Of a stretch of 64,000 nt of DNA, positions 1 through 64,000 are shown in pieces. The stretch is from contig JAJDUT010000082.1 of assembly GCA_022826515.1 (NCBI GenBank), forward strand, positions 55,375 to 119,374, in the 5' to 3' direction. Under the pieces are notes generated by a model, which did no database searches, was not told the DNA's origin, and saw nothing but the letters and a program-made list of their open reading frames with translations. A program made the translations under genes and the position numbers. The first letter of the stretch is position 1; each line of letters starts with the position of its first letter. This DNA comes from Candidatus Latescibacterota bacterium (GTDB lineage: Bacteria > Latescibacterota > UBA2968 > UBA8231).

Positions 1-934
1 GATTTACCTTCAGCCCCCGCCCCAGCCACGCTTTTGCCGAGGCGAACTCGCCGCGGCCTTGGTGCCACTCCACTAGCTCAGCGATGCTCTTCGAATCCTT
101 GGGGTCGGCCTCGACCATGCCCTTGAGGCCCTTGAAACGCCAAGTGTCATCGCCCTCTTCAGAAGCGATTGATGCGATTCGGTTGTAATAGGAATAGGCG
201 TTCTGTGAATCCACCTTTGCCAGTTCCAATAGCGTGTCGTAAGCCCCTTCGACATCGCCGACCTCTAGCTTCAACTCGACGATGCTCTCCAATTGGTCGG
301 CACCACCTGTCCCACCCTCGATTTGGCGTTTACGCCACTCAAGAGCCTGATCCACCTGTCCCAATTCCTGATGCAACAACGCAAGTATTTCAAATAGGTC
401 GGCATCCTTTGCCCCATCCTCGACCAACTGTTCATAGTGAGCGACGGCCCGCCCGTTGTGGCCCCCGCGGCGGTAGAGGTCGGCCAACTCGCGGCGGTAC
501 TTAGCTGCGTCCGGCTTTTTGAGCAGTACGCGCTCCAAACTCCAAGCAGCCGAATCGGGCAAGTCCATGGCTTTATGTATCGTATAGAGAAGCAGGTTGG
601 AATTCAGATGCAGCGAGTCGACGCTGATCGCCTGGCGCAGTGCGACGCGTGCCTGGGGCAGTGCGATACGTGCGCCGGTGGAATCCTTTTTTTCGTAATA
701 GAGCTGCCCCAAGAAGTAGGCGGCCGTCAACTCTTGGGGACTATATTGCAAAACAGTCGTGTAATAGCCTATGGCCCTATCGTACTCTTTGTTTGTGCGA
801 GCTGTCTTGGCGTAGTATTTGTACTTACGGATTGAATCGGCTATTGCAACCTCATTCTCGTTGGCTCTGGCGTCGGCACCCAAAACTAAAGCGCAGATCA
901 CTAGCCATAGTGTACGCATCAGATTACATTTCAC
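1..934 (-). CDS. TPR-repeat periplasmic protein, 3' end cut by window edge
   Basis: This minus-strand frame is open from the window edge to position 934, about 311 codons, with no stop. It starts at GTG 934 with GAGG about 10 bases upstream; ATG 919 in the same frame is an alternative. The N-terminus looks like a signal peptide (basic residues, then LWLVICALVLG, then ADARA). The mature part is helical and rich in TPR-like units, for example KEYDRAIGYYTTVLQYSP, AAKYRRELADLYRRGG and QVDQALEWRKR. TPR proteins usually act as interaction scaffolds, here in the periplasm; no enzymatic motif is visible. The C-terminus lies outside the window, so further domains cannot be excluded. The call as a real gene is firm; the function is unknown. 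Confidence 0.75.
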   Translation of the reverse strand, partial: MKCNLMRTLWLVICALVLGADARANENEVAIADSIRKYKYYAKTARTNKEYDRAIGYYTTVLQYSPQELTAAYFLGQLYYEKKDSTGARIALPQARVALRQAISVDSLHLNSNLLLYTIHKAMDLPDSAAWSLERVLLKKPDAAKYRRELADLYRRGGHNGRAVAHYEQLVEDGAKDADLFEILALLHQELGQVDQALEWRKRQIEGGTGGADQLESIVELKLEVGDVEGAYDTLLELAKVDSQNAYSYYNRIASIASEEGDDTWRFKGLKGMVEADPKDSKSIAELVEWHQGRGEFASAKAWLGRGLKVN

Positions 935-1291
935 GGTAAACAATCCTCAATATGGCCCTCAATATGGCTACGGTCTCCGATCCGCGACAATTTGCGGGTT
1001 TATTGTCATTGCTTAATGCAGGCTTCGTAAAGTTGTCAAGATATGGATTTACTGTTTGGGATGCAACTTCAAAGACTACCTAAATGTTAAATATAATACC
1101 CCCTCATTACATCTTTATAGCAACTGCGTTACATTTTCGCGGTTCTCCTCACATCTTTAGATTGACAAGTATTTATTTTTAATGCACTTTATCCGCTTTA
1201 TAGCAGTATAGCGACGAGCGCGTTTATCCGCGCTACCGCCACATTCACTTCGCCGCAATCGAGCGGCGGAGCTAATCTGAGAGAAGAAGCC
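935..1291. other. Intergenic region, AT-rich, probable divergent promoters
   Basis: This gap of about 357 bases separates the divergent TPR gene and accD. It is clearly more AT-rich than its surroundings between 1040 and 1200. I see no ORF with coding character and no RNA gene. A TTGACA hexamer at 1162-1167 could be a -35 element for accD, but no convincing -10 lies 17 bases downstream, so the promoter is only suggested. Confidence 0.4.
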
Positions 1292-2146
1292 GTGAACTGG
1301 TTTGAAAAAATGAAATCTGGGATCAAGTCCCTAATAAAACGCGATATCCCTCAAGGCATCTGGATCAAGTGTAAAAAGTGCGGCCATTCCAACTACGAGA
1401 TGGCCCTGCGACGCCGGCACTGGATCTGTCCGGAGTGCACTTGGCACTATCCCATTGGCCATCAGCAGTACATCGACCTGCTCATCGACGACGGTACATT
1501 CACCGAAATTAACGCCAACGTGGCACCTGTCGATCCGCTCAAGTTCAAAGGCTACCGAGACAAAATCAAGACCAGTCGCCGCCAGAGCGGCCTAAAAGAA
1601 TCGGTGTACACCGGCATCGGCCAAATCGACGGCCATTCCGTCGCCTTGGCGATCATGGACTCGCGTTATCTCACGGGCACGTTGGGCGGCGCGACCGGCG
1701 AGAAGCTCTGCCGGCTCATCGACCGCGCCATAGCTGAACGACGCACGCTAGTCATCGTCTGCCAGTCGGGTGGTGCTAGGATGCAGGAAAGCGCCTATTC
1801 GCTGATGCAGATGGCGCGGATTAGCGCCAAGCTCAACCAGCTCTCGCAAAACGGCTTGCTCTATATTGCTATTCTTACCGACCCAACGTATGGCGGCGTC
1901 ACCGCCAGCTTTGCCATGCTCGGCGATATCGCCTTGGCCGAACCCGGTGCGCGCATCGGCTTTGCAGGCCAAACCGTCATCCAGCAATTCCTCGGCACAG
2001 ACGCTCCCCTGCCCGAAGGCTTCCAACTAGCCGAGACCGTCCTCGAACACGGCTTTATCGACCGCATCGTCCCGCGCGACCGCATGGCAGCGGAACTAGC
2101 GCGCTTGATATCTCTGTTGGTCCCGCAGACTGCCAGCCACGCCTAG
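1292..2146 (+). CDS. accD: Acetyl-CoA carboxylase carboxyltransferase subunit beta
   Basis: AccD pairs with AccA to transfer the carboxyl group from carboxybiotin to acetyl-CoA, making malonyl-CoA for fatty acid synthesis in the cytoplasm. The protein is 284 residues, normal for the family. A four-cysteine zinc ribbon is visible (C27, C30, C46, C49), followed by the crotonase-fold carboxyltransferase domain with the conserved stretches SGGARMQES, LTDPTYGGVTASFAMLGD and GFAGQTVIQQ. Translation starts at GTG 1292, with a GAGAGAAGAAG purine run just upstream. accA is not in this window. The stop overlaps that of the convergent barrel gene: both stop codons share the bases CTAG at 2143-2146. Identification is secure. 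Confidence 0.96.
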   Translation: MNWFEKMKSGIKSLIKRDIPQGIWIKCKKCGHSNYEMALRRRHWICPECTWHYPIGHQQYIDLLIDDGTFTEINANVAPVDPLKFKGYRDKIKTSRRQSGLKESVYTGIGQIDGHSVALAIMDSRYLTGTLGGATGEKLCRLIDRAIAERRTLVIVCQSGGARMQESAYSLMQMARISAKLNQLSQNGLLYIAILTDPTYGGVTASFAMLGDIALAEPGARIGFAGQTVIQQFLGTDAPLPEGFQLAETVLEHGFIDRIVPRDRMAAELARLISLLVPQTASHA

Positions 2147-3453
2147 AAGTTGTGTCCTAGGCTCAGCCAGATATCCACTTGCTCGTCGGCAATGCCCATA
2201 CCCAGGCGGATCACCAGATCGGCGTCCCAGACCATGCGCACTCCTGCGCCGCCGCTGATGTGCATGCCCGACCACCCAATTTTATCCAAGTCGGGCCAGA
2301 CTCGGCCCGCATCAAAAAAAGTTACCCCCTGCCACTCTATGTACTGTCCGTAAAACCAGATGTCGTACAGTTGGTAGCGCAATTCGACATTGGACAAAAA
2401 GCGCACATCGTCTGTAAACCGCTGGGTATCGAAACCGCGCAGCGAATCGCTGCCGCCCAGCCCCTTGACCCGGCGACTGCCTCCTATTTCGCCATAGGCA
2501 TAGAGCGGTACTTCACCACTGAGTACCTCTAGCACGAGACGATGAGAGAAATTCACCCGAGGCGACAGCGGGATGTAGTAAGCGTTGGTCAGGGTTACGC
2601 GGCTAAAGTCAATAGGCTCAAAAAACAGCGCTAGCAGGGAGTTGCGCGCCGACTCGTACGACCACTCCTGAAAGAAGCCGCGCCGCGGCACCACTTCGTC
2701 GTCACGGGTATCCCACTGGAGAGTCGCACTGATAAACCCCGAAAACCCATCTATCACTCCATCTGGGGTGCCTCGCTCCAAATAGAACGCCTGCGTCCCC
2801 CGCTGGTCCACATCGACGCGCTCCAGCCCAAAACCGACCGACATGGATACTGGACCGTACAACTGGCGAAAAAGGCTCACCAAAATCCGCGGGTTTCTTT
2901 CTAGAATGTAATAGTAGTAGTTCTCATCCTTGAAATCAGCACTCTTAGGCTTGATGAAGTCGCGATTGAATGCGCTCTTGTTGCCCAACCCATAGTAGCG
3001 CGTACGCAGATTGCGCTCGCGGAAAAACTCCAGTCTCAGACCGAAACCCGTCCCCGAAATCCGGGGCACCCTCAGTCGTACGCGATGTTTTAGTTTGCCC
3101 TCAGAAGACTGCTGGACGTGCAACGTCAGCTTGTAGAGATAGGGCTGCCGCCGGTAGTCAGCCCAGTGGACGCGCGCACCCCAATTCCAGCCCGTGTTAG
3201 GGCTGAGATAAGCGAGCGGCAGGCCGGTGACGCCATAGGGAATGCCCCGCAGGGTAAACTGGCGTCGCTTTGCCATCCAGCGCACGGCTTCTACGGTCTG
3301 CTGGGTCGCCACCTGCGAGACTTTGGTCAGCAGCGGGGACGAAGGCTGGCTTTGAGTGGAATCGACGCGGCCTTCGCCTTCGCCCCATGCGCTCTTTGCG
3401 AACAATAGGACGCCGATGCAGCTATAGTTGAGAAGCCGCTTAACCACGACCAT
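2143..3453 (-). CDS. Omp85-like outer-membrane beta-barrel protein without POTRA domains
   Basis: This 436-residue protein has a signal peptide (VVVKRLLNYSCIGVLLFAKSAWG) and then mostly alternating beta-strand sequence. Its C-terminal half matches the surface-antigen (Omp85/BamA-TamA) barrel pattern: the stretch GLGGSDSLRGFDTQRF is the usual lid-loop region with an RGF-like motif, followed by FDAGRVW and GGAGVRM. It ends in phenylalanine (SLGHNF), as outer-membrane barrels tend to. There are no N-terminal POTRA repeats, so it is unlikely to be BamA itself; it may be a patatin-type or two-partner-like Omp85 relative. Its start (ATG 3453, alternative GTG 3447) overlaps the end of surE, which suggests translational coupling. 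The longer frame up to 3483 would add a non-signal prefix and is less likely. Confidence 0.75.
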   Translation of the reverse strand: MVVVKRLLNYSCIGVLLFAKSAWGEGEGRVDSTQSQPSSPLLTKVSQVATQQTVEAVRWMAKRRQFTLRGIPYGVTGLPLAYLSPNTGWNWGARVHWADYRRQPYLYKLTLHVQQSSEGKLKHRVRLRVPRISGTGFGLRLEFFRERNLRTRYYGLGNKSAFNRDFIKPKSADFKDENYYYYILERNPRILVSLFRQLYGPVSMSVGFGLERVDVDQRGTQAFYLERGTPDGVIDGFSGFISATLQWDTRDDEVVPRRGFFQEWSYESARNSLLALFFEPIDFSRVTLTNAYYIPLSPRVNFSHRLVLEVLSGEVPLYAYGEIGGSRRVKGLGGSDSLRGFDTQRFTDDVRFLSNVELRYQLYDIWFYGQYIEWQGVTFFDAGRVWPDLDKIGWSGMHISGGAGVRMVWDADLVIRLGMGIADEQVDIWLSLGHNF

Positions 3454-4267
3454 CTCCACCGCACTCAAAGCGCTGGCGATCAAGCGAGCTTATCGGGACA
3501 TCAAGCGAATAGCGGAGCGGCGTAATCGCGACTGCGCCGCGCGCCAAGGCTCCCACATCGCTGTTAGCTCCATCGCCAATCAACTGCAACTGACAGCTAT
3601 GGTATGCGAAGTGCGGCTCGTCTTCACGCCGAGCGAATAGCGGACCATAGCTCGTCTTCGCCAAATCCGTCATACGCCTCGGGGATTCTCGCTTGGTACT
3701 AGCGGGCATGTTTACTGCGATCATGTCGGCACCAGCCGGCAACCCCCCGCGCAAGATCTCGGCGGCGATGTCCGCAGTGACGGCCGCCGCCGCCGCGACC
3801 AGCGCATCGAGCGCGGGATCGAGCTGCCGACATCGCCGCCAGAGCGCGAAAGCCGATTCGGGCAACTCCAGCGAAAAGGCTGCGGATGGCACCCCGGCGA
3901 GAAAGCCTTCTACAGCCGCCCCTATGGTGCCGGAACTCAGCGTGAAAGCGAGACCGGAGTTGACGCCCATATTGATGCCGGAAATGACTAGAGCCGGCTT
4001 TGCAGGACAGAGATTGTGGATGCCGATATGGGCGCAGTCGGCCGGCTTGCCGGTCAGCGTCTGGATGGGAAAGCCGCCGCATTCAATCTCGGCCAGCACC
4101 AACGGCTCAAAGCGGCTCATACTCTTGCTGGTCCAACTGCATTCCGCAGCCGGCACGACCACGCATAGCTCGGCCAACTCGGATAGCTCCCGCAGCAAAG
4201 GCACTAAAAGAGGCGAATCAGCACCGTCGTCGTTTGTCACCAATACTTTGGGTTTTGCAGCGGTCAC
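3440..4267 (-). CDS. surE: 5'/3'-nucleotidase SurE
   Basis: SurE is a divalent-metal-dependent phosphatase that dephosphorylates nucleoside monophosphates in the cytoplasm, often linked to stationary-phase survival. The N-terminal metal site VLVTNDDG is present, as are the family blocks SGINMGVNSG and LSSGTIGAAVEGFLAG. I chose GTG 4267 (275 residues) because AAGGAAAA lies at the right distance and the family normally begins a few residues before the TNDDG motif. A second in-frame GTG at 4327 (295 residues), preceded by GGGAG, is possible and would add 20 residues not typical of SurE. The downstream barrel gene overlaps its 3' end. Confidence 0.93.
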   Translation of the reverse strand: MTAAKPKVLVTNDDGADSPLLVPLLRELSELAELCVVVPAAECSWTSKSMSRFEPLVLAEIECGGFPIQTLTGKPADCAHIGIHNLCPAKPALVISGINMGVNSGLAFTLSSGTIGAAVEGFLAGVPSAAFSLELPESAFALWRRCRQLDPALDALVAAAAAVTADIAAEILRGGLPAGADMIAVNMPASTKRESPRRMTDLAKTSYGPLFARREDEPHFAYHSCQLQLIGDGANSDVGALARGAVAITPLRYSLDVPISSLDRQRFECGGDGRG

Positions 4268-4381
4268 AGTTGGTTTTCCTTCGCTATGGACGCGCTCTGA
4301 GATGGGGATATAATAACAATCCGCCACTCGGCTCCCAATAATTCCTTGCCTAGCGGCGGCCTGCGGTTCTATTATTTTTTA

Positions 4382-4645
4382 ATGGATGCCACCATTCTCC
4401 TACAGGAACTTGAAACCCTCGCCGCAGAGCTGGACATTGAGGTGCGCTACGACGACTTTGAAGGCCAAGGTGGGCTTTGCCGCTATGGCGGTAGATCCTA
4501 CTTGATCGTCAATCGCGAACTCGATACTGAAGCCCGGGTACATGTGTTATGCCGTGCTCTTGCGCGGCTTCCTCTCGATGCGGTCTTTATCCGTCCCCAA
4601 GTACGGGAACGGATCGAAAAGTGTAGATCGCAGGCCGCCGCCTAA
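4382..4645 (+). CDS. Small conserved-looking hypothetical protein
   Basis: This is an 87-residue protein starting at ATG 4382 (MDATILLQELETLAAELDI). A longer in-frame start at 4346 exists but would add a hydrophobic, non-conserved-looking prefix. The protein is soluble, alpha/beta in appearance, with a basic C-terminus (RERIEKCRSQAAA). The segment RYGGRSYLIVNREL looks like paired beta strands. I recognise no domain or catalytic motif. It is divergent from surE and upstream of the ribosomal protein genes. Codon use matches its neighbours, which favours a real gene, but no function can be assigned. Confidence 0.6.
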   Translation: MDATILLQELETLAAELDIEVRYDDFEGQGGLCRYGGRSYLIVNRELDTEARVHVLCRALARLPLDAVFIRPQVRERIEKCRSQAAA

Positions 4646-4713
4646 TCGCCGACACTCCCACTGACCGCGCTCTAGCGTTTAGACGGGACCGCGAATTTTT
4701 CCGCCGAAATTCA

Positions 4714-4728
4714 CCGCCTGAAAGGCGG
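4714..4728. other. Short perfect GC hairpin upstream of rpmI promoter
   Basis: CCGCCT and AGGCGG pair around a GAA loop. There is no T-run after it, so it is not a standard intrinsic terminator. It sits between the small hypothetical gene and the rpmI -35 box, and could protect the 3' end of the upstream transcript or bind a regulator. Confidence 0.35.
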
Positions 4729-4739
4729 ATTGCGCTTCC

Positions 4740-4768
4740 TTGACAGCCCCTATGTCATGGTCTATTTT
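4740..4768 (+). promoter_or_regulatory. Sigma-70-type promoter for rpmI-rplT
   Basis: A perfect -35 TTGACA at 4740-4745 is followed after exactly 17 bases by TATTTT at 4763-4768. This is the best promoter match I found in the window. The transcript would begin around 4775, leaving a leader of about 28 bases, too short for the long pseudoknotted L20-binding leader known in some bacteria. Confidence 0.7.
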
Positions 4769-4802
4769 TGTCTTTTTCTGCCTTTAAGACAAAGGGACTA
4801 CC

Positions 4803-5000
4803 ATGCCCAAAATCAAAACGCATAAATCCTCGGCCAAGCGCATCAAGCAGCGCGGATCGGGCAGCCTGAAGCGGCGCAATGCCTATGCCACGCACCTTTT
4901 GGGTGGCCGTTCGACCAAGCGCAAACGGGCTTTCCGCAAAAATAGTTCGGTTTCGTCCGCAGACTCAGCCAATGTGCGCCGTGCCCTGAACCTCAAGTAA
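4803..5000 (+). CDS. rpmI: 50S ribosomal protein L35
   Basis: L35 is a small basic protein of the large ribosomal subunit. This 65-residue protein has the family's typical start MPKIKTHKSSAKR and the block KRKRAFRKNS, with the expected length and strongly basic composition. An AAAGGGA Shine-Dalgarno sequence precedes ATG 4803. It is followed 23 bases later by rplT, the near-universal order. The usual upstream partner infC is absent here, so this operon has been separated from infC in this genome. Confidence 0.97.
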   Translation: MPKIKTHKSSAKRIKQRGSGSLKRRNAYATHLLGGRSTKRKRAFRKNSSVSSADSANVRRALNLK

Positions 5001-5023
5001 GCGATTTTAACGGAGAATAATTC

Positions 5024-5377
5024 ATGCCACGGGTAAATCACGCCGTAGCCACTAAAAAGCGCAAAAAGAAGGTCCTCAAACAATCCAAGGGTTATTGGGG
5101 CGCGCGCAGCCGCCTCTTCCGCACCGCTAGGGAAGCCGTTGACCGCGCTCAAGTCTACGCCTACCGCGACCGGCGTCAGCGCAAGCGGGATTTCCGCCGC
5201 CTCTGGATTGTCCGCATCAATGCCGCCGCTCGCCGCAATGGCATGTCTTATAGCCAGCTCGTCCACGGGTTGAGTCAAGCCGGTGTTGCAATCAACCGCA
5301 AGGTCTTGGCTGATCTAGCCGTGCGCGATCCGGCCGCCTTTACCGCAGTAGTCGAACAAGCCCGGCCCCACGTCTAA
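5024..5377 (+). CDS. rplT: 50S ribosomal protein L20
   Basis: L20 binds 23S rRNA early in large-subunit assembly and in several bacteria represses its own operon. The protein has 117 residues, normal for L20. It shows the signature start [18 protein letters not shown], the block [14 protein letters not shown] and the conserved core [27 protein letters not shown] Shine-Dalgarno sequence precedes ATG 5024. An intrinsic terminator follows the gene before pheS. Confidence 0.98.
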
Positions 5378-5394
5378 ACTTACACTCATCTGAC

Positions 5395-5429
5395 AAAAAG
5401 GGGCCGGCGATCCGCGCTGGGCCCTTTTT
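5395..5429 (+). terminator. Intrinsic terminator or attenuator between rplT and pheS
   Basis: AAAAAGGG at 5395-5402 pairs with CCCTTTTT at 5422-5429 around a GC-rich interior, and the T-run directly follows the stem. It ends only 16 bases before the pheS start, so it either ends the rpmI-rplT transcript or controls read-through into pheS-pheT. There is no room for a leader peptide. The A-rich and T-rich arms make it usable on both strands. Confidence 0.7.
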
Positions 5430-5445
5430 GTTCTGTTAGGTCTAT

Positions 5446-6456
5446 ATGTTAGAAGAAGTGCGACAATTGGCGTCGGTGGCTGTAGCAGAAATCGAGGCCG
5501 CCCAAGACGATAAGGCGCTGGAGGCACTGCGAGTTCACCACCTCGGACGCAAGAGCCGCTTGCGCCAAATCGCGCGGCAGATCGGCCACCTGCCTGCTGC
5601 CGAAAGACCAGCGCTAGGGGAGGCCACCGGTCGCGCTCAACAGGCTATTCAGCAGGCGCTAGACGACAAGGCTCTAGCCCTTCGGCAGTCGGCTGAAGTC
5701 GCTTCTACCCTCGACGTAACACTCCCGGGCCGACGGCCTCTGTTGGGGTGTGCCCACCCCCTGTCTCAGCTAACCGACGAATTAATCAGCATCTTCCAAG
5801 GCATGGGGTTTGACGTGGCCGATGGGCCAGAAGCCGAAGACGAGTACCACAACTTCGACGCCCTCAACACGCCGGCCGACCACCCCGCGCGCGACCTGCA
5901 CGACACCTTCTATCTAGCGGGCGGTGGACTCATGCGCACTCACACCTCCACGGTGCAGATCCGCGTTATGGAGCAAACGCCACCGCCGGTGCGGATCATC
6001 TCCTTGGGTCGCTGCTACCGCAAGGAGACAGTCGATGCAACCCACCACTTCGCCTTCCACCAGATCGAGGGTCTATACGTTGACCACGGGGTCTCTTTCG
6101 CCGACTTGAAGGGCACCATTGAGGCCATGGGACGCCAGCTTATGGGCGCGGAGACTCAAGTGCGCTTTCGACCTCACTTCTTTCCCTTCACTGAGCCAAG
6201 CGTGGAATACGATTTTACCTGCATCTGCAAGGGACAACGCGCCAACTGCTCTATTTGCAAGGGAACGGGTTGGATCGAAATCGCCGGCGCTGGCATGGTC
6301 GATCCGGCCGTCTTTGCCGCGGTGGGCTATGACCCAGACGAATACACGGGCTTCGCCTTCGGCATGGGGTTGGAGCGGATCGCCATGATCCGGCACGGCA
6401 TTGACGACGTGCGACGCTTTCTCGAAAACGACTTGCGATTCATCCGCCAGTTCTGA
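5446..6456 (+). CDS. pheS: Phenylalanyl-tRNA synthetase alpha subunit
   Basis: PheS is the catalytic subunit of the alpha2-beta2 enzyme that charges tRNA-Phe. The protein has 336 residues. The N-terminal coiled coil (about 1-90) is followed by the class II synthetase core: HPLSQLTDELISIF, the motif 2 region SLGRCYRKETVDATHH, the CSICKGTGW segment and motif 3 GMGLERIAMIRHGIDD near the C-terminus. ATG 5446 has a weak AGG upstream. pheT follows after 18 bases, the standard operon arrangement. Expression may depend on read-through of the terminator at 5395-5429. Confidence 0.97.
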   Translation: MLEEVRQLASVAVAEIEAAQDDKALEALRVHHLGRKSRLRQIARQIGHLPAAERPALGEATGRAQQAIQQALDDKALALRQSAEVASTLDVTLPGRRPLLGCAHPLSQLTDELISIFQGMGFDVADGPEAEDEYHNFDALNTPADHPARDLHDTFYLAGGGLMRTHTSTVQIRVMEQTPPPVRIISLGRCYRKETVDATHHFAFHQIEGLYVDHGVSFADLKGTIEAMGRQLMGAETQVRFRPHFFPFTEPSVEYDFTCICKGQRANCSICKGTGWIEIAGAGMVDPAVFAAVGYDPDEYTGFAFGMGLERIAMIRHGIDDVRRFLENDLRFIRQF

Positions 6457-6474
6457 GGTTTCCGGCAACGCCTT

Positions 6475-8853
6475 ATGAAAATCACTTATAACTGGCTCAA
6501 GGAATACGTGGACTTCGCTTGGGATTGGCCCGAGCTAGTCGATCGCCTGACCATGGCGGGCTTGGAGTTCGAGGGCGTCGAGGATCTCGGCGCGCGCTAT
6601 GAGGGCGTCGTCATCGGTCGCGTCAACACCTGCTGCCCACACGAAAACGCCGACCACCTGACCGTCTGCCAAGTCGATGTAGGGACCGGAGTCAACACCA
6701 TCGTCTGCGGAGCACCCAATGTTGCGGCTGGGCAAACCGTCGCCGTCGCCCTGCCCGGCACCACGCTGCCCGGCGGCATGCAAATCAAAAAAGCCAAAAT
6801 CCGCGGCGTCGCATCCGAGGGTATGCTCTGTGCCGAAGACGAACTCGGGCTAGGTGATAACCACGACGGCATTGTGGTGCTCGACGAAGCCCTCCCGGTC
6901 GGCACCCCTTTTGCCGCAGCCACTGAACTCGACGACGTGGTCATCGACTTCGAAGTTACGCCCAATCGCCCGGACTGCCTGAGTCTCTTAGGCATTGCCC
7001 GCGAGGTCCACGCACTCACCGGCAATCCCCTCCGTTTTCCCAACATACAAGTGCCCGAAAGCGGACCGGCCACCGCAGAAGATGTGCAGATCGACATCGA
7101 GGCACCAGACGATTGCCCGCGCTACGTCGGTCGCGTCGTGCGCGGCGTCGAGGTTGGCCCCTCGCCCGAGTGGCTTCAGCGCCGACTTCAAGCCGTAGGG
7201 CAGCGCCCGATCAACAACATCGTCGATATAACCAACTACGTGCTGCTGGAATTGGGGCATCCCCTGCACGCCTTCGACCTACATGCACTGGACCAGCGGC
7301 GCATCATCGTCCGCCGGGCGCGGTCCGGTGAGACCTTGGAAACCCTCGACGGCACCCAGTGCCAGCTCGACGAAGAGATGCTGGTCATCGCCGATGGAAC
7401 GCGGCCCCAAGCACTAGCCGGGGTCATGGGTGGAGCCCATTCCGAGGTATCGACGGACACCACGGACATCCTGCTCGAAAGCGCGTATTTCGCACCATCG
7501 CGGGTGCGGCTAGCCCGGTCGCGCCTAGGGCTTTTCACCGAAGCAGCCACGCGCTTTGAGCGCGGTGCCGATTGGGATGCCCCAGTGCGGGCCATTGACC
7601 GCGCCGCTCACCTAATCGCCAAACTAGCCGGCGGTGCGGTCGCCCCAACTCCTCTAGACGTGTACCCCCGCCCCGGCCAGTGCCGCCAGATCCCGCTCTG
7701 CGTTGACCGCACTAACCAACTCTTGGCTACGGAGTTAGACTCCGCTGCCATCGTCCAGACTCTTGAACGCCTCGGCTGCCGGGTCGAATCGGGCCAGCCC
7801 CTCGTGGTAACGGCCCCGAGCTTCCGTCCCGATCTGACGCGCCCAGCCGACCTCATCGAGGAAGTTGGTCGCATCTACGGCTTCGACCGCATTGAGGGCC
7901 GCCAAGAGTCATCTGGGCCTTGGATCACCCGGCGCGACCCCGAACTCACCTTTAGGCAGGTCGCTCGGCAACGACTCCTGGGCTTGGGTTTAGACGAAGT
8001 CATCAGCAATACGATCGTCGAATCCCGCTGGCTCGAATTAGTCGAAGCCGCAGGCCAAGCCACCCGCTTGGCCAATCCGCCGACCGAGATCCAAGACGCC
8101 TTGCGCTCCACCTTGGTGCCAAGCCTATTAGACGTCGCACGTCGCAACTTCAACCAGCGGGCCGCAGGAGTGGCCATTTTCGAGTTGGGCAAGTGCTTTG
8201 TCGCCGCGGCCGAAAAGGGCGCAAGGCCCGAGGAAGACTGGCACCTTGCAGCCCTGTGGTCGGGTCGCATTTCAGCCTCCCCCTATCAGGCCGACGCCCG
8301 CGAGGCCGACTTTTTTGACCTCAAGGGCTTGCTCGAAGCGCTAGTGGGCGAGGGGGACTTGCGGTTCACCTCCGCCGACCGTCCCGAATGCCGGTCGGGA
8401 CACGCGGCCTGCGTTTCCGTCGATGGCCAGCCGCTCGGCTGGCTGGGCCAAGCTTCGACCGACTTATGCGCGGCATTTGATTTAGAGCGCCAAGTACATA
8501 TTTTTGAAATATCGTTTACCGCGCTAGTACGCCATTGGCATGGTCGGGAGCGCTCGTTTACCGCGCTTCCCAAGTTTCCGCCGATCGAGCGCGACTTGGC
8601 CATAGTCGTACGCGCAGACACTGCAACGGCCGAACTTATCGCCACCATGCGAGATAGTGTGCCCCACCTCGTCGAATCCATCGAGGTTTTTGACCTCTAT
8701 CAAGGGGATCAAATAGCAACAGGCCACAAGAGCGTGGCGTTCGCCCTCCGTCTGCGCGACCGCGAACAGACGTTGCAGGACGCTCAGGCCGACGCGGCGA
8801 TCTCCGCGATGCTCAAGCGTCTCAAAGCGCGGTTCGGCGCTCGCTTGCGCTAA
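6475..8853 (+). CDS. pheT: Phenylalanyl-tRNA synthetase beta subunit
   Basis: PheT carries tRNA recognition and editing for the PheST enzyme. At 792 residues it is full length. It begins MKITYNWLKEYVDF, then has an EMAP-type tRNA-binding domain at roughly 40-150 (VVIGRVNTCCPHENADHL, CGAPNVAAGQ), B3/B4 editing region at about 205-370 (INNIVDITNYVLLELGHPLHAFD), B5 region at about 400-475 (DLIEEVGRIYGFD) and a C-terminal FDX-ACB anticodon-binding domain (FPPIERDLAIVV). All expected domains are present and in order. Confidence 0.97.
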   Translation: MKITYNWLKEYVDFAWDWPELVDRLTMAGLEFEGVEDLGARYEGVVIGRVNTCCPHENADHLTVCQVDVGTGVNTIVCGAPNVAAGQTVAVALPGTTLPGGMQIKKAKIRGVASEGMLCAEDELGLGDNHDGIVVLDEALPVGTPFAAATELDDVVIDFEVTPNRPDCLSLLGIAREVHALTGNPLRFPNIQVPESGPATAEDVQIDIEAPDDCPRYVGRVVRGVEVGPSPEWLQRRLQAVGQRPINNIVDITNYVLLELGHPLHAFDLHALDQRRIIVRRARSGETLETLDGTQCQLDEEMLVIADGTRPQALAGVMGGAHSEVSTDTTDILLESAYFAPSRVRLARSRLGLFTEAATRFERGADWDAPVRAIDRAAHLIAKLAGGAVAPTPLDVYPRPGQCRQIPLCVDRTNQLLATELDSAAIVQTLERLGCRVESGQPLVVTAPSFRPDLTRPADLIEEVGRIYGFDRIEGRQESSGPWITRRDPELTFRQVARQRLLGLGLDEVISNTIVESRWLELVEAAGQATRLANPPTEIQDALRSTLVPSLLDVARRNFNQRAAGVAIFELGKCFVAAAEKGARPEEDWHLAALWSGRISASPYQADAREADFFDLKGLLEALVGEGDLRFTSADRPECRSGHAACVSVDGQPLGWLGQASTDLCAAFDLERQVHIFEISFTALVRHWHGRERSFTALPKFPPIERDLAIVVRADTATAELIATMRDSVPHLVESIEVFDLYQGDQIATGHKSVAFALRLRDREQTLQDAQADAAISAMLKRLKARFGARLR

Positions 8854-8885
8854 TTCCAACCTCAATCAGGAGTACAGGCACCCCA

Positions 8886-9206
8886 ATGGATGTAAACGAA
8901 AATTTTGAGCGACTTGAGCAGTACATTAACCGCCTGACAGGAACACTTGAAACGCTGCGCAAGGAAAACGACGAACTGAATGGACAGCTCCAGAGCCTCA
9001 AAGAAAAAAACGACACCTTGGAGGCAGACATCCAGAGCCTTGAGGCAAAAATCAGTGTCGTCAGCAGTGAAAACGAACAGATCAAAAAGGACAAAGAAGC
9101 GGTAAAGGGACGCATCGAACAGCTCCTCAGCCGCTTGGATGGTGCCTTCAGCAGCAAAAACGAACACCTTGAGCAGACCGAAGTAGCCCACACAGAGGCT
9201 AAATAA
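8886..9206 (+). CDS. zapB: ZapB-like coiled-coil cell-division protein
   Basis: The protein has 106 residues and is almost entirely a heptad-repeat coiled coil (about 5-85), for example LEQYINRLTGTLETL and LNGQLQSLKEKNDTL. The C-terminal part IEQLLSRLDGA is typical of the short coiled-coil proteins encoded just before zapA in many bacteria, which help organise the FtsZ ring. It lies 32 bases after pheT and 29 bases before zapA. Because coiled coils converge in sequence, the ZapB identity rests largely on gene order, while the coding call itself is firm. Confidence 0.7.
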   Translation: MDVNENFERLEQYINRLTGTLETLRKENDELNGQLQSLKEKNDTLEADIQSLEAKISVVSSENEQIKKDKEAVKGRIEQLLSRLDGAFSSKNEHLEQTEVAHTEAK

Positions 9207-9235
9207 GACAAAGACATCTGAGAAAGGGGTCTAGT

Positions 9236-9550
9236 ATGTCGTCCCAAGTAGTGGTCAAAATATTCGACAAGCACTATACCCTAGGAGTTGACGAAGATCA
9301 CTCTGCCGAACACGTGCAAAAGCTCGCCGAGATGGTGAACGAGCGCATGCACGAAGTCAAGCACGAGCTCCAGAGCGGCAATCCACTCCAAGTGGCCATC
9401 TTGGCCAGTCTGAGCTTAGTGGAGGAACTCCTCTCCCTGCGAGAGGACTACGCTTCCGCTGAAGCCGATATAGCCCAGCGGACTTCTCAGCTCGCCACCT
9501 CGCTTGGGCACCTTTTCGCCGAAGTAGAAGTCCCCCGTTCCGATAGCTGA
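9236..9550 (+). CDS. zapA: Cell division protein ZapA
   Basis: ZapA binds and bundles FtsZ filaments at mid-cell. The 104-residue protein has the family's N-terminal globular region, VVVKIFDKHYTLGVDEDHSAEHVQKLAEMVNERM split over residues 4-37, followed by a long helix (about 50-95) for tetramerisation. An AAAGGGG Shine-Dalgarno sequence precedes ATG 9236. It sits directly upstream of rny, as in many non-proteobacterial genomes. The 38-base gap to rny is too short to hold the 6S RNA gene that follows zapA in Proteobacteria. Confidence 0.9.
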   Translation: MSSQVVVKIFDKHYTLGVDEDHSAEHVQKLAEMVNERMHEVKHELQSGNPLQVAILASLSLVEELLSLREDYASAEADIAQRTSQLATSLGHLFAEVEVPRSDS

Positions 9551-9588
9551 AGTATCCCGAGCCGGGTTCCATCCCGTGCTCTGGCCCG

Positions 9589-11205
9589 ATGCCCGAAGGC
9601 GTCGGGACCGATGAGGATAAGAAAGAGATACCCTTGTTTAATGGGTTTGACTACATAGTCCTAATCTGTTCTGCCGTCGCCTTTTTTGCCGGCGGTCTCC
9701 TCGGATGGCTAGGGAGTGAGCGGCTGCGCAACAGCAAACTGCACAGTACCCAAGCCACCGCCGAGCAGATCGTCGCCCGCGCCCGCCAAGAAGCCGAGGT
9801 CGTGAAAAAAAATGCCTTGCTCGAAGCAAGGGATGAATGGCACCGCGAGCGGGCACCGCTGGAAAAGGAGCAAGAGACACAGCGGCGCTCGTTGCGCGAT
9901 CTGGCGGCCAAGCTGCTAGAGCGCGAACAGCAACTAGAGCGCAAAATAGACCTGCTCACGAGCAAAGAGCGCGAACAACTCAAGACCGAGCAGGACCTCG
10001 ACCGCCGCGAGGCAGCCATAGCTGCGGACGAGGTCCAAGCCCAAGACCTCGTCCGAGAGCAGAGTCGGCGACTAGAAGAATTAGCTGGCATCAGCCAGCA
10101 AGAAGCCCGGCGCATACTCTTTGATCAGCTAGAGGGAGGCGCGCGCCGAGTGGCCGCTCGCAAGGTCCGCGAGATCAAGGACACTGCGGTTGCCACGGCT
10201 AACCTAGAGGCCAAGGAAATCATCACCCGCGCCATCCAGCGCTTCGCCGGAGAACTGACCGTCGAGAGTACGCTTTCGGTCGTGTCCATCCCCTTTGACG
10301 ACATGAAGGGGCGCATCATCGGTCGCGACGGGCGCAATATCCGCTCCTTTGAAATGATCACCGGCGTCGAAGTCATCGTCGATGATACCCCTGGCATGGT
10401 CATGCTCTCGGGCTTTGATCCACTGCGCCGCGAAGTGGCCAGACACACTCTCGAAACGCTCATCCGCGACGGGCGCATCCACCCCGGGCGCATTGAGGAA
10501 GTGTATGACAAGGCCCGCAGCACCGTCGAGGAGATGATCCGCGAGTCTGGTTCCAAAGCCGCCTTTGACCTCGGCATTCACGACTTACCCGAGTCGCTAT
10601 TGGAAACACTGGGCAAGCTCCGCTTCCGCACCAGCTACGGACAAAACTTGTTGGTCCACAGCAAGGAAGTCGGGCTTTTGGCCGGCATGATGGCCGAGAT
10701 GCTCGACCTTGATATAGTGCTAGCACGCCGCGCTGGTCTATTGCACGACATCGGCAAGGCACAGGACTTTGAGTTGGGCAACGACCCAGCGCAAAGCGGT
10801 GCCGTGCTAGCCCGCAAGGGCGGCGAAAGCCCTGAAGTTGTGCAGATTATCGAAACCCATAGCAATCACACGCCCTCGCGCTCAGCCATCGCCGTACTAG
10901 TCGAAGCCGCCAATGAAATCTCCACCCACCGCCCGGGGGCCCGCAAAGAAAAAGTCGAGGAGTTCATTCGCCGCTTGCACCACATTGAGGAACTCGCAGC
11001 CGACTATGTAGGTGTGAAACAGGCTTTTGCCCTGCAAAACGGCAAGGAGGTTCGGGTCTTGGTCGACAGCGGAGTGGTAGATGACACGTATGCCGAACAA
11101 CTCGCCGACGACATCACCACCAAGCTCGAACAACAACTCGAATACCCTGGGCAATTGCGCGTCTGCATCATCCGCGAGATGCGTGCCGAGTCCCACGCGC
11201 GGTGA
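9589..11205 (+). CDS. rny: Ribonuclease Y
   Basis: RNase Y is a membrane-anchored endoribonuclease that initiates mRNA decay. The 538-residue protein has one transmembrane segment (about 22-43), a long charged coiled coil (about 55-190), a KH RNA-binding domain with MKGRIIGRDGRNIRSFE (around 240-256) and an HD phosphohydrolase domain with GLLHDIGKA near residue 385. All catalytic features are intact. The start ATG 9589 lies 38 bases after zapA. Its stop overlaps the GTG start of the next gene (GTGA), a translational coupling often seen for rny and the YmdB-like phosphodiesterase. Confidence 0.97.
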   Translation: MPEGVGTDEDKKEIPLFNGFDYIVLICSAVAFFAGGLLGWLGSERLRNSKLHSTQATAEQIVARARQEAEVVKKNALLEARDEWHRERAPLEKEQETQRRSLRDLAAKLLEREQQLERKIDLLTSKEREQLKTEQDLDRREAAIAADEVQAQDLVREQSRRLEELAGISQQEARRILFDQLEGGARRVAARKVREIKDTAVATANLEAKEIITRAIQRFAGELTVESTLSVVSIPFDDMKGRIIGRDGRNIRSFEMITGVEVIVDDTPGMVMLSGFDPLRREVARHTLETLIRDGRIHPGRIEEVYDKARSTVEEMIRESGSKAAFDLGIHDLPESLLETLGKLRFRTSYGQNLLVHSKEVGLLAGMMAEMLDLDIVLARRAGLLHDIGKAQDFELGNDPAQSGAVLARKGGESPEVVQIIETHSNHTPSRSAIAVLVEAANEISTHRPGARKEKVEEFIRRLHHIEELAADYVGVKQAFALQNGKEVRVLVDSGVVDDTYAEQLADDITTKLEQQLEYPGQLRVCIIREMRAESHAR

Positions 11206-11984
11206 ACATTCTCTTCGTCGCCGATATCTTTGCCCGGCCGGGCCGCCGGGTCGCCGCAGCCGTAATTCCCGAGTTAGTAAAACAGCGCGAAGTCTCTCTG
11301 GTAATCGCCAACGGCGAAAATGCCGCCGGAGGGTTTGGCCTCACCGACCGCATCGTGCGCAAGCTACACAGCTATGGCACCGACGTCATCACCAGCGGCA
11401 ACCACGTCTGGGACCGCCGCGAGTTCATCCCGTACCTAGACCAATCCGACCGCGTCCTGCGCCCTTTCAACTACCCCAAAGAAGCTCCCGGCATTGGTGC
11501 GACCGTCGTCGCCGCACGCAGTGGTCCCCCAGTGGCCGTGCTCTGCCTCCAAGGGCGCACCGGGATGCCCTCCATCGACTGCCCCTTCCGCACGGGCCGC
11601 GCCGAGGTCGAGCGCCTACGCGCAGAGACGCCCTTAGTCTTTGTAGATTTCCACGCCGAAGCCACGGCCGAGAAAATGGCTATGGGCTTCCACCTCGACG
11701 GCTTAGCCACCGCAGTCATCGGCACCCACACCCATGTGCAAACCGCGGATGAGCGCATCTTGTCCAAAGGCACGGCGTACCTAACCGACGCCGGCATGAC
11801 CGGCATCCGCGAATCCGTGATTGGCGTGCGTCCCGAAATAGCCATCCAACGCTTCCTCACCCAAGTGCCCACCCGCTTCAAGCCCGCCGACGGCAAGGCG
11901 GTCCTCTGCGGCGCACTTGTCAAAGCCGACGAGGCAAGCGGCCGGGCCACTCGAATTGAGCGGTTGCAGCTAGCCGAGCCTTGA
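11202..11984 (+). CDS. ymdB: YmdB-type metallophosphoesterase (TIGR00282 family)
   Basis: Members of this calcineurin-like phosphoesterase family hydrolyse cyclic nucleotides in vitro and are genetically tied to RNase Y in Bacillus. The 260-residue protein starts with the metal site MNILFVADIFARPGRR, continues with NGENAAGGFGLT and TSGNHVWDRRE (the conserved GNH), and ends its core with GTHTHVQTADE. The spacing of these motifs is as expected. It begins with GTG 11202, overlapping the rny stop by four bases. Confidence in the family is high; the physiological substrate is not known. Confidence 0.92.
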   Translation: MNILFVADIFARPGRRVAAAVIPELVKQREVSLVIANGENAAGGFGLTDRIVRKLHSYGTDVITSGNHVWDRREFIPYLDQSDRVLRPFNYPKEAPGIGATVVAARSGPPVAVLCLQGRTGMPSIDCPFRTGRAEVERLRAETPLVFVDFHAEATAEKMAMGFHLDGLATAVIGTHTHVQTADERILSKGTAYLTDAGMTGIRESVIGVRPEIAIQRFLTQVPTRFKPADGKAVLCGALVKADEASGRATRIERLQLAEP

Positions 11985-11989
11985 CCTCG

Positions 11990-12068
11990 TAGGAATTAAG
12001 AATTAGGAATTACGAATTGCGAATTAGTGTCCTTGTTGCGCCTAATTCCTAATTCCTAATTGATTAGG
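11990..12068. repeat. AATTNNG heptad repeats forming an inverted repeat before xseA
   Basis: Five tandem seven-base units of the form AATTNNG (AATTAAG, AATTAGG, AATTACG, AATTGCG, AATTAGT) run from about 11994 to 12028. After about 14 bases, their inverse CTAATTC appears twice, then CTAATTG, at 12042-12062. The two arms can pair into a long AT-rich stem. The xseA Shine-Dalgarno AGGAG at 12066-12070 touches the 3' arm, so the structure could affect xseA translation. The composition is unlike the flanking GC-rich genes. Confidence 0.75.
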
Positions 12069-12075
12069 AGCATCT

Positions 12076-13320
12076 ATGTCCTTTCAAGAGCCGCTCTTTT
12101 GGACCGACGCCGAAGATGCAACTCACCGGCCTTACTCGGTCTCCGAAATCACCAGCCAAGTCAAGGGGCTGCTCGAAGAGAGCCTGCCCAAGTGCTGGGT
12201 CGAGGGCGAGATATCTCAGTACACCCACCACAGCTCCGGCCACCGCTATTTCACGCTCAAAGACAACGCGAGCCAGCTAAGCGCGGTGATGTTCAAGTGG
12301 CAGGCCAGCTCGCTCTCCTTCAGCCCCCAACAGGGCATGCAGGTGCAGGTGTATGGATATATCTCCGTCTTCGAGCGCGCCGGGAAGTACCAACTTTATG
12401 CCGAGCAGATCAAACCCGCTGGCGTCGGCGAGTTGGCCATCGCCTTTGAGCAGCTCAAAAACCGCCTAGAGGCCGAAGGGCTTTTCGACGAAAGCCGCAA
12501 GCGACCCCTGCCCCCGTATCCCCGCAAAATCGGCGTAGTGACCTCGCCGACCGGCGCGGCTATCCGCGACATCCTCCAAATCCTCGACCGCCGCGCCCCG
12601 GACATCGAGATCGTCCTCTGCCCCGCTCGGGTTCAAGGCGAGGGGGCCGCCGCTGAGGTCGCCGCCGCCATCGCCAGTTTAAATCAGCTAGACGACATCG
12701 ACGTATTGATCGTCGGCCGCGGCGGTGGTGCGCCCGAAGATCTCTGGCCCTTCAACGACGAATCCGTCGCCCGCGCCATCTACCAGTCGCCGCAGCCCGT
12801 CATCTCTGCCGTCGGCCACGAGATCGACTATACCATCGCCGACTACGTGGCCGATTGCCGCGCCCCAACCCCCTCGGCCGCAGCCGAAATAGTCGCCCGC
12901 GAACGCAGCGCCCTGCGCGAGCGCGTCGCCGAGCAACAAGGCCGCTTGCTAGCGGAAATGGAGCGCTATCTCAGCTCCTTAGAGGAGCGGTTGCGCCACT
13001 GCGACCCAAGCCGCCTGCATGCACGCCTAGACGACCACTTGCAGCAGCAAAGCCTATACCTTGACGAGCGGTGCCAAGCCCTTTCTACCGCGTTCGATTG
13101 GTTTTTGCGCACTCGAGTCGAGGCCCTAGCCACCGCTACCACCCGCCTCGACGACCTCAGCCCGCTCACGAGCCTAGCGCGCGGTTTTGCCCTAGTGGAA
13201 CGCGTCGCCAATAAACGCCTCGTCCGCGACGGCAACGAGCTTCAGCCGGGCGATAAACTGCGACTGCGCTTTCACCGCGGAAGCGCTATCTGCCGTGTGG
13301 AGGAGAAACTCAATGAGTGA
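12076..13320 (+). CDS. xseA: Exodeoxyribonuclease VII large subunit
   Basis: XseA is the nuclease subunit of exonuclease VII, which degrades single-stranded DNA. The 414-residue protein has an N-terminal OB fold (about 20-115, with WVEGEISQYTHHSSGHRYF) and the catalytic domain beginning at GVVTSPTGAAIRDI, including VGRGGGAPEDLWPFND and SAVGHEIDYTIADYVAD, then a long coiled-coil region. An AGGAG Shine-Dalgarno sequence precedes ATG 12076. Its last eight bases overlap the xseB start, keeping subunit synthesis coupled. Confidence 0.96.
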   Translation: MSFQEPLFWTDAEDATHRPYSVSEITSQVKGLLEESLPKCWVEGEISQYTHHSSGHRYFTLKDNASQLSAVMFKWQASSLSFSPQQGMQVQVYGYISVFERAGKYQLYAEQIKPAGVGELAIAFEQLKNRLEAEGLFDESRKRPLPPYPRKIGVVTSPTGAAIRDILQILDRRAPDIEIVLCPARVQGEGAAAEVAAAIASLNQLDDIDVLIVGRGGGAPEDLWPFNDESVARAIYQSPQPVISAVGHEIDYTIADYVADCRAPTPSAAAEIVARERSALRERVAEQQGRLLAEMERYLSSLEERLRHCDPSRLHARLDDHLQQQSLYLDERCQALSTAFDWFLRTRVEALATATTRLDDLSPLTSLARGFALVERVANKRLVRDGNELQPGDKLRLRFHRGSAICRVEEKLNE

Positions 13321-13543
13321 ATCTTTTGAAGAAGCCCTAGCCGTACTCGAAGAGAGCGTTCAGCGCCTCGAAGCAGGCGACCTCAAGCTCGAAGAGGCCC
13401 TCGAAGTATTTGAAAAAGGCGTTGCCGCCTCGCGCACCTGCGGCCAGTGGCTCGACCAGACCCGAGAGCGCGTCCAAGTCCTCACCGCCGAGGCCGAGGG
13501 CCAGTTCCGCCTCTCTTTTCTGGACGACGAAGACGACCGCTAA
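13313..13543 (+). CDS. xseB: Exodeoxyribonuclease VII small subunit
   Basis: XseB binds the XseA helices to build the active exonuclease VII assembly. The 76-residue protein shows the family pattern FEEALAVLEESVQRLEAGDLKLEEALEVFEKG followed by the conserved C-terminal helix, given here in residues 4-35. I chose ATG 13313 (MSESFEEA), which has GGAG upstream inside xseA; an in-frame upstream start at 13295 would add six unusual residues. It overlaps xseA by eight bases and is followed 18 bases later by recN. Confidence 0.95.
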   Translation: MSESFEEALAVLEESVQRLEAGDLKLEEALEVFEKGVAASRTCGQWLDQTRERVQVLTAEAEGQFRLSFLDDEDDR

Positions 13544-13561
13544 CCCCTCGGCCTCGGCCCG

Positions 13562-15253
13562 ATGTTGACTCGCCTCTACATCAAGGACTTTGCCCTTATC
13601 GAAGAAGCGGTGATCGAATTTGGCCCCGGCCTCAACGTCATCACCGGCGAGACCGGGGCCGGCAAGTCCATCCTCATCGGCGCCCTCAACTCCATCCTCG
13701 GCGGCCCTGTCAACGCCGATTTAGTGCGCAAAGAGGCTAGCTCGTGCGCGGTGGAGGGCTTTTTTGAACTCGACGACCAAGGTCAAATCGCGCGCTTAGC
13801 TGATCTGGGCGTTCTCTTGGAGGATGGCCAACTCATCCTTCGCCGCGAGGTCCGCAGCCAAGGCCGCTCGCGCACCTTTGTCAATGGCCAAGGTCAGCCA
13901 ATCAAGCAGCTAAAGCAAATCGGGGCGACCTTGGTTGACTTGCACGGCCAACACGAACACCAATCGCTACTCGACCCCAAGCTCCACGCCCGCTTTCTCG
14001 ACGCATTTGCCGGGCTCGACGACCAGCGCCGCCTCGTGGGCCAACACTGGCGTGCTTACCGCGATAGCGTGGCTCACCTCGACCGGCTGCGCTCAGAACG
14101 CGACGCACTCGCCGCCGAAGACGAGTGGTGCGCCTTCCAGTTAGAAGAGATTCGCCGCCTCGCACCCCAACCGGGCGAAGAGGCCGAACTAGAACGCGAG
14201 TTGCAAGTACTCGACAACGCCGAGACTCTATCCCAAGGCGGCCTCGATCTCTACGACTTGCTCTATCAGCGCGAAGGTGCGGTTTACGAAGCACTCGGCC
14301 GAGTTCGTCGTCAGCTCGACCGACTGCGCGAAATCGACCCTGCACTCGGCCCCCAAGCCACAGCCTTAGAGGAATTGATCTACGAGGTCGAAGACCTAGC
14401 CGGTCAACTCCGCGACTACGCCCGCAGCATCGAGGTGCGCCCCGGACGGGCCGACGAACTGCGCGAGCGCCGCGACGGCCTGCGCGCCCTCAAAAAGAAA
14501 TACGGCGGCACTCTCGACTCCGTGTTAGAACGCGCCCGCGAGCTTGCAGCGCGCGAAGACCGCGCTGACCGCCTCCGCGACGAGCTGGCCCAAGCGGCTG
14601 AACACCGCGATCAAGCACTCTCCGAGTTTGCCGCCTGTTGCCTCGCCCTTTCTGCTGCGCGCCAGCAGGCCAGCGCCACCTTGTCGCGGGCGCTAGTCGC
14701 CGCTCTCGGGGAGTTGGGCATGGCCAAGGCTCAGTTCTACATTGAGTTGGCAACCGCCGAAGACCCAGAGGGGATAGTTCAGCGCGATGGACGCCGCTAC
14801 GCGGCGGGCGAGCACGGCATGGAACACATCGCCTTCCACATTTCCGCCAATGCCGGCCAACCCCCACGACCCCTAGTGCGCATTGCCTCGGGCGGGGAAA
14901 TTTCGCGCGTGATGCTGGCTCTCAAGGAAGCGGTCGCCGGGCGCGACCTCGTTTCGACTTTGGTCTTCGACGAAATCGACTCCGGAATTTCAGGGCGCAT
15001 CGCCGCGGCCGTTGGCCGCAAGCTACAGACCCTCGCTGCGGCACACCAAACCATCGTCATCACTCACCTACCGCAGATTGCCAGCCTCGCCGACCAGCAC
15101 TTTTCAGTTCGTAAGCAGCAGCAGCAACAGCGGACCACCACCGAGGTCGTGCTGCTCGACGCAACGGCTCGCGCCGAGGAAATTGCCTATCTGTTGGCCG
15201 GCGAGACCATTTCGGATACAGCGCGCCAACACGCCCGTGAAATGCTGCAATAA
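13562..15253 (+). CDS. recN: DNA repair protein RecN
   Basis: RecN is an SMC-like ATPase that acts at double-strand breaks. The 563-residue protein has Walker A GETGAGKS at residues 29-36, two coiled-coil arms (roughly 150-400), and the C-terminal ABC half with LVRIASGGEISRVMLALK, Walker B VFDEIDSGISG starting at residue 468 and ITHLPQIASLAD. A short glutamine run near residue 520 comes from repeated CAG/CAA codons and falls in a variable loop. Length and order are typical. The next gene begins eight bases after its stop. Confidence 0.96.
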   Translation: MLTRLYIKDFALIEEAVIEFGPGLNVITGETGAGKSILIGALNSILGGPVNADLVRKEASSCAVEGFFELDDQGQIARLADLGVLLEDGQLILRREVRSQGRSRTFVNGQGQPIKQLKQIGATLVDLHGQHEHQSLLDPKLHARFLDAFAGLDDQRRLVGQHWRAYRDSVAHLDRLRSERDALAAEDEWCAFQLEEIRRLAPQPGEEAELERELQVLDNAETLSQGGLDLYDLLYQREGAVYEALGRVRRQLDRLREIDPALGPQATALEELIYEVEDLAGQLRDYARSIEVRPGRADELRERRDGLRALKKKYGGTLDSVLERARELAAREDRADRLRDELAQAAEHRDQALSEFAACCLALSAARQQASATLSRALVAALGELGMAKAQFYIELATAEDPEGIVQRDGRRYAAGEHGMEHIAFHISANAGQPPRPLVRIASGGEISRVMLALKEAVAGRDLVSTLVFDEIDSGISGRIAAAVGRKLQTLAAAHQTIVITHLPQIASLADQHFSVRKQQQQQRTTTEVVLLDATARAEEIAYLLAGETISDTARQHAREMLQ

Positions 15254-15260
15254 CCCCGCA

Positions 15261-15785
15261 ATGTTGGCCAATTTCTTCAGCGTCCTGCGGGTTCTGCTTA
15301 TCCCCTTCCTGCTCTACTTCATCGCTCAGGGACCGGCAGCCCAGTTCCAAGCCGTGCTCCTGCTGCTGCTCGCCGGTATCACAGACATCGGCGACGGCTG
15401 GGTGGCACGGCACTACAACCAAGTATCCTGCCTCGGCAAGATACTCGACCCACTGGCCGATAAAATTTTCCTCGCCTGTCTGCTCGGCGGGCTAGTCCTC
15501 TGGCGCGATTTGCCGCTGTGGCTTTTGGGGATGCTCTTTGCCCGCGATGTGACAATCGTGTTGGTAGGGGGATTGTTCTTGCGTTCACAAGGGCTGGTCA
15601 TTGCCGCCAACCGCTGGGGCAAATACACAACCGTCTGCATGGTGCTTACGGCCCTCAGCTACGTCGTCGAGGCCCCGTCCAGCTTGCGCACCGGGCTAAG
15701 CCTAGCGGCGGCGGCCTTGGTCGTCGTCTCCAGCTTGAGCTACGCGCAACTCGCGCTTAAGCTCTTGCAACGAGACCGAACTTGA
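15261..15785 (+). CDS. CDP-alcohol phosphatidyltransferase (PgsA-like)
   Basis: Enzymes of this membrane family move a phosphatidyl group from CDP-diacylglycerol to an alcohol, for example glycerol-3-phosphate in PgsA. The 174-residue protein has the complete catalytic signature: D42, D45, G46, A49, R50, then G59, D63 and D67, with exactly the family spacing. Several transmembrane helices surround it. It starts at ATG 15261, eight bases after recN; a longer frame reaching back into recN is an artefact. The exact acceptor alcohol is not clear, though PgsA is the most common choice for this length and start MLANFFSVLRVLLIP. Confidence 0.85.
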   Translation: MLANFFSVLRVLLIPFLLYFIAQGPAAQFQAVLLLLLAGITDIGDGWVARHYNQVSCLGKILDPLADKIFLACLLGGLVLWRDLPLWLLGMLFARDVTIVLVGGLFLRSQGLVIAANRWGKYTTVCMVLTALSYVVEAPSSLRTGLSLAAAALVVVSSLSYAQLALKLLQRDRT

Positions 15786-15788
15786 AAA

Positions 15789-15934
15789 TCAGTTGGGCTG
15801 GATCAAGCGATACCAACGCAAATAGGCCTCGCCGAGGCGGCGGCGGTGGGCGTATATACCGATCATTTCTATCACTTTGAGCCGCAAGGCCAGCTTGTGT
15901 AGATCGACTTTGCCCACCTGACGCTCCGCGCGTT

Positions 15935-15938
<4 letters not shown>
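15789..15938 (-). CDS. Small 49-residue basic protein coupled to the protease-barrel gene
   Basis: This short ORF starts at ATG 15938 inside an ATGA overlap with the stop of the preceding 1162-codon gene and ends at TGA 15791-15789. The product is strongly basic and helical (MKRAERQVGKVDLHKL, then IYAHRRRLGEAYLRWY). It has no signal peptide or membrane segment. The exact ATGA coupling argues for translation, but I recognise no family. It ends three bases from the convergent phosphatidyltransferase stop, so it fills the only space available there. It could also be a fortuitous ORF. Confidence 0.5.
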
Positions 15939-19423
<3,485 letters not shown>

Positions 19424-19549
19424 AAAGGCGACCAGCAGCCAATTGCCAGTCGCTCCACAAGTTGTGTAGGAAAATACTGGAGACCATACTCCTCGTCAAA
19501 CAGCACGGAGCCACTTTCACGCAGCTTCACCGTTAATTATTATACCTCT

Positions 19550-20221
19550 ATGCACTACACCATTCATCGCACCGACGCCCTCGACCTGCCCGACGCCGAT
19601 TGGCAGCGTCCCCAATGGCAGGCGGTCGAGACTCTAGAGATCTCCCACTTTTCTTGGGAAGATTCCGGCCACCGCCCCTGCACTCAGGCGCGCCTGCTCT
19701 ACGACGAGTGGGCACTAGCCATTATCTTCCGCGTCGAGGATCGCTACGTCCGCGCCGTGGCCGAGCACTTCCAAGATTCAGTCTGCACCGATTCTTGCGT
19801 CGAATTCTTCGTCGCACCCCTGCCCGACTCGCAGGCTTACTTCAATTTCGAGGTCAACTGCGGCGGCACCATGCTCCTGCACCGCTGCCCTTCAGCCGCA
19901 GAGCGCGCCCAAGGCCGAGCAACTGAAAACGTCAGCGACGCCGACGGTGCCACCATCCGCATCGCCACAACCCTCCCCAAGATCGTCGAACCAGAGATCA
20001 TCACCCCCACAACTTGGGCGGTCGAGTACCGCGTCCCCTTCGCCCTCTTCGCCCAGTACTTCGGTGCCCAGACGCCCGTGTCGGGCACTCAGTGGCAGGG
20101 CAACTTCTACAAATGCGGCGATCGCACCTCCCACCCCCACTGGGGTTCGTGGGCACCCGTGGGTACACCCAACCCCAGCTTTCACCAGCCCGATTCTTAT
20201 CAGCCGCTCGTATTTGCCTAG
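19550..20221 (+). CDS. CBM9-like carbohydrate-binding family protein
   Basis: The 223-residue protein from ATG 19550 (MHYTIHRTDALDLPD) fits the carbohydrate-binding family 9-like group: an N-terminal strand with W residues, LLYDEWALAIIFRVEDRYVRA, then CTDSCVEFFVAP and YFNFEVNCGGTMLLH. There is no signal peptide, so it may act in the cytoplasm or be exported another way. Longer in-frame starts reach back into the divergent gene and lack coding character. The gene converges on the 606-residue protein and their stop codons share CTAG. The ligand is unknown. Confidence 0.8.
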   Translation: MHYTIHRTDALDLPDADWQRPQWQAVETLEISHFSWEDSGHRPCTQARLLYDEWALAIIFRVEDRYVRAVAEHFQDSVCTDSCVEFFVAPLPDSQAYFNFEVNCGGTMLLHRCPSAAERAQGRATENVSDADGATIRIATTLPKIVEPEIITPTTWAVEYRVPFALFAQYFGAQTPVSGTQWQGNFYKCGDRTSHPHWGSWAPVGTPNPSFHQPDSYQPLVFA

Positions 20222-22038
20222 CGAAGAGGAGAACTGTAGGAAGGCGAGTGGGCAAAGCGCTTCAGCCCAAGGTGCAAGCGAGCCTGAGCCGCCGGTCCCA
20301 AATGCACCTGGAGGTACTGATCCTCTACCTCAACAGACTGATCTTGGCCGTCTTCGTCCTCTAGTTGAGCACCCGTGAATTGGTGCTCGCCAAAGGAACC
20401 AGCCTGCAACAGGACGTTGCGGCCTTCCACCGGATCCGTATTCACCAGCGTCAGGCTAACTCCGTCGGTGCTGACCCGATCCACTAAAGCCGCGACGTAC
20501 TCGGGCAGACCGGGGCGACGGCGCTGCGGGTCGAAATAATGCACATGGGCCTGAAGCATCCCGCCGTTGTAGATCGCCGAAGGCGTGCCCAAGGCCATCT
20601 GGATCAGGGCTTCGGGCAGCACGGGATTGAGCCGCTGGAAGTGGTAGCACTCGCGCGTCTCTGGATCGCTGTCGTCGTTTTCCAAGCGATCCAAGCTGTG
20701 GCAGATGCTGGAGTAAGTCGAGTCGATCACCTGATCGACGTAGCCTAAGTTTTTGCCTTCGACAAAGGCAAACCAAGCCGTCGGCGGGCAGATGCCGGCT
20801 TTGGCAGCGCCCCAGTCGGGGGGCAGACCGGCAAAAGCGGCGCGGTCGGGAAAGGCTGCATCGAGGCGAGCCAAATCCCGTTCGCTCTGGCTCAAGTAAT
20901 ATAAATGAATGTACAAGTAGGGATCGGGTGGCCGAAAATCGAACCAGCCCTGGTCGCCGTGGCGGGCTGGCACCTTGACGAGCCCGTCCTCCTCGCGTCG
21001 CAGTTCCCACAGCATGTCGAGCTGCGAGCGGGCCAAGTCCAAATGGGAATCATCGCCGGTCATCAGCAGAGCGCAACTCCCAGCCACTAGGGCCGGCTCG
21101 ACGATATTGCGCGCGCCGTGCGGCCAGCGCCAGCCGTAGTACCCACCCCACCACTTGCCATCCATCAACTCGCCAATGGTTCCCTCGGGCCCAATATTGT
21201 CGGGCATGATGCCGCCGTTAGCCTTGCAGCGTTCCTCCCACGCCTGCAAATAATCGAGCACCCAAGTTTTGTACTGGTCATCGCCGGTGTACAGATAGGC
21301 ATTGGTGATCAAGCCGGCGACACTCAGGTTGAGAGGCACATCGCAGCGGGTCATGCGCTGATTGATCAAGTCGAGGACCTGGGCGAATACTTCGTCGTCT
21401 GTCCAATTGACCTTGAAGAGCGGGTCGGAGCTGTCGGCCCCTGGAATATCCTCAAAGGGCGCTAGGTAGTCGGCTAGGATAGGTCGGTGGTAATCCCAAT
21501 CGACTTGAGTAGTGACAAAGCGCGGGCCCTTGCTGCCGTTGAGCGGCGAGCGGATCATTTTGCGCTGGGCGTCCCAATTGGGTGCCAGCGGGTCGGCACC
21601 GGTGTACATGGCGGCGTAACGCAGGGCGCGGGTGCGATTGATGTGGTGCGCGGGATCGGCCAGCGCCAAATAGTAGATGTAGGTATAGCTTTCGGAGTGA
21701 TGGAACCAGTCGAAACCAGTGACAAACTCGCGCTCGACCGTGCCGTAGTTGGCGTACTGCCAAGTGATGGCGTCCCACTCTTTGCAGGCGATCTGGTAGA
21801 TGTGCTCGCCACCGCCTAGCAGATAAAACAGGGGGAACGATAAGAAAGCCTCGTAGCCATTGTCCGTGCCGTCCATGCTGGTCCACTCCGTGCGCTGGAC
21901 CAGGGTGCCGTCTGGACGGGTGCTGTGTTCGACAAAGGGGTGGGCGGCGCGGTCCATCAAGGCGATCAAGTCGCGTTGGCGCACGGCCCAATGGGGCGGG
22001 GTTTTGCGAGTCTTAGCGGTGATAGATGCGTAGGCCAT
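20218..22038 (-). CDS. Conserved alpha/alpha-barrel-like protein of unknown function
   Basis: The 606-residue protein starts at ATG 22038 with a strong AGGAGG. It has no signal peptide. The sequence is rich in aromatic helices typical of six-hairpin glycosidase or lyase folds, for example DGTDNGYEAFLSFPLFYLL, WFHHSESYTYIYYLA, KWWGGYYGWRWPHGARNI and DPYLYIHLYYLSQSERD. The last 100 residues are beta-rich, as in the C-terminal sandwich of such enzymes. I infer a role in polysaccharide or glycan processing, supported by the convergent CBM9-like gene, but I cannot name a glycoside hydrolase family or catalytic residues. Confidence 0.65.
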   Translation of the reverse strand: MAYASITAKTRKTPPHWAVRQRDLIALMDRAAHPFVEHSTRPDGTLVQRTEWTSMDGTDNGYEAFLSFPLFYLLGGGEHIYQIACKEWDAITWQYANYGTVEREFVTGFDWFHHSESYTYIYYLALADPAHHINRTRALRYAAMYTGADPLAPNWDAQRKMIRSPLNGSKGPRFVTTQVDWDYHRPILADYLAPFEDIPGADSSDPLFKVNWTDDEVFAQVLDLINQRMTRCDVPLNLSVAGLITNAYLYTGDDQYKTWVLDYLQAWEERCKANGGIMPDNIGPEGTIGELMDGKWWGGYYGWRWPHGARNIVEPALVAGSCALLMTGDDSHLDLARSQLDMLWELRREEDGLVKVPARHGDQGWFDFRPPDPYLYIHLYYLSQSERDLARLDAAFPDRAAFAGLPPDWGAAKAGICPPTAWFAFVEGKNLGYVDQVIDSTYSSICHSLDRLENDDSDPETRECYHFQRLNPVLPEALIQMALGTPSAIYNGGMLQAHVHYFDPQRRRPGLPEYVAALVDRVSTDGVSLTLVNTDPVEGRNVLLQAGSFGEHQFTGAQLEDEDGQDQSVEVEDQYLQVHLGPAAQARLHLGLKRFAHSPSYSSPLR

Positions 22039-22069
22039 TGGGGTTCCTCCTAAGTGTACAAGCAGCGAG

Positions 22070-22801
22070 TTATTCAGGTCGCAAATCCGTGTACCGCTCC
22101 CCCCGCGCCCCCCCTTCCCCGCGCACTAGAAACACCGGAATCGGATGTTGGTCCATATCTACCCAAGCGGTATCTGTGCTGCAGTAGCGAATCGTATAGC
22201 CAGCGCGGCGGCGGCCACTCTCATTCGCTAGGCTGCCGTGCAGAATATAGGAATCGTGAATGGATAGACTACCGGCATTCATCTCCATTAGCACGGCCTG
22301 GGCCTCCATTTCGGGGGCGACCTGCACCTTCTTTCTCAGCATCTCGGTCTCCCCCGCAGGCACGGTTTCCAGCTCCCGGTAGTCCCGGTGTGAACCGGGT
22401 ATGATGCGCATGGCGGCGTTTTCAGCGTCCACGTCGTCGAGCGCCAGCCACACGGTGGCCACATCAGTGCCGTGCACACTCGGCCAATAGTTGTTGTCCT
22501 GGTGCCAACCCACGCTGGTTCCATCGCCCGGCAGCTTGATGAACATGCTCGAATAGACCAAGATCAGATTGGGACCCAAGACGGCCTCCACTGCATCGAG
22601 CAGGTACGGATAGCGGCAGACCTCCAGCCAGAACACTTCCTTGGTGTGCGGCTCGCCGTAGTATTGATCCCGGTCGAGAAAACCCGCGCGCACGCCCACG
22701 TCCAGCGAATACTGCATGGCGTCGACCTCGTCCGACCCGAAAACATCGGGAAAAAAGCAATAGCCTTCTGTGGCAAAGCGATCGACGTCGGTATTCAGCA
22801 C
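22070..22801 (-). CDS. Phytanoyl-CoA dioxygenase (PhyH) family protein
   Basis: These non-heme iron, 2-oxoglutarate-dependent oxygenases hydroxylate varied small molecules in the cytoplasm. The 243-residue protein begins at GTG 22801 with AAAGGGA upstream. The iron ligands fit the canonical triad: H100-Q-D102 in VGWHQDNNYWP, and the distal histidine H188 in HDSYILHGS, followed by the arginine-rich strand (ESGRRRAGYTIRY) that would hold 2-oxoglutarate. The block NAAMRIIPGSHRD is a family hallmark. Its neighbours are an amidohydrolase and a carbohydrate-related protein; the substrate is not predictable. Confidence 0.88.
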   Translation of the reverse strand: MLNTDVDRFATEGYCFFPDVFGSDEVDAMQYSLDVGVRAGFLDRDQYYGEPHTKEVFWLEVCRYPYLLDAVEAVLGPNLILVYSSMFIKLPGDGTSVGWHQDNNYWPSVHGTDVATVWLALDDVDAENAAMRIIPGSHRDYRELETVPAGETEMLRKKVQVAPEMEAQAVLMEMNAGSLSIHDSYILHGSLANESGRRRAGYTIRYCSTDTAWVDMDQHPIPVFLVRGEGGARGERYTDLRPE

Positions 22802-22853
22802 AACAAGTCCCTTTCAATTTTTCGGACGAGCCGCGAGTCTGCACAGGCGTCTC

Positions 22854-23675
22854 TTAAATCCCGTAAACCCGAGCAGCGTTCTCCCCCAGCACTTTGGCCC
22901 GATCATCCTCGTCCAAGTCCGTGGCAAAAGTGCGGATTATTTCCAAACTCTGCCGGTACGTGCTATGGCGGCCGACCGGCGGCCAATCCGACCCCCATAG
23001 CAGACGGTCGGCACCCAGACTCTTGAGCAAGAGGCTGAAAAATCTCAGCGCCTGGGAGCAGCGAAAATCCCAGGGAGTTGCCGCCGCCGCGTAAAAGCCC
23101 GACGCCTTGATCGACAAATTGGGATAAGCCGCTGCCTGCAGCAGTCCCCCATACGTCTCGTCTTGGACATCGGGGACACCTAACGAGGGCAGAGCTAGAT
23201 GATTGGCGACAAAGCGAATCTCCGGATGCCTCTGCGCCAACTCCAGCAAGGTCCCGTAATTAGACGGCCCGATTTGCAGATTGCAGACTAAGCCGGTGTC
23301 TTTGTACGCCTGCCAGAGCGCGTCGCAAGCCTCTTCCAACATCCACTGCATTTTCTCATCGAGCTTGGGTGGGTAGTAACTGGTGCCCACGGCCCCGAAT
23401 TCCTCGCCCGCGCGCAAGACCCGCTCAGCGGCATCTTGCTGGTGCATGGGTACATCCGCCAATACAGCAAGCCGATCGGGGTGCTCTCGCCCCCACTGGG
23501 CGCACTCCTGATTGTTGCCCGGCGAGTACTCTGCCACCACCGGCAGCACGACGGCTTTATCGACATCGCATTCGTCCATGTGGTGGAGGAGCCGATCTAC
23601 CCGCCCTAGATCTTCCCAGGGAGCCATAGGAGCAAAGTTGGGCAGCATGTGAACATGAGCGTCGATAATGGGCAT
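22854..23675 (-). CDS. Amidohydrolase family (Amidohydrolase_2 type) protein
   Basis: This is a TIM-barrel metal-dependent hydrolase or decarboxylase of 273 residues. The N-terminal HxH metal motif is seen in PIIDAHVHMLP, a later histidine in RFVANHLALPS and the C-terminal aspartate in LLWGSDWPPVG, all typical of the amidohydrolase-2 group that includes ACMSD-like decarboxylases and lactone hydrolases. ATG 23675 has an ideal AAGGAGG upstream; GTG 23681 is less likely. It lies in a run of minus-strand genes with PhyH and the 606-residue protein. The reaction is unknown. Confidence 0.88.
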   Translation of the reverse strand: MPIIDAHVHMLPNFAPMAPWEDLGRVDRLLHHMDECDVDKAVVLPVVAEYSPGNNQECAQWGREHPDRLAVLADVPMHQQDAAERVLRAGEEFGAVGTSYYPPKLDEKMQWMLEEACDALWQAYKDTGLVCNLQIGPSNYGTLLELAQRHPEIRFVANHLALPSLGVPDVQDETYGGLLQAAAYPNLSIKASGFYAAAATPWDFRCSQALRFFSLLLKSLGADRLLWGSDWPPVGRHSTYRQSLEIIRTFATDLDEDDRAKVLGENAARVYGI

Positions 23676-23872
23676 TGGCACCTCCTTACTCGTTTGATTT
23701 ACCTACAGGAACTATGTACGCAATCACGCACCGATGCAACGGCAGCGGTCGCGGCCCCAGTGCTGACGGGCTATCTATTCCAACGTTCACCTTGTTGACC
23801 CAATACCGCGTCCGTATTCTTAGATGCACTTTGCCGCAACAGACCTCCCACTCACTAGAAAAGGGGAAGACA

Positions 23873-24853
23873 ATGTCGAATGTATCTCTCGTCAGAGTAG
23901 GCGTTCTAACCTGCGCCCGGTACGTGCATATCTCAGGTATATGGGGTCCGATCATTGACCCCACCTGCCCGCGCCAATTTCAGGGCTGCACGACGCGTAT
24001 GACGGGCATGGTCATGACCCACGTCTGGGATATGGACAAAGAAGGCGTCAAGGACTTCTGCGATACCTACAAAGGGGTCGAAGCAGTGGAAAACTATTGG
24101 GATATGGTCGGCAAGGTGGACGGCGTCATCCTCTCCGATTTTGATTCGACCCTGCATTTCAAAGAATTGGCCAGACCCTATTTGGAGGCCGGCGTCCCCA
24201 TCTTCATCAACCGCCCCTTTGCCCTCAACCTCCAAGACGCGCAGGAAATAATCGATTTGTCCAAAAAGCACGACACTCCCATCATGTCGGGTTCATCCTT
24301 CGGCTCGGCACCGGAAATTGAGCACATCAAACGCGAAGTGGCGGCCATTGAGCCGATCAGGGGCTTTGCCGCGGCCAACTCCATGTCCGACTACGCCACC
24401 CACGGCATTCATGGCCTGTACATGATCTACGCGTGTATCGGCGGCGGCGTTAAGAGCGTGGCCTACCAGACGCCCGACTGGCATGTCCCCAATGGTCACC
24501 TCACCTTTGAATACGAACCCAGAGGAGAAGGAGGGAAGACCTTTTACGGATCGCTGCAGGAAATATCGGGGACGTGGGGCTGGATCCGGGTGTTCGGGGA
24601 GCGCACCTTTGAACAATTCGTACACAGCGGCATCCACTTCTGGGTTCCCCTGCTGCTGGAGATGCAGGAGATGTTCGAAACCCGAAAAATGCCCGAGCCC
24701 TACGAGGCCATCTACGAGAAGGTGCAGATGTTTTTGGCCGGCTTCAAATCGCACGTGGAATGCGGCGGTGCCCCGGTGAGGCTGGACGAAGTTGGCGACT
24801 GGACGGCTCCTCTGCTCAATCCCGATCCATATCCCGACGGGTTTTTCGGGTAG
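23873..24853 (+). CDS. Gfo/Idh/MocA-like oxidoreductase
   Basis: The 326-residue protein from ATG 23873 (AAGGGGAAG upstream) begins with a Rossmann-type strand (SLVRVGVLTCARYVHI) and carries YWDMVGKVDGVILSDFDSTLHFKELARPYL, given in residues about 70-100, then GVPIFINRPFALNLQDAQEIID. In Gfo/Idh/MocA enzymes this corresponds to the conserved EKP-containing segment; here the K-P pair is replaced by NRP. The C-terminal domain has the family's alpha/beta appearance. Members oxidise or epimerise sugars and inositols with NAD(P). The altered EKP motif makes the usual catalysis uncertain. It is divergent from the amidohydrolase. Confidence 0.72.
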   Translation: MSNVSLVRVGVLTCARYVHISGIWGPIIDPTCPRQFQGCTTRMTGMVMTHVWDMDKEGVKDFCDTYKGVEAVENYWDMVGKVDGVILSDFDSTLHFKELARPYLEAGVPIFINRPFALNLQDAQEIIDLSKKHDTPIMSGSSFGSAPEIEHIKREVAAIEPIRGFAAANSMSDYATHGIHGLYMIYACIGGGVKSVAYQTPDWHVPNGHLTFEYEPRGEGGKTFYGSLQEISGTWGWIRVFGERTFEQFVHSGIHFWVPLLLEMQEMFETRKMPEPYEAIYEKVQMFLAGFKSHVECGGAPVRLDEVGDWTAPLLNPDPYPDGFFG

Positions 24854-24947
24854 GCTCGGTTGTTGCGCACCACTTCGGGTCGGGTACGACGGTTGTAGGG
24901 GCTGGCTGACAGAGAGTAATAACGACAATAACAAGGCAGATCGCTCT

Positions 24948-27179
24948 ATGCGGTTCCCAATCGTTGTAGGATGGTTTCTTATCTTGGTAGCCTGTGCTGA
25001 GCAAGAGCAGGCGGCCAGCACTCAGCGCATGGCTGAACTCCTAGAAGACATAGCCGTCAATGTCGATCCCGCTACGCATCCGTATGTGAATCTGGACCGA
25101 GTTGCATATTTCCGCGCTCGGTTGGATCACCTACGCCAGTCCAGTACAGCCACCAATCCCCAGATGCGAGAACAAATCTTGCAAGCCCGCTTTTCTCTTG
25201 CCAATGAACTGCTGCAAGCTGGCCAATCCGACCGAGCAGTGCAGGAGTACCGGCAACTGCAGACCGTGGTCCACCATCCTCGGCTTCGGCATTCTCTCCA
25301 ACTGCTAGTGGGCTTGGCCTATCTTCGTTTGGGCGAACAAGAAAACTGCATTGTGCAACACAATATCGACTCCTGTCTAATGCCGATCCGCGGCACTGGA
25401 GTGCATCAAATCAAGCGCGGATCGAGTGCCGCTATCGAGGAGTTTTTGGGGGTTCTGAGCAGAAATCCAAACGATTTGTCGGCTCGTTGGCTACTCAATA
25501 TCGCCTATATGACGCTGGGTCAATACCCGGAAGAGGTGCCGCAGAATTTGCTGATTCCACCCGAAATTTTCACCTCTGACTACGATATTGGGGTTTTTCG
25601 CGATGTCGCTCCCCAATTGGGGCTGGATGTGGTGGGACTCTCAGGGGGAGCCGTTATGGAGGACTTTGACGGCGACGGCTATCTCGATATCATGGCTTCA
25701 TCTTGGGGACTGCGCGACCCACTCCGCTACTTCCGCAACCAAGGAGACGGCACCTTTGCCGATCACACACAAGCGGCAGGTCTGGAGGGTATTGTGGGTG
25801 GCTTAAATATCTGCCAAGCCGACTACGATAATAACGGCTATGCAGATGTACTGGTGCTGCGAGGCGCTTGGCTCGACGAGGGACGCTACCCCAACTCACT
25901 ATTGGCCAATCAGGGAAATGGGCATTTTTTCGATGCGACCGAAGCAGCCGGCTTGCTCACTTTCCACCCAACACAGACAGCGACTTGGGGAGATTTCGAT
26001 AACGACGGTTGGGTTGACTTATTTGTCGGCAACGAATCTCAGGATAGCGCCATTCATCCGTGCGAGTTGTTCCGCAACCAAGGCGAAGACTCTGGGCGCG
26101 GAGTATCGGCAGTACAATTCGTCGATGTGGCCGAGACAGCGGGACTCGATGTGGTCGGCTGGGTCAAAGGAGTAGTCTGGGGCGACTACAACAACGATGG
26201 ACAATTGGACCTGTACATCTCGCGTTTGAAACCCGAAGAGTCTAATCTGCTCTTTCGCAATCAGGGGCGTGGGCGTTTCGCCGATGTGACAGACACGGCG
26301 GGCGTAGCCGGGCCACCCTATAGTTTTCCGACTTGGTTCTGGGACTACGACAACGACGGGTGGCAGGATCTATTCGTCGCCGGTTTTAAGGGTGAGGTAG
26401 CGGACGTAGCGGCCGCTTATTTGGGCTTGCCACACCCCGCCGAAGAACCCCATCTATACCGCAACAACGGCGACGGTACTTTCACCGATGTCACGCGCAA
26501 GGTAGGGCTCGACGAACCCCTTATAGCTATGGGTAGCAATTTCGGCGACCTAGACAACGACGGGTACCAAGATTGTTACATCGGCACCGGCGACCCGTAT
26601 ATGGCTACGCTAGTCCCCAACCGCATGTTCCGCAATGCCGACGGCAATTTCTTCCAAGATGTCACCACCTCGGGCGGCTTTGGGCATTTGCAAAAGGGCC
26701 ACGGAGTGGCTTTTGGCGATATTGACCACGATGGCGACCAAGATGTTTTTTCGGTCATCGGCGGGGCTTTTACCGGTGATGTCTATCAGAACGTCCTCTT
26801 TGCCAATCCAGGCCATGGCAATCATTGGATCAAGCTCCGGCTCAAAGGCAGGCGTACCAATCGGTCCGCCATTGGAGTGCGCGTAAAGGTGAGCGTGAAC
26901 ACCGCACATGGCAGCCGCGACATTTATTCCACGGTGACTAGCGGGGGCAGTTTTGGTGCCTCCAGCCTGCAATGCGAAATAGGTCTAGGACAGGCTGAGT
27001 CTATCGAGGCAATCGAAATCGTCTGGCCTACCAGCGGAGAAGTGCAGATTTTCAACGACATCGAGATGGACCAAAGTCTATATATCCGCGAAGGTGATTC
27101 GCATCCGACTCGCCGACAGTTTAAATCTTTTGCCATCAACCCAAGCAATGAATCGGACGGGATGGCACACAACCACTAG
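24948..27179 (+). CDS. FG-GAP/ASPIC (CRTAC1-like) lipoprotein with N-terminal TPR region
   Basis: The 743-residue protein starts at ATG 24948. Its N-terminus is a lipoprotein signal (VGWFLILVAC), giving an envelope location. Residues about 60-200 are TPR-like helices. From about 215 to 650 there are repeated FG-GAP/VCBS units with calcium-binding DxDxDG-like loops, such as DFDGDGYLDIM, DYDNNGYADVL, DFDNDGWVDLF and DIDHDGDQDVF. The C-terminal 80 residues are an ASPIC/UnbV domain (RSAIGVRVKV, SLQCEIGLGQAESIEAIEIVWP). Such proteins are thought to be secreted adhesins or binding proteins; no enzyme activity is evident. Confidence 0.85.
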   Translation: MRFPIVVGWFLILVACAEQEQAASTQRMAELLEDIAVNVDPATHPYVNLDRVAYFRARLDHLRQSSTATNPQMREQILQARFSLANELLQAGQSDRAVQEYRQLQTVVHHPRLRHSLQLLVGLAYLRLGEQENCIVQHNIDSCLMPIRGTGVHQIKRGSSAAIEEFLGVLSRNPNDLSARWLLNIAYMTLGQYPEEVPQNLLIPPEIFTSDYDIGVFRDVAPQLGLDVVGLSGGAVMEDFDGDGYLDIMASSWGLRDPLRYFRNQGDGTFADHTQAAGLEGIVGGLNICQADYDNNGYADVLVLRGAWLDEGRYPNSLLANQGNGHFFDATEAAGLLTFHPTQTATWGDFDNDGWVDLFVGNESQDSAIHPCELFRNQGEDSGRGVSAVQFVDVAETAGLDVVGWVKGVVWGDYNNDGQLDLYISRLKPEESNLLFRNQGRGRFADVTDTAGVAGPPYSFPTWFWDYDNDGWQDLFVAGFKGEVADVAAAYLGLPHPAEEPHLYRNNGDGTFTDVTRKVGLDEPLIAMGSNFGDLDNDGYQDCYIGTGDPYMATLVPNRMFRNADGNFFQDVTTSGGFGHLQKGHGVAFGDIDHDGDQDVFSVIGGAFTGDVYQNVLFANPGHGNHWIKLRLKGRRTNRSAIGVRVKVSVNTAHGSRDIYSTVTSGGSFGASSLQCEIGLGQAESIEAIEIVWPTSGEVQIFNDIEMDQSLYIREGDSHPTRRQFKSFAINPSNESDGMAHNH

Positions 27180-27236
27180 TCTCCCCTGTCCGTCCGGCAA
27201 GACTCACAGTGCCCTTTGGGAGAGGATAATTTCTCT

Positions 27237-28793
27237 ATGTATTTTCCAGGTCTGCGGCAGGCATTAAAGACCATTTGCCGAATCGGCTATACAATTTCAT
27301 TGATATGTATCCTATGCCACGTTGGAGCCGCGCATGGACAGGATGGCGAGGCAAGTGCTTCCTCAAGGAGCCAAGAGCATTATAAGCTAGGCCTGCGCCA
27401 CGCCCAAAGGGGCGACTACGAAAGCGCGGAGAGGGAGTACAAGCAAGCAATAGAATTAGATGCCAATAATATCTATCCGCACGACGGCCTCGGTTTCATC
27501 TACGCCTTACAAAACCGGTTGGGCGAGGCGGAAGAGGAATTTGCCAAGATCCTCCAGATTGATCCGAGCTACGCACCGGCGCACTACAAGTTGGGTAAAA
27601 TTTTCTTCATTCGCCAAGAGTACGACGAGGCTCTCGATTCTTATCAAAAAGCCATCGAGGCCAACCCCAAGTATTTTCCCGCTCACCACGGCTTGGGTGT
27701 CATCTACATACAGACCCAAAAGCGGACTAAAGCAGCAGAGCATTTCAAAGCAGCTATCGCCGTCAACCCCAACTACGGTCCCCCTCGCTACCGGCTCGGG
27801 ACGATATATCTAGAAGAAGGGGCCTATTCTCAAGCCATAGAGGAATTGCGACAAGCGGCCAAGCTGGTCGCCAACGAACCGTCTATCCACTTCGTCTTGG
27901 GAAACGCCTATATGGCAATAGGCAAGCTGGCAGAGGCCGCAGAAGCGTTCCACAAAACATTGCAACTCGAGCCGAGTTGGGCCGAGGTACACGATAAACT
28001 GGGCTTGGTCTATACCGACCAGTCTCTAGCCCTGCTGGGGGCTGTCATGGCGGATCAAGACAAGCTAGCAGCCGCCGTTGAGGAGCATCGCAGGGCCGTG
28101 GAATTGGCCCCTGAAAACGGTTGGTTCCAACACAATCTGGGTATGGCCTATGAACGCCAGCGACAGTACGACAAAGCAGCGGAGCAGTTCGTCAAGGCAC
28201 TCGCAGTCAATCCCGATATGGCTTACACCCGTTATCGGCTCGGCATGATCTATTCGAGAGACAAAAAATACCAAGAAGCTATTGAGCAATATCAGTATGC
28301 CATCCGGCTCGAGCCCGACCGGTCGATTTTCCACTACGCCTTGGGGGCCGCATACGCCAAGATCGGCAATGGGGAAGAGGCGATTGGCAAATTCAAGAAA
28401 GCCATCGAACTCGACTACTACACTGCCGAAGCACATTTCGGTCTGGCCAACGCCTATTTGAAACAGGGCAAAAACGAGGAGGGCGCAAGGGAGATGGGAA
28501 TCTTCAAAAAACTGCGCGAAGGCAATATAGCGGATATGGAACAACGGGTCGTCTTAGTGCCTGACAATCCAAAATACCACGGCGAATTAGCCGCTCACTA
28601 TACCCAACAAGGTAGGTATATAAAGGCGATCAATGAGTACAAGCTGGCCATCGGTCTCGATCCACATAATCTCGAGTATCGCCGGTTGCTCAAAGATGCC
28701 TATATCAAAGCAGGGCGCTATCGGGAAGCGGAAGAGCAACAGGAGATTATCCAGAGCTTGGACGCCAAACGACAGCAGACTCCCACCCCATAG
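27237..28793 (+). CDS. Secreted TPR-repeat protein
   Basis: This 518-residue protein has a signal peptide (about 1-33, IGYTISLICILCHVGAAHG) and then at least eleven tandem TPR units, including AQRGDYESAEREYKQAIEL, RLGEAEEEFAKILQIDPSY and KLAEAAEAFHKTLQLEPSW. The whole mature chain is TPR solenoid. ATG 27237 is chosen over a TTG at 27216; GGGAGAGG lies about 13 bases upstream. It sits between two FG-GAP/ASPIC genes with short gaps (57 and 15 bases), so it is probably cotranscribed and may scaffold those proteins in the periplasm or at the surface. Confidence 0.85.
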   Translation: MYFPGLRQALKTICRIGYTISLICILCHVGAAHGQDGEASASSRSQEHYKLGLRHAQRGDYESAEREYKQAIELDANNIYPHDGLGFIYALQNRLGEAEEEFAKILQIDPSYAPAHYKLGKIFFIRQEYDEALDSYQKAIEANPKYFPAHHGLGVIYIQTQKRTKAAEHFKAAIAVNPNYGPPRYRLGTIYLEEGAYSQAIEELRQAAKLVANEPSIHFVLGNAYMAIGKLAEAAEAFHKTLQLEPSWAEVHDKLGLVYTDQSLALLGAVMADQDKLAAAVEEHRRAVELAPENGWFQHNLGMAYERQRQYDKAAEQFVKALAVNPDMAYTRYRLGMIYSRDKKYQEAIEQYQYAIRLEPDRSIFHYALGAAYAKIGNGEEAIGKFKKAIELDYYTAEAHFGLANAYLKQGKNEEGAREMGIFKKLREGNIADMEQRVVLVPDNPKYHGELAAHYTQQGRYIKAINEYKLAIGLDPHNLEYRRLLKDAYIKAGRYREAEEQQEIIQSLDAKRQQTPTP

Positions 28794-28808
28794 AGACTGC
28801 TGGTTTAT

Positions 28809-30485
28809 ATGCATTTCTTTTTTCTCCTACTCACTTCCTCGCGGCTCTTAGCTGCCGAAGGACGGGAGGTAGAGAGGCGAGTCCAGTTCGTAGATGTAGC
28901 GGAGGAAGTCGGAGTGGTGGCGCAGAACGTCTCCGGGGATAGCGAGCAGACGTACTTAGTCGACAGCATGATGGGAGGCTCGGCTTTTTTCGATTACGAC
29001 CAAGACGGCGATTTGGATTTGTACATCTTGAACGGGTCGAAGGTGGTTGGCTTTCCAGACCAAGAGCACCCGCGCAATACCTTTTATAGAAACGAGCGTG
29101 GTAAATTCGTCGATGCTACCAATGAAGCAAATTTGGGCGACATAGGCTGGGGTATGGGATGCGCCGTCGGCGATTACAACAACGATGGCGACTTGGACAT
29201 TTATATAACCAACTACGGCAGGAATGTCCTGTACGCTAATCAAGGCGACGGGACTTTTGTCGATGTGACCGAGTATGCTCAAGTAGGCGACGAGCGATTC
29301 GGCACAGGATGCGCCTTCCTCGATTACGATGGCGACGGCTATCTAGATCTGTACGTAGCCAACTACGTCGATTTCAAGCACTTTCTGCAGACCACTCCCA
29401 ATAGATCCTATATATGGAAAGGTTTAAGGGTCCACTTCGGACCGCGCGGAATGAAGGGGGGTGGGGATATCCTGTATCGCAACCAAGGCGACGGGACTTT
29501 TGCCGATGTGACCGTGGAGGCGCGAGTGGTGGACCAAGATAAGCTCTACGGTATGGGCGTGATCGGCGGCGATTACGACCGGGACGGCGATGTGGACATC
29601 TATGTGGCCAACGACACCGGGGCCAATTTCCTTTATCAGAATCAAGGCGACGGGACCTTTGTCGATATCGGCTGGATGATCGGTGCTGCTTATGGCGAAA
29701 GCGGCGAGGCCCAAGGCTGTATGGGTATTGCCTATGGGGATTACGACAATGACCTGTACCAAGACATATTAGTCACCAACTTCTGGGAGCAGACCAATAC
29801 GCTTTACCACAACGACCGCGGCACATTCTTTTCCGATCTCAGCTTTGACGCTGGCGTGGGCAAGGAGAGTTTCCAGTTTTTGGCTTGGGGCACCGAGTTT
29901 TTCGACTATGACAACGACGGCGATAAAGACCTTTTCGTGGCCAATGGCCACCTCTTTCCCCAATTGGACCGGGCCAACCTAGGCACTAGCTATGCCCAGA
30001 CCAATCAACTCTTTGAAAATTTGGGCGATGGCACCTTCACCGAGGTATCGCAGGTATCGGGGGAGGGCTTGGAGATTAAAAAGGTGAGCAGAGGAGCTGC
30101 TTTCGGGGATTACGACGATGATGGGGATCTAGACATATTTGTCCTGAATATCAACGATCGCCCCACTTTGTTGCGCAACGACGGAGGCAATGAGAATAAC
30201 TGGTTAATGGTCAAAACTATAGGAACTGAAAGCAACAGAGACGGCATAGGAGCTAGGATTGAGGTTCACAGTGGGGAGCTCACGCAAAGCGCCGAAATCC
30301 GAAGTGGTGCTAGCTATCTTTCGCACAATGACTTGAGGGCCCATTTCGGCTTGGGGCAGAGAGAGACCATTGACTTGTTGGTAGTACGCTGGCCAAGTGG
30401 CCTAGAAGAACGGTTTGAAAATCTCTCTGCCAATAGACTCGTGGTGCTTCGAGAAAGCAGGGGCATTGTCCACATAGATCAATAG
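28809..30485 (+). CDS. FG-GAP/ASPIC (CRTAC1-like) secreted protein
   Basis: The 558-residue protein has a short signal peptide (MHFFFLLLTSSRLLAAEG), then about eight FG-GAP units with calcium loops, e.g. DYDQDGDLDLYILNG, DYNNDGDLDIYITNYG, DYDGDGYLDLYVANY and DYDRDGDVDIYVAND. It ends in an ASPIC/UnbV domain (NRDGIGARIEVH, LRAHFGLGQRETIDLLVVRWPSG at its core). Unlike the first copy it lacks a TPR region. It closes the 24.9-30.5 kb block; an AT-rich intergenic region follows. Function by analogy: a secreted binding or adhesion protein. Confidence 0.88.
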   Translation: MHFFFLLLTSSRLLAAEGREVERRVQFVDVAEEVGVVAQNVSGDSEQTYLVDSMMGGSAFFDYDQDGDLDLYILNGSKVVGFPDQEHPRNTFYRNERGKFVDATNEANLGDIGWGMGCAVGDYNNDGDLDIYITNYGRNVLYANQGDGTFVDVTEYAQVGDERFGTGCAFLDYDGDGYLDLYVANYVDFKHFLQTTPNRSYIWKGLRVHFGPRGMKGGGDILYRNQGDGTFADVTVEARVVDQDKLYGMGVIGGDYDRDGDVDIYVANDTGANFLYQNQGDGTFVDIGWMIGAAYGESGEAQGCMGIAYGDYDNDLYQDILVTNFWEQTNTLYHNDRGTFFSDLSFDAGVGKESFQFLAWGTEFFDYDNDGDKDLFVANGHLFPQLDRANLGTSYAQTNQLFENLGDGTFTEVSQVSGEGLEIKKVSRGAAFGDYDDDGDLDIFVLNINDRPTLLRNDGGNENNWLMVKTIGTESNRDGIGARIEVHSGELTQSAEIRSGASYLSHNDLRAHFGLGQRETIDLLVVRWPSGLEERFENLSANRLVVLRESRGIVHIDQ

Positions 30486-30610
30486 TTCGTACACTTTTTG
30501 CGACTTCGGCCCAATTTATAGAAATTTTTCATATATAAATATCTATAAATAAACAACTTATATATTTATAATTGCGAATTTCATAAAAACAATGCTTTAC
30601 AAGAATCAGC

Positions 30611-30639
30611 TTGATTTCCCAGTCTTATTTCTTTATTAA
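30611..30639 (+). promoter_or_regulatory. Candidate promoter in AT-rich spacer before the secreted-protein cluster
   Basis: TTGATT at 30611-30616 is separated by 17 bases from TATTAA at 30634-30639. The surrounding spacer (30486-30770) is the most AT-rich stretch of the window and contains inverted AT blocks near 30530-30575. A strong AAAGGAGGAG Shine-Dalgarno-like run occurs at 30686-30695, and TTG 30708, 12 bases after it, is an alternative start for the next gene. Confidence 0.45.
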
Positions 30640-30770
30640 TACGTTATCTTGTAGCTTCGCTTACCTTGCTACCGAAAAATATTTGAAAGGAGGAGACAAA
30701 GACCCCTTTGAGCAATGAGCAACCAACTGCTAAAAAAGCAGTTTTCTCACACAAGAAAGGACTTTGGGTG

Positions 30771-31697
30771 ATGAGCAGAGCAACGAGTTGTAGTTTCTTG
30801 GCATTGAGTTTTGTCCTTTTCACCGTCGTGGCCAGTTCGGCTCACCTGCGGACAGACAGAAACTGGGCCGCGGTTCAAGTTCCTATTGGCGTCGATGGCA
30901 TACGAGATGTCCAGATGGACGGAGATATAAGTGAATGGGACAACGTACCCTCGGTCTTCTGGGTGACCCATGAAGATCTGATCGAGACTGTCACCGGCAC
31001 CCAAGGGGATCCCGACCCTTCCAATCTAGCCGAGCGCATCATTTTTGGTTGGAGTCCAGTGACCAACATCCTGTATTTCATGGAGGAACGGTTCGACGAC
31101 TTCTTTTACGGAACCATCGAGAACAATTTCGATACGGTTGAGGTGACCTTGGACTTCGACCACAGCGGCGACGCCATCTTCCAGAATGTACAATCGGCGG
31201 ATTTGGACCCGGAAAGGTGGGAAGGGGCCCTGTCCCAGAATTACCGCTACACGCTACACCAAGAAAATCACATGTGGCTCTGGGGCGGAGCTCCGTGGGC
31301 TGGAGTCGAGCCTTATTCCGGTGCCAAGTGGAGTTTTGAAGGCGATATCAACGGCGGGGCCGGAACCCTATTTATGGAGATGTGGTTCACTCCCTTCGAC
31401 GATTTGCCTACTAGCTCTACGGGCATAGATGACGAAGATGTGATCGTCCACACTATGCAGGCAGGCGAAATCATGGGTATTGGTTTTGCCGTTCAGGACG
31501 ATGATAACGGTGCCGAAGGCTCGTACAACGGCTACTGGACCAATAGCGGCGACACGGAAATCTATTTCAAAGCCACCGCTATGGTTGACTACGTCCTGCT
31601 CCCCTTTGATGAGAGCATCTGGGTAGCGGGTGAAGACGTAGGTACCGCCGTCGAATCGGATAGCTGGGGGGACATCAAGGCGAGTTTCTCCCGCTAA
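30771..31697 (+). CDS. Secreted CBM9-like (DOMON-type) sugar-binding protein
   Basis: The 308-residue protein from ATG 30771 has a signal peptide (SFLALSFVLFTVVASSAHL). The mature N-terminus GDISEWDNVP is the usual first strand of CBM9-like domains, followed by a beta-rich region (TNILYFMEERFDDFF, VEVTLDFDHSGDAIF) and a C-terminal strand with EIYFKATAMVDYV. A TTG start at 30708, nearer to a strong GGAGGAG, would give a 329-residue form with an N-terminal extension before the signal. The gene ends just before a strong intrinsic terminator, so it is likely expressed at a higher level than the operon downstream. Ligand unknown. Confidence 0.72.
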   Translation: MSRATSCSFLALSFVLFTVVASSAHLRTDRNWAAVQVPIGVDGIRDVQMDGDISEWDNVPSVFWVTHEDLIETVTGTQGDPDPSNLAERIIFGWSPVTNILYFMEERFDDFFYGTIENNFDTVEVTLDFDHSGDAIFQNVQSADLDPERWEGALSQNYRYTLHQENHMWLWGGAPWAGVEPYSGAKWSFEGDINGGAGTLFMEMWFTPFDDLPTSSTGIDDEDVIVHTMQAGEIMGIGFAVQDDDNGAEGSYNGYWTNSGDTEIYFKATAMVDYVLLPFDESIWVAGEDVGTAVESDSWGDIKASFSR

Positions 31698-31727
31698 GGA
31701 GAACAAGTAAGAGAAAATGAGCAGTTT

Positions 31728-31759
31728 GGGGGGCGAGGTCATCTTCGCCCCCTTTTTTA
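31728..31759 (+). terminator. Strong intrinsic terminator after the CBM9-like gene
   Basis: GGGGGCGA at 31729-31736 pairs perfectly with TCGCCCCC at 31745-31752 around an eight-base loop, followed by six T residues. It lies 31 bases after the CBM9-like stop and 24 bases before the next start. With no clear promoter between, it probably reduces read-through into the operon at 31.8-42.6 kb. Confidence 0.88.
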
Positions 31760-31782
31760 TTAATTTTGCCAAAGGATTGGGC

Positions 31783-33732
31783 ATGCTCTCACCTAAGTCA
31801 ATAGGGGTACTTTTACTCGCGTTACTAGGTGTCGGCCTCTGCCCCCAAAATGTCTCCGGCGTGGTTATTTACAGAATTGGTACGCCTTTTTCAACAACAG
31901 AAAAAGACAGTCTTGCAGGTCTCGGCATCGACTTCAGGGAAATCGACTGGTCGGCTTCCCACCTGCAAGAAGCCCTTGAATTGGACTCGTTGCAGGTGGG
32001 TTCACTGCAACCCAACTACTTTGATGAGGACGAGGACATCGCCGCGACCCTCTTGAGCAGGGGTGGCTGGGTACGGGTGCGGCTTTTCGCCAATCAAAAT
32101 AAACTAATTGGAGAGGTCTTGGTCGATGGCGACCCGACTACGGGCCTCACGTGGCCAGCCGTAGCTCCTGAGAGCTTTCAGGTGGGCACTTCGCGGACCC
32201 TCAGTGAACAATTGACTTTTGATTTAGGCGGGCGATTTCTCATCCGGGAAGTGAGATTTCGTCCCCTAGCGGAAAAGCCAGAGCATTTTGTGGAGCGGCT
32301 CTCCATTGGCTCTCTTGATGAGAGGCTGGTCAATATTGGCAACAGAATGTCCTACTTCCCGACCGTAGCCGAAGTAAAAGAAAATACCGAACCTGAAGTC
32401 AGCGTGATTTTAGACCCGCCGCTATCGACTCAAACGGTCCAATTACTGATTTTTCGCGACACCCCCAAGGAAATAGGGCTCGCCGATTTTGAACTCTACG
32501 GCGGCGGTTTTTTGGCCCGAGCCTCGTATGAGTCCGAAGTAGTCGATCTAGGCGGCTTGGCCAGTTGGGGTGAGATTCGCTGGTCGGGCCGGCAAGATGC
32601 GGACGCCCGGGTCAATATCCGCACCCGGACGGGCGCAGACCCACATCCCGACATTTTTTGGCAACTGCGACCCGAGCAGCGGGACAGCGTGCAATTTCGC
32701 GATGGCGGCGGCGACTTGACCCTGAGCGAATACAAGCGCCGCTACAGCAAGCTGCTCGATGTTCTCAAGCCGGTAAAACCCCAGGATAGAGTGAGCCCCG
32801 ATACGGAAAACTGGAGTTTCTGGTCCAGTCCCTATCTGTTTGAAAATTCGGGGACCAGCATTGTTTCCCCTAGTCCGCGCCAATTTTTACAACTCAAAGT
32901 GGATTTCTTTTCTACTATCGAGGATGGGGGCAAGGTCGATTATGTCGAGTTTAGAGCCTCAGTGCCGCCGGCTGTGCACGGCTTAGTGGGAGAAATTTTC
33001 CCGGTGGATACCCAAGTGGGGCAAGCGACGCATTTCACCTATTTCATCCGGCCGACCATCCGGGCCAGCGACACAGGCTTTGACGGCGTAGAGATTTCCA
33101 CGCCGTCAGGGGTGGTTTCAGTCGATTCGCTGCGCATAGATGGCATCAACTACGACGACTTTACTTGGTCGAGAACCACAGATGGCTTGGGTTTTGAGCT
33201 CAACTTTCCGCGCAAGCTGGAGCCGACCGACAGCGGGGCCCTGATCGAGGTGGTGTTCAACGCGCCGGTATTGCGGGAAGTGGGCACGCTGTTTACTGGT
33301 AAAGTGTTCAATAGCGCCGAGCCGAACGAGGTGCGCCAGCGCATCAACCCAGGCAACGCCGCCGATGAGATAGAGAGCGACGGGATCGCAGTAAAAACAT
33401 CGCTGAGCAGTTCACTGATATTTGCGCCGCAGATTGGGCCCAATCCTTTTACGCCCAACGGCGATGCCATTAACGATGTGGTGCATATTTCCTACAAGCT
33501 CTTGCGGGTAACGTCTCAGGTTCCGGTCTCCGTAGAAATCTTCGACCTGTCCGGTCGACTAGTTAAGCAAATATACGCCGGAGACATTCCCATCGGAGAG
33601 TACTCCCACTCTTGGGATGGGACAGACCACTCCAACCGGCTGGTCTCCCCAGGACTATACTTGTATCGAATAGCGGTAGACATCCAATCGGAAGAGGGCA
33701 TCAAGAGCGGCGTTATCGCCGTGGCCTATTGA
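31783..33732 (+). CDS. Secreted protein with TPNGDxxND/FlgD-like C-terminal tail, paralog 1
   Basis: This 649-residue protein starts at ATG 31783 with AAAGGA upstream and a signal peptide (IGVLLLALLGVGLCPQNVSG). The mid-region is beta-rich with a discoidin-like part (FDLGGRFLIREVRFRPL). It shares with the next two genes a W-rich motif (NWSFWSSPY, then SPSPRQFLQLKVDF), a block VGEIFPVDTQVGQATHFTYF and the tail at about 551-649: FTPNGDAIND, VEIFDLSGRLVKQIY, WDGTDHSNRLVSPGLYLYRI, ending VAY. The tail matches FlgD-Ig-like or type IX sorting-like domains. I infer a surface-exported structural protein; neither function nor export route is shown. Confidence 0.78.
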   Translation: MLSPKSIGVLLLALLGVGLCPQNVSGVVIYRIGTPFSTTEKDSLAGLGIDFREIDWSASHLQEALELDSLQVGSLQPNYFDEDEDIAATLLSRGGWVRVRLFANQNKLIGEVLVDGDPTTGLTWPAVAPESFQVGTSRTLSEQLTFDLGGRFLIREVRFRPLAEKPEHFVERLSIGSLDERLVNIGNRMSYFPTVAEVKENTEPEVSVILDPPLSTQTVQLLIFRDTPKEIGLADFELYGGGFLARASYESEVVDLGGLASWGEIRWSGRQDADARVNIRTRTGADPHPDIFWQLRPEQRDSVQFRDGGGDLTLSEYKRRYSKLLDVLKPVKPQDRVSPDTENWSFWSSPYLFENSGTSIVSPSPRQFLQLKVDFFSTIEDGGKVDYVEFRASVPPAVHGLVGEIFPVDTQVGQATHFTYFIRPTIRASDTGFDGVEISTPSGVVSVDSLRIDGINYDDFTWSRTTDGLGFELNFPRKLEPTDSGALIEVVFNAPVLREVGTLFTGKVFNSAEPNEVRQRINPGNAADEIESDGIAVKTSLSSSLIFAPQIGPNPFTPNGDAINDVVHISYKLLRVTSQVPVSVEIFDLSGRLVKQIYAGDIPIGEYSHSWDGTDHSNRLVSPGLYLYRIAVDIQSEEGIKSGVIAVAY

Positions 33733-33748
33733 TTCTTAATCGTCCCCT

Positions 33749-36412
33749 ATGAGTGAATACGTGAGATACCAACGCATGAGAGCATTCAAGCTGGTAAGCA
33801 TGAGCTTGGTCTGCCTCCTAGGTAGTCTGCTCCTAGGTGACGCAGCTTGGGGGCAAGAGGGCTTTTCTATCCAAGACGGCGCGGCTGTCATCGAGTCTAG
33901 GGATCACTGGGCCAGTTGGCAGTCGGTAGCAAAGACCATCCAAATCACCGAGGAGGGCGTAAAACCAGCCTTTATACGCAAAAGTACCAAGATCGAAGTA
34001 GATGGCGTTGAACAGGTAGTCCCCGGCATTAACGCGGTTTTGAATGCCTCCGAGTTCGGCGGCGGGATATGGGAGGCCGGCTCCAATCGCTCGAGCGCAG
34101 AAAACCTCATGGACGGCAGGATGGACACCTACTGGGAGCCGGATACTTCCACCCCGCTTAGGGATTGGTGGGTGCAAATCGATTTAGGGCGGGCCGTATC
34201 AGCCAATAAGATCGTCCTCAAGTTTGTCGGCGAGGATTTGGGAGACCCCTTTCTCCAATTCAAGGTCCTCACCTCTCAGGGGGAGACGATCATCGGGCCG
34301 CTGGTGTACAGGAAACGCTTCTCAACAAACAAGCCCATCAAGAATGAACGGGTCTTTGAAGTCGATTTGACCAACCAGTTGCCCACCAAATGGCCACAGG
34401 TGCGCGGGGACTTTACCGGCGATGTAATCAGATTCGTCTCTGTCGGCGTCACGGACAGCGACTTTGGCAAGGCAAGACAAGTTTCCCAGTCCGCTTACGA
34501 GGGCCTCGACCCCGACCAACAAGGCGACATAGAATACTTCCGCCGAGAAACCTCGGGAAGGCTGAGATTGTTGGAGGGACGCGAGGATTGGGAGGCCCTG
34601 GCCGACAGGGACAGTCAAGGCCCTGTCGTCTACTATCGCCGCGAGTTGCCTCGATTGGCGGAAGTGGAAGTCTGGTCGATCGGCGACAATATCGGGGTTG
34701 GCGTCCTAGAGCGGGGTGGTAAGGTGACGAGTTGGGAAAACAACGGTGCTGAGGGTGTGGTGGTTGACGGGGTAATATATAGTGTAGAAAAGGCGTTGTA
34801 CTGGCCCGCTCAAGGAGGGTACAATCCCGATAGGCTGCTGCCTTCGGAGCCACCGGATGTCGAGCGTGCCTTAGTGGTGGATCTGGGAGGAGCCTTCTTC
34901 TTGGACAATGTCCGCGTACTCCAAGCCAGCAGTAGTCCTCCTGGGCCTTTTCGCGCTTACCGCATCGAAGTCTCGGATGGTTCCACCAATGCCGGCGGAA
35001 GTCTGGCTTGGAAAACAGTAGGTTCGATCGACCATATCAACGGAAATGAATCGTACCACGATTTTAAGTTCCCGCTCACCAAAGTCGAGCATTTTTCTTT
35101 TACCTATAAGCTCCATGTAAGGGCTGGACGCCACGGCTTGTCAGAGATTCAATTTTTCGGCGAAGGGTACATGCCCGAGGCCCGGATCGAATCGGTCTTT
35201 GACGGGCCTGCGGCGTTCATAGAATTGGGGGCCGCTCCCCAAAATTTAGCGTCTATAGAATGGGATGCGGATACACCGCCGGGTACGGACATTATTCTCC
35301 AGACCCGAACTGGCAACACCGTCAAAACTTCTACGCTCTATTATAAAAAGAATGGTGAATTGTTTCCCGGCACCGAAGAAGAAGCGGCGGCAGCGCACGC
35401 TACGGACAAGAAGTTCTTTGGCGATGCCTCTGTTGGACCCGTCGTTACCCAGACCAACCCGGGCAGCGATTGGAGTGGTTGGAGTCAACGCTATTTCAAT
35501 TCGGGAGACAAAATCACCTCGCCCAGTCCGCGTAAATTCGTCGCCATCCGAGCGACCTTTCTCACGGACAACCCCCTCGTGGCCGCTACGCTGCGCTGGG
35601 TGAAACTCAACTTTGTAGCGCCAGTCGCCAAAACAATTATTGGCGAAGTGCTGCCCCCTCAACTCGAGACGATTGGCACAGAGCAACTGTTTTCCTATTT
35701 CGTCCGCACGACCTTCGAGGCGGCCAACGAGGGTTTTGACGAGATTCTCATTGAAGCTCCCCCTAGCGTCAAAATGAAATTCAAGCAAGCCCATCTGAGC
35801 CTCACAGGGCAGCCAACTCAAACCTATACCGCTCAAAGCGAAGGCTTTGAGGTTGTGTCTGATGATTCCGATTCGCTTTGGGTTCGTCTGCCTACCCCCA
35901 TCAAGGGCGAGGCCGCGTTGGTCGAGCTTCAGTTCGAGGCGACCATATTCGATTTTACCACCTTCTTCAATGGCTCTATCGGCCATTCGGCCATTTCCAA
36001 TTCGTGGCAAAGAGTGGACCCAGGCGATGCAAACGAGACCCGGGATAGCGAAAAAACCGTGATCCTAGCCCTTGAAAGAGGAGCAGTGCTGGGGGATATC
36101 GAAGTTAAAAATAAAATTTTCACCCCTAACGGCGACGGCATCAACGATGATATGGCTGTGAGTTTTTCACTCATGCGGGTGAAGGCTTCAACGCCGTTAC
36201 AGGTGCAAATATACGATCTAGGTGGGCGTCTCGTTCACCAACTACGCGAAGAGTACATAACTACGGGACGGCATTCCGTGGTTTGGACCGGAGTCGATGC
36301 CTCCGGAGCTTTGGTGGCCCCTGGCATATATGTGCTGAAGATCGACACTAAGGTCGATTCAAAATCGAGTAGAAATACCTCGGACTACCGCTTAGTACAC
36401 GTCTCCTATTGA
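33749..36412 (+). CDS. Secreted protein with TPNGDxxND/FlgD-like C-terminal tail, paralog 2
   Basis: The 887-residue protein is the largest of three tandem paralogs. A signal peptide is present (LVSMSLVCLLGSLLLGDAAWG); ATG 33749 and ATG 33776 are both possible starts, neither with a clear Shine-Dalgarno. Two discoidin-like regions are visible (RMDTYWEPDTSTPLRDWWV with VQIDLGRAVSANKIVLKFVG, and VDLGGAFFLDNVRVLQASS). The shared motifs are DWSGWSQRYF, SPSPRKFVAIRATF, IGEVLPPQLETIG and the tail at about 788-887: FTPNGDGIND, VQIYDLGGRLVHQL, APGIYVLKI, ending VSY. It lies 16 bases after paralog 1. Discoidin domains suggest carbohydrate binding. Confidence 0.78.
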   Translation: MSEYVRYQRMRAFKLVSMSLVCLLGSLLLGDAAWGQEGFSIQDGAAVIESRDHWASWQSVAKTIQITEEGVKPAFIRKSTKIEVDGVEQVVPGINAVLNASEFGGGIWEAGSNRSSAENLMDGRMDTYWEPDTSTPLRDWWVQIDLGRAVSANKIVLKFVGEDLGDPFLQFKVLTSQGETIIGPLVYRKRFSTNKPIKNERVFEVDLTNQLPTKWPQVRGDFTGDVIRFVSVGVTDSDFGKARQVSQSAYEGLDPDQQGDIEYFRRETSGRLRLLEGREDWEALADRDSQGPVVYYRRELPRLAEVEVWSIGDNIGVGVLERGGKVTSWENNGAEGVVVDGVIYSVEKALYWPAQGGYNPDRLLPSEPPDVERALVVDLGGAFFLDNVRVLQASSSPPGPFRAYRIEVSDGSTNAGGSLAWKTVGSIDHINGNESYHDFKFPLTKVEHFSFTYKLHVRAGRHGLSEIQFFGEGYMPEARIESVFDGPAAFIELGAAPQNLASIEWDADTPPGTDIILQTRTGNTVKTSTLYYKKNGELFPGTEEEAAAAHATDKKFFGDASVGPVVTQTNPGSDWSGWSQRYFNSGDKITSPSPRKFVAIRATFLTDNPLVAATLRWVKLNFVAPVAKTIIGEVLPPQLETIGTEQLFSYFVRTTFEAANEGFDEILIEAPPSVKMKFKQAHLSLTGQPTQTYTAQSEGFEVVSDDSDSLWVRLPTPIKGEAALVELQFEATIFDFTTFFNGSIGHSAISNSWQRVDPGDANETRDSEKTVILALERGAVLGDIEVKNKIFTPNGDGINDDMAVSFSLMRVKASTPLQVQIYDLGGRLVHQLREEYITTGRHSVVWTGVDASGALVAPGIYVLKIDTKVDSKSSRNTSDYRLVHVSY

Positions 36413-36437
36413 TCTTCCGCGATCCGAGAGGAACAGA

Positions 36438-38162
36438 TTGGACAAACCACCGTTGGTCAAGACCGCGCTATTAGCGTTTTCTTGTCTATTGCCGGGACTT
36501 GCGCCGACCCAAAGCCATGGGGAGACGATCGTTATTGGCGGCGGGCCAGGCACCCTAGCGTGGGAGGACCATTATTCCGCGACATCGGTTATCGACTTTG
36601 ACACCAGTCCCGGCCAGATTCAGCCTGCCCAGACAGGTCCCGAAGACAATATCGTCCTGAAAATATTTGAAAGAGGAGGGACCGTAACGTCGCCTAATGC
36701 GAGAATAATACTCGAAATATCCTCGAGTCTTTTGAATGAACAATTGGCGCATATGGTCAGTGGCGATACGACCAAGGCTTTTGAAGTGAAGGGCGGTTCC
36801 CCTACCGGCGTTATATTCAGGCTAGATTTGGGCGAGCGCTTCGGGGTCAATCGGATCAAGTTTTTCCCGCGCAAGGGATTTGAAGAATTTTTCCTTAAAG
36901 GCTATGAATTGCTGCTAAACGACGGCAGCGAGGAGCAGAAAACCCTAGCCGGGACGCCGGATTTCAAGGTTTTTAAAACCGAGGAACGCAACCTCAAGCC
37001 GACCGTTGACCTAGCCGTCCCCCTGCAGTTTGTTCGTTTCATAGAGGTGAAGCAACTGGTGCGAGGGGAGTGGGAAATTGACGAGTTTCAAGTCTTTGGT
37101 GCGGGTTTTGCCTCCACGTCATCGTACACCTCAATAGTATTTGATCGAGAGCAGCCCACGGTCTTTGGCGACATAACATGGGCCAGGGGGAGCATCGGCG
37201 AACCAACAAAAACGGATGCCATCCTAGTGACCCGGAGCGGCAACACGCCGGATCCCAGCGATTCGCTATCTTGGAGCGCTTGGTCCTCCCCCTATCCGGC
37301 CGGAGTCCGCACGGCGATTGAATCACCAGCCCCGCGTCGTTTTTTTCAGTTCCATTTACTCCTTAAGACCAGCGATATCCTAGCCGCGGCTACAGTTGAT
37401 TCCCTCTCCTTTGAGATGTCTCCTGCCCTAGCTGACTCGCTGGTGGGCGAGATCTGGCCTCAACGTGCTCTGATCGGGCAGAACACCCCCTTTACCTATG
37501 CCGTGAGAGCTGTCAACAGCCGCGGCTTTGACCGTCTCGAACTAAAAACTATGGCACCGGTAGATGTAGTGCGCTCCGTGCAAATAGACGGAACCGATGT
37601 CGAATGGGAAAAGACGGATACAGAAGACGGAGTCCAAATTAGCTTCCCCCTGATTGTGGGAAACCGCACCTTGCGAGTGGTCTTTGAGAATGTGGCTTTG
37701 CAGTACAATACCTTTTTTGCCGGCAGAGTCTCCGATAGCCAAGAACCGGACAATCTGCCCCAAGTAGTCACCGAAGGAGACGCAGTTTCTGATTTTGAGG
37801 CACAGGGAGACGATCTTTCGGTCGAGATCTCAGTGGGCAAAGACCTCATTCATTCCATGGAAGTAGCTCCTCTTCCTTTCACGCCCAACGGCGATGGCCT
37901 AAATGATGAAGTCCTGGTGACCTACGACATCGTCAACCTGACAGGTGGTGCTTTGGTCTCGGTGGCGATCTACGATCTTTCTGGAAGACGTATAAAGGCG
38001 ATCTATTCAGGGTTGGATCCCAGTAGGAGATACCAAAAGGCTTGGGATGGAACGGACGAGAGCGGTGCCAAGGTGCTACCCGGAATCTATATGGTGCGAG
38101 TGGAAATTGATGCAGATTCAGGGTCCGAGAGTAAGACGCAAATTGTCCCAGTAGTCTATTGA
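36438..38162 (+). CDS. Secreted protein with TPNGDxxND/FlgD-like C-terminal tail, paralog 3
   Basis: The 574-residue protein probably starts at TTG 36438, with GAGAGGAAC upstream, giving MDKPPLVKTALLAFSC and a signal peptide ending near SHG. A discoidin-like region (IFRLDLGERFGVNRIKFFP) is followed by the shared motifs SWSAWSSPYP, SPAPRRFFQFHLLL, VGEIWPQRALIGQNTPFTYA and the tail at about 477-574: FTPNGDGLND, VAIYDLSGRRIKAIY, WDGTDESGAKVLPGIYMVRV, ending VVY. It lies 25 bases after paralog 2. The conserved order of blocks shows descent from one ancestor by tandem duplication with strong divergence. Confidence 0.78.
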   Translation: MDKPPLVKTALLAFSCLLPGLAPTQSHGETIVIGGGPGTLAWEDHYSATSVIDFDTSPGQIQPAQTGPEDNIVLKIFERGGTVTSPNARIILEISSSLLNEQLAHMVSGDTTKAFEVKGGSPTGVIFRLDLGERFGVNRIKFFPRKGFEEFFLKGYELLLNDGSEEQKTLAGTPDFKVFKTEERNLKPTVDLAVPLQFVRFIEVKQLVRGEWEIDEFQVFGAGFASTSSYTSIVFDREQPTVFGDITWARGSIGEPTKTDAILVTRSGNTPDPSDSLSWSAWSSPYPAGVRTAIESPAPRRFFQFHLLLKTSDILAAATVDSLSFEMSPALADSLVGEIWPQRALIGQNTPFTYAVRAVNSRGFDRLELKTMAPVDVVRSVQIDGTDVEWEKTDTEDGVQISFPLIVGNRTLRVVFENVALQYNTFFAGRVSDSQEPDNLPQVVTEGDAVSDFEAQGDDLSVEISVGKDLIHSMEVAPLPFTPNGDGLNDEVLVTYDIVNLTGGALVSVAIYDLSGRRIKAIYSGLDPSRRYQKAWDGTDESGAKVLPGIYMVRVEIDADSGSESKTQIVPVVY

Positions 38163-38200
38163 TTATTCCCATTTTATCTGAAAGCTAGGGTGTAACTCTC

Positions 38201-40909
38201 ATGCTGACCTGCCATATTTGCAACACTCTACTGCGCAGTATTAGTTCAGTTATCATAGTTTGCTCCTTGCTCGTTTCCATGTCATTTGACACCGACGCGC
38301 AAGCCCAAGATGTCGATCCGCTGCGCATAAAAGGTGTGCGCCGAGGGGCCGAACTCACCTTTGAACCAAGCGGATCCGGCGTGCTGTTCGGAGCCTTGGA
38401 TCCAGCGGTCAAAAAGTGGTACGTCCCTCAAGAACTTTTCTTGGAATACCGTTGGAAACAGTGGGAATACACCAACTACGCTAGAGACCACTATAACCGC
38501 TATGTGGATATCAATTTAGCCGGGGATTACTTCTACGATATTTACGGATCCTACATCACTAGAGGATGGTTGCTCTACGACTGGTCCCAGACGCAACCCC
38601 AGCAAGGGGGTAGCAATTTATTCAAGACCGAGAGATTCCGAGACTTTTTCAGCAATTTGGTCATTGCCTCTGACCAAAAAGGGCAACACAACTTGGCTAT
38701 AACCATAGGCAATGAGATCCGTTCGACTCTCACTCCGATGACCTTCTCAAAGCCAGCCATGGACGGAATCCAGGTAGATTACCAAGCAGACAAATACCAA
38801 GTCACGACGATTCTCTCGCGGATTTCTTCTCCCGGTGGGGCCGGTCCTCGCAACCCTGCGGTCAACCAAACGACCAGCCTGACAACGCTGATGGGTGGGA
38901 GGGCAGTTGCCCAAGTAGGCGATTTTATCAGCGTCGGGGCCAACTATGTAAGCGCCCACAATTCCTTCCAACTCTTAGATGCCTTTGAAGGAACCCCTAG
39001 GAGTGGTTCGATTACTTCTAGTCAAAATGCTGAAAATATCACCCAGCTCTTCGTCCGCCTAACCGACGATTCACCCGAAGATAACGAAGGTGGAGCTACC
39101 CTCTTCGCCTGGGACATGATTATAGAGGCCGACGTCGAAAGCATTGACGAAGAGGGAGAACGAACTCTTAGGCGAGAGGTTGTCCGGGCCAGTGAGGCCG
39201 GTCTCAAACCCTCGCCCCAAGGCGGCTTTCAGCGCTTGGGTTTCTGGGAAGCTAGCGGCTCTGAGCAGATCGAATTAGTATATGATTTTTCCGAGGGAAC
39301 CTACACCGGCCCCGACCCCTCGGAGATACGAAGAGTAACCTTTGAACTGGTGGTTGCCAACGACTACAGAATTGAGGTGTCTTCGAACCGCCAGAATAAC
39401 CGACAAAACAACAACGTGTTTCTGCTGGCGACCAGAGCCGAAGAAAATGTCAAAGATGGCTCCAATCTCAGAGTCCTCAAGATCCCGTACGGTTTGCCGA
39501 CCGCCACCGAAATTTTCGGTTTTACTCTGGAGGCGAACAATATTGCGGGGCTTGATTTCTACGGCGAATTCGACCGCAGTAGGAGTTACCGAAAATACCC
39601 CAACAGGCAGCATACAAAACACCTGTCGGCTTTTGACCAAGGCGATGGCTGGATGTTGAATCTGTCGAGAACCGTTCAGCCGTGGTTCTTTTTTAGCGAG
39701 GCTTACAGTATGGACCACAATTATAATACAAGCGCTATCTTGGCCCGGGGCGAGGTCAACATAGATTATGAAGACCGGACGAGATTCTACTACGAACTCG
39801 TCGATGACAACGACGATCAGGATCGGTACCCCGATTGGCAGAGGATAAACGAAAGCATCGACTTGAATGTATTCCCTGGCTTGGACGAGAACGTCGATTT
39901 TATCTCCGACTTCAATCAAAACGATAGCGAAGATCTGCCCAACTTAGTACCCGACTACGACGAGCCCTTTCTGCGCTATTCTACGGACCGCCCCGAGTAT
40001 CTGTTCGGCATAGATATGAACAACAATATCTGGGGAGATCGGTTCGAAAACGACGATGAAGCAGATTTGCCCTATGGCAGGGATTTAAGCGGGTACAACC
40101 TTTATGGGGGCGTCAACATTACTCCATACATGAGATTGACGGTCGGCCGCACCGACGAAAGCCTCATTGCCGGCGATGGACAAAACACCACCCATTATTT
40201 GCTTTTTACGCTAGAAAAGGACTACCCCGGACTAGGCAAGCTGAGGATTTTTGAAAACTTCAGACTCGCCAAGGACAATATAGAGAACGACCTTCGCCAA
40301 TGGGACGAATTCGAGCGGCGAAACGTCCCTACCATTGATCCGCTGGCGGCCCGGAATACGTGGATAAATTCGTCCTATATAAGCTTCAACTACACCAAGC
40401 TGAAGAATCTAAATATCATCAACAAGCTGAAATACGACCGCTGGCGTCAACGGGAGAGGCAACCCGATCTGCGACGGGACTTCGTTTTTGTCGGTCTGAT
40501 CAATAAAGTGGACTATGTTCTCAAATTCATTAATCTCGATATCCAGCCAAAAATTAAAAACGAATTGAGGATAGAATCTCCAGCGCTTAAATCAGATCCC
40601 AAACGGAAGGAAGACACGCTGATTTTTACTTTATTGGCCCGGTGGCCGTTGTTTAATAACTCCACGATGCAGGCCGGCGTGGAGTACACCGTTTTCCAAC
40701 AGCTCAGGGATTCGGATACAGCGGTCAAGGAAGGGTTGCTAGACGACTTCCGTGAAATTGTGGGCGCGGCCCAGTTCGCCAATAACTCAAACTACTTGGG
40801 TTACAGCTTGACGACCCTGATGGGACTCAGGCTGACCAGAAGAGCCATAGACAACGAAACCGAAACGGGCAGAATGGCTTTTGCCACGGTATTTGCCGGG
40901 TTGGAGTAA
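38201..40909 (+). CDS. Large beta-rich outer-membrane-like protein of unknown function
   Basis: The 902-residue protein has an N-terminal signal (RSISSVIIVCSLLVSMSF) and an ordered N-terminal block (ELTFEPSGSGVLFGALDPAVKKWYVPQELFLEY split over about 49-81) followed by long alternating amphipathic strands rich in tyrosine, tryptophan and arginine, e.g. WKQWEYTNYARDHYNRYV, RTRFYYELVDDNDDQDRYP and LINKVDYVLKFINLDIQPK. The C-terminal part keeps beta-barrel character to the end (GRMAFATVFAGLE). I infer a large outer-membrane barrel, but no family is recognised with certainty. It follows the three FlgD-tail proteins by 38 bases and precedes a periplasmic isomerase by 38, so it is a candidate exporter or anchor for them. 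Confidence 0.65.
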   Translation: MLTCHICNTLLRSISSVIIVCSLLVSMSFDTDAQAQDVDPLRIKGVRRGAELTFEPSGSGVLFGALDPAVKKWYVPQELFLEYRWKQWEYTNYARDHYNRYVDINLAGDYFYDIYGSYITRGWLLYDWSQTQPQQGGSNLFKTERFRDFFSNLVIASDQKGQHNLAITIGNEIRSTLTPMTFSKPAMDGIQVDYQADKYQVTTILSRISSPGGAGPRNPAVNQTTSLTTLMGGRAVAQVGDFISVGANYVSAHNSFQLLDAFEGTPRSGSITSSQNAENITQLFVRLTDDSPEDNEGGATLFAWDMIIEADVESIDEEGERTLRREVVRASEAGLKPSPQGGFQRLGFWEASGSEQIELVYDFSEGTYTGPDPSEIRRVTFELVVANDYRIEVSSNRQNNRQNNNVFLLATRAEENVKDGSNLRVLKIPYGLPTATEIFGFTLEANNIAGLDFYGEFDRSRSYRKYPNRQHTKHLSAFDQGDGWMLNLSRTVQPWFFFSEAYSMDHNYNTSAILARGEVNIDYEDRTRFYYELVDDNDDQDRYPDWQRINESIDLNVFPGLDENVDFISDFNQNDSEDLPNLVPDYDEPFLRYSTDRPEYLFGIDMNNNIWGDRFENDDEADLPYGRDLSGYNLYGGVNITPYMRLTVGRTDESLIAGDGQNTTHYLLFTLEKDYPGLGKLRIFENFRLAKDNIENDLRQWDEFERRNVPTIDPLAARNTWINSSYISFNYTKLKNLNIINKLKYDRWRQRERQPDLRRDFVFVGLINKVDYVLKFINLDIQPKIKNELRIESPALKSDPKRKEDTLIFTLLARWPLFNNSTMQAGVEYTVFQQLRDSDTAVKEGLLDDFREIVGAAQFANNSNYLGYSLTTLMGLRLTRRAIDNETETGRMAFATVFAGLE

Positions 40910-40947
40910 CCTGCTTATTACAGAAATACAGGGGAGATTTAAGCTAC

Positions 40948-42621
40948 ATGCCAAGAGAAATGACTGCATTTCGGCTTTTACTACTCGTGCTTTTTACCAT
41001 GCTCATAGGTTGCACAGTAGAAATGGGAGACCGAGTTGTTGCTCAGATAGGTGATGCGGAGATAACAGTTGACCTGTTGCAGGAATTTATCGATGGCCTC
41101 CCCGAAGATGACAAGGCGGAGACCACTAGGGTAGAAGAAGCGAGGAATCATTTGAACACCATGATCAATATCCAACTACTGATCATGGAGGCGAAGGCGG
41201 CCGATCTCGACAAAAGTCCTGAATTTCGCGCCCGGCTGGAAAGGGTCCAGCGGGAAAAGTTGATCAGCATTTTCCAAGACAGAGCGCTGGAAGTAGAGGA
41301 GGAAGTGGAGGAGGGCGAAGTGCGGGAATACGCTGAACGAATGGGGCTCACTCGAGCAGTCAGATTGGCCGATATAATGGTTCCCAGCCGCGAAAATGCC
41401 TTGGCCGCCCTCCAAGAACTCAAAAACGGGGTGCCTTTTGGGCAAGTCGCCCAAAAGTGGTCCATAAACAAAAAAACCTCGGCCCAAGGTGGTGACTTAG
41501 GCCGTTACACCACCCGAGAGCACATGGTCACTCCCCTTCAGGACAAGCTATTTTCCCTCGCCTTGGGCGAAGTCTCCGAGCCCATAAAAATCGGTGGAAA
41601 CTATTCGATCTTCACAGTCATAGCCGACTCTACCATCGAACTCAGTCCTCAGAGAAGATTGGCGATTCAAATGGGGCTGAAAAAAGAAAAAAAGCAGCGG
41701 GCGCTATCGACCTTAGTCGCTGAACTCAAGGAAAAATACCACCTCGAATTGGATCGAGAAGGGCTCGCGCTCATTGTCGAAAAAGTGCGTGGCGGTGCAT
41801 CTTTTGCCTCGGAGACCGAACGCAATATAGTTCTCTATAGGTACGACGACGGAGAAATAACCGCTCAAGACTTGGCAGAAGCTGGCCACCCCCTGAAAGG
41901 CACTGCCTTGGCCCAACTCAGCGACTCCAGCCAAGTGGTCGCTTTTGCCGAGCGCCATGTCGTACCCAATGCAATGCTTGTGGAAGCGGCCCGGCGTGCT
42001 GGCATAGACGAGGAAGCAGAGACGGTCGAGTGGTTGGAAAATCAAGCAAATCAACTCTTGATAAGTGCCCTCAGGGCGCGGCTCCTGAGAGCTAAAGTGA
42101 CCATCGCCGAAAACGAGTTACGCCAATTCTACAAGGCCCATGCGGAAAGATATATGCACCCCGAGCAAATTGAAGTGCAGGAGGTTCTGGTAGAGACAGA
42201 GGCCGAGGCACTACGGTTGATGGAGCAGATCCAAAAAGGAGCCCGATTAGGCGATTTGGCCAAGGAGTATTCTATCCGCTCGCTAGAGAATCGGGATGAA
42301 GAGGGCCGATTCCACTTTCATCTTTTCGAAAAGGCCTTTCTCGGTGGTTTTGTAGAAGTCGCCGAAAAAGCCGAGATCGGAGCGCTCACCGGTCCGGCCA
42401 AGGTAAATGAAGGTTATTCTATATTTAAGGTGCTTTCAAGGGAACGAAAGCGAGAGACCTTTGAGGAGGCCGAGTGGCGAGTCCGGTCCCAGCTCAGAAG
42501 AGAAAAAAACCGAAGGGCCTTTAATCTGTTTATCGAAGAAGTGCGGAATAAATACGCATCGAAAGTGGTTATTCGGGAGAATGACCTCAAAGCCGCTTTC
42601 GGAGAGGAGGAGGAATCATAG
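40948..42621 (+). CDS. Double-parvulin peptidyl-prolyl isomerase lipoprotein (SurA/PrsA-like)
   Basis: The 557-residue protein has a lipoprotein signal with lipobox LIGC (LLLLVLFTMLIGC), placing it in the envelope. A SurA-type N-terminal helical region (about 30-130) is followed by one parvulin domain at about 135-230 (ALAALQELKNGVPFGQVAQK, QGGDLGRYTTREHM) and a second, more diverged one at about 405-500 (EAEALRLMEQIQKGARLGDL, DEEGRFHFHLFEKAF). Such proteins chaperone outer-membrane barrels and secreted proteins. Ending the operon of secreted tail proteins and a barrel, it probably assists their folding. GGGGAG precedes ATG 40948. Confidence 0.88.
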   Translation: MPREMTAFRLLLLVLFTMLIGCTVEMGDRVVAQIGDAEITVDLLQEFIDGLPEDDKAETTRVEEARNHLNTMINIQLLIMEAKAADLDKSPEFRARLERVQREKLISIFQDRALEVEEEVEEGEVREYAERMGLTRAVRLADIMVPSRENALAALQELKNGVPFGQVAQKWSINKKTSAQGGDLGRYTTREHMVTPLQDKLFSLALGEVSEPIKIGGNYSIFTVIADSTIELSPQRRLAIQMGLKKEKKQRALSTLVAELKEKYHLELDREGLALIVEKVRGGASFASETERNIVLYRYDDGEITAQDLAEAGHPLKGTALAQLSDSSQVVAFAERHVVPNAMLVEAARRAGIDEEAETVEWLENQANQLLISALRARLLRAKVTIAENELRQFYKAHAERYMHPEQIEVQEVLVETEAEALRLMEQIQKGARLGDLAKEYSIRSLENRDEEGRFHFHLFEKAFLGGFVEVAEKAEIGALTGPAKVNEGYSIFKVLSRERKRETFEEAEWRVRSQLRREKNRRAFNLFIEEVRNKYASKVVIRENDLKAAFGEEEES

Positions 42622-42623
42622 TC

Positions 42624-44315
42624 CTACTCTACATAGGGGTTGGCCCCCATTTCCAGAAAGGCATAGGGACCGCTTTGGCGGATCACCAGTAGCTTATTGG
42701 CTGGTACCGACGGCACTATCTGACGAGTACCGTCGGGCCAAGTGACCTCCACTTCATCTGCCCCTTCCGCTCTACCTAGGCCAAAAAAAATACGCATATC
42801 GTTGTAGGAGAGATAACTGGAAGCACCATTAGCCGTCCGCCACTGAGATCGGCCGTCGGCCAGCAAACGGATCTTGGCACCGACGGCGTCGCGATTGGGG
42901 CCACGGCCCAGAAGTTGGACGACAAGCCAGTTGTTGACGGGGGCGAAGTCGTTGCGCAGCAGGGTGCTCGCCTCGTCCAAATTGACGACGAAAATGTCCA
43001 TATCGCCGTCGTTGTCGTAGTCGCCGAAGCTGGCACCGCGGCTGACTCTTTTAAGAGCCATTCCCGGGCCAGCCCCATCCCCTATATCGCTTAAACGATT
43101 GCCGCCGTCATTGCGGATCAATTGATTGCGCTGGGGGTAGGAAGTGCCCGCAATAGTGCTAGCCGCCCGTGGATAGACATGGCCATTAGCAACGAATAGA
43201 TCCAAGTCGCCGTCCCGGTCATAGTCAAAAAATTGGGTGCCCCACCCCAGCATCCCAAGCGTGGGTTCTTCTAGACCAATCTGGGTCGTTATATCTTTGA
43301 AATGGCCCTTTCCGTCGTTGAGATAGAAGGTATTACTCTCGCGGAAAAAATGGGTTATATAGAGGTCGAGGTCACCGTCGGCGTCATAGTCTCCGCCGCT
43401 GACCCCCATACCTGCCTCTTCCTCGCCGTATTCGTTATACGCAATGCCTGCTTTGAGGCCAATTTCGCTAAAGGTGCCATCGCGGTTATTGTCGAAGAGT
43501 ACATTGGGAGTTGCGTCATTGGCCACAAAGAGATCGGTGTCGCCATCGTTGTCGAAATCTTCGGCCAGTACGCCCAATCCATAGTAGCGATTGGCCCAAG
43601 AAATACCCGAGGAACGGGTGACATCGGTGAAGGTGTTGTCCCCATTGTTGCGGTAGAATAGGTCAGCGGCTCCAGGTAGGCCCTGGGGACCGCAGAAAAT
43701 CTCGATTCCCTCGTAGGTGCATATCTTATCTGGGGGGGCATCAAAGTCGTAGATCAGATAATTGGCGACGTATAAGTCGAGATCGCCGTCACCATCGTAG
43801 TCAAAAAAAGCGGCGCTGGAGCTATAATCATTTCCTGCTACCCCAGTGGAAATGTCCACAAAGGTCCCGTTGCCTTGGTTGCGGTAGAGGATATTGGGAC
43901 CATAATTGGTTACGTAAAGATCGCGGTATCCATCGCCGTCGATATCGCCCACGGTGCAGCCCATGCCCCAACTGCGGTCCCCGACGCCAGCTAGTAAGGC
44001 CACATCGGCAAAGGTGCCGTTACCTTGGTTGCGGTAAAGGATATTGCCCGGGCCGGATTTTTGCCGGTAGGTATTGACCGTAGCGCCGTTGACCGCGTAT
44101 AGATCGAGGTCACCATCGTTATCGTAATCAAAAAAAGCAGCGCCGCCACCGGAGGTTTCGACAATGTGCTTTTTTTTAGCTCCGCCGGCCACATGTTGGA
44201 AGGCGATGTGCGCTTCCTTTGTTTGGTCGGTGAATTGGGGCAGAACAGATTCCGGCAGCAGCACGGCCAACGCCAGGGCAAAGGCAAGGACTCGGCGATA
44301 ATAAAAAAAGTCCAT
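42624..44315 (-). CDS. FG-GAP/ASPIC (CRTAC1-like) secreted protein
   Basis: The 563-residue protein from ATG 44315 has a signal peptide (VLAFALALAVLLPESVLPQ). It carries repeated FG-GAP loops (FFDYDNDGDLDLYAVNG, DIDGDGYRDLYVTNYG, DYDGDGDLDLYVANYL, DFDNDGDTDLFVANDA) and a C-terminal ASPIC/UnbV domain (NRDAVGAKIRLL, DMRIFFGLGRAEGADEVEVTWPDG). It closely resembles the protein at 28809-30485 in length and order. It converges on the parvulin gene with two bases between stops. Longer in-frame starts up to 44642 overlap the divergent gene and are unlikely. Confidence 0.88.
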   Translation of the reverse strand: MDFFYYRRVLAFALALAVLLPESVLPQFTDQTKEAHIAFQHVAGGAKKKHIVETSGGGAAFFDYDNDGDLDLYAVNGATVNTYRQKSGPGNILYRNQGNGTFADVALLAGVGDRSWGMGCTVGDIDGDGYRDLYVTNYGPNILYRNQGNGTFVDISTGVAGNDYSSSAAFFDYDGDGDLDLYVANYLIYDFDAPPDKICTYEGIEIFCGPQGLPGAADLFYRNNGDNTFTDVTRSSGISWANRYYGLGVLAEDFDNDGDTDLFVANDATPNVLFDNNRDGTFSEIGLKAGIAYNEYGEEEAGMGVSGGDYDADGDLDLYITHFFRESNTFYLNDGKGHFKDITTQIGLEEPTLGMLGWGTQFFDYDRDGDLDLFVANGHVYPRAASTIAGTSYPQRNQLIRNDGGNRLSDIGDGAGPGMALKRVSRGASFGDYDNDGDMDIFVVNLDEASTLLRNDFAPVNNWLVVQLLGRGPNRDAVGAKIRLLADGRSQWRTANGASSYLSYNDMRIFFGLGRAEGADEVEVTWPDGTRQIVPSVPANKLLVIRQSGPYAFLEMGANPYVE

Positions 44316-44439
44316 ACACTCATCGCTGTAGAAGTAAACTAAGCAGATAATGGTCGCAATTATAGAAATTACCCTTTGCTGCGGCAAGGACAGAGGATCC
44401 GTTGCACGCTCTCGCCATTCATGGATCCGGAGGTGCGAA

Positions 44440-45234
44440 ATGAGACAGATTTTCGCCGCCCTAATAATGGGTATCACCTGTGCGGCTATGGGACGATCCG
44501 AGAACACTGTTGTAGAACTCCGCGACGGAGTCACGATGGAATTTGTGTGGATCGAGCCAGGTACTTTTCTGATGGGATCGCCAACTTCAGCCTCTACACG
44601 GGGCGAAGACGAAGTTCCACAGCACGAGGTCTCGATCAGCAAGGGATTTTACTTGGGTAAATTTGAGATTACCCAAGCCCAATGGGTCGCGGTGATGGGG
44701 ACTGCGCCGTGGACCCGGCGCAAGTACGTCCAGGCCGCGCCGAACCACCCGGCAGTCTATATCTCATGGATCGATATGCAGGAATTCCTCCGCCGCTTGA
44801 ACCAAGCCGCCGATAGAGATTTGTACCGCCTGCCTACCGAAGCCGAGTGGGAATACGCCTGCCGGGCCGGGACCACGACGAGCCGTTCCTTCGGGGACGA
44901 CGAAAGCCTGTTAGGCGACTATGCCTGGTACATAGGAAACTTGGGAGAGGCGGAAGGGAAATTTGCCCAACCGGTGGGTTCAAAGCGGCCAAATCCGTGG
45001 GGGCTATACGATATGCACGGCAATGTATGGGAGTGGGTACAAGACTGGTACAGCAGCGCCTATTCAAGCGCCAAACAGGTGGACCCTACCGGAGTTGCTT
45101 CGGGTTCTACCCGCGTTATGCGCGGCGGCGGCTTTGTCAATCACGCGCGCAACGTGCGGTCAGCCAAACGCTTCAGCTTTGATCAATCGCTCCGCTACTG
45201 TGCTATTGGAGCACGCCTAGTGATGACGAAATAA
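44440..45234 (+). CDS. SUMF1/FGE-fold protein lacking the catalytic cysteines
   Basis: The 264-residue protein from ATG 44440 (GGAGGTG upstream) has a signal peptide (MRQIFAALIMGITCAAMG) and the sulfatase-modifying-factor fold: MEFVWIEPGTFLMGS, FEITQAQWVAVMGT, RLPTEAEWEYACRAGTTT, GLYDMHGNVWEWVQDWY and VMRGGGFVNHARNVRSAKR. Formylglycine-generating enzymes have two cysteines just after the RGG-W motif; here those positions hold no cysteine, so it is probably not an oxidase. No sulfatase gene lies nearby. Other members of this fold act as binding or structural proteins. It is divergent from the FG-GAP/ASPIC gene, with a shared 124-base promoter region. Confidence 0.88.
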   Translation: MRQIFAALIMGITCAAMGRSENTVVELRDGVTMEFVWIEPGTFLMGSPTSASTRGEDEVPQHEVSISKGFYLGKFEITQAQWVAVMGTAPWTRRKYVQAAPNHPAVYISWIDMQEFLRRLNQAADRDLYRLPTEAEWEYACRAGTTTSRSFGDDESLLGDYAWYIGNLGEAEGKFAQPVGSKRPNPWGLYDMHGNVWEWVQDWYSSAYSSAKQVDPTGVASGSTRVMRGGGFVNHARNVRSAKRFSFDQSLRYCAIGARLVMTK

Positions 45235-45309
45235 ACGGCCTCTCTTTGTCGCCCAAACGACTTACCCATTAGTTGAAGTGCGACATACGATAGCCCATAG
45301 AGACACGTA

Positions 45310-47298
45310 TTGAAAAAGAGAATTCCGCCTCAACACCTCACATGGCTAAAAAGAAGCCAGCCGACCTATGGAGACGTCAAAGGCATTTCGGCCCGGGCCA
45401 TCTTACTTGGGGCGGTACTGGCCTTTCTGCTAAATCTCCTCGACGCCTATGCTACGACCCTCATCCGAGGTTCGTATCTAACCCTGAACTTCAGCACTCC
45501 GGCGGCCCTGTTCTTCTTCTTTTTTGTCGTGCTCGCCAGTGCCTTGGTCGCCTGTCTCCGCCGGCCCCTGGCCTTGGACCAAGCCGAGTTGGTAACCATC
45601 TACATCATGCTAGCGGTGTCCTGCTGTGTTCCCGGTATGGGTTTCACTCAGTTCATCATACCCTGCTTACTCGGCTCCACCTACTATGCCACGCCCGAGA
45701 ACAACTGGGATTTTCTCTACAACCAGTACATCCCTAGTTGGATGATTCCCCGGGGCGAAAACGCGGCGCGTTTTTTCTTTGAAGGTTTGCCTGAAGGCGA
45801 GGTCATTCCTTGGGGCATCTGGATCGTACCGCTGAGTTTCTGGTACGGGTTTTTTCTAGTGCTCAGCTTCGCCATGATCTGCACCATGGTCATTCTACGC
45901 CGCCAGTGGATGGACCGGGAAAAGCTGGTCTATCCACTGATCCAAGCACCCATGGCGATGATCGGCCGAGAAAAAGAAGGAATGATTGGTCGATCATTTT
46001 TCACCAATAAAGCCATGTGGATCGGCTTTGCCGCATCATTTATTTTGCTCAGTGTCAACGGCCTGCACTCCTACTTTCCGAACTTTCCACAGATCACCAA
46101 GACCTTCATATTGCCCTTGTTCCGCGATACGGTCGGCCTGAATTTCTGGTTTAGTCCGCCCTGGATAGGCTTTTTCTATTTCGTCAATCTCGATATCACG
46201 GCCTCAATCTGGATATTCTACATTCTTACTACTGTCCAGCGGGGCATCTTCAATATCGTCGGCTTGCAAAGTACGCAGCGGATCGATTTCTACTCTATCG
46301 AACCTTTCCTAGCCCATCAGGGTATGGGCTCTATGATCGTCTTTGTGCTGGTGGGATTGTGGGTAGGACGCGGCCATTTACAAAATGTCTATCGCAAAGC
46401 CTTCCACGGCGACGAAGAAATCGACGACAGTGGCGAGATGCTATCCTACCGACAGGCCCTTTTCGGCCTGATTGTGGCTCTCGCCCTAGTGGTGGTCGGC
46501 CTCTGTATGATGGGCCTAACTTTCCCCACGGCGCTGTTGTTCCTCTTTGGCGCTATGATGCTGTTTATAGGGCTAACTCGGGTAGTGGCCGAAGGGGGCA
46601 TCCCGGCCATGCGACCCCCTATCATGACTTCGAGCTTTGTCATTTCGGGGGCTGGTGCCTCGGCCTTGGGTGCTTCAGGTTTAGTGGCCCTAGGCTTTTC
46701 CTACGGTTGGCATTCCGAAGTACGCTCCTTTGTCATGGCGTCTGTAGCTAACGGGCTGAAGATGGGCGAGATTATCACCGGTTCCAAGCGCCGACTATTC
46801 TGGGCCGTAGTCATTGCCATTGTGGTCAGTCTAGTCGGCTCGTCGTATATGACCCTAGTGCTGGCCTATAAATACGGGGGCATCAATCTCAATCCGCTCT
46901 TTTTCGTAGGGCAAGCTCCCACCTTCGGTCCTCGGGATATGGCTCCGCGCATCGCCGCAGAACTGCCCGGCCCCAGACTAGACGCTTGGCTGTTCATGGG
47001 TATTGGTGGAGGGGTGATGGCCTTGCTTATGTGGGCGCGGCACCAGTTTGTCTGGTGGCCGCTCAATCCCCTCGGCTATACCATCAGCGCCAACTGGAAG
47101 ACGGGACATATCTTTGGCAGCGCCTTTCTCGCTTGGTTCCTCAAACTGTTAATCCTGCGCTACGGCGGTCCCAAGCTATACCGGAATTTGCGGCCGTTTT
47201 TTCTCGGCCTGATTTTGGGCGAGATCGTGGCCGCGGGCGGATGGCTGGTGCTGGATTATATAACCGGACACATGGGGAGCTTTCTCACGCAAATCTAA
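45310..47298 (+). CDS. DUF6785-family multi-pass membrane protein
   Basis: The 662-residue protein has about fourteen hydrophobic segments, the first at about 30-50 (AILLGAVLAFLLNLLDAYA). Conserved-looking loops include YIMLAVSCCVPGMGFTQ, WIVPLSFWYGFFLVLSFAM and EGGIPAMRPPIMTSSFV. This pattern fits the DUF6785/DUF6784 membrane family found in planctomycetes and candidate phyla, which is distantly like oligopeptide transporters. The start appears to be TTG 45310 with no clear Shine-Dalgarno; the first in-frame ATG is far inside. Transport is plausible, but no substrate can be named. Confidence 0.78.
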   Translation: MKKRIPPQHLTWLKRSQPTYGDVKGISARAILLGAVLAFLLNLLDAYATTLIRGSYLTLNFSTPAALFFFFFVVLASALVACLRRPLALDQAELVTIYIMLAVSCCVPGMGFTQFIIPCLLGSTYYATPENNWDFLYNQYIPSWMIPRGENAARFFFEGLPEGEVIPWGIWIVPLSFWYGFFLVLSFAMICTMVILRRQWMDREKLVYPLIQAPMAMIGREKEGMIGRSFFTNKAMWIGFAASFILLSVNGLHSYFPNFPQITKTFILPLFRDTVGLNFWFSPPWIGFFYFVNLDITASIWIFYILTTVQRGIFNIVGLQSTQRIDFYSIEPFLAHQGMGSMIVFVLVGLWVGRGHLQNVYRKAFHGDEEIDDSGEMLSYRQALFGLIVALALVVVGLCMMGLTFPTALLFLFGAMMLFIGLTRVVAEGGIPAMRPPIMTSSFVISGAGASALGASGLVALGFSYGWHSEVRSFVMASVANGLKMGEIITGSKRRLFWAVVIAIVVSLVGSSYMTLVLAYKYGGINLNPLFFVGQAPTFGPRDMAPRIAAELPGPRLDAWLFMGIGGGVMALLMWARHQFVWWPLNPLGYTISANWKTGHIFGSAFLAWFLKLLILRYGGPKLYRNLRPFFLGLILGEIVAAGGWLVLDYITGHMGSFLTQI

Positions 47299-47327
47299 CT
47301 GCTCGGCATGGCAGCGCATACGCAAAC

Positions 47328-49613
47328 CTATCGACCGCGCAAGTATTCGTAAGAGGTCCTTTGGATTTCCCCCGGATCGTAAAACAAATGCTCCAAGTCA
47401 TTGTGCTGATCGCTGAGCACACGTCCCGGTCCGAGGCGACTGCGCAGTTCGGCGTCGTTGCGGATCACGCGGTCAACTAGTGCATCGGGAGTTGAGACAC
47501 CGATCCGCAAGAGATCGGTCCTAACTCTGTCGGATTTATAGAAGCGTTCGGACAGTCGCTCGAAACGGATGGGAGAGCGGCTGCCTAGCAGGATCAGGTG
47601 GTGGCCTGCCCCCTCAAACAACAGACTGTAGGGGAATACTGCGACGAAAGTTCTGGTCACCAATTCGATCGCGTCGTTGGGCAACTGGCCGATAGGCAGC
47701 CATTGGCTCATAAATCCATCGGGGCTCAGGTGCGCAAGAACTTGCTCGTAATACTCCCGCGAATACAGGCGATACACTCCCCCGGCCATGGGCGGCGGCG
47801 GTTCGCTGGTAATCAGATCGTACGTCTCGTCACTCAGCGCGAGGAAGTTGCGCCCGTCATCGTTGATCATCCGCAGCCGTGAATCCAAATGTACGAAGCC
47901 ATGATGCTCGGCAAAGGCTGGCGCCATCTTGAATACATTCTCGTTGAGATCAACGGCATCAATTCGCGTGATACTTTCATGGGCGGCGATGGCTGAAGCG
48001 GTATTGCCGACGCCAAAACAGATCAGCAGGGCTTTCTCTGGATGTGGATGGGCGAGCAAGGGAAAGTGCGCCATCAGACGCATGTACTGCTGGGATCGCG
48101 GCGATGTGCCCGACATGGACAGACGGCCGAAGAAGAGCTTCATATTGTTGTTCGGAAGCTCGAGAAAATACGTAGTATGGGCGGCATTGCTTCTCAGACC
48201 TTGGGCCGCAACAGTGTTGGGCCACATCAGAGGCGTAAAAAAATCTCGGTCAAATCTTCTCGGCGTGGCAATACAGGCGCTGGCGACAAAAGCTACCAAG
48301 ACAGCGATCTGCCACGCTTTTATGGGACGGAATTCCGAAATGCACGCTAGGGCGATCGCGGCGAGCACCATGAAGGCCAGAAAGAGCTTCAACGAGTAGA
48401 AAATGTTCAGGCGGGGTGCCACCAAAGTGAAGGCGATCAGGCCGAGACAGAACCCCACCGTATTCAGACCGTAGCCCAGTCCCAAGTGTTTCCCCATGCC
48501 CTGTAGTCGATTGCAGACGTAGGGCAGGAGCAGGGAGATCAGCAAGTACGAAGGCAGTACATAGATGCCAGTATAAACAAAGAGCTGTGAGAGACTCACT
48601 GGGAAGTGATGGACGCCGCGCACATCCGGCGGGTTGCCCACCAAGTAGGTCAGCTCGTCGCTAAATCGCCAGAGCGCGAAGTAGTAGAGCGCGGCCAAAC
48701 TGTACGCGCCCTTGATATGAGCAAGCCGAATGCGCTTGACGTGTCGCACGATAATGCTGGCCAGAAAAATTCCTAGCACTGCCCAGAAGGAGATAAACGA
48801 CATGGTCGCCCCAGGGCTCAGCACGACAATGAAATCGATCCGTTTGAACATATCGCCTTCGAGTGCTCCGGCGAGCAAGCCGCTCAGCGCGGCACAAGCA
48901 ATGAGGGCACTCCCCGACCTAGGTAGCGCTCCAGCACTTGGGAATGTTGCGCAGGCACTGTCCTCTACTTCGTCGCTTGCGGGTGCACCCCCGCTGGCTA
49001 GGAAGTACAATCCTAACAGTATGTTCAAGCCAGCCATCAACCAGAAGGTTGGCTTGTGTCCGATCTCCGATATCAGGATGAACTGGCAAGCGAGTACGCC
49101 GATACACGCACCAATAGTGTTCCAAGCGTATAGAGTGGAGGGAAGGTGACCGTTCCTCGGTATTGAGCGGAAAATATCGCACAGCAAGGGGAAGGTCACT
49201 CCCATGAACAGGCAGGGAATGAAGAGGCTGACCGTGGCGATGGCTCCCTGGGCAATCTGGTAGCGAATCGTCTGGACCCAGATTCCATCGTTCAGGTGAT
49301 ACGGGAAAGAACCCCAGAGGTCCGTCGGCAGATATTCAACCGCCACGGTCAAAAGGGCCGATACTCCGACCAGAAGTTCTATCAGCCCGTACAAACGCAG
49401 CTTGTCCCCGATGCCAGTCCGGTCGGTCAGCAGCCGGATGATTCGTTGGCTCAAAAGCGCGCCGCAGCCCAAGCCCCCGATGAAGTTGCATACTACTAAG
49501 GCGAAAGTGAGGTTGGTCGAGCCAAACCAATCGATGCAAATGCGGAACCACGCGACTTGGTAGCCGAGGCTTATGAAGCCCGAAAGGGCATATAAGGGAA
49601 AGACGCGTCGCAA
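47328..49613 (-). CDS. Membrane-fused spermidine-synthase-like protein
   Basis: The 761-residue protein has about fourteen transmembrane segments in the first 500 residues (e.g. LSGFISLGYQVAWFRICI, VSLFIPCLFMGVTFPLLC), then a soluble methyltransferase-fold domain like spermidine synthase. In it, LICFGVGNTASAIAAH forms the nucleotide-binding loop, IDAVDLNENVF the acidic strand end and YDLITSEPPPPMAGGVYRLY the usual active-site loop. In these long fused proteins the catalytic aspartate is commonly SEP as here, so polyamine synthesis is doubtful. The start is TTG 49613. The gene converges on the DUF6785 gene with 29 bases between. Confidence 0.83.
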   Translation of the reverse strand: MRRVFPLYALSGFISLGYQVAWFRICIDWFGSTNLTFALVVCNFIGGLGCGALLSQRIIRLLTDRTGIGDKLRLYGLIELLVGVSALLTVAVEYLPTDLWGSFPYHLNDGIWVQTIRYQIAQGAIATVSLFIPCLFMGVTFPLLCDIFRSIPRNGHLPSTLYAWNTIGACIGVLACQFILISEIGHKPTFWLMAGLNILLGLYFLASGGAPASDEVEDSACATFPSAGALPRSGSALIACAALSGLLAGALEGDMFKRIDFIVVLSPGATMSFISFWAVLGIFLASIIVRHVKRIRLAHIKGAYSLAALYYFALWRFSDELTYLVGNPPDVRGVHHFPVSLSQLFVYTGIYVLPSYLLISLLLPYVCNRLQGMGKHLGLGYGLNTVGFCLGLIAFTLVAPRLNIFYSLKLFLAFMVLAAIALACISEFRPIKAWQIAVLVAFVASACIATPRRFDRDFFTPLMWPNTVAAQGLRSNAAHTTYFLELPNNNMKLFFGRLSMSGTSPRSQQYMRLMAHFPLLAHPHPEKALLICFGVGNTASAIAAHESITRIDAVDLNENVFKMAPAFAEHHGFVHLDSRLRMINDDGRNFLALSDETYDLITSEPPPPMAGGVYRLYSREYYEQVLAHLSPDGFMSQWLPIGQLPNDAIELVTRTFVAVFPYSLLFEGAGHHLILLGSRSPIRFERLSERFYKSDRVRTDLLRIGVSTPDALVDRVIRNDAELRSRLGPGRVLSDQHNDLEHLFYDPGEIQRTSYEYLRGR

Positions 49614-49688
49614 AGAGAGTTATACCTTGTATTCTATAATCCCTAACAAAACGTCTTCCCAGCGCCTAAGCGCTAGCTCCGGGTCCTA

Positions 49689-50966
49689 TTAACCGCGCAG
49701 GTATTCGTCCGGTTTGGCCGCATTGGGTGGCCAGTACCCGTCCCGCGACTGACGCCATTGCGTCCCGCACAGGCCGCTGATCACACTCCACTCGGACGGA
49801 CTGGGGTCCGGGTCTGGGTGGAAGAGAAAGCGTTGGGCACCGGCGTCCTGCGAAGCTTTGAGAATACCGGCCAAATCGCGGGACGGCATGGCGTCGCCAG
49901 CGTGTGGGGAGCGGCCAGTGGACACCCAGAAGATGGTTTTGTCAACGTCCTTGATCGCCTCTAGGGCGCGCCGCGTTTCGCTGTACACGACTTCGGCGAA
50001 AAACTCGTCGGGAAAACCCATCTCCATATCCAGCAGCGACTCAACATTGGGCAGGCGCAGGCCGAACAGCGATTCGACCAGCAGGAAGCAGTCGGCCTCG
50101 GTCAGGGAGGGGTTCCACTCGGCGAACTTTTGCACCCAGCGGGCAATAGTACCGTACATGCCGTCGAAGCCGCGATGCCAGTAGTAGTGCTTGGGAAAGA
50201 TGTAGTCGAAGAACGGCGGCATCTGCTGGTAATCTTGGCCAGTCAGGGAGGAGAACGTGGTAATGCGCGGAATGCCGCCCAGCTCTACGTAGCGGTTCAC
50301 TCCGTCCAAGTCGGCGCGGGCCTTTTCCCAGGAACGCCGCGATTTTTCCGCCCGCGCTCGCAGCCAGTACAGGGCGTCTTCGTTGATATCGAAGAGGTTC
50401 AGACCGGCCAAAGTCCCGCCCGGGGCCCAGTAGCGCACGAGATCCGGGGTGAGGTTGTGGAAACGCTGGTGCATATGGGCAATGCCGCGCTCCAGCCGGT
50501 CGATCTCAAAGCCCAAGTTGGCAAACTCGACGCGCTCGCCGTCGCGCAATTCAAAGAGCTCGCCGCCGTGGTGCCAAGCCAACTCGTAGTGGTTCTCCCC
50601 GGGTCCGTCGATAATCACCCCGTTAACCTGGGGATAGCGGTTTATCAAGCTCTGCACATGAGCTGTGGTGCCGCTGTCGAATACCATGATATGCCAGCCG
50701 CGCCCAGCGGCGTCATCCAGCATCGCGCTTAGCTCCCGCTCCTTTTCCAAGTCTCGGGGCTGCTCCTCGGGCGCTGCTAGCCCTAGGTCGGCGTAGGCTT
50801 GGGGATCTTGGGGAAAGGCGGGAATTCGGCCACCGTCGTCCTCTAAAAAAAACATGCGCCCTACCACAATGCCGCGCACGCCGCCCTCTTCCCAAGCGTC
50901 GAAAATATGCTTGTAGTTGGCCATGTAGCGTTCGAGCGGATTGAAAACGAAAATCCAGCATTGCAT
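49689..50966 (-). CDS. Conserved hypothetical protein, possible TIM-barrel fold
   Basis: The 425-residue protein begins at ATG 50966 with an ideal AAGGAGG. It has no signal peptide. The alternation of hydrophobic strands and helices (GVRGIVVGRMFFLED, GWHIMVFDSGTTAH, VNGVIIDGPGENHYEL, IPRITTFSSLTGQ, FFDYIFPKHYYWHRG, KTIFWVSTGRSPHAG) resembles a glycosidase-like TIM barrel. No catalytic residue can be assigned with confidence. It ends a minus-strand run of an aldolase, a dipeptidase-like protein and a PhyH protein, so a role in the same catabolic pathway is likely. Confidence 0.6.
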   Translation of the reverse strand: MQCWIFVFNPLERYMANYKHIFDAWEEGGVRGIVVGRMFFLEDDGGRIPAFPQDPQAYADLGLAAPEEQPRDLEKERELSAMLDDAAGRGWHIMVFDSGTTAHVQSLINRYPQVNGVIIDGPGENHYELAWHHGGELFELRDGERVEFANLGFEIDRLERGIAHMHQRFHNLTPDLVRYWAPGGTLAGLNLFDINEDALYWLRARAEKSRRSWEKARADLDGVNRYVELGGIPRITTFSSLTGQDYQQMPPFFDYIFPKHYYWHRGFDGMYGTIARWVQKFAEWNPSLTEADCFLLVESLFGLRLPNVESLLDMEMGFPDEFFAEVVYSETRRALEAIKDVDKTIFWVSTGRSPHAGDAMPSRDLAGILKASQDAGAQRFLFHPDPDPSPSEWSVISGLCGTQWRQSRDGYWPPNAAKPDEYLRG

Positions 50967-51020
50967 GTCTAACCTCCTTAGGGTTAATGAGCTACCTCCG
51001 GCCCAGAACTGAACGACTTC

Positions 51021-51833
51021 TTATTTCTGCTTGTAAAGCCGCGATCCCTTGTCTTCTCTCCGGTACTGCGGCGGCGTAATCACCGCCTGCTGCTCCTCGG
51101 TCAACTCGGCGTAGAAATCCGGCGGAGTATAAGTCCCCATAAGCGATTCGGCCTGGACGCCGTGGTTATAGCGCAAAATCACCGAGCGCCGCTGGTGTTT
51201 GGCCGTCCACGGCACAGCCCCGTGCATCAGCGTCTCGACGAAAAGAATCGCGTCGCCCGCTTTAGCCGGGATCTGCGCGATGCGATCCTGATGTGCCTCG
51301 TACAGCCGGATCTCGTCCGGGCAGGGATAGTTGGCCTTATGGCTGCCGGGCAGGCAAGCAAAACCCCCATCCTCCGGCCCTACGTCCGACAACTGTACGG
51401 CGATGTTGGTCATCCCGCAAAACATCCGGCCATTGCGGTAGAGAAAACCCCGCGAGCGGTCGAGCGGCTCGCCGCCCTCGTGGAACCAGAAGCCTTCGGC
51501 CCCCTCGTCCATAGTAATGATCCCCAAGCCCTCCAGGCGAAAACCCGGACCCAGCAATTCTTCCAGATACGGCTTGAACCGCGCATGGGCAATCATCGCC
51601 CGGAACGGATCGCAATGCGGTTTGTCCCACGTCAGCATCCCGCCCAAATCGCCGCGACCCTGCGTGCCCTTGAGCGTCTCCGACTCGTGGGCCAAGTCAT
51701 TGGGGCGGATGCCGATTTGATCGGCGTGGTGGTCAATCGCCGCATTGGCCGCCGCCACTTCCTCCGGCGAAAGCGCACCCTCAATCACTAGATAGCCGTG
51801 TACTTCGAAGAGATACTTTTCCGTTGCGTCCAT
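51021..51833 (-). CDS. PhyH-family protein with HxG in the iron motif
   Basis: The 270-residue protein from ATG 51833 has the phytanoyl-CoA-dioxygenase layout: the N-terminal YLFEVHGYLVIEGALSPEEV, the hallmark GGFACLPGSHKANYP, the distal histidine H204 in LFVETLMHG and the basic strand KHQRRSVILRYNHG for 2-oxoglutarate. At the proximal site the sequence is WFHEGGEPLD, so H118 is followed by G120 where most members have aspartate. Either a different carboxylate coordinates iron or the chemistry differs. It lies 19 bases after the dipeptidase-like gene. A longer start at 51935 lacks coding sense. Confidence 0.85.
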   Translation of the reverse strand: MDATEKYLFEVHGYLVIEGALSPEEVAAANAAIDHHADQIGIRPNDLAHESETLKGTQGRGDLGGMLTWDKPHCDPFRAMIAHARFKPYLEELLGPGFRLEGLGIITMDEGAEGFWFHEGGEPLDRSRGFLYRNGRMFCGMTNIAVQLSDVGPEDGGFACLPGSHKANYPCPDEIRLYEAHQDRIAQIPAKAGDAILFVETLMHGAVPWTAKHQRRSVILRYNHGVQAESLMGTYTPPDFYAELTEEQQAVITPPQYRREDKGSRLYKQK

Positions 51834-51852
51834 CGTCAATCTCACTCTCCAG

Positions 51853-52908
51853 TTAAGCGGGCAGGACCTCGCGCAAAATCCGCAGGTAATTCCCGCCGCA
51901 TATCTTGCTCGCGTCCTCCTCGGTGAATCCCGCATCCAGCAAGCCCTCTACCACCCAAGGCAATACCGCACTGTTGAAGTGGGTGCCGATCCCTACGCCT
52001 TCTACACCCATCACATCAACGGCGTAGCGAACCTGCACCAAGGTCTGTTCCAACTGTTCGGACGCGACCGCCTGATAGGGCGCGTCCCCCGGCGGCCGGG
52101 TGATCGGCGGCGGGATCCCCAACACGCCGCCGCGCTCGGCCAACGCCCGCATAACCTCGTCGGGTGCCGCCCTAGGCTCATCGACCAATGCCCGCGGACT
52201 TGAGTGCGAGTCAACCACCGGCTTTGCCGATACTTCGATGATATCGAGGGCGCAGGGGTCATTGCTATGAGCCAAGTCGATGAGGATCCCGGCCGCATTC
52301 ATCTCCGCAATCATCCGCACCCCCAATTCAGTCATTCGCCCGCCCGAACGGGTCTCATTGGAGGCGTCCCAACCCAACTCGCGGGTCGCTTGGCCCAAGG
52401 TAATCATCCGCAGCCCGAGGCGGGCAAACATCCGCAGGACGCCGGGGCTGTCGCCGAACCAGTCGCTGCGATTGGCCCCCATCAATACCGCGACCTTGCC
52501 CGCTGCCCGCGCAGCATCCAAGTCCCGGGCCGTCCGCACCAGCAGCACCTGCTCGGGATAGGCTTCGACGTTTAACAGAAAACGGTCGAGCACCCCCAGC
52601 ACCAGTTGGGTCGGATTCTTGATCGCCAGACTCAGGAACATATCCTCGCCGCCGCGGCCCGGACGCCATTCCGACTCCTGCCGCCACAGCGGCTTGTAGT
52701 TCTCATCGTAATAGGCCGCTCCCCCCTTGCACATCACCACCTCCACTCCCCATTCGGCAAACTTGGGAAAGTCGCCGCGACAAGTACTCACATCTTTTTT
52801 GCCTAGGTCAATATCGTCGATCACAAAACGAGGGTGGGTCAAGTTTAACCCCAGCATATCGCATACCGGATGCGGCCAAATCCGTCCAGAGGGCAATTTC
52901 ATGGTCAT
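51853..52908 (-). CDS. Renal-dipeptidase (M19) family protein missing metal ligands
   Basis: The 351-residue protein from ATG 52908 follows the M19 fold: GILIDLAHSN (H214), KPVVDSHSSPRAL (H235), then PDEVMRALAERGGVLGI and the C-terminal GGNYLRIL. These two histidines match the second metal site. The N-terminal HxD motif is absent (IDDID at 30-34 instead), and the glutamate of the family's G-x-E-G-G bridge is replaced by GANR near 144-147. Three of the five usual zinc ligands are therefore missing, so classical dipeptidase activity is unlikely. It begins one base after the aldolase stop, indicating tight coupling. Confidence 0.85.
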   Translation of the reverse strand: MTMKLPSGRIWPHPVCDMLGLNLTHPRFVIDDIDLGKKDVSTCRGDFPKFAEWGVEVVMCKGGAAYYDENYKPLWRQESEWRPGRGGEDMFLSLAIKNPTQLVLGVLDRFLLNVEAYPEQVLLVRTARDLDAARAAGKVAVLMGANRSDWFGDSPGVLRMFARLGLRMITLGQATRELGWDASNETRSGGRMTELGVRMIAEMNAAGILIDLAHSNDPCALDIIEVSAKPVVDSHSSPRALVDEPRAAPDEVMRALAERGGVLGIPPPITRPPGDAPYQAVASEQLEQTLVQVRYAVDVMGVEGVGIGTHFNSAVLPWVVEGLLDAGFTEEDASKICGGNYLRILREVLPA

Positions 52909-52909
52909 C

Positions 52910-53686
52910 TTATTCGTCAAACGCTTGGTCGAAATCCCGGCGGCAATCGGCCAAAACCTGCGCTAGGGCAAAATCGCCGCCATACGCCAGCATCTGCGCC
53001 CCTTGTGCGCGGTATTTGGCCAGCAACTCGGGCGTGCCAGCGGGTATCCCCCAAGCTTTGCCGTGTTTTTTTGCCGCCGCGGCGACTCTGGCGACGGCCT
53101 GATCGAGATCGACATCCCCCCCGGCCAAACCGAGCCGCAACCCCAAATCCGCTGGGCCGACGAACAGCCCGTCCACCCCCTCGACCGCAGCTATCTCCTC
53201 GACATTGGCCAGCGCTTGCGGGGTTTCAATCTGCAAGACGACGAAGGTCTCGCGATTGGCGTCGTCGATATAGGTACTGCCCTCATGCCATACGTCGAGA
53301 CCGAAATCGCCGTCCAAACCCGCCCCGTCCAAACCGCGATTGCCCAAGGGAGGGTACTTCACCGCGGCGACGATTTGGCGCGCCAAGTCCGCGTCGGAAA
53401 CCAGCGGCATCATCAGACCAGTCGCTCCGTCTTCGAGATAGCGATAGAGGCGGGTGCGCTCGAGCGTCGGGGCCCGCAACATGCAATCGATATCGCAAGC
53501 ATGACATAAGGCCAACAGGCCCTGAACCTCGCGCTGATCCATCGCCCGGTGTTCCAAATCGAGCCAGATGCCGTCGTAGCCGTTGTGAGCGGCATAGCGC
53601 ACAAAGAACGGCAGATAATGCCCTAGGCCACAAATGCGGGCACACCGCCTCGTGCGCACTTTGTCCAAGACTTTGCTCTTTCTCAT
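52910..53686 (-). CDS. HpcH/HpaI-type class II aldolase
   Basis: The 258-residue protein from ATG 53686 belongs to the family of metal-dependent aldolases that cleave 2-keto-3-deoxy sugar acids or 4-hydroxy-2-oxo acids to pyruvate and an aldehyde. Visible motifs are WLDLEHRAMD, PLGNRGLDGAG, LQIETPQALANVEEI (metal-ligand glutamate) and GLFVGPADLGLRLG (metal-ligand aspartate). It heads the minus-strand operon with the dipeptidase-like, PhyH and hypothetical genes. A longer start at 53731 would add an unlikely prefix. The sugar-acid substrate cannot be fixed from sequence. Confidence 0.9.
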   Translation of the reverse strand: MRKSKVLDKVRTRRCARICGLGHYLPFFVRYAAHNGYDGIWLDLEHRAMDQREVQGLLALCHACDIDCMLRAPTLERTRLYRYLEDGATGLMMPLVSDADLARQIVAAVKYPPLGNRGLDGAGLDGDFGLDVWHEGSTYIDDANRETFVVLQIETPQALANVEEIAAVEGVDGLFVGPADLGLRLGLAGGDVDLDQAVARVAAAAKKHGKAWGIPAGTPELLAKYRAQGAQMLAYGGDFALAQVLADCRRDFDQAFDE

Positions 53687-53941
53687 ATACCCCGCTTTGC
53701 TGGAGGGTTGCGTTGCGCCGCAGTGCTGCAAGCGGTAGCGGTCCTGATCTGCGCAAGCATACTACTCGGTGATTCGCCCGTCAAGCGATTTGACGACCGA
53801 GAGCGCTCTTGCCCAAAGGTTCGTGCAATATCGATACTCTGGCAAACATTCTGTCGGATATTCTTAGAGGATTGACCATTTTGTATTTTAAAGTAGATTA
53901 GGCGGAACTTTTAGCCGATAAGTTTCGCCACGGAGAACAGA

Positions 53942-54787
53942 ATGAATCTGCCAGATATACAAAATTCACATGACAAACGCGGCATTGAAATCGATCAGGT
54001 AGGTGTGTCCAACGTGCGCTATCCTTTGACCTTGCCGCTGCGCGATAATGGTGAATTTCACACAGTCGCCAATCTGTCTATGACCGTGAGTTTATCCCAC
54101 TATCAAAAGGGCACTCATATGTCGCGGTTTATGATTGCGCTAAATGAGCATCACAAACACTTTACACCTAACAGTGTACACATTGTGCTCAAAGAAATAC
54201 TCGAACTATTGGAAGCCGAAGAAGCGTTTTTGAGTATGGCATTTCCTATTTTCTTGTTGCGCCAAGCACCTGTGACGGGCATTGAAGGAATAATGGATTA
54301 CAACTGCGAATTTAAAGCGATTTTGACAAATGAGGGTATACAAGACAAGCTGATCGGGGTGCGTGCAAACGTGGCAAGCCTCTGTCCGTGCAGCAAAGAA
54401 GTAAGCAACTATGGTGCTCACAATCAGCGTTCCGAAGTAACGATGAATGTGCGCCCCTGTGATGATGAATTTATCTGGTTTGAAGATTTGATCGATATTG
54501 GTGAATACAATGCGTCATGTCAACTGTATCCCATTCTGAAACGGCCAGATGAAAAATACGTCACCGAGCGTGCATATAATGATCCCAAGTTCGTCGAAGA
54601 TATTGTGCGCGATGTGGCAACAGATTTGCTGGCGATGGTGGACGCAGAGCGCATTGCGTGGTTTTACGTATCGAGCAACAACTATGAGAGCATTCACAAC
54701 CACGATGCGTTTGCCAAAGTTGAGCGCGGTGTGCGCGGCCCTCTATTAACACACCGCAAAGAGGCACAAAATGAGCTGATTACTTAG
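53942..54787 (+). CDS. folE2: GTP cyclohydrolase IB
   Basis: FolE2 converts GTP to dihydroneopterin triphosphate, the first step of folate and queuosine precursor synthesis, without the zinc dependence of FolE. The 281-residue protein has VGVSNVRYPLTLPLRDN, the conserved cysteine motif ASLCPCSKEVSNYGAHNQRS, then WFEDLIDIG and IHNHDAFAKVERG. It is full length and appears intact. It is visibly more AT-rich than nearby genes and flanked by unrelated functions and a toxin-antitoxin pair, which suggests separate acquisition. A weak TTGACC at 53872 with TAGATT 16 bases later may be its promoter. Confidence 0.95.
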   Translation: MNLPDIQNSHDKRGIEIDQVGVSNVRYPLTLPLRDNGEFHTVANLSMTVSLSHYQKGTHMSRFMIALNEHHKHFTPNSVHIVLKEILELLEAEEAFLSMAFPIFLLRQAPVTGIEGIMDYNCEFKAILTNEGIQDKLIGVRANVASLCPCSKEVSNYGAHNQRSEVTMNVRPCDDEFIWFEDLIDIGEYNASCQLYPILKRPDEKYVTERAYNDPKFVEDIVRDVATDLLAMVDAERIAWFYVSSNNYESIHNHDAFAKVERGVRGPLLTHRKEAQNELIT

Positions 54788-54812
54788 GAATAGTATATCC
54801 CATTAATCAGAT

Positions 54813-55067
54813 GTGAGAGAGATCGCCTACAGCCGCACAGCGTTGAAGGCCCTGACCCGGATGCCCCGCAACTGGGCCGAGCGCATCCGGGACAAAATCC
54901 GAATTTACGCCGATAATCCGGCGGCGCTGGCCAACAACGTCAAACGCCTGAAGGGCCAAGATGGCTTGGTGCGGCTTCGGGTAGGCGACTGGCGCGTCGT
55001 GATGAGAGACGAAAGCGTACTGCAGGTTCTGTACGTGACCAGCCGAGGCAGTACCTACAGGGAGTGA
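54813..55067 (+). CDS. RelE/ParE-type toxin
   Basis: The 84-residue protein from GTG 54813 has the RelE/ParE layout: IAYSRTALKALTRMP, a helix pair, then KRLKGQDGLVRLRVGDWRVVM, which is the typical core beta hairpin, and VLYVTSRGSTYRE at the C-terminus with basic residues fitting ribonuclease-type RelE toxins. Such toxins cleave ribosome-bound mRNA or inhibit gyrase. The following antitoxin gene overlaps or directly follows its stop, giving the less common toxin-first order. Confidence 0.88.
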   Translation: MREIAYSRTALKALTRMPRNWAERIRDKIRIYADNPAALANNVKRLKGQDGLVRLRVGDWRVVMRDESVLQVLYVTSRGSTYRE

Positions 55068-55072
55068 AAGCC

Positions 55073-55420
55073 ATGAGTGAAACTGTGACGATCCCCAAGG
55101 TTGAGTATGAGCGCCTGTGTGCTATAGAAGAAGATTTCGCGGATATGGCGGCGGCGCAGACCGTCGAGGCAAGGATTGCCAGCGGTGTGGAAGAACTTGT
55201 ACCAGCGCATGTGGCCGACCGGCTCATCGACCGAGAATCCCCTCTGCGGGTGTGGCGTGAATACCGTGGACTGTCTCAATCCGCCTTGGCGCGCGCCTCT
55301 GGTGTCAACCGGGTGCAGATCGTCGAGATCGAGACGGGACGCAACATCGGGTCTGTGCACACCCTTCGCAAGCTAGCCGATGTCCTTGAGTTAGCGGTGG
55401 ATGACATCATCCCCACGTGA
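55073..55420 (+). CDS. Xre-family antitoxin
   Basis: The 115-residue protein from ATG 55073 (GTG 55064, overlapping the toxin stop, is an alternative) has an N-terminal helical region and a C-terminal Xre-type helix-turn-helix at about 57-110 (LRVWREYRGLSQSALARASG, VNRVQIVEIETGRN, LRKLADVLELAVDDI). Such proteins neutralise their partner toxin and repress the operon. The coupling with the RelE-like toxin and the toxin-first order match higBA-type and related pairs. No clear operator palindrome is seen upstream of the toxin. Confidence 0.9.
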   Translation: MSETVTIPKVEYERLCAIEEDFADMAAAQTVEARIASGVEELVPAHVADRLIDRESPLRVWREYRGLSQSALARASGVNRVQIVEIETGRNIGSVHTLRKLADVLELAVDDIIPT

Positions 55421-55489
55421 CTGGTTGGTTTCCGAAATATTTCACCGGAACCCAGATCGGCTTGCCGATGGGTTGCCGACGTTACTAGG

Positions 55490-55513
55490 GGTCGTCTCGC
55501 CGGTCGTCTCGTT
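55490..55513. repeat. Twelve-base tandem duplication
   Basis: GGTCGTCTCGCC is followed directly by GGTCGTCTCGTT, then a T-run, in the spacer between the antitoxin and the DegT gene. It is a short direct duplication and not a hairpin, so it is not an intrinsic terminator by itself. Confidence 0.5.
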
Positions 55514-55522
55514 TTTAGCTTT

Positions 55523-56755
55523 CTACCGCAAATACGCCTGCTCCACCTTCGCAAACGCCTCCGCAATATCCGCCACCTCCCGCGCGGCAAAATTCTCGTG
55601 AATCGACATGATAAAGTGGCTTTCAACCGCATCGACGGCGTTGGGACAGGGAAACTCTGCATTGCGGTCTCCTCCATACGCCGGTAATCCCCACGGATAG
55701 TCGCTGCCGGGAAAGACCTGCCGCTCCTTAAACCAGATCATCTCGGAGGGGATATAGCGATACGTAGCTGTCAGCGGAATGCCCTCGGCAGCCACGGCCC
55801 GGGCAAAGCCGTCTTTATCGACCCGCAGCTTGTCAGCATCCACATGGAACCTCATAAACCAGTACACCCCCTCCGACTCGGCCACCTGCCATCCCAGCCG
55901 CACCGCCTTGCACTCGGCAATGGCCTCTTCGATTTGCGCCGCTACCCGCCGCCGCTTGGCGATCATCGCATCGAGCTTTCTCAGTTGCACCCGCCCGATG
56001 GCGGCCGACAAGTCGTTGCCGTTGAGGTTGAGTCCGGCGCGCAGGTTAGAGGTCGCCTCCGTATTAAAGGGCTTGCCCCGGTCGGCAAAGCGCTTGGCCT
56101 CCCAGCAGAGTTCTTCGTCGCGGGTAAAGACCACCCCGCCCTGCGGCCCCGTCGCGTGGTGCTTGCCGCTCATGGTCGAAAAGGCCGCCGCCGTGCCCAA
56201 CGATCCCGCTAGCTGCCCCTGGTAACGCGCCCCGTGGGCTTGGGCGCAATCCTCGATGACCGGGATGCCGCGCTCCTCGGCCAGCGCCAAAATCGGCGTC
56301 ATATCCGCTGGTTCGCCGGCAATGTGGGCCACGACAATGGCGCGGGTGTGAGGCGTCAGCACCGCCGCGATCTGCTCCGCCCCGGCATTGAACGACCCCG
56401 GCGCGGCATCGGCGATCACGGGCACTTGGCACAACAGCGCCGCGGGCATCGCGCCCCCCGGATCCGTAATCGGCGGGATCACGACCTCGCCAGCTACTTC
56501 TAGCTTGAGTGCTCCCAATGCCGCGTAGAGCGCCGAGGTCCCTGAATTGACCAAATCGGCGTAGCCACCCCCCATAAACGCGGCGAACTCCCGCTCGTAA
56601 GTCAATTCTTCTGGCCCACTGTAGCCGATTGCATTGCCGCTCTCCTGAGCTTCAGAAAACAGCCGCATCGCGACTTCGTGCTCCTCAGCCCCGAACAGAT
56701 GCCGCTTGGGAAATGGCGTCTCGCGTACCTTGGGTCCTCCGTCTATTGCCAACAT
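55523..56755 (-). CDS. DegT/DnrJ/EryC1/StrS-family aminotransferase
   Basis: These PLP enzymes aminate or dehydrate nucleotide-linked or free sugars. The 410-residue protein from ATG 56755 (AGGAAG upstream) has GPKVRETPFPKRHLFGAEE at the N-terminus, NSGTSALYAALGAL, the cofactor loop VIEDCAQAHGARY and the lysine region AFSTMSGKHHATGPQGGVVF, where the lysine of SGKHHA would bind PLP. The C-terminal WFMRFHVDADKLRVD completes the fold. It stands alone on the minus strand and diverges from the MFS gene. The sugar substrate is unknown. Confidence 0.9.
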   Translation of the reverse strand: MLAIDGGPKVRETPFPKRHLFGAEEHEVAMRLFSEAQESGNAIGYSGPEELTYEREFAAFMGGGYADLVNSGTSALYAALGALKLEVAGEVVIPPITDPGGAMPAALLCQVPVIADAAPGSFNAGAEQIAAVLTPHTRAIVVAHIAGEPADMTPILALAEERGIPVIEDCAQAHGARYQGQLAGSLGTAAAFSTMSGKHHATGPQGGVVFTRDEELCWEAKRFADRGKPFNTEATSNLRAGLNLNGNDLSAAIGRVQLRKLDAMIAKRRRVAAQIEEAIAECKAVRLGWQVAESEGVYWFMRFHVDADKLRVDKDGFARAVAAEGIPLTATYRYIPSEMIWFKERQVFPGSDYPWGLPAYGGDRNAEFPCPNAVDAVESHFIMSIHENFAAREVADIAEAFAKVEQAYLR

Positions 56756-56856
56756 TGTAAACTTCCTTTCTCGACAATGTGCCACTGGCGCTAGTCAGAA
56801 GCACACCGGTAATTTAGCAAACTCGCACTCCGCCTATAACTAACACCACTACTGAT

Positions 56857-58116
56857 TTGCACAAAAGACACGATCCCTATTCCAGTCTGCGCGTCCCGCT
56901 CTTCCGGCGCTATCTCATCGCCTCCTCACTGGTGCGGATGGGTACAGCCGCCCAAGGTTTAGCCATCGGTTGGGAGGTGTACGACCGCACCGGCCAGGCG
57001 CTCTCCCTCGGCATGGTCGGCCTCGTTCAAGCCATCCCCATGCTGCTGTTGACCCTGCCGGCCGGGTATCTAGCCGACGTCTTCGACCGCCGCAAGCTGA
57101 TGATGCTCAGCCTAGCCGGCGCAACGTTCTGCTCGCTGGCCTTGGCCGTCTTTAGCTGGTACCAGACGCCGATACTCTGGATGTACGTGCTGCTCTTTTT
57201 GGACTCGTCCTTCCTCCGCCTAGGCTGGCCTGCACAACGGGCCATCGCGCCCTTGCTGGTGCCGGATGCGCTCTTTGAAAACGCCGCCAAGTGGGCAACC
57301 AGCTTGCAGCAAATCATCGGCATCGCCGGACCGGCCATCGGCGGTTTTGTCATCGCCTTCAATCTCCAAGCCGCCTATGTCCTCAGCGCCATTTCCTCCG
57401 CGGCCTTCATCCTCTTCCTCAGCACCATGATCTTGCCGCCCGCTCCGCGCATCCAAGGGGGCAAGATGTTCGCGCAAATCGCCGTTGGGCTGCGCTTCGT
57501 CCGCGACCAGCCGCTCCTCCTCGGCGCGATCTCGCTCGATCTGTTCGCCGTCCTCTTAGGCGGCGCAGTGTACCTCCTGCCCATCTTCGCCCGCGAAATT
57601 ATCGACCTCAGCTCCGTCGGCCTCGCACCCGAAGCCGCGCTCGGCTGGCTGGTCGCAGCCCCGGCCATCGGTGCCACTATCACCGCCTTGGCCATAGCCC
57701 ATTTGCCGCCGATCCGCCGCTCTGGCAAAACCCTACTGTGGTGTGTAGCCGGCTTTGGTGCGGCGACCATTCTCTTTGGCCTCTCGCAAAACTTCTGGTT
57801 CTCACTGCTGATGCTGGCACTGACCGGCGCTTTCGACAACGTCAGCATGGTCATCCGCCGCGTCATCTCGCAGATGGGCACGCCCAACGAGATGCGGGGC
57901 CGGGTCCAAGCCGTCTCCGCCATCTTCGTCGGCGCGTCCAACGAGATCGGCGGTTTTGAGTCCGGGCTGGTAGCCCAGCTCTTCAACCCGGTCTTCTCGG
58001 TCGTCAGCGGCGGCATCGGCACGTTGCTGGTCGTCGCCGCTTGGACGGGCCTTTTTCCCTCGCTGAGGAACTTGGGCAGCCTCGCGTCCCTGACGGCCCA
58101 GCACTCGACGAAATGA
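56857..58116 (+). CDS. MFS transporter, EntS/MFS_3 type
   Basis: The 419-residue protein has about twelve transmembrane segments and the group's typical opening (DPYSSLRVPLFRRYLIASSL, then GLAIGWEVYDRTG) and the first-loop motif GYLADVFDRRKLMM. Members export enterobactin or other hydrophilic compounds. The start seems to be TTG 56857 without a clear Shine-Dalgarno; the homology-like sequence begins within a few residues, so the true start must be close to it. The TonB-dependent receptor follows 79 bases later, a combination seen in uptake/export gene pairs. Confidence 0.87.
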   Translation: MHKRHDPYSSLRVPLFRRYLIASSLVRMGTAAQGLAIGWEVYDRTGQALSLGMVGLVQAIPMLLLTLPAGYLADVFDRRKLMMLSLAGATFCSLALAVFSWYQTPILWMYVLLFLDSSFLRLGWPAQRAIAPLLVPDALFENAAKWATSLQQIIGIAGPAIGGFVIAFNLQAAYVLSAISSAAFILFLSTMILPPAPRIQGGKMFAQIAVGLRFVRDQPLLLGAISLDLFAVLLGGAVYLLPIFAREIIDLSSVGLAPEAALGWLVAAPAIGATITALAIAHLPPIRRSGKTLLWCVAGFGAATILFGLSQNFWFSLLMLALTGAFDNVSMVIRRVISQMGTPNEMRGRVQAVSAIFVGASNEIGGFESGLVAQLFNPVFSVVSGGIGTLLVVAAWTGLFPSLRNLGSLASLTAQHSTK

Positions 58117-58195
58117 GAGACCGGTGCTTTCGCTTCACGCGTCCTGCCAAATTTGTTATAGATATAGGTATTCCCACCTAATCGCAGGAGGTCCC

Positions 58196-60760
58196 ATGAA
58201 ATTCGTCCGCATCATTGCCGCCATCTTCATTGTACAACTAGCCCAAGATGCCCACGGGCAGATTGCGGTTTCAGGGACCGTGGTCTCGGATGAAACCGGC
58301 GACGCCCTACCGGGAGCAACGGTTGTCATTGAGGGCACATACATCGGGACGATGACAGACCAAGATGGGGCCTATTCGATTGACCTTCGGTCTCCTGAGG
58401 ACATGCTAATTTTTTCCTTTGTGGGATTCCAGACAAAGCGACTGACGATACGTCCGGGCGTCACCACGCTTGATGTTCGTTTGGAACCGAGCGTCGTCGG
58501 ACTTGAGGGAATCAGCGTCGTTGCCGAGCAGCCCCGGATCTTCGCCAGCAACGTCGTCGCCGAGCCGATGATCCTGCAGCAGTCGAATATCACCAGTGTG
58601 ACATCGGTGGTCGATAACCTGCCCGGGGTATCCATCCAGGAGGGCGATGCGTACGGCTTTGACGACTGGTCGAGCAACGTCGCCGTGCGCGGCTTCCAAG
58701 TGACCATCAGCGAGGCGCAGATCGGCACGACCATCGATGGGTTCCCCAACGGTACATCCGACTACTTCAGCGGTGCCAAGGCGAACCGATTCATCGACCC
58801 GATGAACCTCGGCGGCGTCGAGGTGTCCCAAGGAACGGCCGACATCGCCTCCCGCTCGGTCGAGGCGCTGGGTGGCACCTTCAACTACCTGACGGACGAT
58901 CCGGCGGCCGAGCGAACCTACACTGCGTCAACGACCATCGGCGAGAACGAAGGCCAGCGGCTCTACATGCGCCTCGACACTGGGCCGTTTTTTGGCCGCG
59001 AGACGCGCGCCTGGATCGCCGCGGTCCGCCAAGAATCGACCGATTGGATGCAGGGCTCGGCGCGCAACGAGCGGGAGCACATCGCCGCCAAGCTGGTCTC
59101 GTCGCACGGACGCCTTGACCTTACGAGCTACCTCTCGTACGACAGCATCCACGAGGACGCCTACCAGCGGCTCTACAGTGATGCCAACTTCAGGGCGAAC
59201 CCGCGCTGGGACCGCTTGGTGGGCGACTGGCCTGGCGTCCCGTACCTGAATCAGTTCTACCGGCCCGGCTGGCAGACCCGGCGGAACAACACCTTGGCCT
59301 ACCTGAAGGCGGACTGGTCGCTCGACGCCCTATCCATGAGCGGCGGACTCTATTTCCATCGCAACCGGGGGCGCGGCGATTGGCTGCCCCCCTACATCGT
59401 CGATGTCACCGACGACGACGGCCCAGAATCGGAACTGATGGGTCGGCCACCGGTGCAAGGCGGCACCCAACTCGGACTGATTCGCTTCGTGAACAGGGAC
59501 GGCGTCGCAGTCGGGCCGGTCGCCGGGTGCACGTCGTCCTACATCTTCAACTACTACGGATCGGGCGGCCCAGAGGTCGATCCTGCGTGCCACCCGGACG
59601 CTACTGCGGTGCAGTCGTACCGCCACAGCCACTATGGGAAGGACCGCGTCGGCGTGACGCTCGACGAGGAGTGGTTCACCACCATCGGCACCGCCGGCAG
59701 CACACTGCGCGCCGGCATCTGGTACGAGGATTCGCGGCGGCACCTGGGTCGGGACTGGCATCAGATGCTGGATCCGACGCTCAGCTTCGACTGGAACGAG
59801 CAGGCCTACTGGCACCAGTACGAGTGGGATTTCCCGCAACACATCTTCAAGTGGTACGCCGAGGAGACGATCTTCGCCGGCCCGTTGTCCCTGAGCGGCG
59901 GCGTCAAGCACTTTCTAGTCGGCGTGTCGCGCGAAGACCAGTTCAATATCGACCCGGACCTAGAGGTCAATTCCGATTCGGATCTGCTCTTCTCCGGCGG
60001 CATCACATACGAGACGCCGGTCGAGGGTCTCGACCTGTTCGCCGGCTATTCGGAGAACTTCAGGGCGATCAGCGCTACGCTCCTCGAGGTGCCGGGCCGG
60101 AGCCTCGATCTGCTTGAGCCCGAGACCGCCTCGAACATCGACGTCGGGCTGCAGTACGCGGGGGAACGGCTGGCGCTGAGCGCCACGTGGTACACCATCG
60201 ACTTCGAGAACCGTATCTTCTACCTCGGCCCAACGACGGCCGCCGGTCCCGACTACCTCATCCCGGGCGGCGGTGCCTATTTCAACGCCGGCGGCCTCCA
60301 AACGAAAGGCTTGGAGTTTTCGGCAACGGTGCGGATGCCGCAGCAGATTTCCTTGTACACGGCCGGCACACTCAACGACTCGGAGTATATCGGCAGCGGT
60401 GATCCCCTCGTTGACGAAAGCCAGAACATCGTTGCGGGGACCGACGTCACCGGCGTACCGGACCGGCTGTGGGTCGTCTCACTCGATCGGACCGGGCCTT
60501 TCCGCACGGGACTGACGGCCAAGTACACATCGTCGCGGCGCGTCAGCCTGACAGCCAACTGGTACACGGACGCCTATTGGCTGGCGGACACGTATGTCAG
60601 TTTCTCAGGCGCGGCGCTGGGTCCCTTGCTCCGCTCGACGGAGTTCTCGCTCGTGGCCAACAATCTGCTCGACAAGGCCTATCTGTCCGCCATCACTGAG
60701 AACGCGGCCTGGCTCGGCGCGCCGCGGACGGTTTCAATGACCGCGACTGTTTCTTTTTAA
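58196..60760 (+). CDS. TonB-dependent receptor with N-terminal carboxypeptidase-like domain
   Basis: The 854-residue outer-membrane receptor starts at ATG 58196 with GGAGG upstream and a signal peptide (FVRIIAAIFIVQLAQDAHG). Residues about 25-105 form a CarboxypepD_reg-like domain (SGTVVSDETGDALPGATVVIEG, DQDGAYSIDL). The plug domain follows (VDNLPGVSIQEGDA, VAVRGFQVTISEAQIGTTIDGFP, GVEVSQGTADIASRS), then a long barrel ending in VSMTATVSF with terminal phenylalanine. It takes up a ligand across the outer membrane using TonB-ExbBD, which are not in this window. The ligand is unknown; the domain layout is typical of Bacteroidetes-like receptors. Confidence 0.95.
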   Translation: MKFVRIIAAIFIVQLAQDAHGQIAVSGTVVSDETGDALPGATVVIEGTYIGTMTDQDGAYSIDLRSPEDMLIFSFVGFQTKRLTIRPGVTTLDVRLEPSVVGLEGISVVAEQPRIFASNVVAEPMILQQSNITSVTSVVDNLPGVSIQEGDAYGFDDWSSNVAVRGFQVTISEAQIGTTIDGFPNGTSDYFSGAKANRFIDPMNLGGVEVSQGTADIASRSVEALGGTFNYLTDDPAAERTYTASTTIGENEGQRLYMRLDTGPFFGRETRAWIAAVRQESTDWMQGSARNEREHIAAKLVSSHGRLDLTSYLSYDSIHEDAYQRLYSDANFRANPRWDRLVGDWPGVPYLNQFYRPGWQTRRNNTLAYLKADWSLDALSMSGGLYFHRNRGRGDWLPPYIVDVTDDDGPESELMGRPPVQGGTQLGLIRFVNRDGVAVGPVAGCTSSYIFNYYGSGGPEVDPACHPDATAVQSYRHSHYGKDRVGVTLDEEWFTTIGTAGSTLRAGIWYEDSRRHLGRDWHQMLDPTLSFDWNEQAYWHQYEWDFPQHIFKWYAEETIFAGPLSLSGGVKHFLVGVSREDQFNIDPDLEVNSDSDLLFSGGITYETPVEGLDLFAGYSENFRAISATLLEVPGRSLDLLEPETASNIDVGLQYAGERLALSATWYTIDFENRIFYLGPTTAAGPDYLIPGGGAYFNAGGLQTKGLEFSATVRMPQQISLYTAGTLNDSEYIGSGDPLVDESQNIVAGTDVTGVPDRLWVVSLDRTGPFRTGLTAKYTSSRRVSLTANWYTDAYWLADTYVSFSGAALGPLLRSTEFSLVANNLLDKAYLSAITENAAWLGAPRTVSMTATVSF

Positions 60761-60809
60761 GCGGAGCACAGATAGTCTCCCGCCCGTCCCGCGAAGATCC
60801 CCAAACGAC

Positions 60810-60838
60810 TTGCGCCCCGTAGCCCAAGCAAATAGTAT
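60810..60838 (+). promoter_or_regulatory. Candidate promoter for the epimerase gene
   Basis: TTGCGC at 60810-60815 is followed after 17 bases by TAGTAT at 60833-60838, about 43 bases before ATG 60881. The spacer of 120 bases after the TonB-dependent receptor contains no other feature. Confidence 0.45.
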
Positions 60839-60880
60839 AGACCGCGACTCAGCAGACGCCGCCAAACACGAGGAAGGGAC

Positions 60881-61615
60881 ATGAAGAAGAAACTTTTCAT
60901 CACCGGAGCCGCCGGCAAAGTCGGGTCCGGCCTGCGCCGTCACCTCAAAGACCGCTACGACTTCCGCCTGCTCTTCCACCGCAACATCCCCGAAGTCGAA
61001 CCAAACGACGAAATCGTGGTCTCCGACCTCGCCAACTTCGAGAACATGGTCGAGGCCTGCGAAGGCATCGACACCATCGTCCACCTCGGCATCGCCATCG
61101 TCCAGCGGGGCTATCCGCGCACGCGCTACAACCAGATGATCATGGAGACCAATATCCAGGGCACCTACAACATTTTTGAGGCCGCCCGCATCAACAAGGT
61201 CCCGGTCGTCGTCTTTGCCAGCACCAACCACGTAACAGGCTTCTACGAGAAGGAGGGCATCTACACCACCCCCGAGATGCCGATCCGCCCCGACAGCATG
61301 TACGGCGTCAGCAAGGCATTCGGCGAGGCCCTCGGCCGCTTCTACTACGACGAGTACGGCATCTCCTCGTACTGCCTCCGCATCGCCAACTACCCGGATA
61401 CCGAGGAAGTCAACAGCCCCTATCCCCCCGGCGAAAACCGCTGGCTCAGTGCCCGCGACGTCTCCGAGCTGACCGCTTGCTGCATCGAGGCTCCCCGGCC
61501 CCAATTCGGCATCTTCTACGGGGTCTCACTGGGCGCGGACAAAAAGTGGGACCTCGCCAACGCCAAAGAACTCGTCGGCTGGGAGCCCCAAGACCGCGGC
61601 GCGCCCTCGCCGTGA
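60881..61615 (+). CDS. NAD(P)-dependent epimerase/dehydratase (extended SDR)
   Basis: The 244-residue protein has the nucleotide-binding motif FITGAAGKVGSGLR near the N-terminus, the acidic strand DLANFENM, and the catalytic pair SMYGVSKAFGEALGRFYY (Tyr-x-x-x-Lys) around residue 145. Its length and motifs resemble uronate dehydrogenase and related short epimerases acting on sugars. GAGGAAGGGAC precedes ATG 60881. Its stop overlaps the GTG start of the next gene (GTGA), so both products are made together. Confidence 0.9.
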   Translation: MKKKLFITGAAGKVGSGLRRHLKDRYDFRLLFHRNIPEVEPNDEIVVSDLANFENMVEACEGIDTIVHLGIAIVQRGYPRTRYNQMIMETNIQGTYNIFEAARINKVPVVVFASTNHVTGFYEKEGIYTTPEMPIRPDSMYGVSKAFGEALGRFYYDEYGISSYCLRIANYPDTEEVNSPYPPGENRWLSARDVSELTACCIEAPRPQFGIFYGVSLGADKKWDLANAKELVGWEPQDRGAPSP

Positions 61616-62262
61616 CGGATGTGGCCCACTTGGGCGGCGGCTACGCAGCATCCGCACCCGACCCCGGCCCCACCGTAACAGCCCTTCTGCAAGCCGCCCG
61701 CCCCGGTAGTCCATCTTCTCGTCTCGTGGTCTTGGGCGGCCCGCCCGGAGTCGGCAAAACCGCCGTCGCCCGAGCACTCCTCGCGCTCTGCCCAAATACC
61801 TTTCTCCTCGACAAAGACCACACGGCCGCTGGTTTTATCCTCGAAGCGGCTACGCTGCGAGGCGACGCGCCCGCCGCGGCTTACGGCACTCCGCACTACT
61901 GGCAAAAGCTCCGTCCCCTCGAATACGCCAGCGCCCTCACCGCAGCTTGCACCAACCTCGTCGGCATCCGCCAAGTCCTCCTCGTCGGCGGCTTTGGCCC
62001 TGAACTGGGTGTGGACAACCTCTGGGAAGGGCTAGTAACAAACATCGCCCCAGCCACCCTCTGCGTCCTCCACCTCAATCCGCCACCCCTGGACATTTGG
62101 CGCGCCCGCATGGCCAGCCGCGGCTCTCGCGCCGACGCTTCGTACTTTGCCCATCTCGCGCAGGCTCTAGGCAACCTTCCCGTCTGGGCTGGGGCCGTCC
62201 GCATCCCGACCGACGGCCCCCTGCACTCGGTCGTCCAACGCGCCCTCAACGCCCTCGCTTGA
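61612..62262 (+). CDS. P-loop ATPase/kinase-like protein
   Basis: The 216-residue protein starts at GTG 61612 within a GTGA overlap with the epimerase. It has Walker A GGPPGVGKTAVARALL at about 40-55, then LLDKDHTAAGF and the regions VLLVGGFGPELG and RIPTDGPLHSVVQRALN. The short length and pattern recall small kinases of the AAA_33 or zeta-like group, which phosphorylate sugars or other small molecules. The tight coupling to a sugar epimerase fits a sugar kinase role, but the substrate is inferred only from context. Confidence 0.75.
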   Translation: MTDVAHLGGGYAASAPDPGPTVTALLQAARPGSPSSRLVVLGGPPGVGKTAVARALLALCPNTFLLDKDHTAAGFILEAATLRGDAPAAAYGTPHYWQKLRPLEYASALTAACTNLVGIRQVLLVGGFGPELGVDNLWEGLVTNIAPATLCVLHLNPPPLDIWRARMASRGSRADASYFAHLAQALGNLPVWAGAVRIPTDGPLHSVVQRALNALA

Positions 62263-62316
62263 AGGCGCGCGGGCGGTTGACTTTTTCCGGTTTTACCCTT
62301 TATTTCTTAAGATGTT

Positions 62317-63573
62317 ATGTTAATCGTCCACAGTGCCTTAGGTTACTTTGTTCTCCTCGCCATAGCCTATCTCAGCGGCCACCGCACTCGCTCCATTCCC
62401 TGGAAAACCATTGGCGTAGCCACGGTGCTCCAACTCCTGCTGGCCGCCGTCCTGCTGCAACCAGCTATTCGCTCGTTGGTCTTTGGCCTCGCCAGCGGCT
62501 TGACGACCCTGCTCAAAAACACCGCGCTTACCGCCAATGAGTCGCTGCTGTTTAGCGGTCTGAGCGCGGAATCGTTCGTCCGCGAACACGGACCAGTGGT
62601 CGCCCTCGAAATCGCGGCGATCCTCATCTTTGTCGCCTCGCTTTCGCGCGTGCTCTACCACTACCGGCTTCTGCCTTGGGTCATCGCCCGGCTCAGCCGG
62701 TTCATGCAGAAGTCCATGGGCATTAGCTCGGCCGAGAGCGTCGGCATGAGCGCCAACATCTTTCTCGGCATGACCGAAGCCCCACTCCTGATCCGCCCCT
62801 ACGTGTCGCGCCTCACCGAAAGCGAACTGCTGTGCCTGATGATCGGCGGCATGGCCACCATCGCCGGCACCGTGATGACCATCTACGCGACCATGCTCGG
62901 AGCGATCCACCCGGATATTGCCGGGCACATCTTCGTGGCTTCGCTGATTAGCGCACCGGCCGCCATCGCCGTATCCAAGCTCATGATCCCGGAAACGGAA
63001 CGGGCGGAAACAGCCCAAGAGAAGGTAGAGCTGCCGCCGAGGGACACCATCAACGGCCTCGACGCAGCCGCCCGTGGCGCGACCGAGGGCATGCACTTGG
63101 TAATCAATGTCCTCGCCATGCTCATCGCCTTTCTCGGCCTAGTCGCCTTGGTCAACTATGGCCTGAGCTACCTCGACGCCCTGATCAACGGCACGCCGAG
63201 CGGCTGGAGCCTGCAAACCATAGCGGGCGTCCTCTTCCACCCCCTGACGTGGTTGATGGGCATCCCTTGGGCAGAAGCGCGGCTCGTCGGCGAGCTCATG
63301 GGCCTGAAGACCATTCTCAACGAATTTGTCGCCTACCTAGCGCTCGCTCAGCAGATGGAAGGCGACACCGCCTTGAGCACGCGCTCGTTCATCATCGCCA
63401 CGTACGCCCTCTGCGGCTTTGCCAACTTCGGCTCGGTGGCCATTATGATCGGCGGCATCGGCGGCATCGCACCCGAGCGGCGCGGCGACTTGGCGCGCTT
63501 GGGACTGCGCTCGCTGGTCGGCGGTACGCTCGCGACCATGGCGACTGGCTGCGTGATTGGGCTATACCTGTGA
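62317..63573 (+). CDS. Concentrative nucleoside transporter (CNT family)
   Basis: The 418-residue membrane protein imports nucleosides with sodium or protons. Recognisable CNT blocks are SANIFLGMTEAPLLIRPYVS, LCLMIGGMATIAGTVM, LVNYGLSYLDALI and KTILNEFVAYLAL (the conserved NEF), ending GFANFGSVAIMIGGIGGIAP. About ten hydrophobic segments are visible. It begins at ATG 62317 after a 54-base gap from the P-loop gene. It is intact and full length; specificity between purine and pyrimidine nucleosides cannot be told. Confidence 0.93.
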   Translation: MLIVHSALGYFVLLAIAYLSGHRTRSIPWKTIGVATVLQLLLAAVLLQPAIRSLVFGLASGLTTLLKNTALTANESLLFSGLSAESFVREHGPVVALEIAAILIFVASLSRVLYHYRLLPWVIARLSRFMQKSMGISSAESVGMSANIFLGMTEAPLLIRPYVSRLTESELLCLMIGGMATIAGTVMTIYATMLGAIHPDIAGHIFVASLISAPAAIAVSKLMIPETERAETAQEKVELPPRDTINGLDAAARGATEGMHLVINVLAMLIAFLGLVALVNYGLSYLDALINGTPSGWSLQTIAGVLFHPLTWLMGIPWAEARLVGELMGLKTILNEFVAYLALAQQMEGDTALSTRSFIIATYALCGFANFGSVAIMIGGIGGIAPERRGDLARLGLRSLVGGTLATMATGCVIGLYL

Positions 63574-63856
63574 AACTCAACGGCACTTCGGGCGTTATAT
63601 CCTGTCTAGACCAAAATTCCCGAACAAAACCTTCTGCAGCAGTTCCAACAGATGGCATGGCGAGCGTAGCCGAAAACAGCACAGGCGTGATAGACTCAAA
63701 ATATACCTTTGAGCTGGCGTCCATCTCTACACCCAACCAACGTACCTTGCGGACTCCCAAGTCCTGTCGGAAGTAAGAGCTTGCCTGTTGGTCCGTACAA
63801 GACTACTTGTAACAAAACGGTGCGCCGACAGATGGCCTAACCCAAGGAGGTACATG

Positions 63857-64000
63857 ATGCAGATGAGAAATTATCTTGCTGTTTTAGCGTTGCTTGTTGC
63901 GCTGGGGTCTGGTGTTTGGTCCACAGGCATTGACGTATGGGGCGAAGTCACCCAACCGGATGGGACGACCTTTGTGTACCATGCTTGGGGGGACGAATTT
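63857..64000 (+). CDS. Secreted protein, probably M6-like metalloprotease, 3' truncated by window edge
   Basis: Only the first 48 codons are in the window. ATG 63857 has an AAGGAGG six bases upstream; ATG 63854 is adjacent. The N-terminus is a signal peptide (NYLAVLALLVALGSGVW). The mature start WGEVTQPDGTTFVYHAWGDEF matches the QPDGT and GDE pattern that opens many M6-family (immune inhibitor A-like) proteases. No catalytic motif is visible because the gene runs off the edge, so the family call is provisional. Confidence 0.6.
   Translation, partial: MQMRNYLAVLALLVALGSGVWSTGIDVWGEVTQPDGTTFVYHAWGDEF

Follow-up and report, generated by a model that had tools for sequence, protein, structure and literature searches.

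The SusC/SusD systems of Bacteroidota comprise many paralogous loci, in which an outer-membrane barrel is paired with co-varying surface binding proteins in a TonB-dependent arrangement, and dozens of divergent copies are typical of such substrate-specific uptake systems. The Latescibacterota locus analyzed here, consisting of three secreted proteins with a common C-terminal tail (o1-o3), a predicted large outer-membrane barrel (o4), and a parvulin lipoprotein (o5), likewise belongs to a set of many divergent paralogous loci per genome, combines a large barrel with co-varying putative surface binding proteins, and in some copies lies beside permeases. It differs in that o4 lacks both plug and TonB-receptor domains, the putative surface proteins carry tails of type IX secretion system (T9SS) type and are not SusD, and a parvulin lipoprotein forms part of the unit. 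The locus is tentatively interpreted, with a probability of about 0.48, as a satellite copy of an expanded, lineage-specific outer-membrane capture/uptake system that works in a SusC/SusD-like manner with an unrelated barrel. No description of such a system was found in those portions of the literature that were searched. The genes of the window, meaning the entire 64,000-nucleotide stretch of DNA analyzed, are as follows:

27216..28793, + strand: TPR protein, loosely recurrent companion (cluster 2)
28809..30485, + strand: FG-GAP/ASPIC-UnbV protein, loosely recurrent companion (cluster 5)
30708..31697, + strand: CBM9-like secreted protein, 329 aa, upstream member of the unit (cluster 3)
31783..33732, + strand: o1, secreted protein with FlgD/CHU_C tail, 649 aa (ORF readable from 31717)
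33749..36412, + strand: o2, F5/8 type C (discoidin) protein with FlgD/CHU_C tail, 887 aa
36438..38162, + strand: o3, protein with CBM32-like domain (residues 67-222) and FlgD/CHU_C tail, 574 aa
38201..40909, + strand: o4, predicted large outer-membrane beta-barrel of an unnamed family, 902 aa (acidic motif at ~533-634)
40948..42621, + strand: o5, double-parvulin lipoprotein (two PPIC domains)
42624..44642, - strand: second FG-GAP/ASPIC-UnbV protein
45310..47298, + strand: DUF6785/DUF6784 membrane protein, putative permease (PF20581, 422.8 bits; PF20580, 102.6 bits; cluster 6)

Reading of the ORFs bore out the five-gene operon of the original prediction, with o1-o5 all on the forward strand and separated by gaps of 16, 25, 38, and 38 bases. 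The unit is real, but its extent had been drawn too small, as the CBM9-like gene at 30708-31697 also recurs with it; the TPR, ASPIC/UnbV, and DUF6785/6784 genes recur more loosely than the CBM9-like gene. Among 19 loci examined, the order o1-o2-o3-o4-o5 was complete in seven of the eight orthologous loci, the eighth (L035) beginning within o3 at a contig end, and the full o1 orthologs in L031-L034, L036, and L037 were read there as 647-651 aa. ORF calling greedily took the longest frame, and some loci, L042, L222, and L225 among them, came out misread. Synteny was thus kept in relatives and, as described below, structure prediction for o4 gave a membrane barrel, the two points on which the original prediction had been made to depend.

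The complete chromosome of a relative (OX638377.1) contained 47 o4 genes in 31 regions, a number obtained by merging 61 matched segments and reproduced by ORF clustering. Tail proteins were present in all 31 regions, o5 in 25, and the CBM9-like protein in 23 (25 genes), and 24 of the 31 regions combined o4 with at least two tail proteins and o5. The 31 control regions, which were placed non-randomly at round coordinates away from o4 and scored for families clustered from the module regions, contained tail relatives in seven cases and o5 or the CBM9-like protein in none; o4 was absent from them by construction, because they were chosen away from it. The looser companions were also more frequent in module regions than in controls, specifically the TPR cluster (21/31 vs. 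2/31), the FG-GAP/ASPIC-UnbV cluster (14/31 vs. 1/31), and the DUF6785 cluster (12/31 vs. 3/31, p 0.016), and the SBP_bac_1 and BPD_transp clusters showed no significant excess (4 vs. 0, p 0.11); the module copies are related, so p values throughout overstate independence. CBM9_1 was matched by 6 of 26 members of the CBM9-like family, and the window's own member had no Pfam match. Another 104 neighbor proteins included six ABC permeases, four solute-binding proteins, two MR_MLE proteins, and four PhyH proteins. Unlike SusC/SusD and polysaccharide loci, the 25 commonest of the 90 families formed by these neighbors included no CAZymes, specifically no glycoside hydrolase or lyase. The module neighbors, with their carbohydrate-binding-like folds and permeases, lean toward uptake.

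Divergence of o4 ran parallel to that of the tails (rho 0.81, 31 regions, 0/2000 shuffles), the CBM9-like protein (rho 0.81, 23 regions, 0/2000 shuffles), and o5 (rho 0.45, 23 regions, 1/2000 shuffles), and o5 followed the tails weakly (rho 0.33, 31/2000 shuffles), after proteins shorter than 400 aa (tails and o5), 700 aa (o4), or 230 aa (CBM9-like) were dropped. This parallel divergence, together with the mirrored trees of barrel pairs, indicates that the operons duplicate as units. The five families occupied 401 kb, about 6.4% of the 6.27-Mb chromosome. The joint unit that had been proposed therefore gained support from conserved order, co-duplication, and co-divergence, but it is not a single operon: the window locus is one copy of a gene set multiplied to about thirty chromosomal places.

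The common C-terminal tail reported for o1-o3 was verified by matches to CHU_C (PF13585; 36.5, 30.7, and 29.4 bits) and FlgD_ig (PF13860; 33.7, 36.1, and 33.6 bits), each with a cut-off of 27, and the NCBIfam models TIGR04131 (30.2, 21.8, and 18.6 bits; cut-off 35) and TIGR04183 (18.0, 18.4, and 18.7 bits; cut-off 23) were matched below threshold. In sequence, the tail is nearer to FlgD (E 3e-8) than to PorU (E 0.0061), and in o3 it is preceded by the CBM32-like fold. Such FlgD tails are not specific to the module, since the genomes G001, G005, and G008 each had at least 150 matches genome-wide. No T9SS core gene is visible at the locus, as originally noted, but the core is encoded elsewhere in relatives, where SprA and PorV were found in 7/7 genomes tested and PorU exceeded its cut-off in 6/7. 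In their CHU_C matches the tails resemble T9SS cargo, and in some core loci a PorV-like gene adjoins o4 (64.8 and 42.1 bits; family cut-off 90); SprA itself is a gene separate and different from o4.

These observations bear on the proposal that the operon is a dedicated surface-assembly system, in which o4 would serve as channel or anchor displaying the tail proteins of its own operon, with o5 as their chaperone, building a structure and importing nothing. The unity of the gene set and the predicted barrel both agree with it. However, the tails match T9SS sorting domains and the T9SS core is present in relatives, so that a second exporter is unneeded and o4 need not export the tails; the likeness to ushers goes no further than that among large barrels, and no usher profile was matched. 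Nothing that was found favors assembly over uptake, and we regard assembly as unlikely.

AlphaFold2 predicted o4 to be a large outer-membrane barrel (pLDDT 80.8, pTM 0.77), with roughly 27 strands as counted from the secondary structure and long loops at about residues 316-430 and 505-628; a signal peptide is likewise predicted. Outer-membrane barrel proteins filled the best 50 matches of each of two fold searches; TonB receptors appeared at Foldseek ranks 40, 46, 48, and 50 and were absent from the best 50 of the other search, a distribution that excludes nothing. For the window's o4, neither Pfam nor NCBIfam gave a match at E <= 0.05, nor did PDB sequences at E <= 10, also when an o4 profile was tried. 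Several identities were rejected. Neither Plug (PF07715) nor TonB_dep_Rec (PF00593) was matched at E <= 0.05 by the window's o4 or nine divergent relatives, which argues against a TonB-dependent receptor or SusC. A fimbrial usher was suggested by fold similarity alone, with no usher profile in Pfam matched by the same ten proteins. As for SprA/Sov or a fragment of it, o4 has 902 aa against about 2000 and no SprA_N (PF14349), four SprA proteins yielded no significant hit in an hmmsearch with the o4 profile, and hhalign returned a probability of 20.8% over 95 columns only (E 0.0011); the likeness of the acidic motifs of o4 and SprA was not counted as evidence of kinship.

The protein nearest to the o4 model in length and fold, and its best full-length fold match, was the SlpA/SDBC barrel of the Deinococcus S-layer (PF21620), at 8-12% identity in structural alignments. 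If o4 were a remote relative of SlpA, o4 and the tails might form a lattice or a general porin layer, the copies providing antigenic or environmental variety. Two of the nine other o4 proteins, both core-type, gave weak SlpA_C matches (19.3 and 18.3 bits; cut-off 35), but these were partial (116 and 174 residues) as well as below the cut-off, and none was found in the other seven or the window's o4. Furthermore, no S-layer homology domain was found by Pfam in the window proteins, and the 47 divergent copies with matched, dedicated partners exceed what a coat would need. A coat or porin layer is accordingly judged improbable.

The double-parvulin character of o5 was substantiated by two PPIC-type rotamase domains (residues 149-225 and 388-508), and its N-terminus (...MLIGC) reads directly as a lipobox. 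Rotamase and Rotamase_2 were each matched by 24 of 26 family members, Cys22 was nearly invariant in the 26 aligned members, and the strict lipobox pattern occurred in 14 of 25. With two PPIC domains and a lipobox, o5 resembles SurA/PrsA, and SurA_N_3 was matched by 7 of 26 members; it differs in being multi-copy, tied to o4 loci, and far under the SurA and PrsA equivalog cut-offs. Of 35 o5-homologous places in genome G005, 29 had an o4 gene no more than 15 kb away (29/31 of those longer than 1 kb), the four matches shorter than 1 kb being set apart and all at least 51 kb from any o4.

A separate core branch of o4 adjoins a 1090-residue TPR protein, a DUF4159 protein, and a lipoprotein with an AgmX/PglI tail. 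ExbB-ExbD-ExbD lay beside core o4 in 3 of 20 core regions, and no satellite region, as clustered, was found to contain ExbB with two ExbD. The AgmX/PglI C-terminal domain exceeded its cut-off in 4/4 core-type cl7 proteins scanned and in 0/1 satellite cl7. The full set of TolQ and two TolR homologs, TPR protein, AgmX/PglI protein, and outer-membrane barrel was found in L119 together with L204 of G005, in L138, and in L141, a count in which L139 and L142 are cut by contig ends and the cl7 of L127 lies outside the AgmX scan. The same components recur in the Agl-Glt machinery of Myxococcus, as far as its composition is given in the consulted portions of PMC3169522. This match of the core loci to the Agl-Glt recipe favors a role in adhesion or gliding, in which the TPR/ExbB-ExbD-ExbD/AgmX core would move or load o4 complexes with T9SS-exported adhesins, as in Agl-Glt or Bacteroidota gliding, and the copies would represent adhesin specificities. 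However, GltG and GltJ gave only partial, C-terminal matches in core loci (14-29 bits against cut-offs of 450-650), o4 is a different barrel and much larger than the small Glt ones (209-275 aa in those same portions of PMC3169522), and the satellites carry no ExbB/ExbD as clustered. DUF4159, PorV-like partners, and T9SS-type tails also set the loci apart from Agl-Glt, and such a role is considered quite unlikely.

The capture/uptake reading builds on the observed gene set, its co-duplication, the predicted folds, and the T9SS and core genes of relatives. For surface position, o1-o3 would be exported by Sec and then by type IX, using the SprA/PorV/PorU encoded elsewhere in the genome. Binding would be provided by the CBM32/discoidin-like domains of o1-o3 and the CBM9-like protein, the presumed substrate being a glycan or another polymer. 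Transport would be directed inward, with captured material crossing the o4 barrel, each copy of which may be tuned to its own partners, and o5, as a lipoprotein, would serve the barrel or the tails as their own foldase. We infer that energy could be coupled through the shared core (TPR-1090, DUF4159, AgmX/PglI lipoprotein, and ExbB with two ExbD), possibly as a TolQR-type motor. Points against uptake are the lack of a plug or TonB-receptor match in o4, the weak SlpA_C matches, which hint at a coat or porin as well, the weak tracking of the tails by o5, and the presence of the motor in few core regions and in no satellite region as clustered. The lack of glycoside hydrolases and lyases among the 25 commonest neighbor families, the non-significant SBP_bac_1 and BPD_transp clusters, and the missing Pfam match of the window's CBM9-like protein also count against it.

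A bolder possibility, which we consider doubtful, is that these loci constitute a separate class of energized outer-membrane transport, a Latescibacterota counterpart of SusCD, with a new and perhaps remotely SlpA-like barrel family, T9SS-exported binding proteins and a parvulin foldase for each barrel, a shared TPR/ExbB-ExbD-ExbD/AgmX motor in place of TonB and plug, and about fifty barrels in one genome. If the system serves uptake, it would show how a widespread uncultured phylum, sponge-associated members included, feeds, and that evolution arrived twice at the pairing of a barrel with binding proteins, using different barrels; should it instead drive adhesion or motility, it would connect an Agl-like motor with cargo of the type IX system. 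On either reading, a large set of 'hypothetical proteins' becomes testable as a single unit.

A further point against uptake is that genomes with these systems also retain 20-28 TonB receptors. That o4 systems take the place of TonB receptors was ruled out, as Plug counts overlap between f1 genomes (20-28) and f2-f4 genomes (11-36). The o4 family was present in 39 of 64 genomes from the phylum.

ORF reading confirmed the five genes and intergenic gaps of the original prediction (o1-o5; 31783..42621, + strand), whose common tail on the secreted proteins o1-o3 scored over the Pfam cut-offs for CHU_C (a type IX signal) and FlgD_ig in all three, and whose two parvulin domains in the lipoprotein o5 were recovered as two PPIC domains in Pfam. 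NCBIfam's two type IX sorting-domain models also match these tails, but below cut-off, and the type IX label thus rests on Pfam and context. The synteny of o1-o2-o3-o4-o5 was retained in seven of eight orthologous loci (the eighth is truncated at its contig end), and in L048 it persists at 78% identity in o4, the predicted outer-membrane barrel. Gene order is fluid, reading o3-o4-o1-o2 in 8/11 loci at roughly 50% o4 identity (L038-L047 and L049, with L042 misread by ORF calling), some with an additional ORF ahead of o2. The nearest genome compared has 43% of sampled 31-mers in common with the window, and every statement on the rest of the genome is drawn from relatives, chiefly G005 (OX638377.1, a single 6.27-Mb contig). 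Relatives that carry a name belong to Candidatus Latescibacterota; some of them are filed under Gemmatimonadetes or Handelsmanbacteria, and one under Gemmatimonas phototrophica. This last (L045, CAMAVQ010000065.1) is probably a mislabelled MAG, since it agrees both in length and in the position of its match with G019:C65, which falls in the family of the window's relatives.

The type IX core genes to be sought elsewhere in the genome are present in relatives: SprA_N occurs once per genome in the seven tested (in G049 counted once though in two pieces of one frame), and PorU is above cut-off in six of them. In G005 it adjoins PorV:

3733222-3734166, PorV
3734420-3737590, PorU

The PorU exception, G028 (family f3), has a partial match together with SprA, 17 PorV-family matches and only six FlgD_ig matches, and relatives of its type may use a different type IX tail. 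A search of openly available papers found nothing linking Latescibacteria or Latescibacterota to type IX secretion, T9SS or FlgD, or Latescibacteria to SusD and polysaccharide. PMC4454575 mentions non-specific porins and some Plug proteins; "outer membrane", "secretion" and "TonB" are all absent from the main text of PMC12993501.

The operon belongs to a multi-copy module. The 61 o4-matched segments of G005 merge into 47 genes, ORF clustering likewise giving 47, and all 31 regions taken to cover o4 contain o4 genes by that clustering. The window's own proteins cluster into the accompanying families.

Families of the G005 module (genes; module regions; regions of a control set of 31 further regions of the same genome)
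Tail proteins: 92; 31/31; 7/31
Double parvulin (o5): 25; 25/31; 0/31
CBM9-like: 25; 23/31; 0/31
TPR: 25; 21/31; 2/31
ASPIC/UnbV: 16; 14/31; 1/31
DUF6785/6784: 13; 12/31; 3/31
cl7, unnamed lipoprotein family: 13; 12/31; 0/31

Genome-wide in G005, 29 of 35 o5 matches lie within 15 kb of o4, a zone making up 17% of the chromosome (29/31 counting matches >1 kb), as do 18/21 CBM9-like homologues, counted from coordinates. o4, at least two tail proteins (each ≥450 aa) and o5 occur together in 24/31 regions, and a same-strand tail gene lies ≤150 bases from 34 of the 47 o4 genes. Rotamase and Rotamase_2 were each matched in 24/26 o5-family proteins; among 34 scanned o3-type proteins, which include the window's o1, 32 carry CHU_C and 31 FlgD_ig. 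Members of cl7 have 240-280 aa and an NPYT[FY]G-like motif (e.g., L122:13434-14240 and L115:6615-7394); the one satellite member scanned, from L122, has no Pfam match.

These operons were duplicated as units. Between regions, o4 similarity tracks that of the tails (rho 0.81; 31 regions; 0/2000 shuffles) and of the CBM9-like proteins (rho 0.81; 23 regions; 0/2000), and the latter two track each other (rho 0.59; 0/2000). Values for o5 are lower, against o4 (rho 0.45; 23 regions; 1/2000), tails (rho 0.33; 31/2000) and CBM9-like proteins (rho 0.33; 20 regions; 12/2000), and o5 is therefore the loosest member of the unit. A tree of o4 (64 rows) places the barrel pairs of L118, L120, L123, L126, L128, L130 and L134 in two clades, one per position, with identical internal branching.

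The same tree separates 16 core-type from 48 satellite rows, the latter like the window's, with support 100. In addition to o4, the core loci of family f6 (L138, L139, L141 and L142) encode a tail protein, a PorV-like protein that in L138 reaches 64.8 bits against a cut-off of 90, and a TPR protein some 1095 residues long. They also encode ExbB, two ExbD, DUF4159 and a cl7 lipoprotein; L139 stops after ExbD and L142 at ExbB. The AgmX/PglI C-terminal domain is above cut-off on cl7 lipoproteins of L112, L119, L138 and L141. G005 has two loci with motor genes, at 1231-1257 kb (L119+L204), where no PorV-like gene was seen, and at 3441-3461 kb (L127), whose PorV-like protein scores 42.1 bits. The DUF4159 proteins (L138:15180-17729, L119:17447-19899 and L127:17679-18875) have a TonB-like N-terminus on direct reading, with a single membrane segment followed by a basic proline-containing stretch, and in L138 and L119 their gene lies next to that of the lipoprotein with the AgmX/PglI tail. 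In L211 (G008:C1:3699000-3718900) the core TPR gene lies in two pieces on opposite strands, which suggests a local inversion or assembly error.

Among 20 additional TPR-gene regions (of 36 places matched), 14 contain o4 and three contain ExbB with two ExbD. At E ≤ 1e-20 the TPR gene was found in f1 (5/5), f6 (2/2) and f8 (1/1), with a partial match in f5 (1/1, 1e-40), a weak one in f7 (1e-24) and none in the three genomes of f3/f4 that were searched. o4 was found at E ≤ 1e-6 in 39 of 64 phylum genomes examined (f1 25/25, f6 4/4, f8 3/3, f10 2/2, f9 1/1, f5 4/5) and in 0/24 of f2, f3, f4 and f7. The two profiles agree in outline and therefore tie the satellites to the core; we infer coupling to the core motor solely from this shared range and the shared barrel family.

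Four features speak for uptake in the manner of SusC/SusD, to which we assign a probability of roughly 0.48: the number of copies, the matching of partners, folds of carbohydrate-binding-like type and neighbouring permeases. Against it, no CAZymes are visible among the 25 commonest of 90 neighbour families (104 neighbour proteins), and no TonB plug was matched in the window's o4 or nine divergent o4 proteins. A role in adhesion or gliding, which we consider unlikely, remains a candidate on account of the motor set that core loci have in common with Myxococcus Agl-Glt, described in PMC3169522 as AglR, AglQ and AglS, GltG and GltJ, and TPR proteins.

Neither Pfam and NCBIfam nor the PDB sequences yielded a match to the window's o4, and a profile built from 83 o4 sequences was likewise unmatched in PDB. 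Pfam scans of nine divergent o4 proteins gave sub-threshold matches to SlpA_C, the Deinococcus S-layer barrel, in two core-type proteins (cut-off 35 bits), one with an additional weak Pfam match, and none of any kind in the other seven:

L119:4454-7387, core-type o4, E 4.2e-4, 19.3 bits
L127:5458-8391, core-type o4, E 8.3e-4, 18.3 bits

These matches may hint at where the o4 family comes from. The resemblance weakens uptake and would also fit a coat or porin, an alternative that we regard as improbable. A nearly invariant D/N-rich stretch at o4 residues about 533-634 presumably resembles calcium-binding repeats.

Other genes of the window include:

22070-22801 and 51021-51935, two phytanoyl-CoA dioxygenase-like (PhyH) genes
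24792-27179, additional FG-GAP/ASPIC-UnbV protein with a weak TPR match, adjoining the module's TPR and ASPIC genes
47328-49613, protein of 761 aa whose residues 509-636 form a spermidine-synthase domain
58124-60760, TonB-dependent receptor with CarboxypepD_reg-like and Plug domains (Pfam)

PhyH recurs near o4 loci (4/104 neighbour proteins), and relatives of the 761-aa protein occur in three module regions versus one control.
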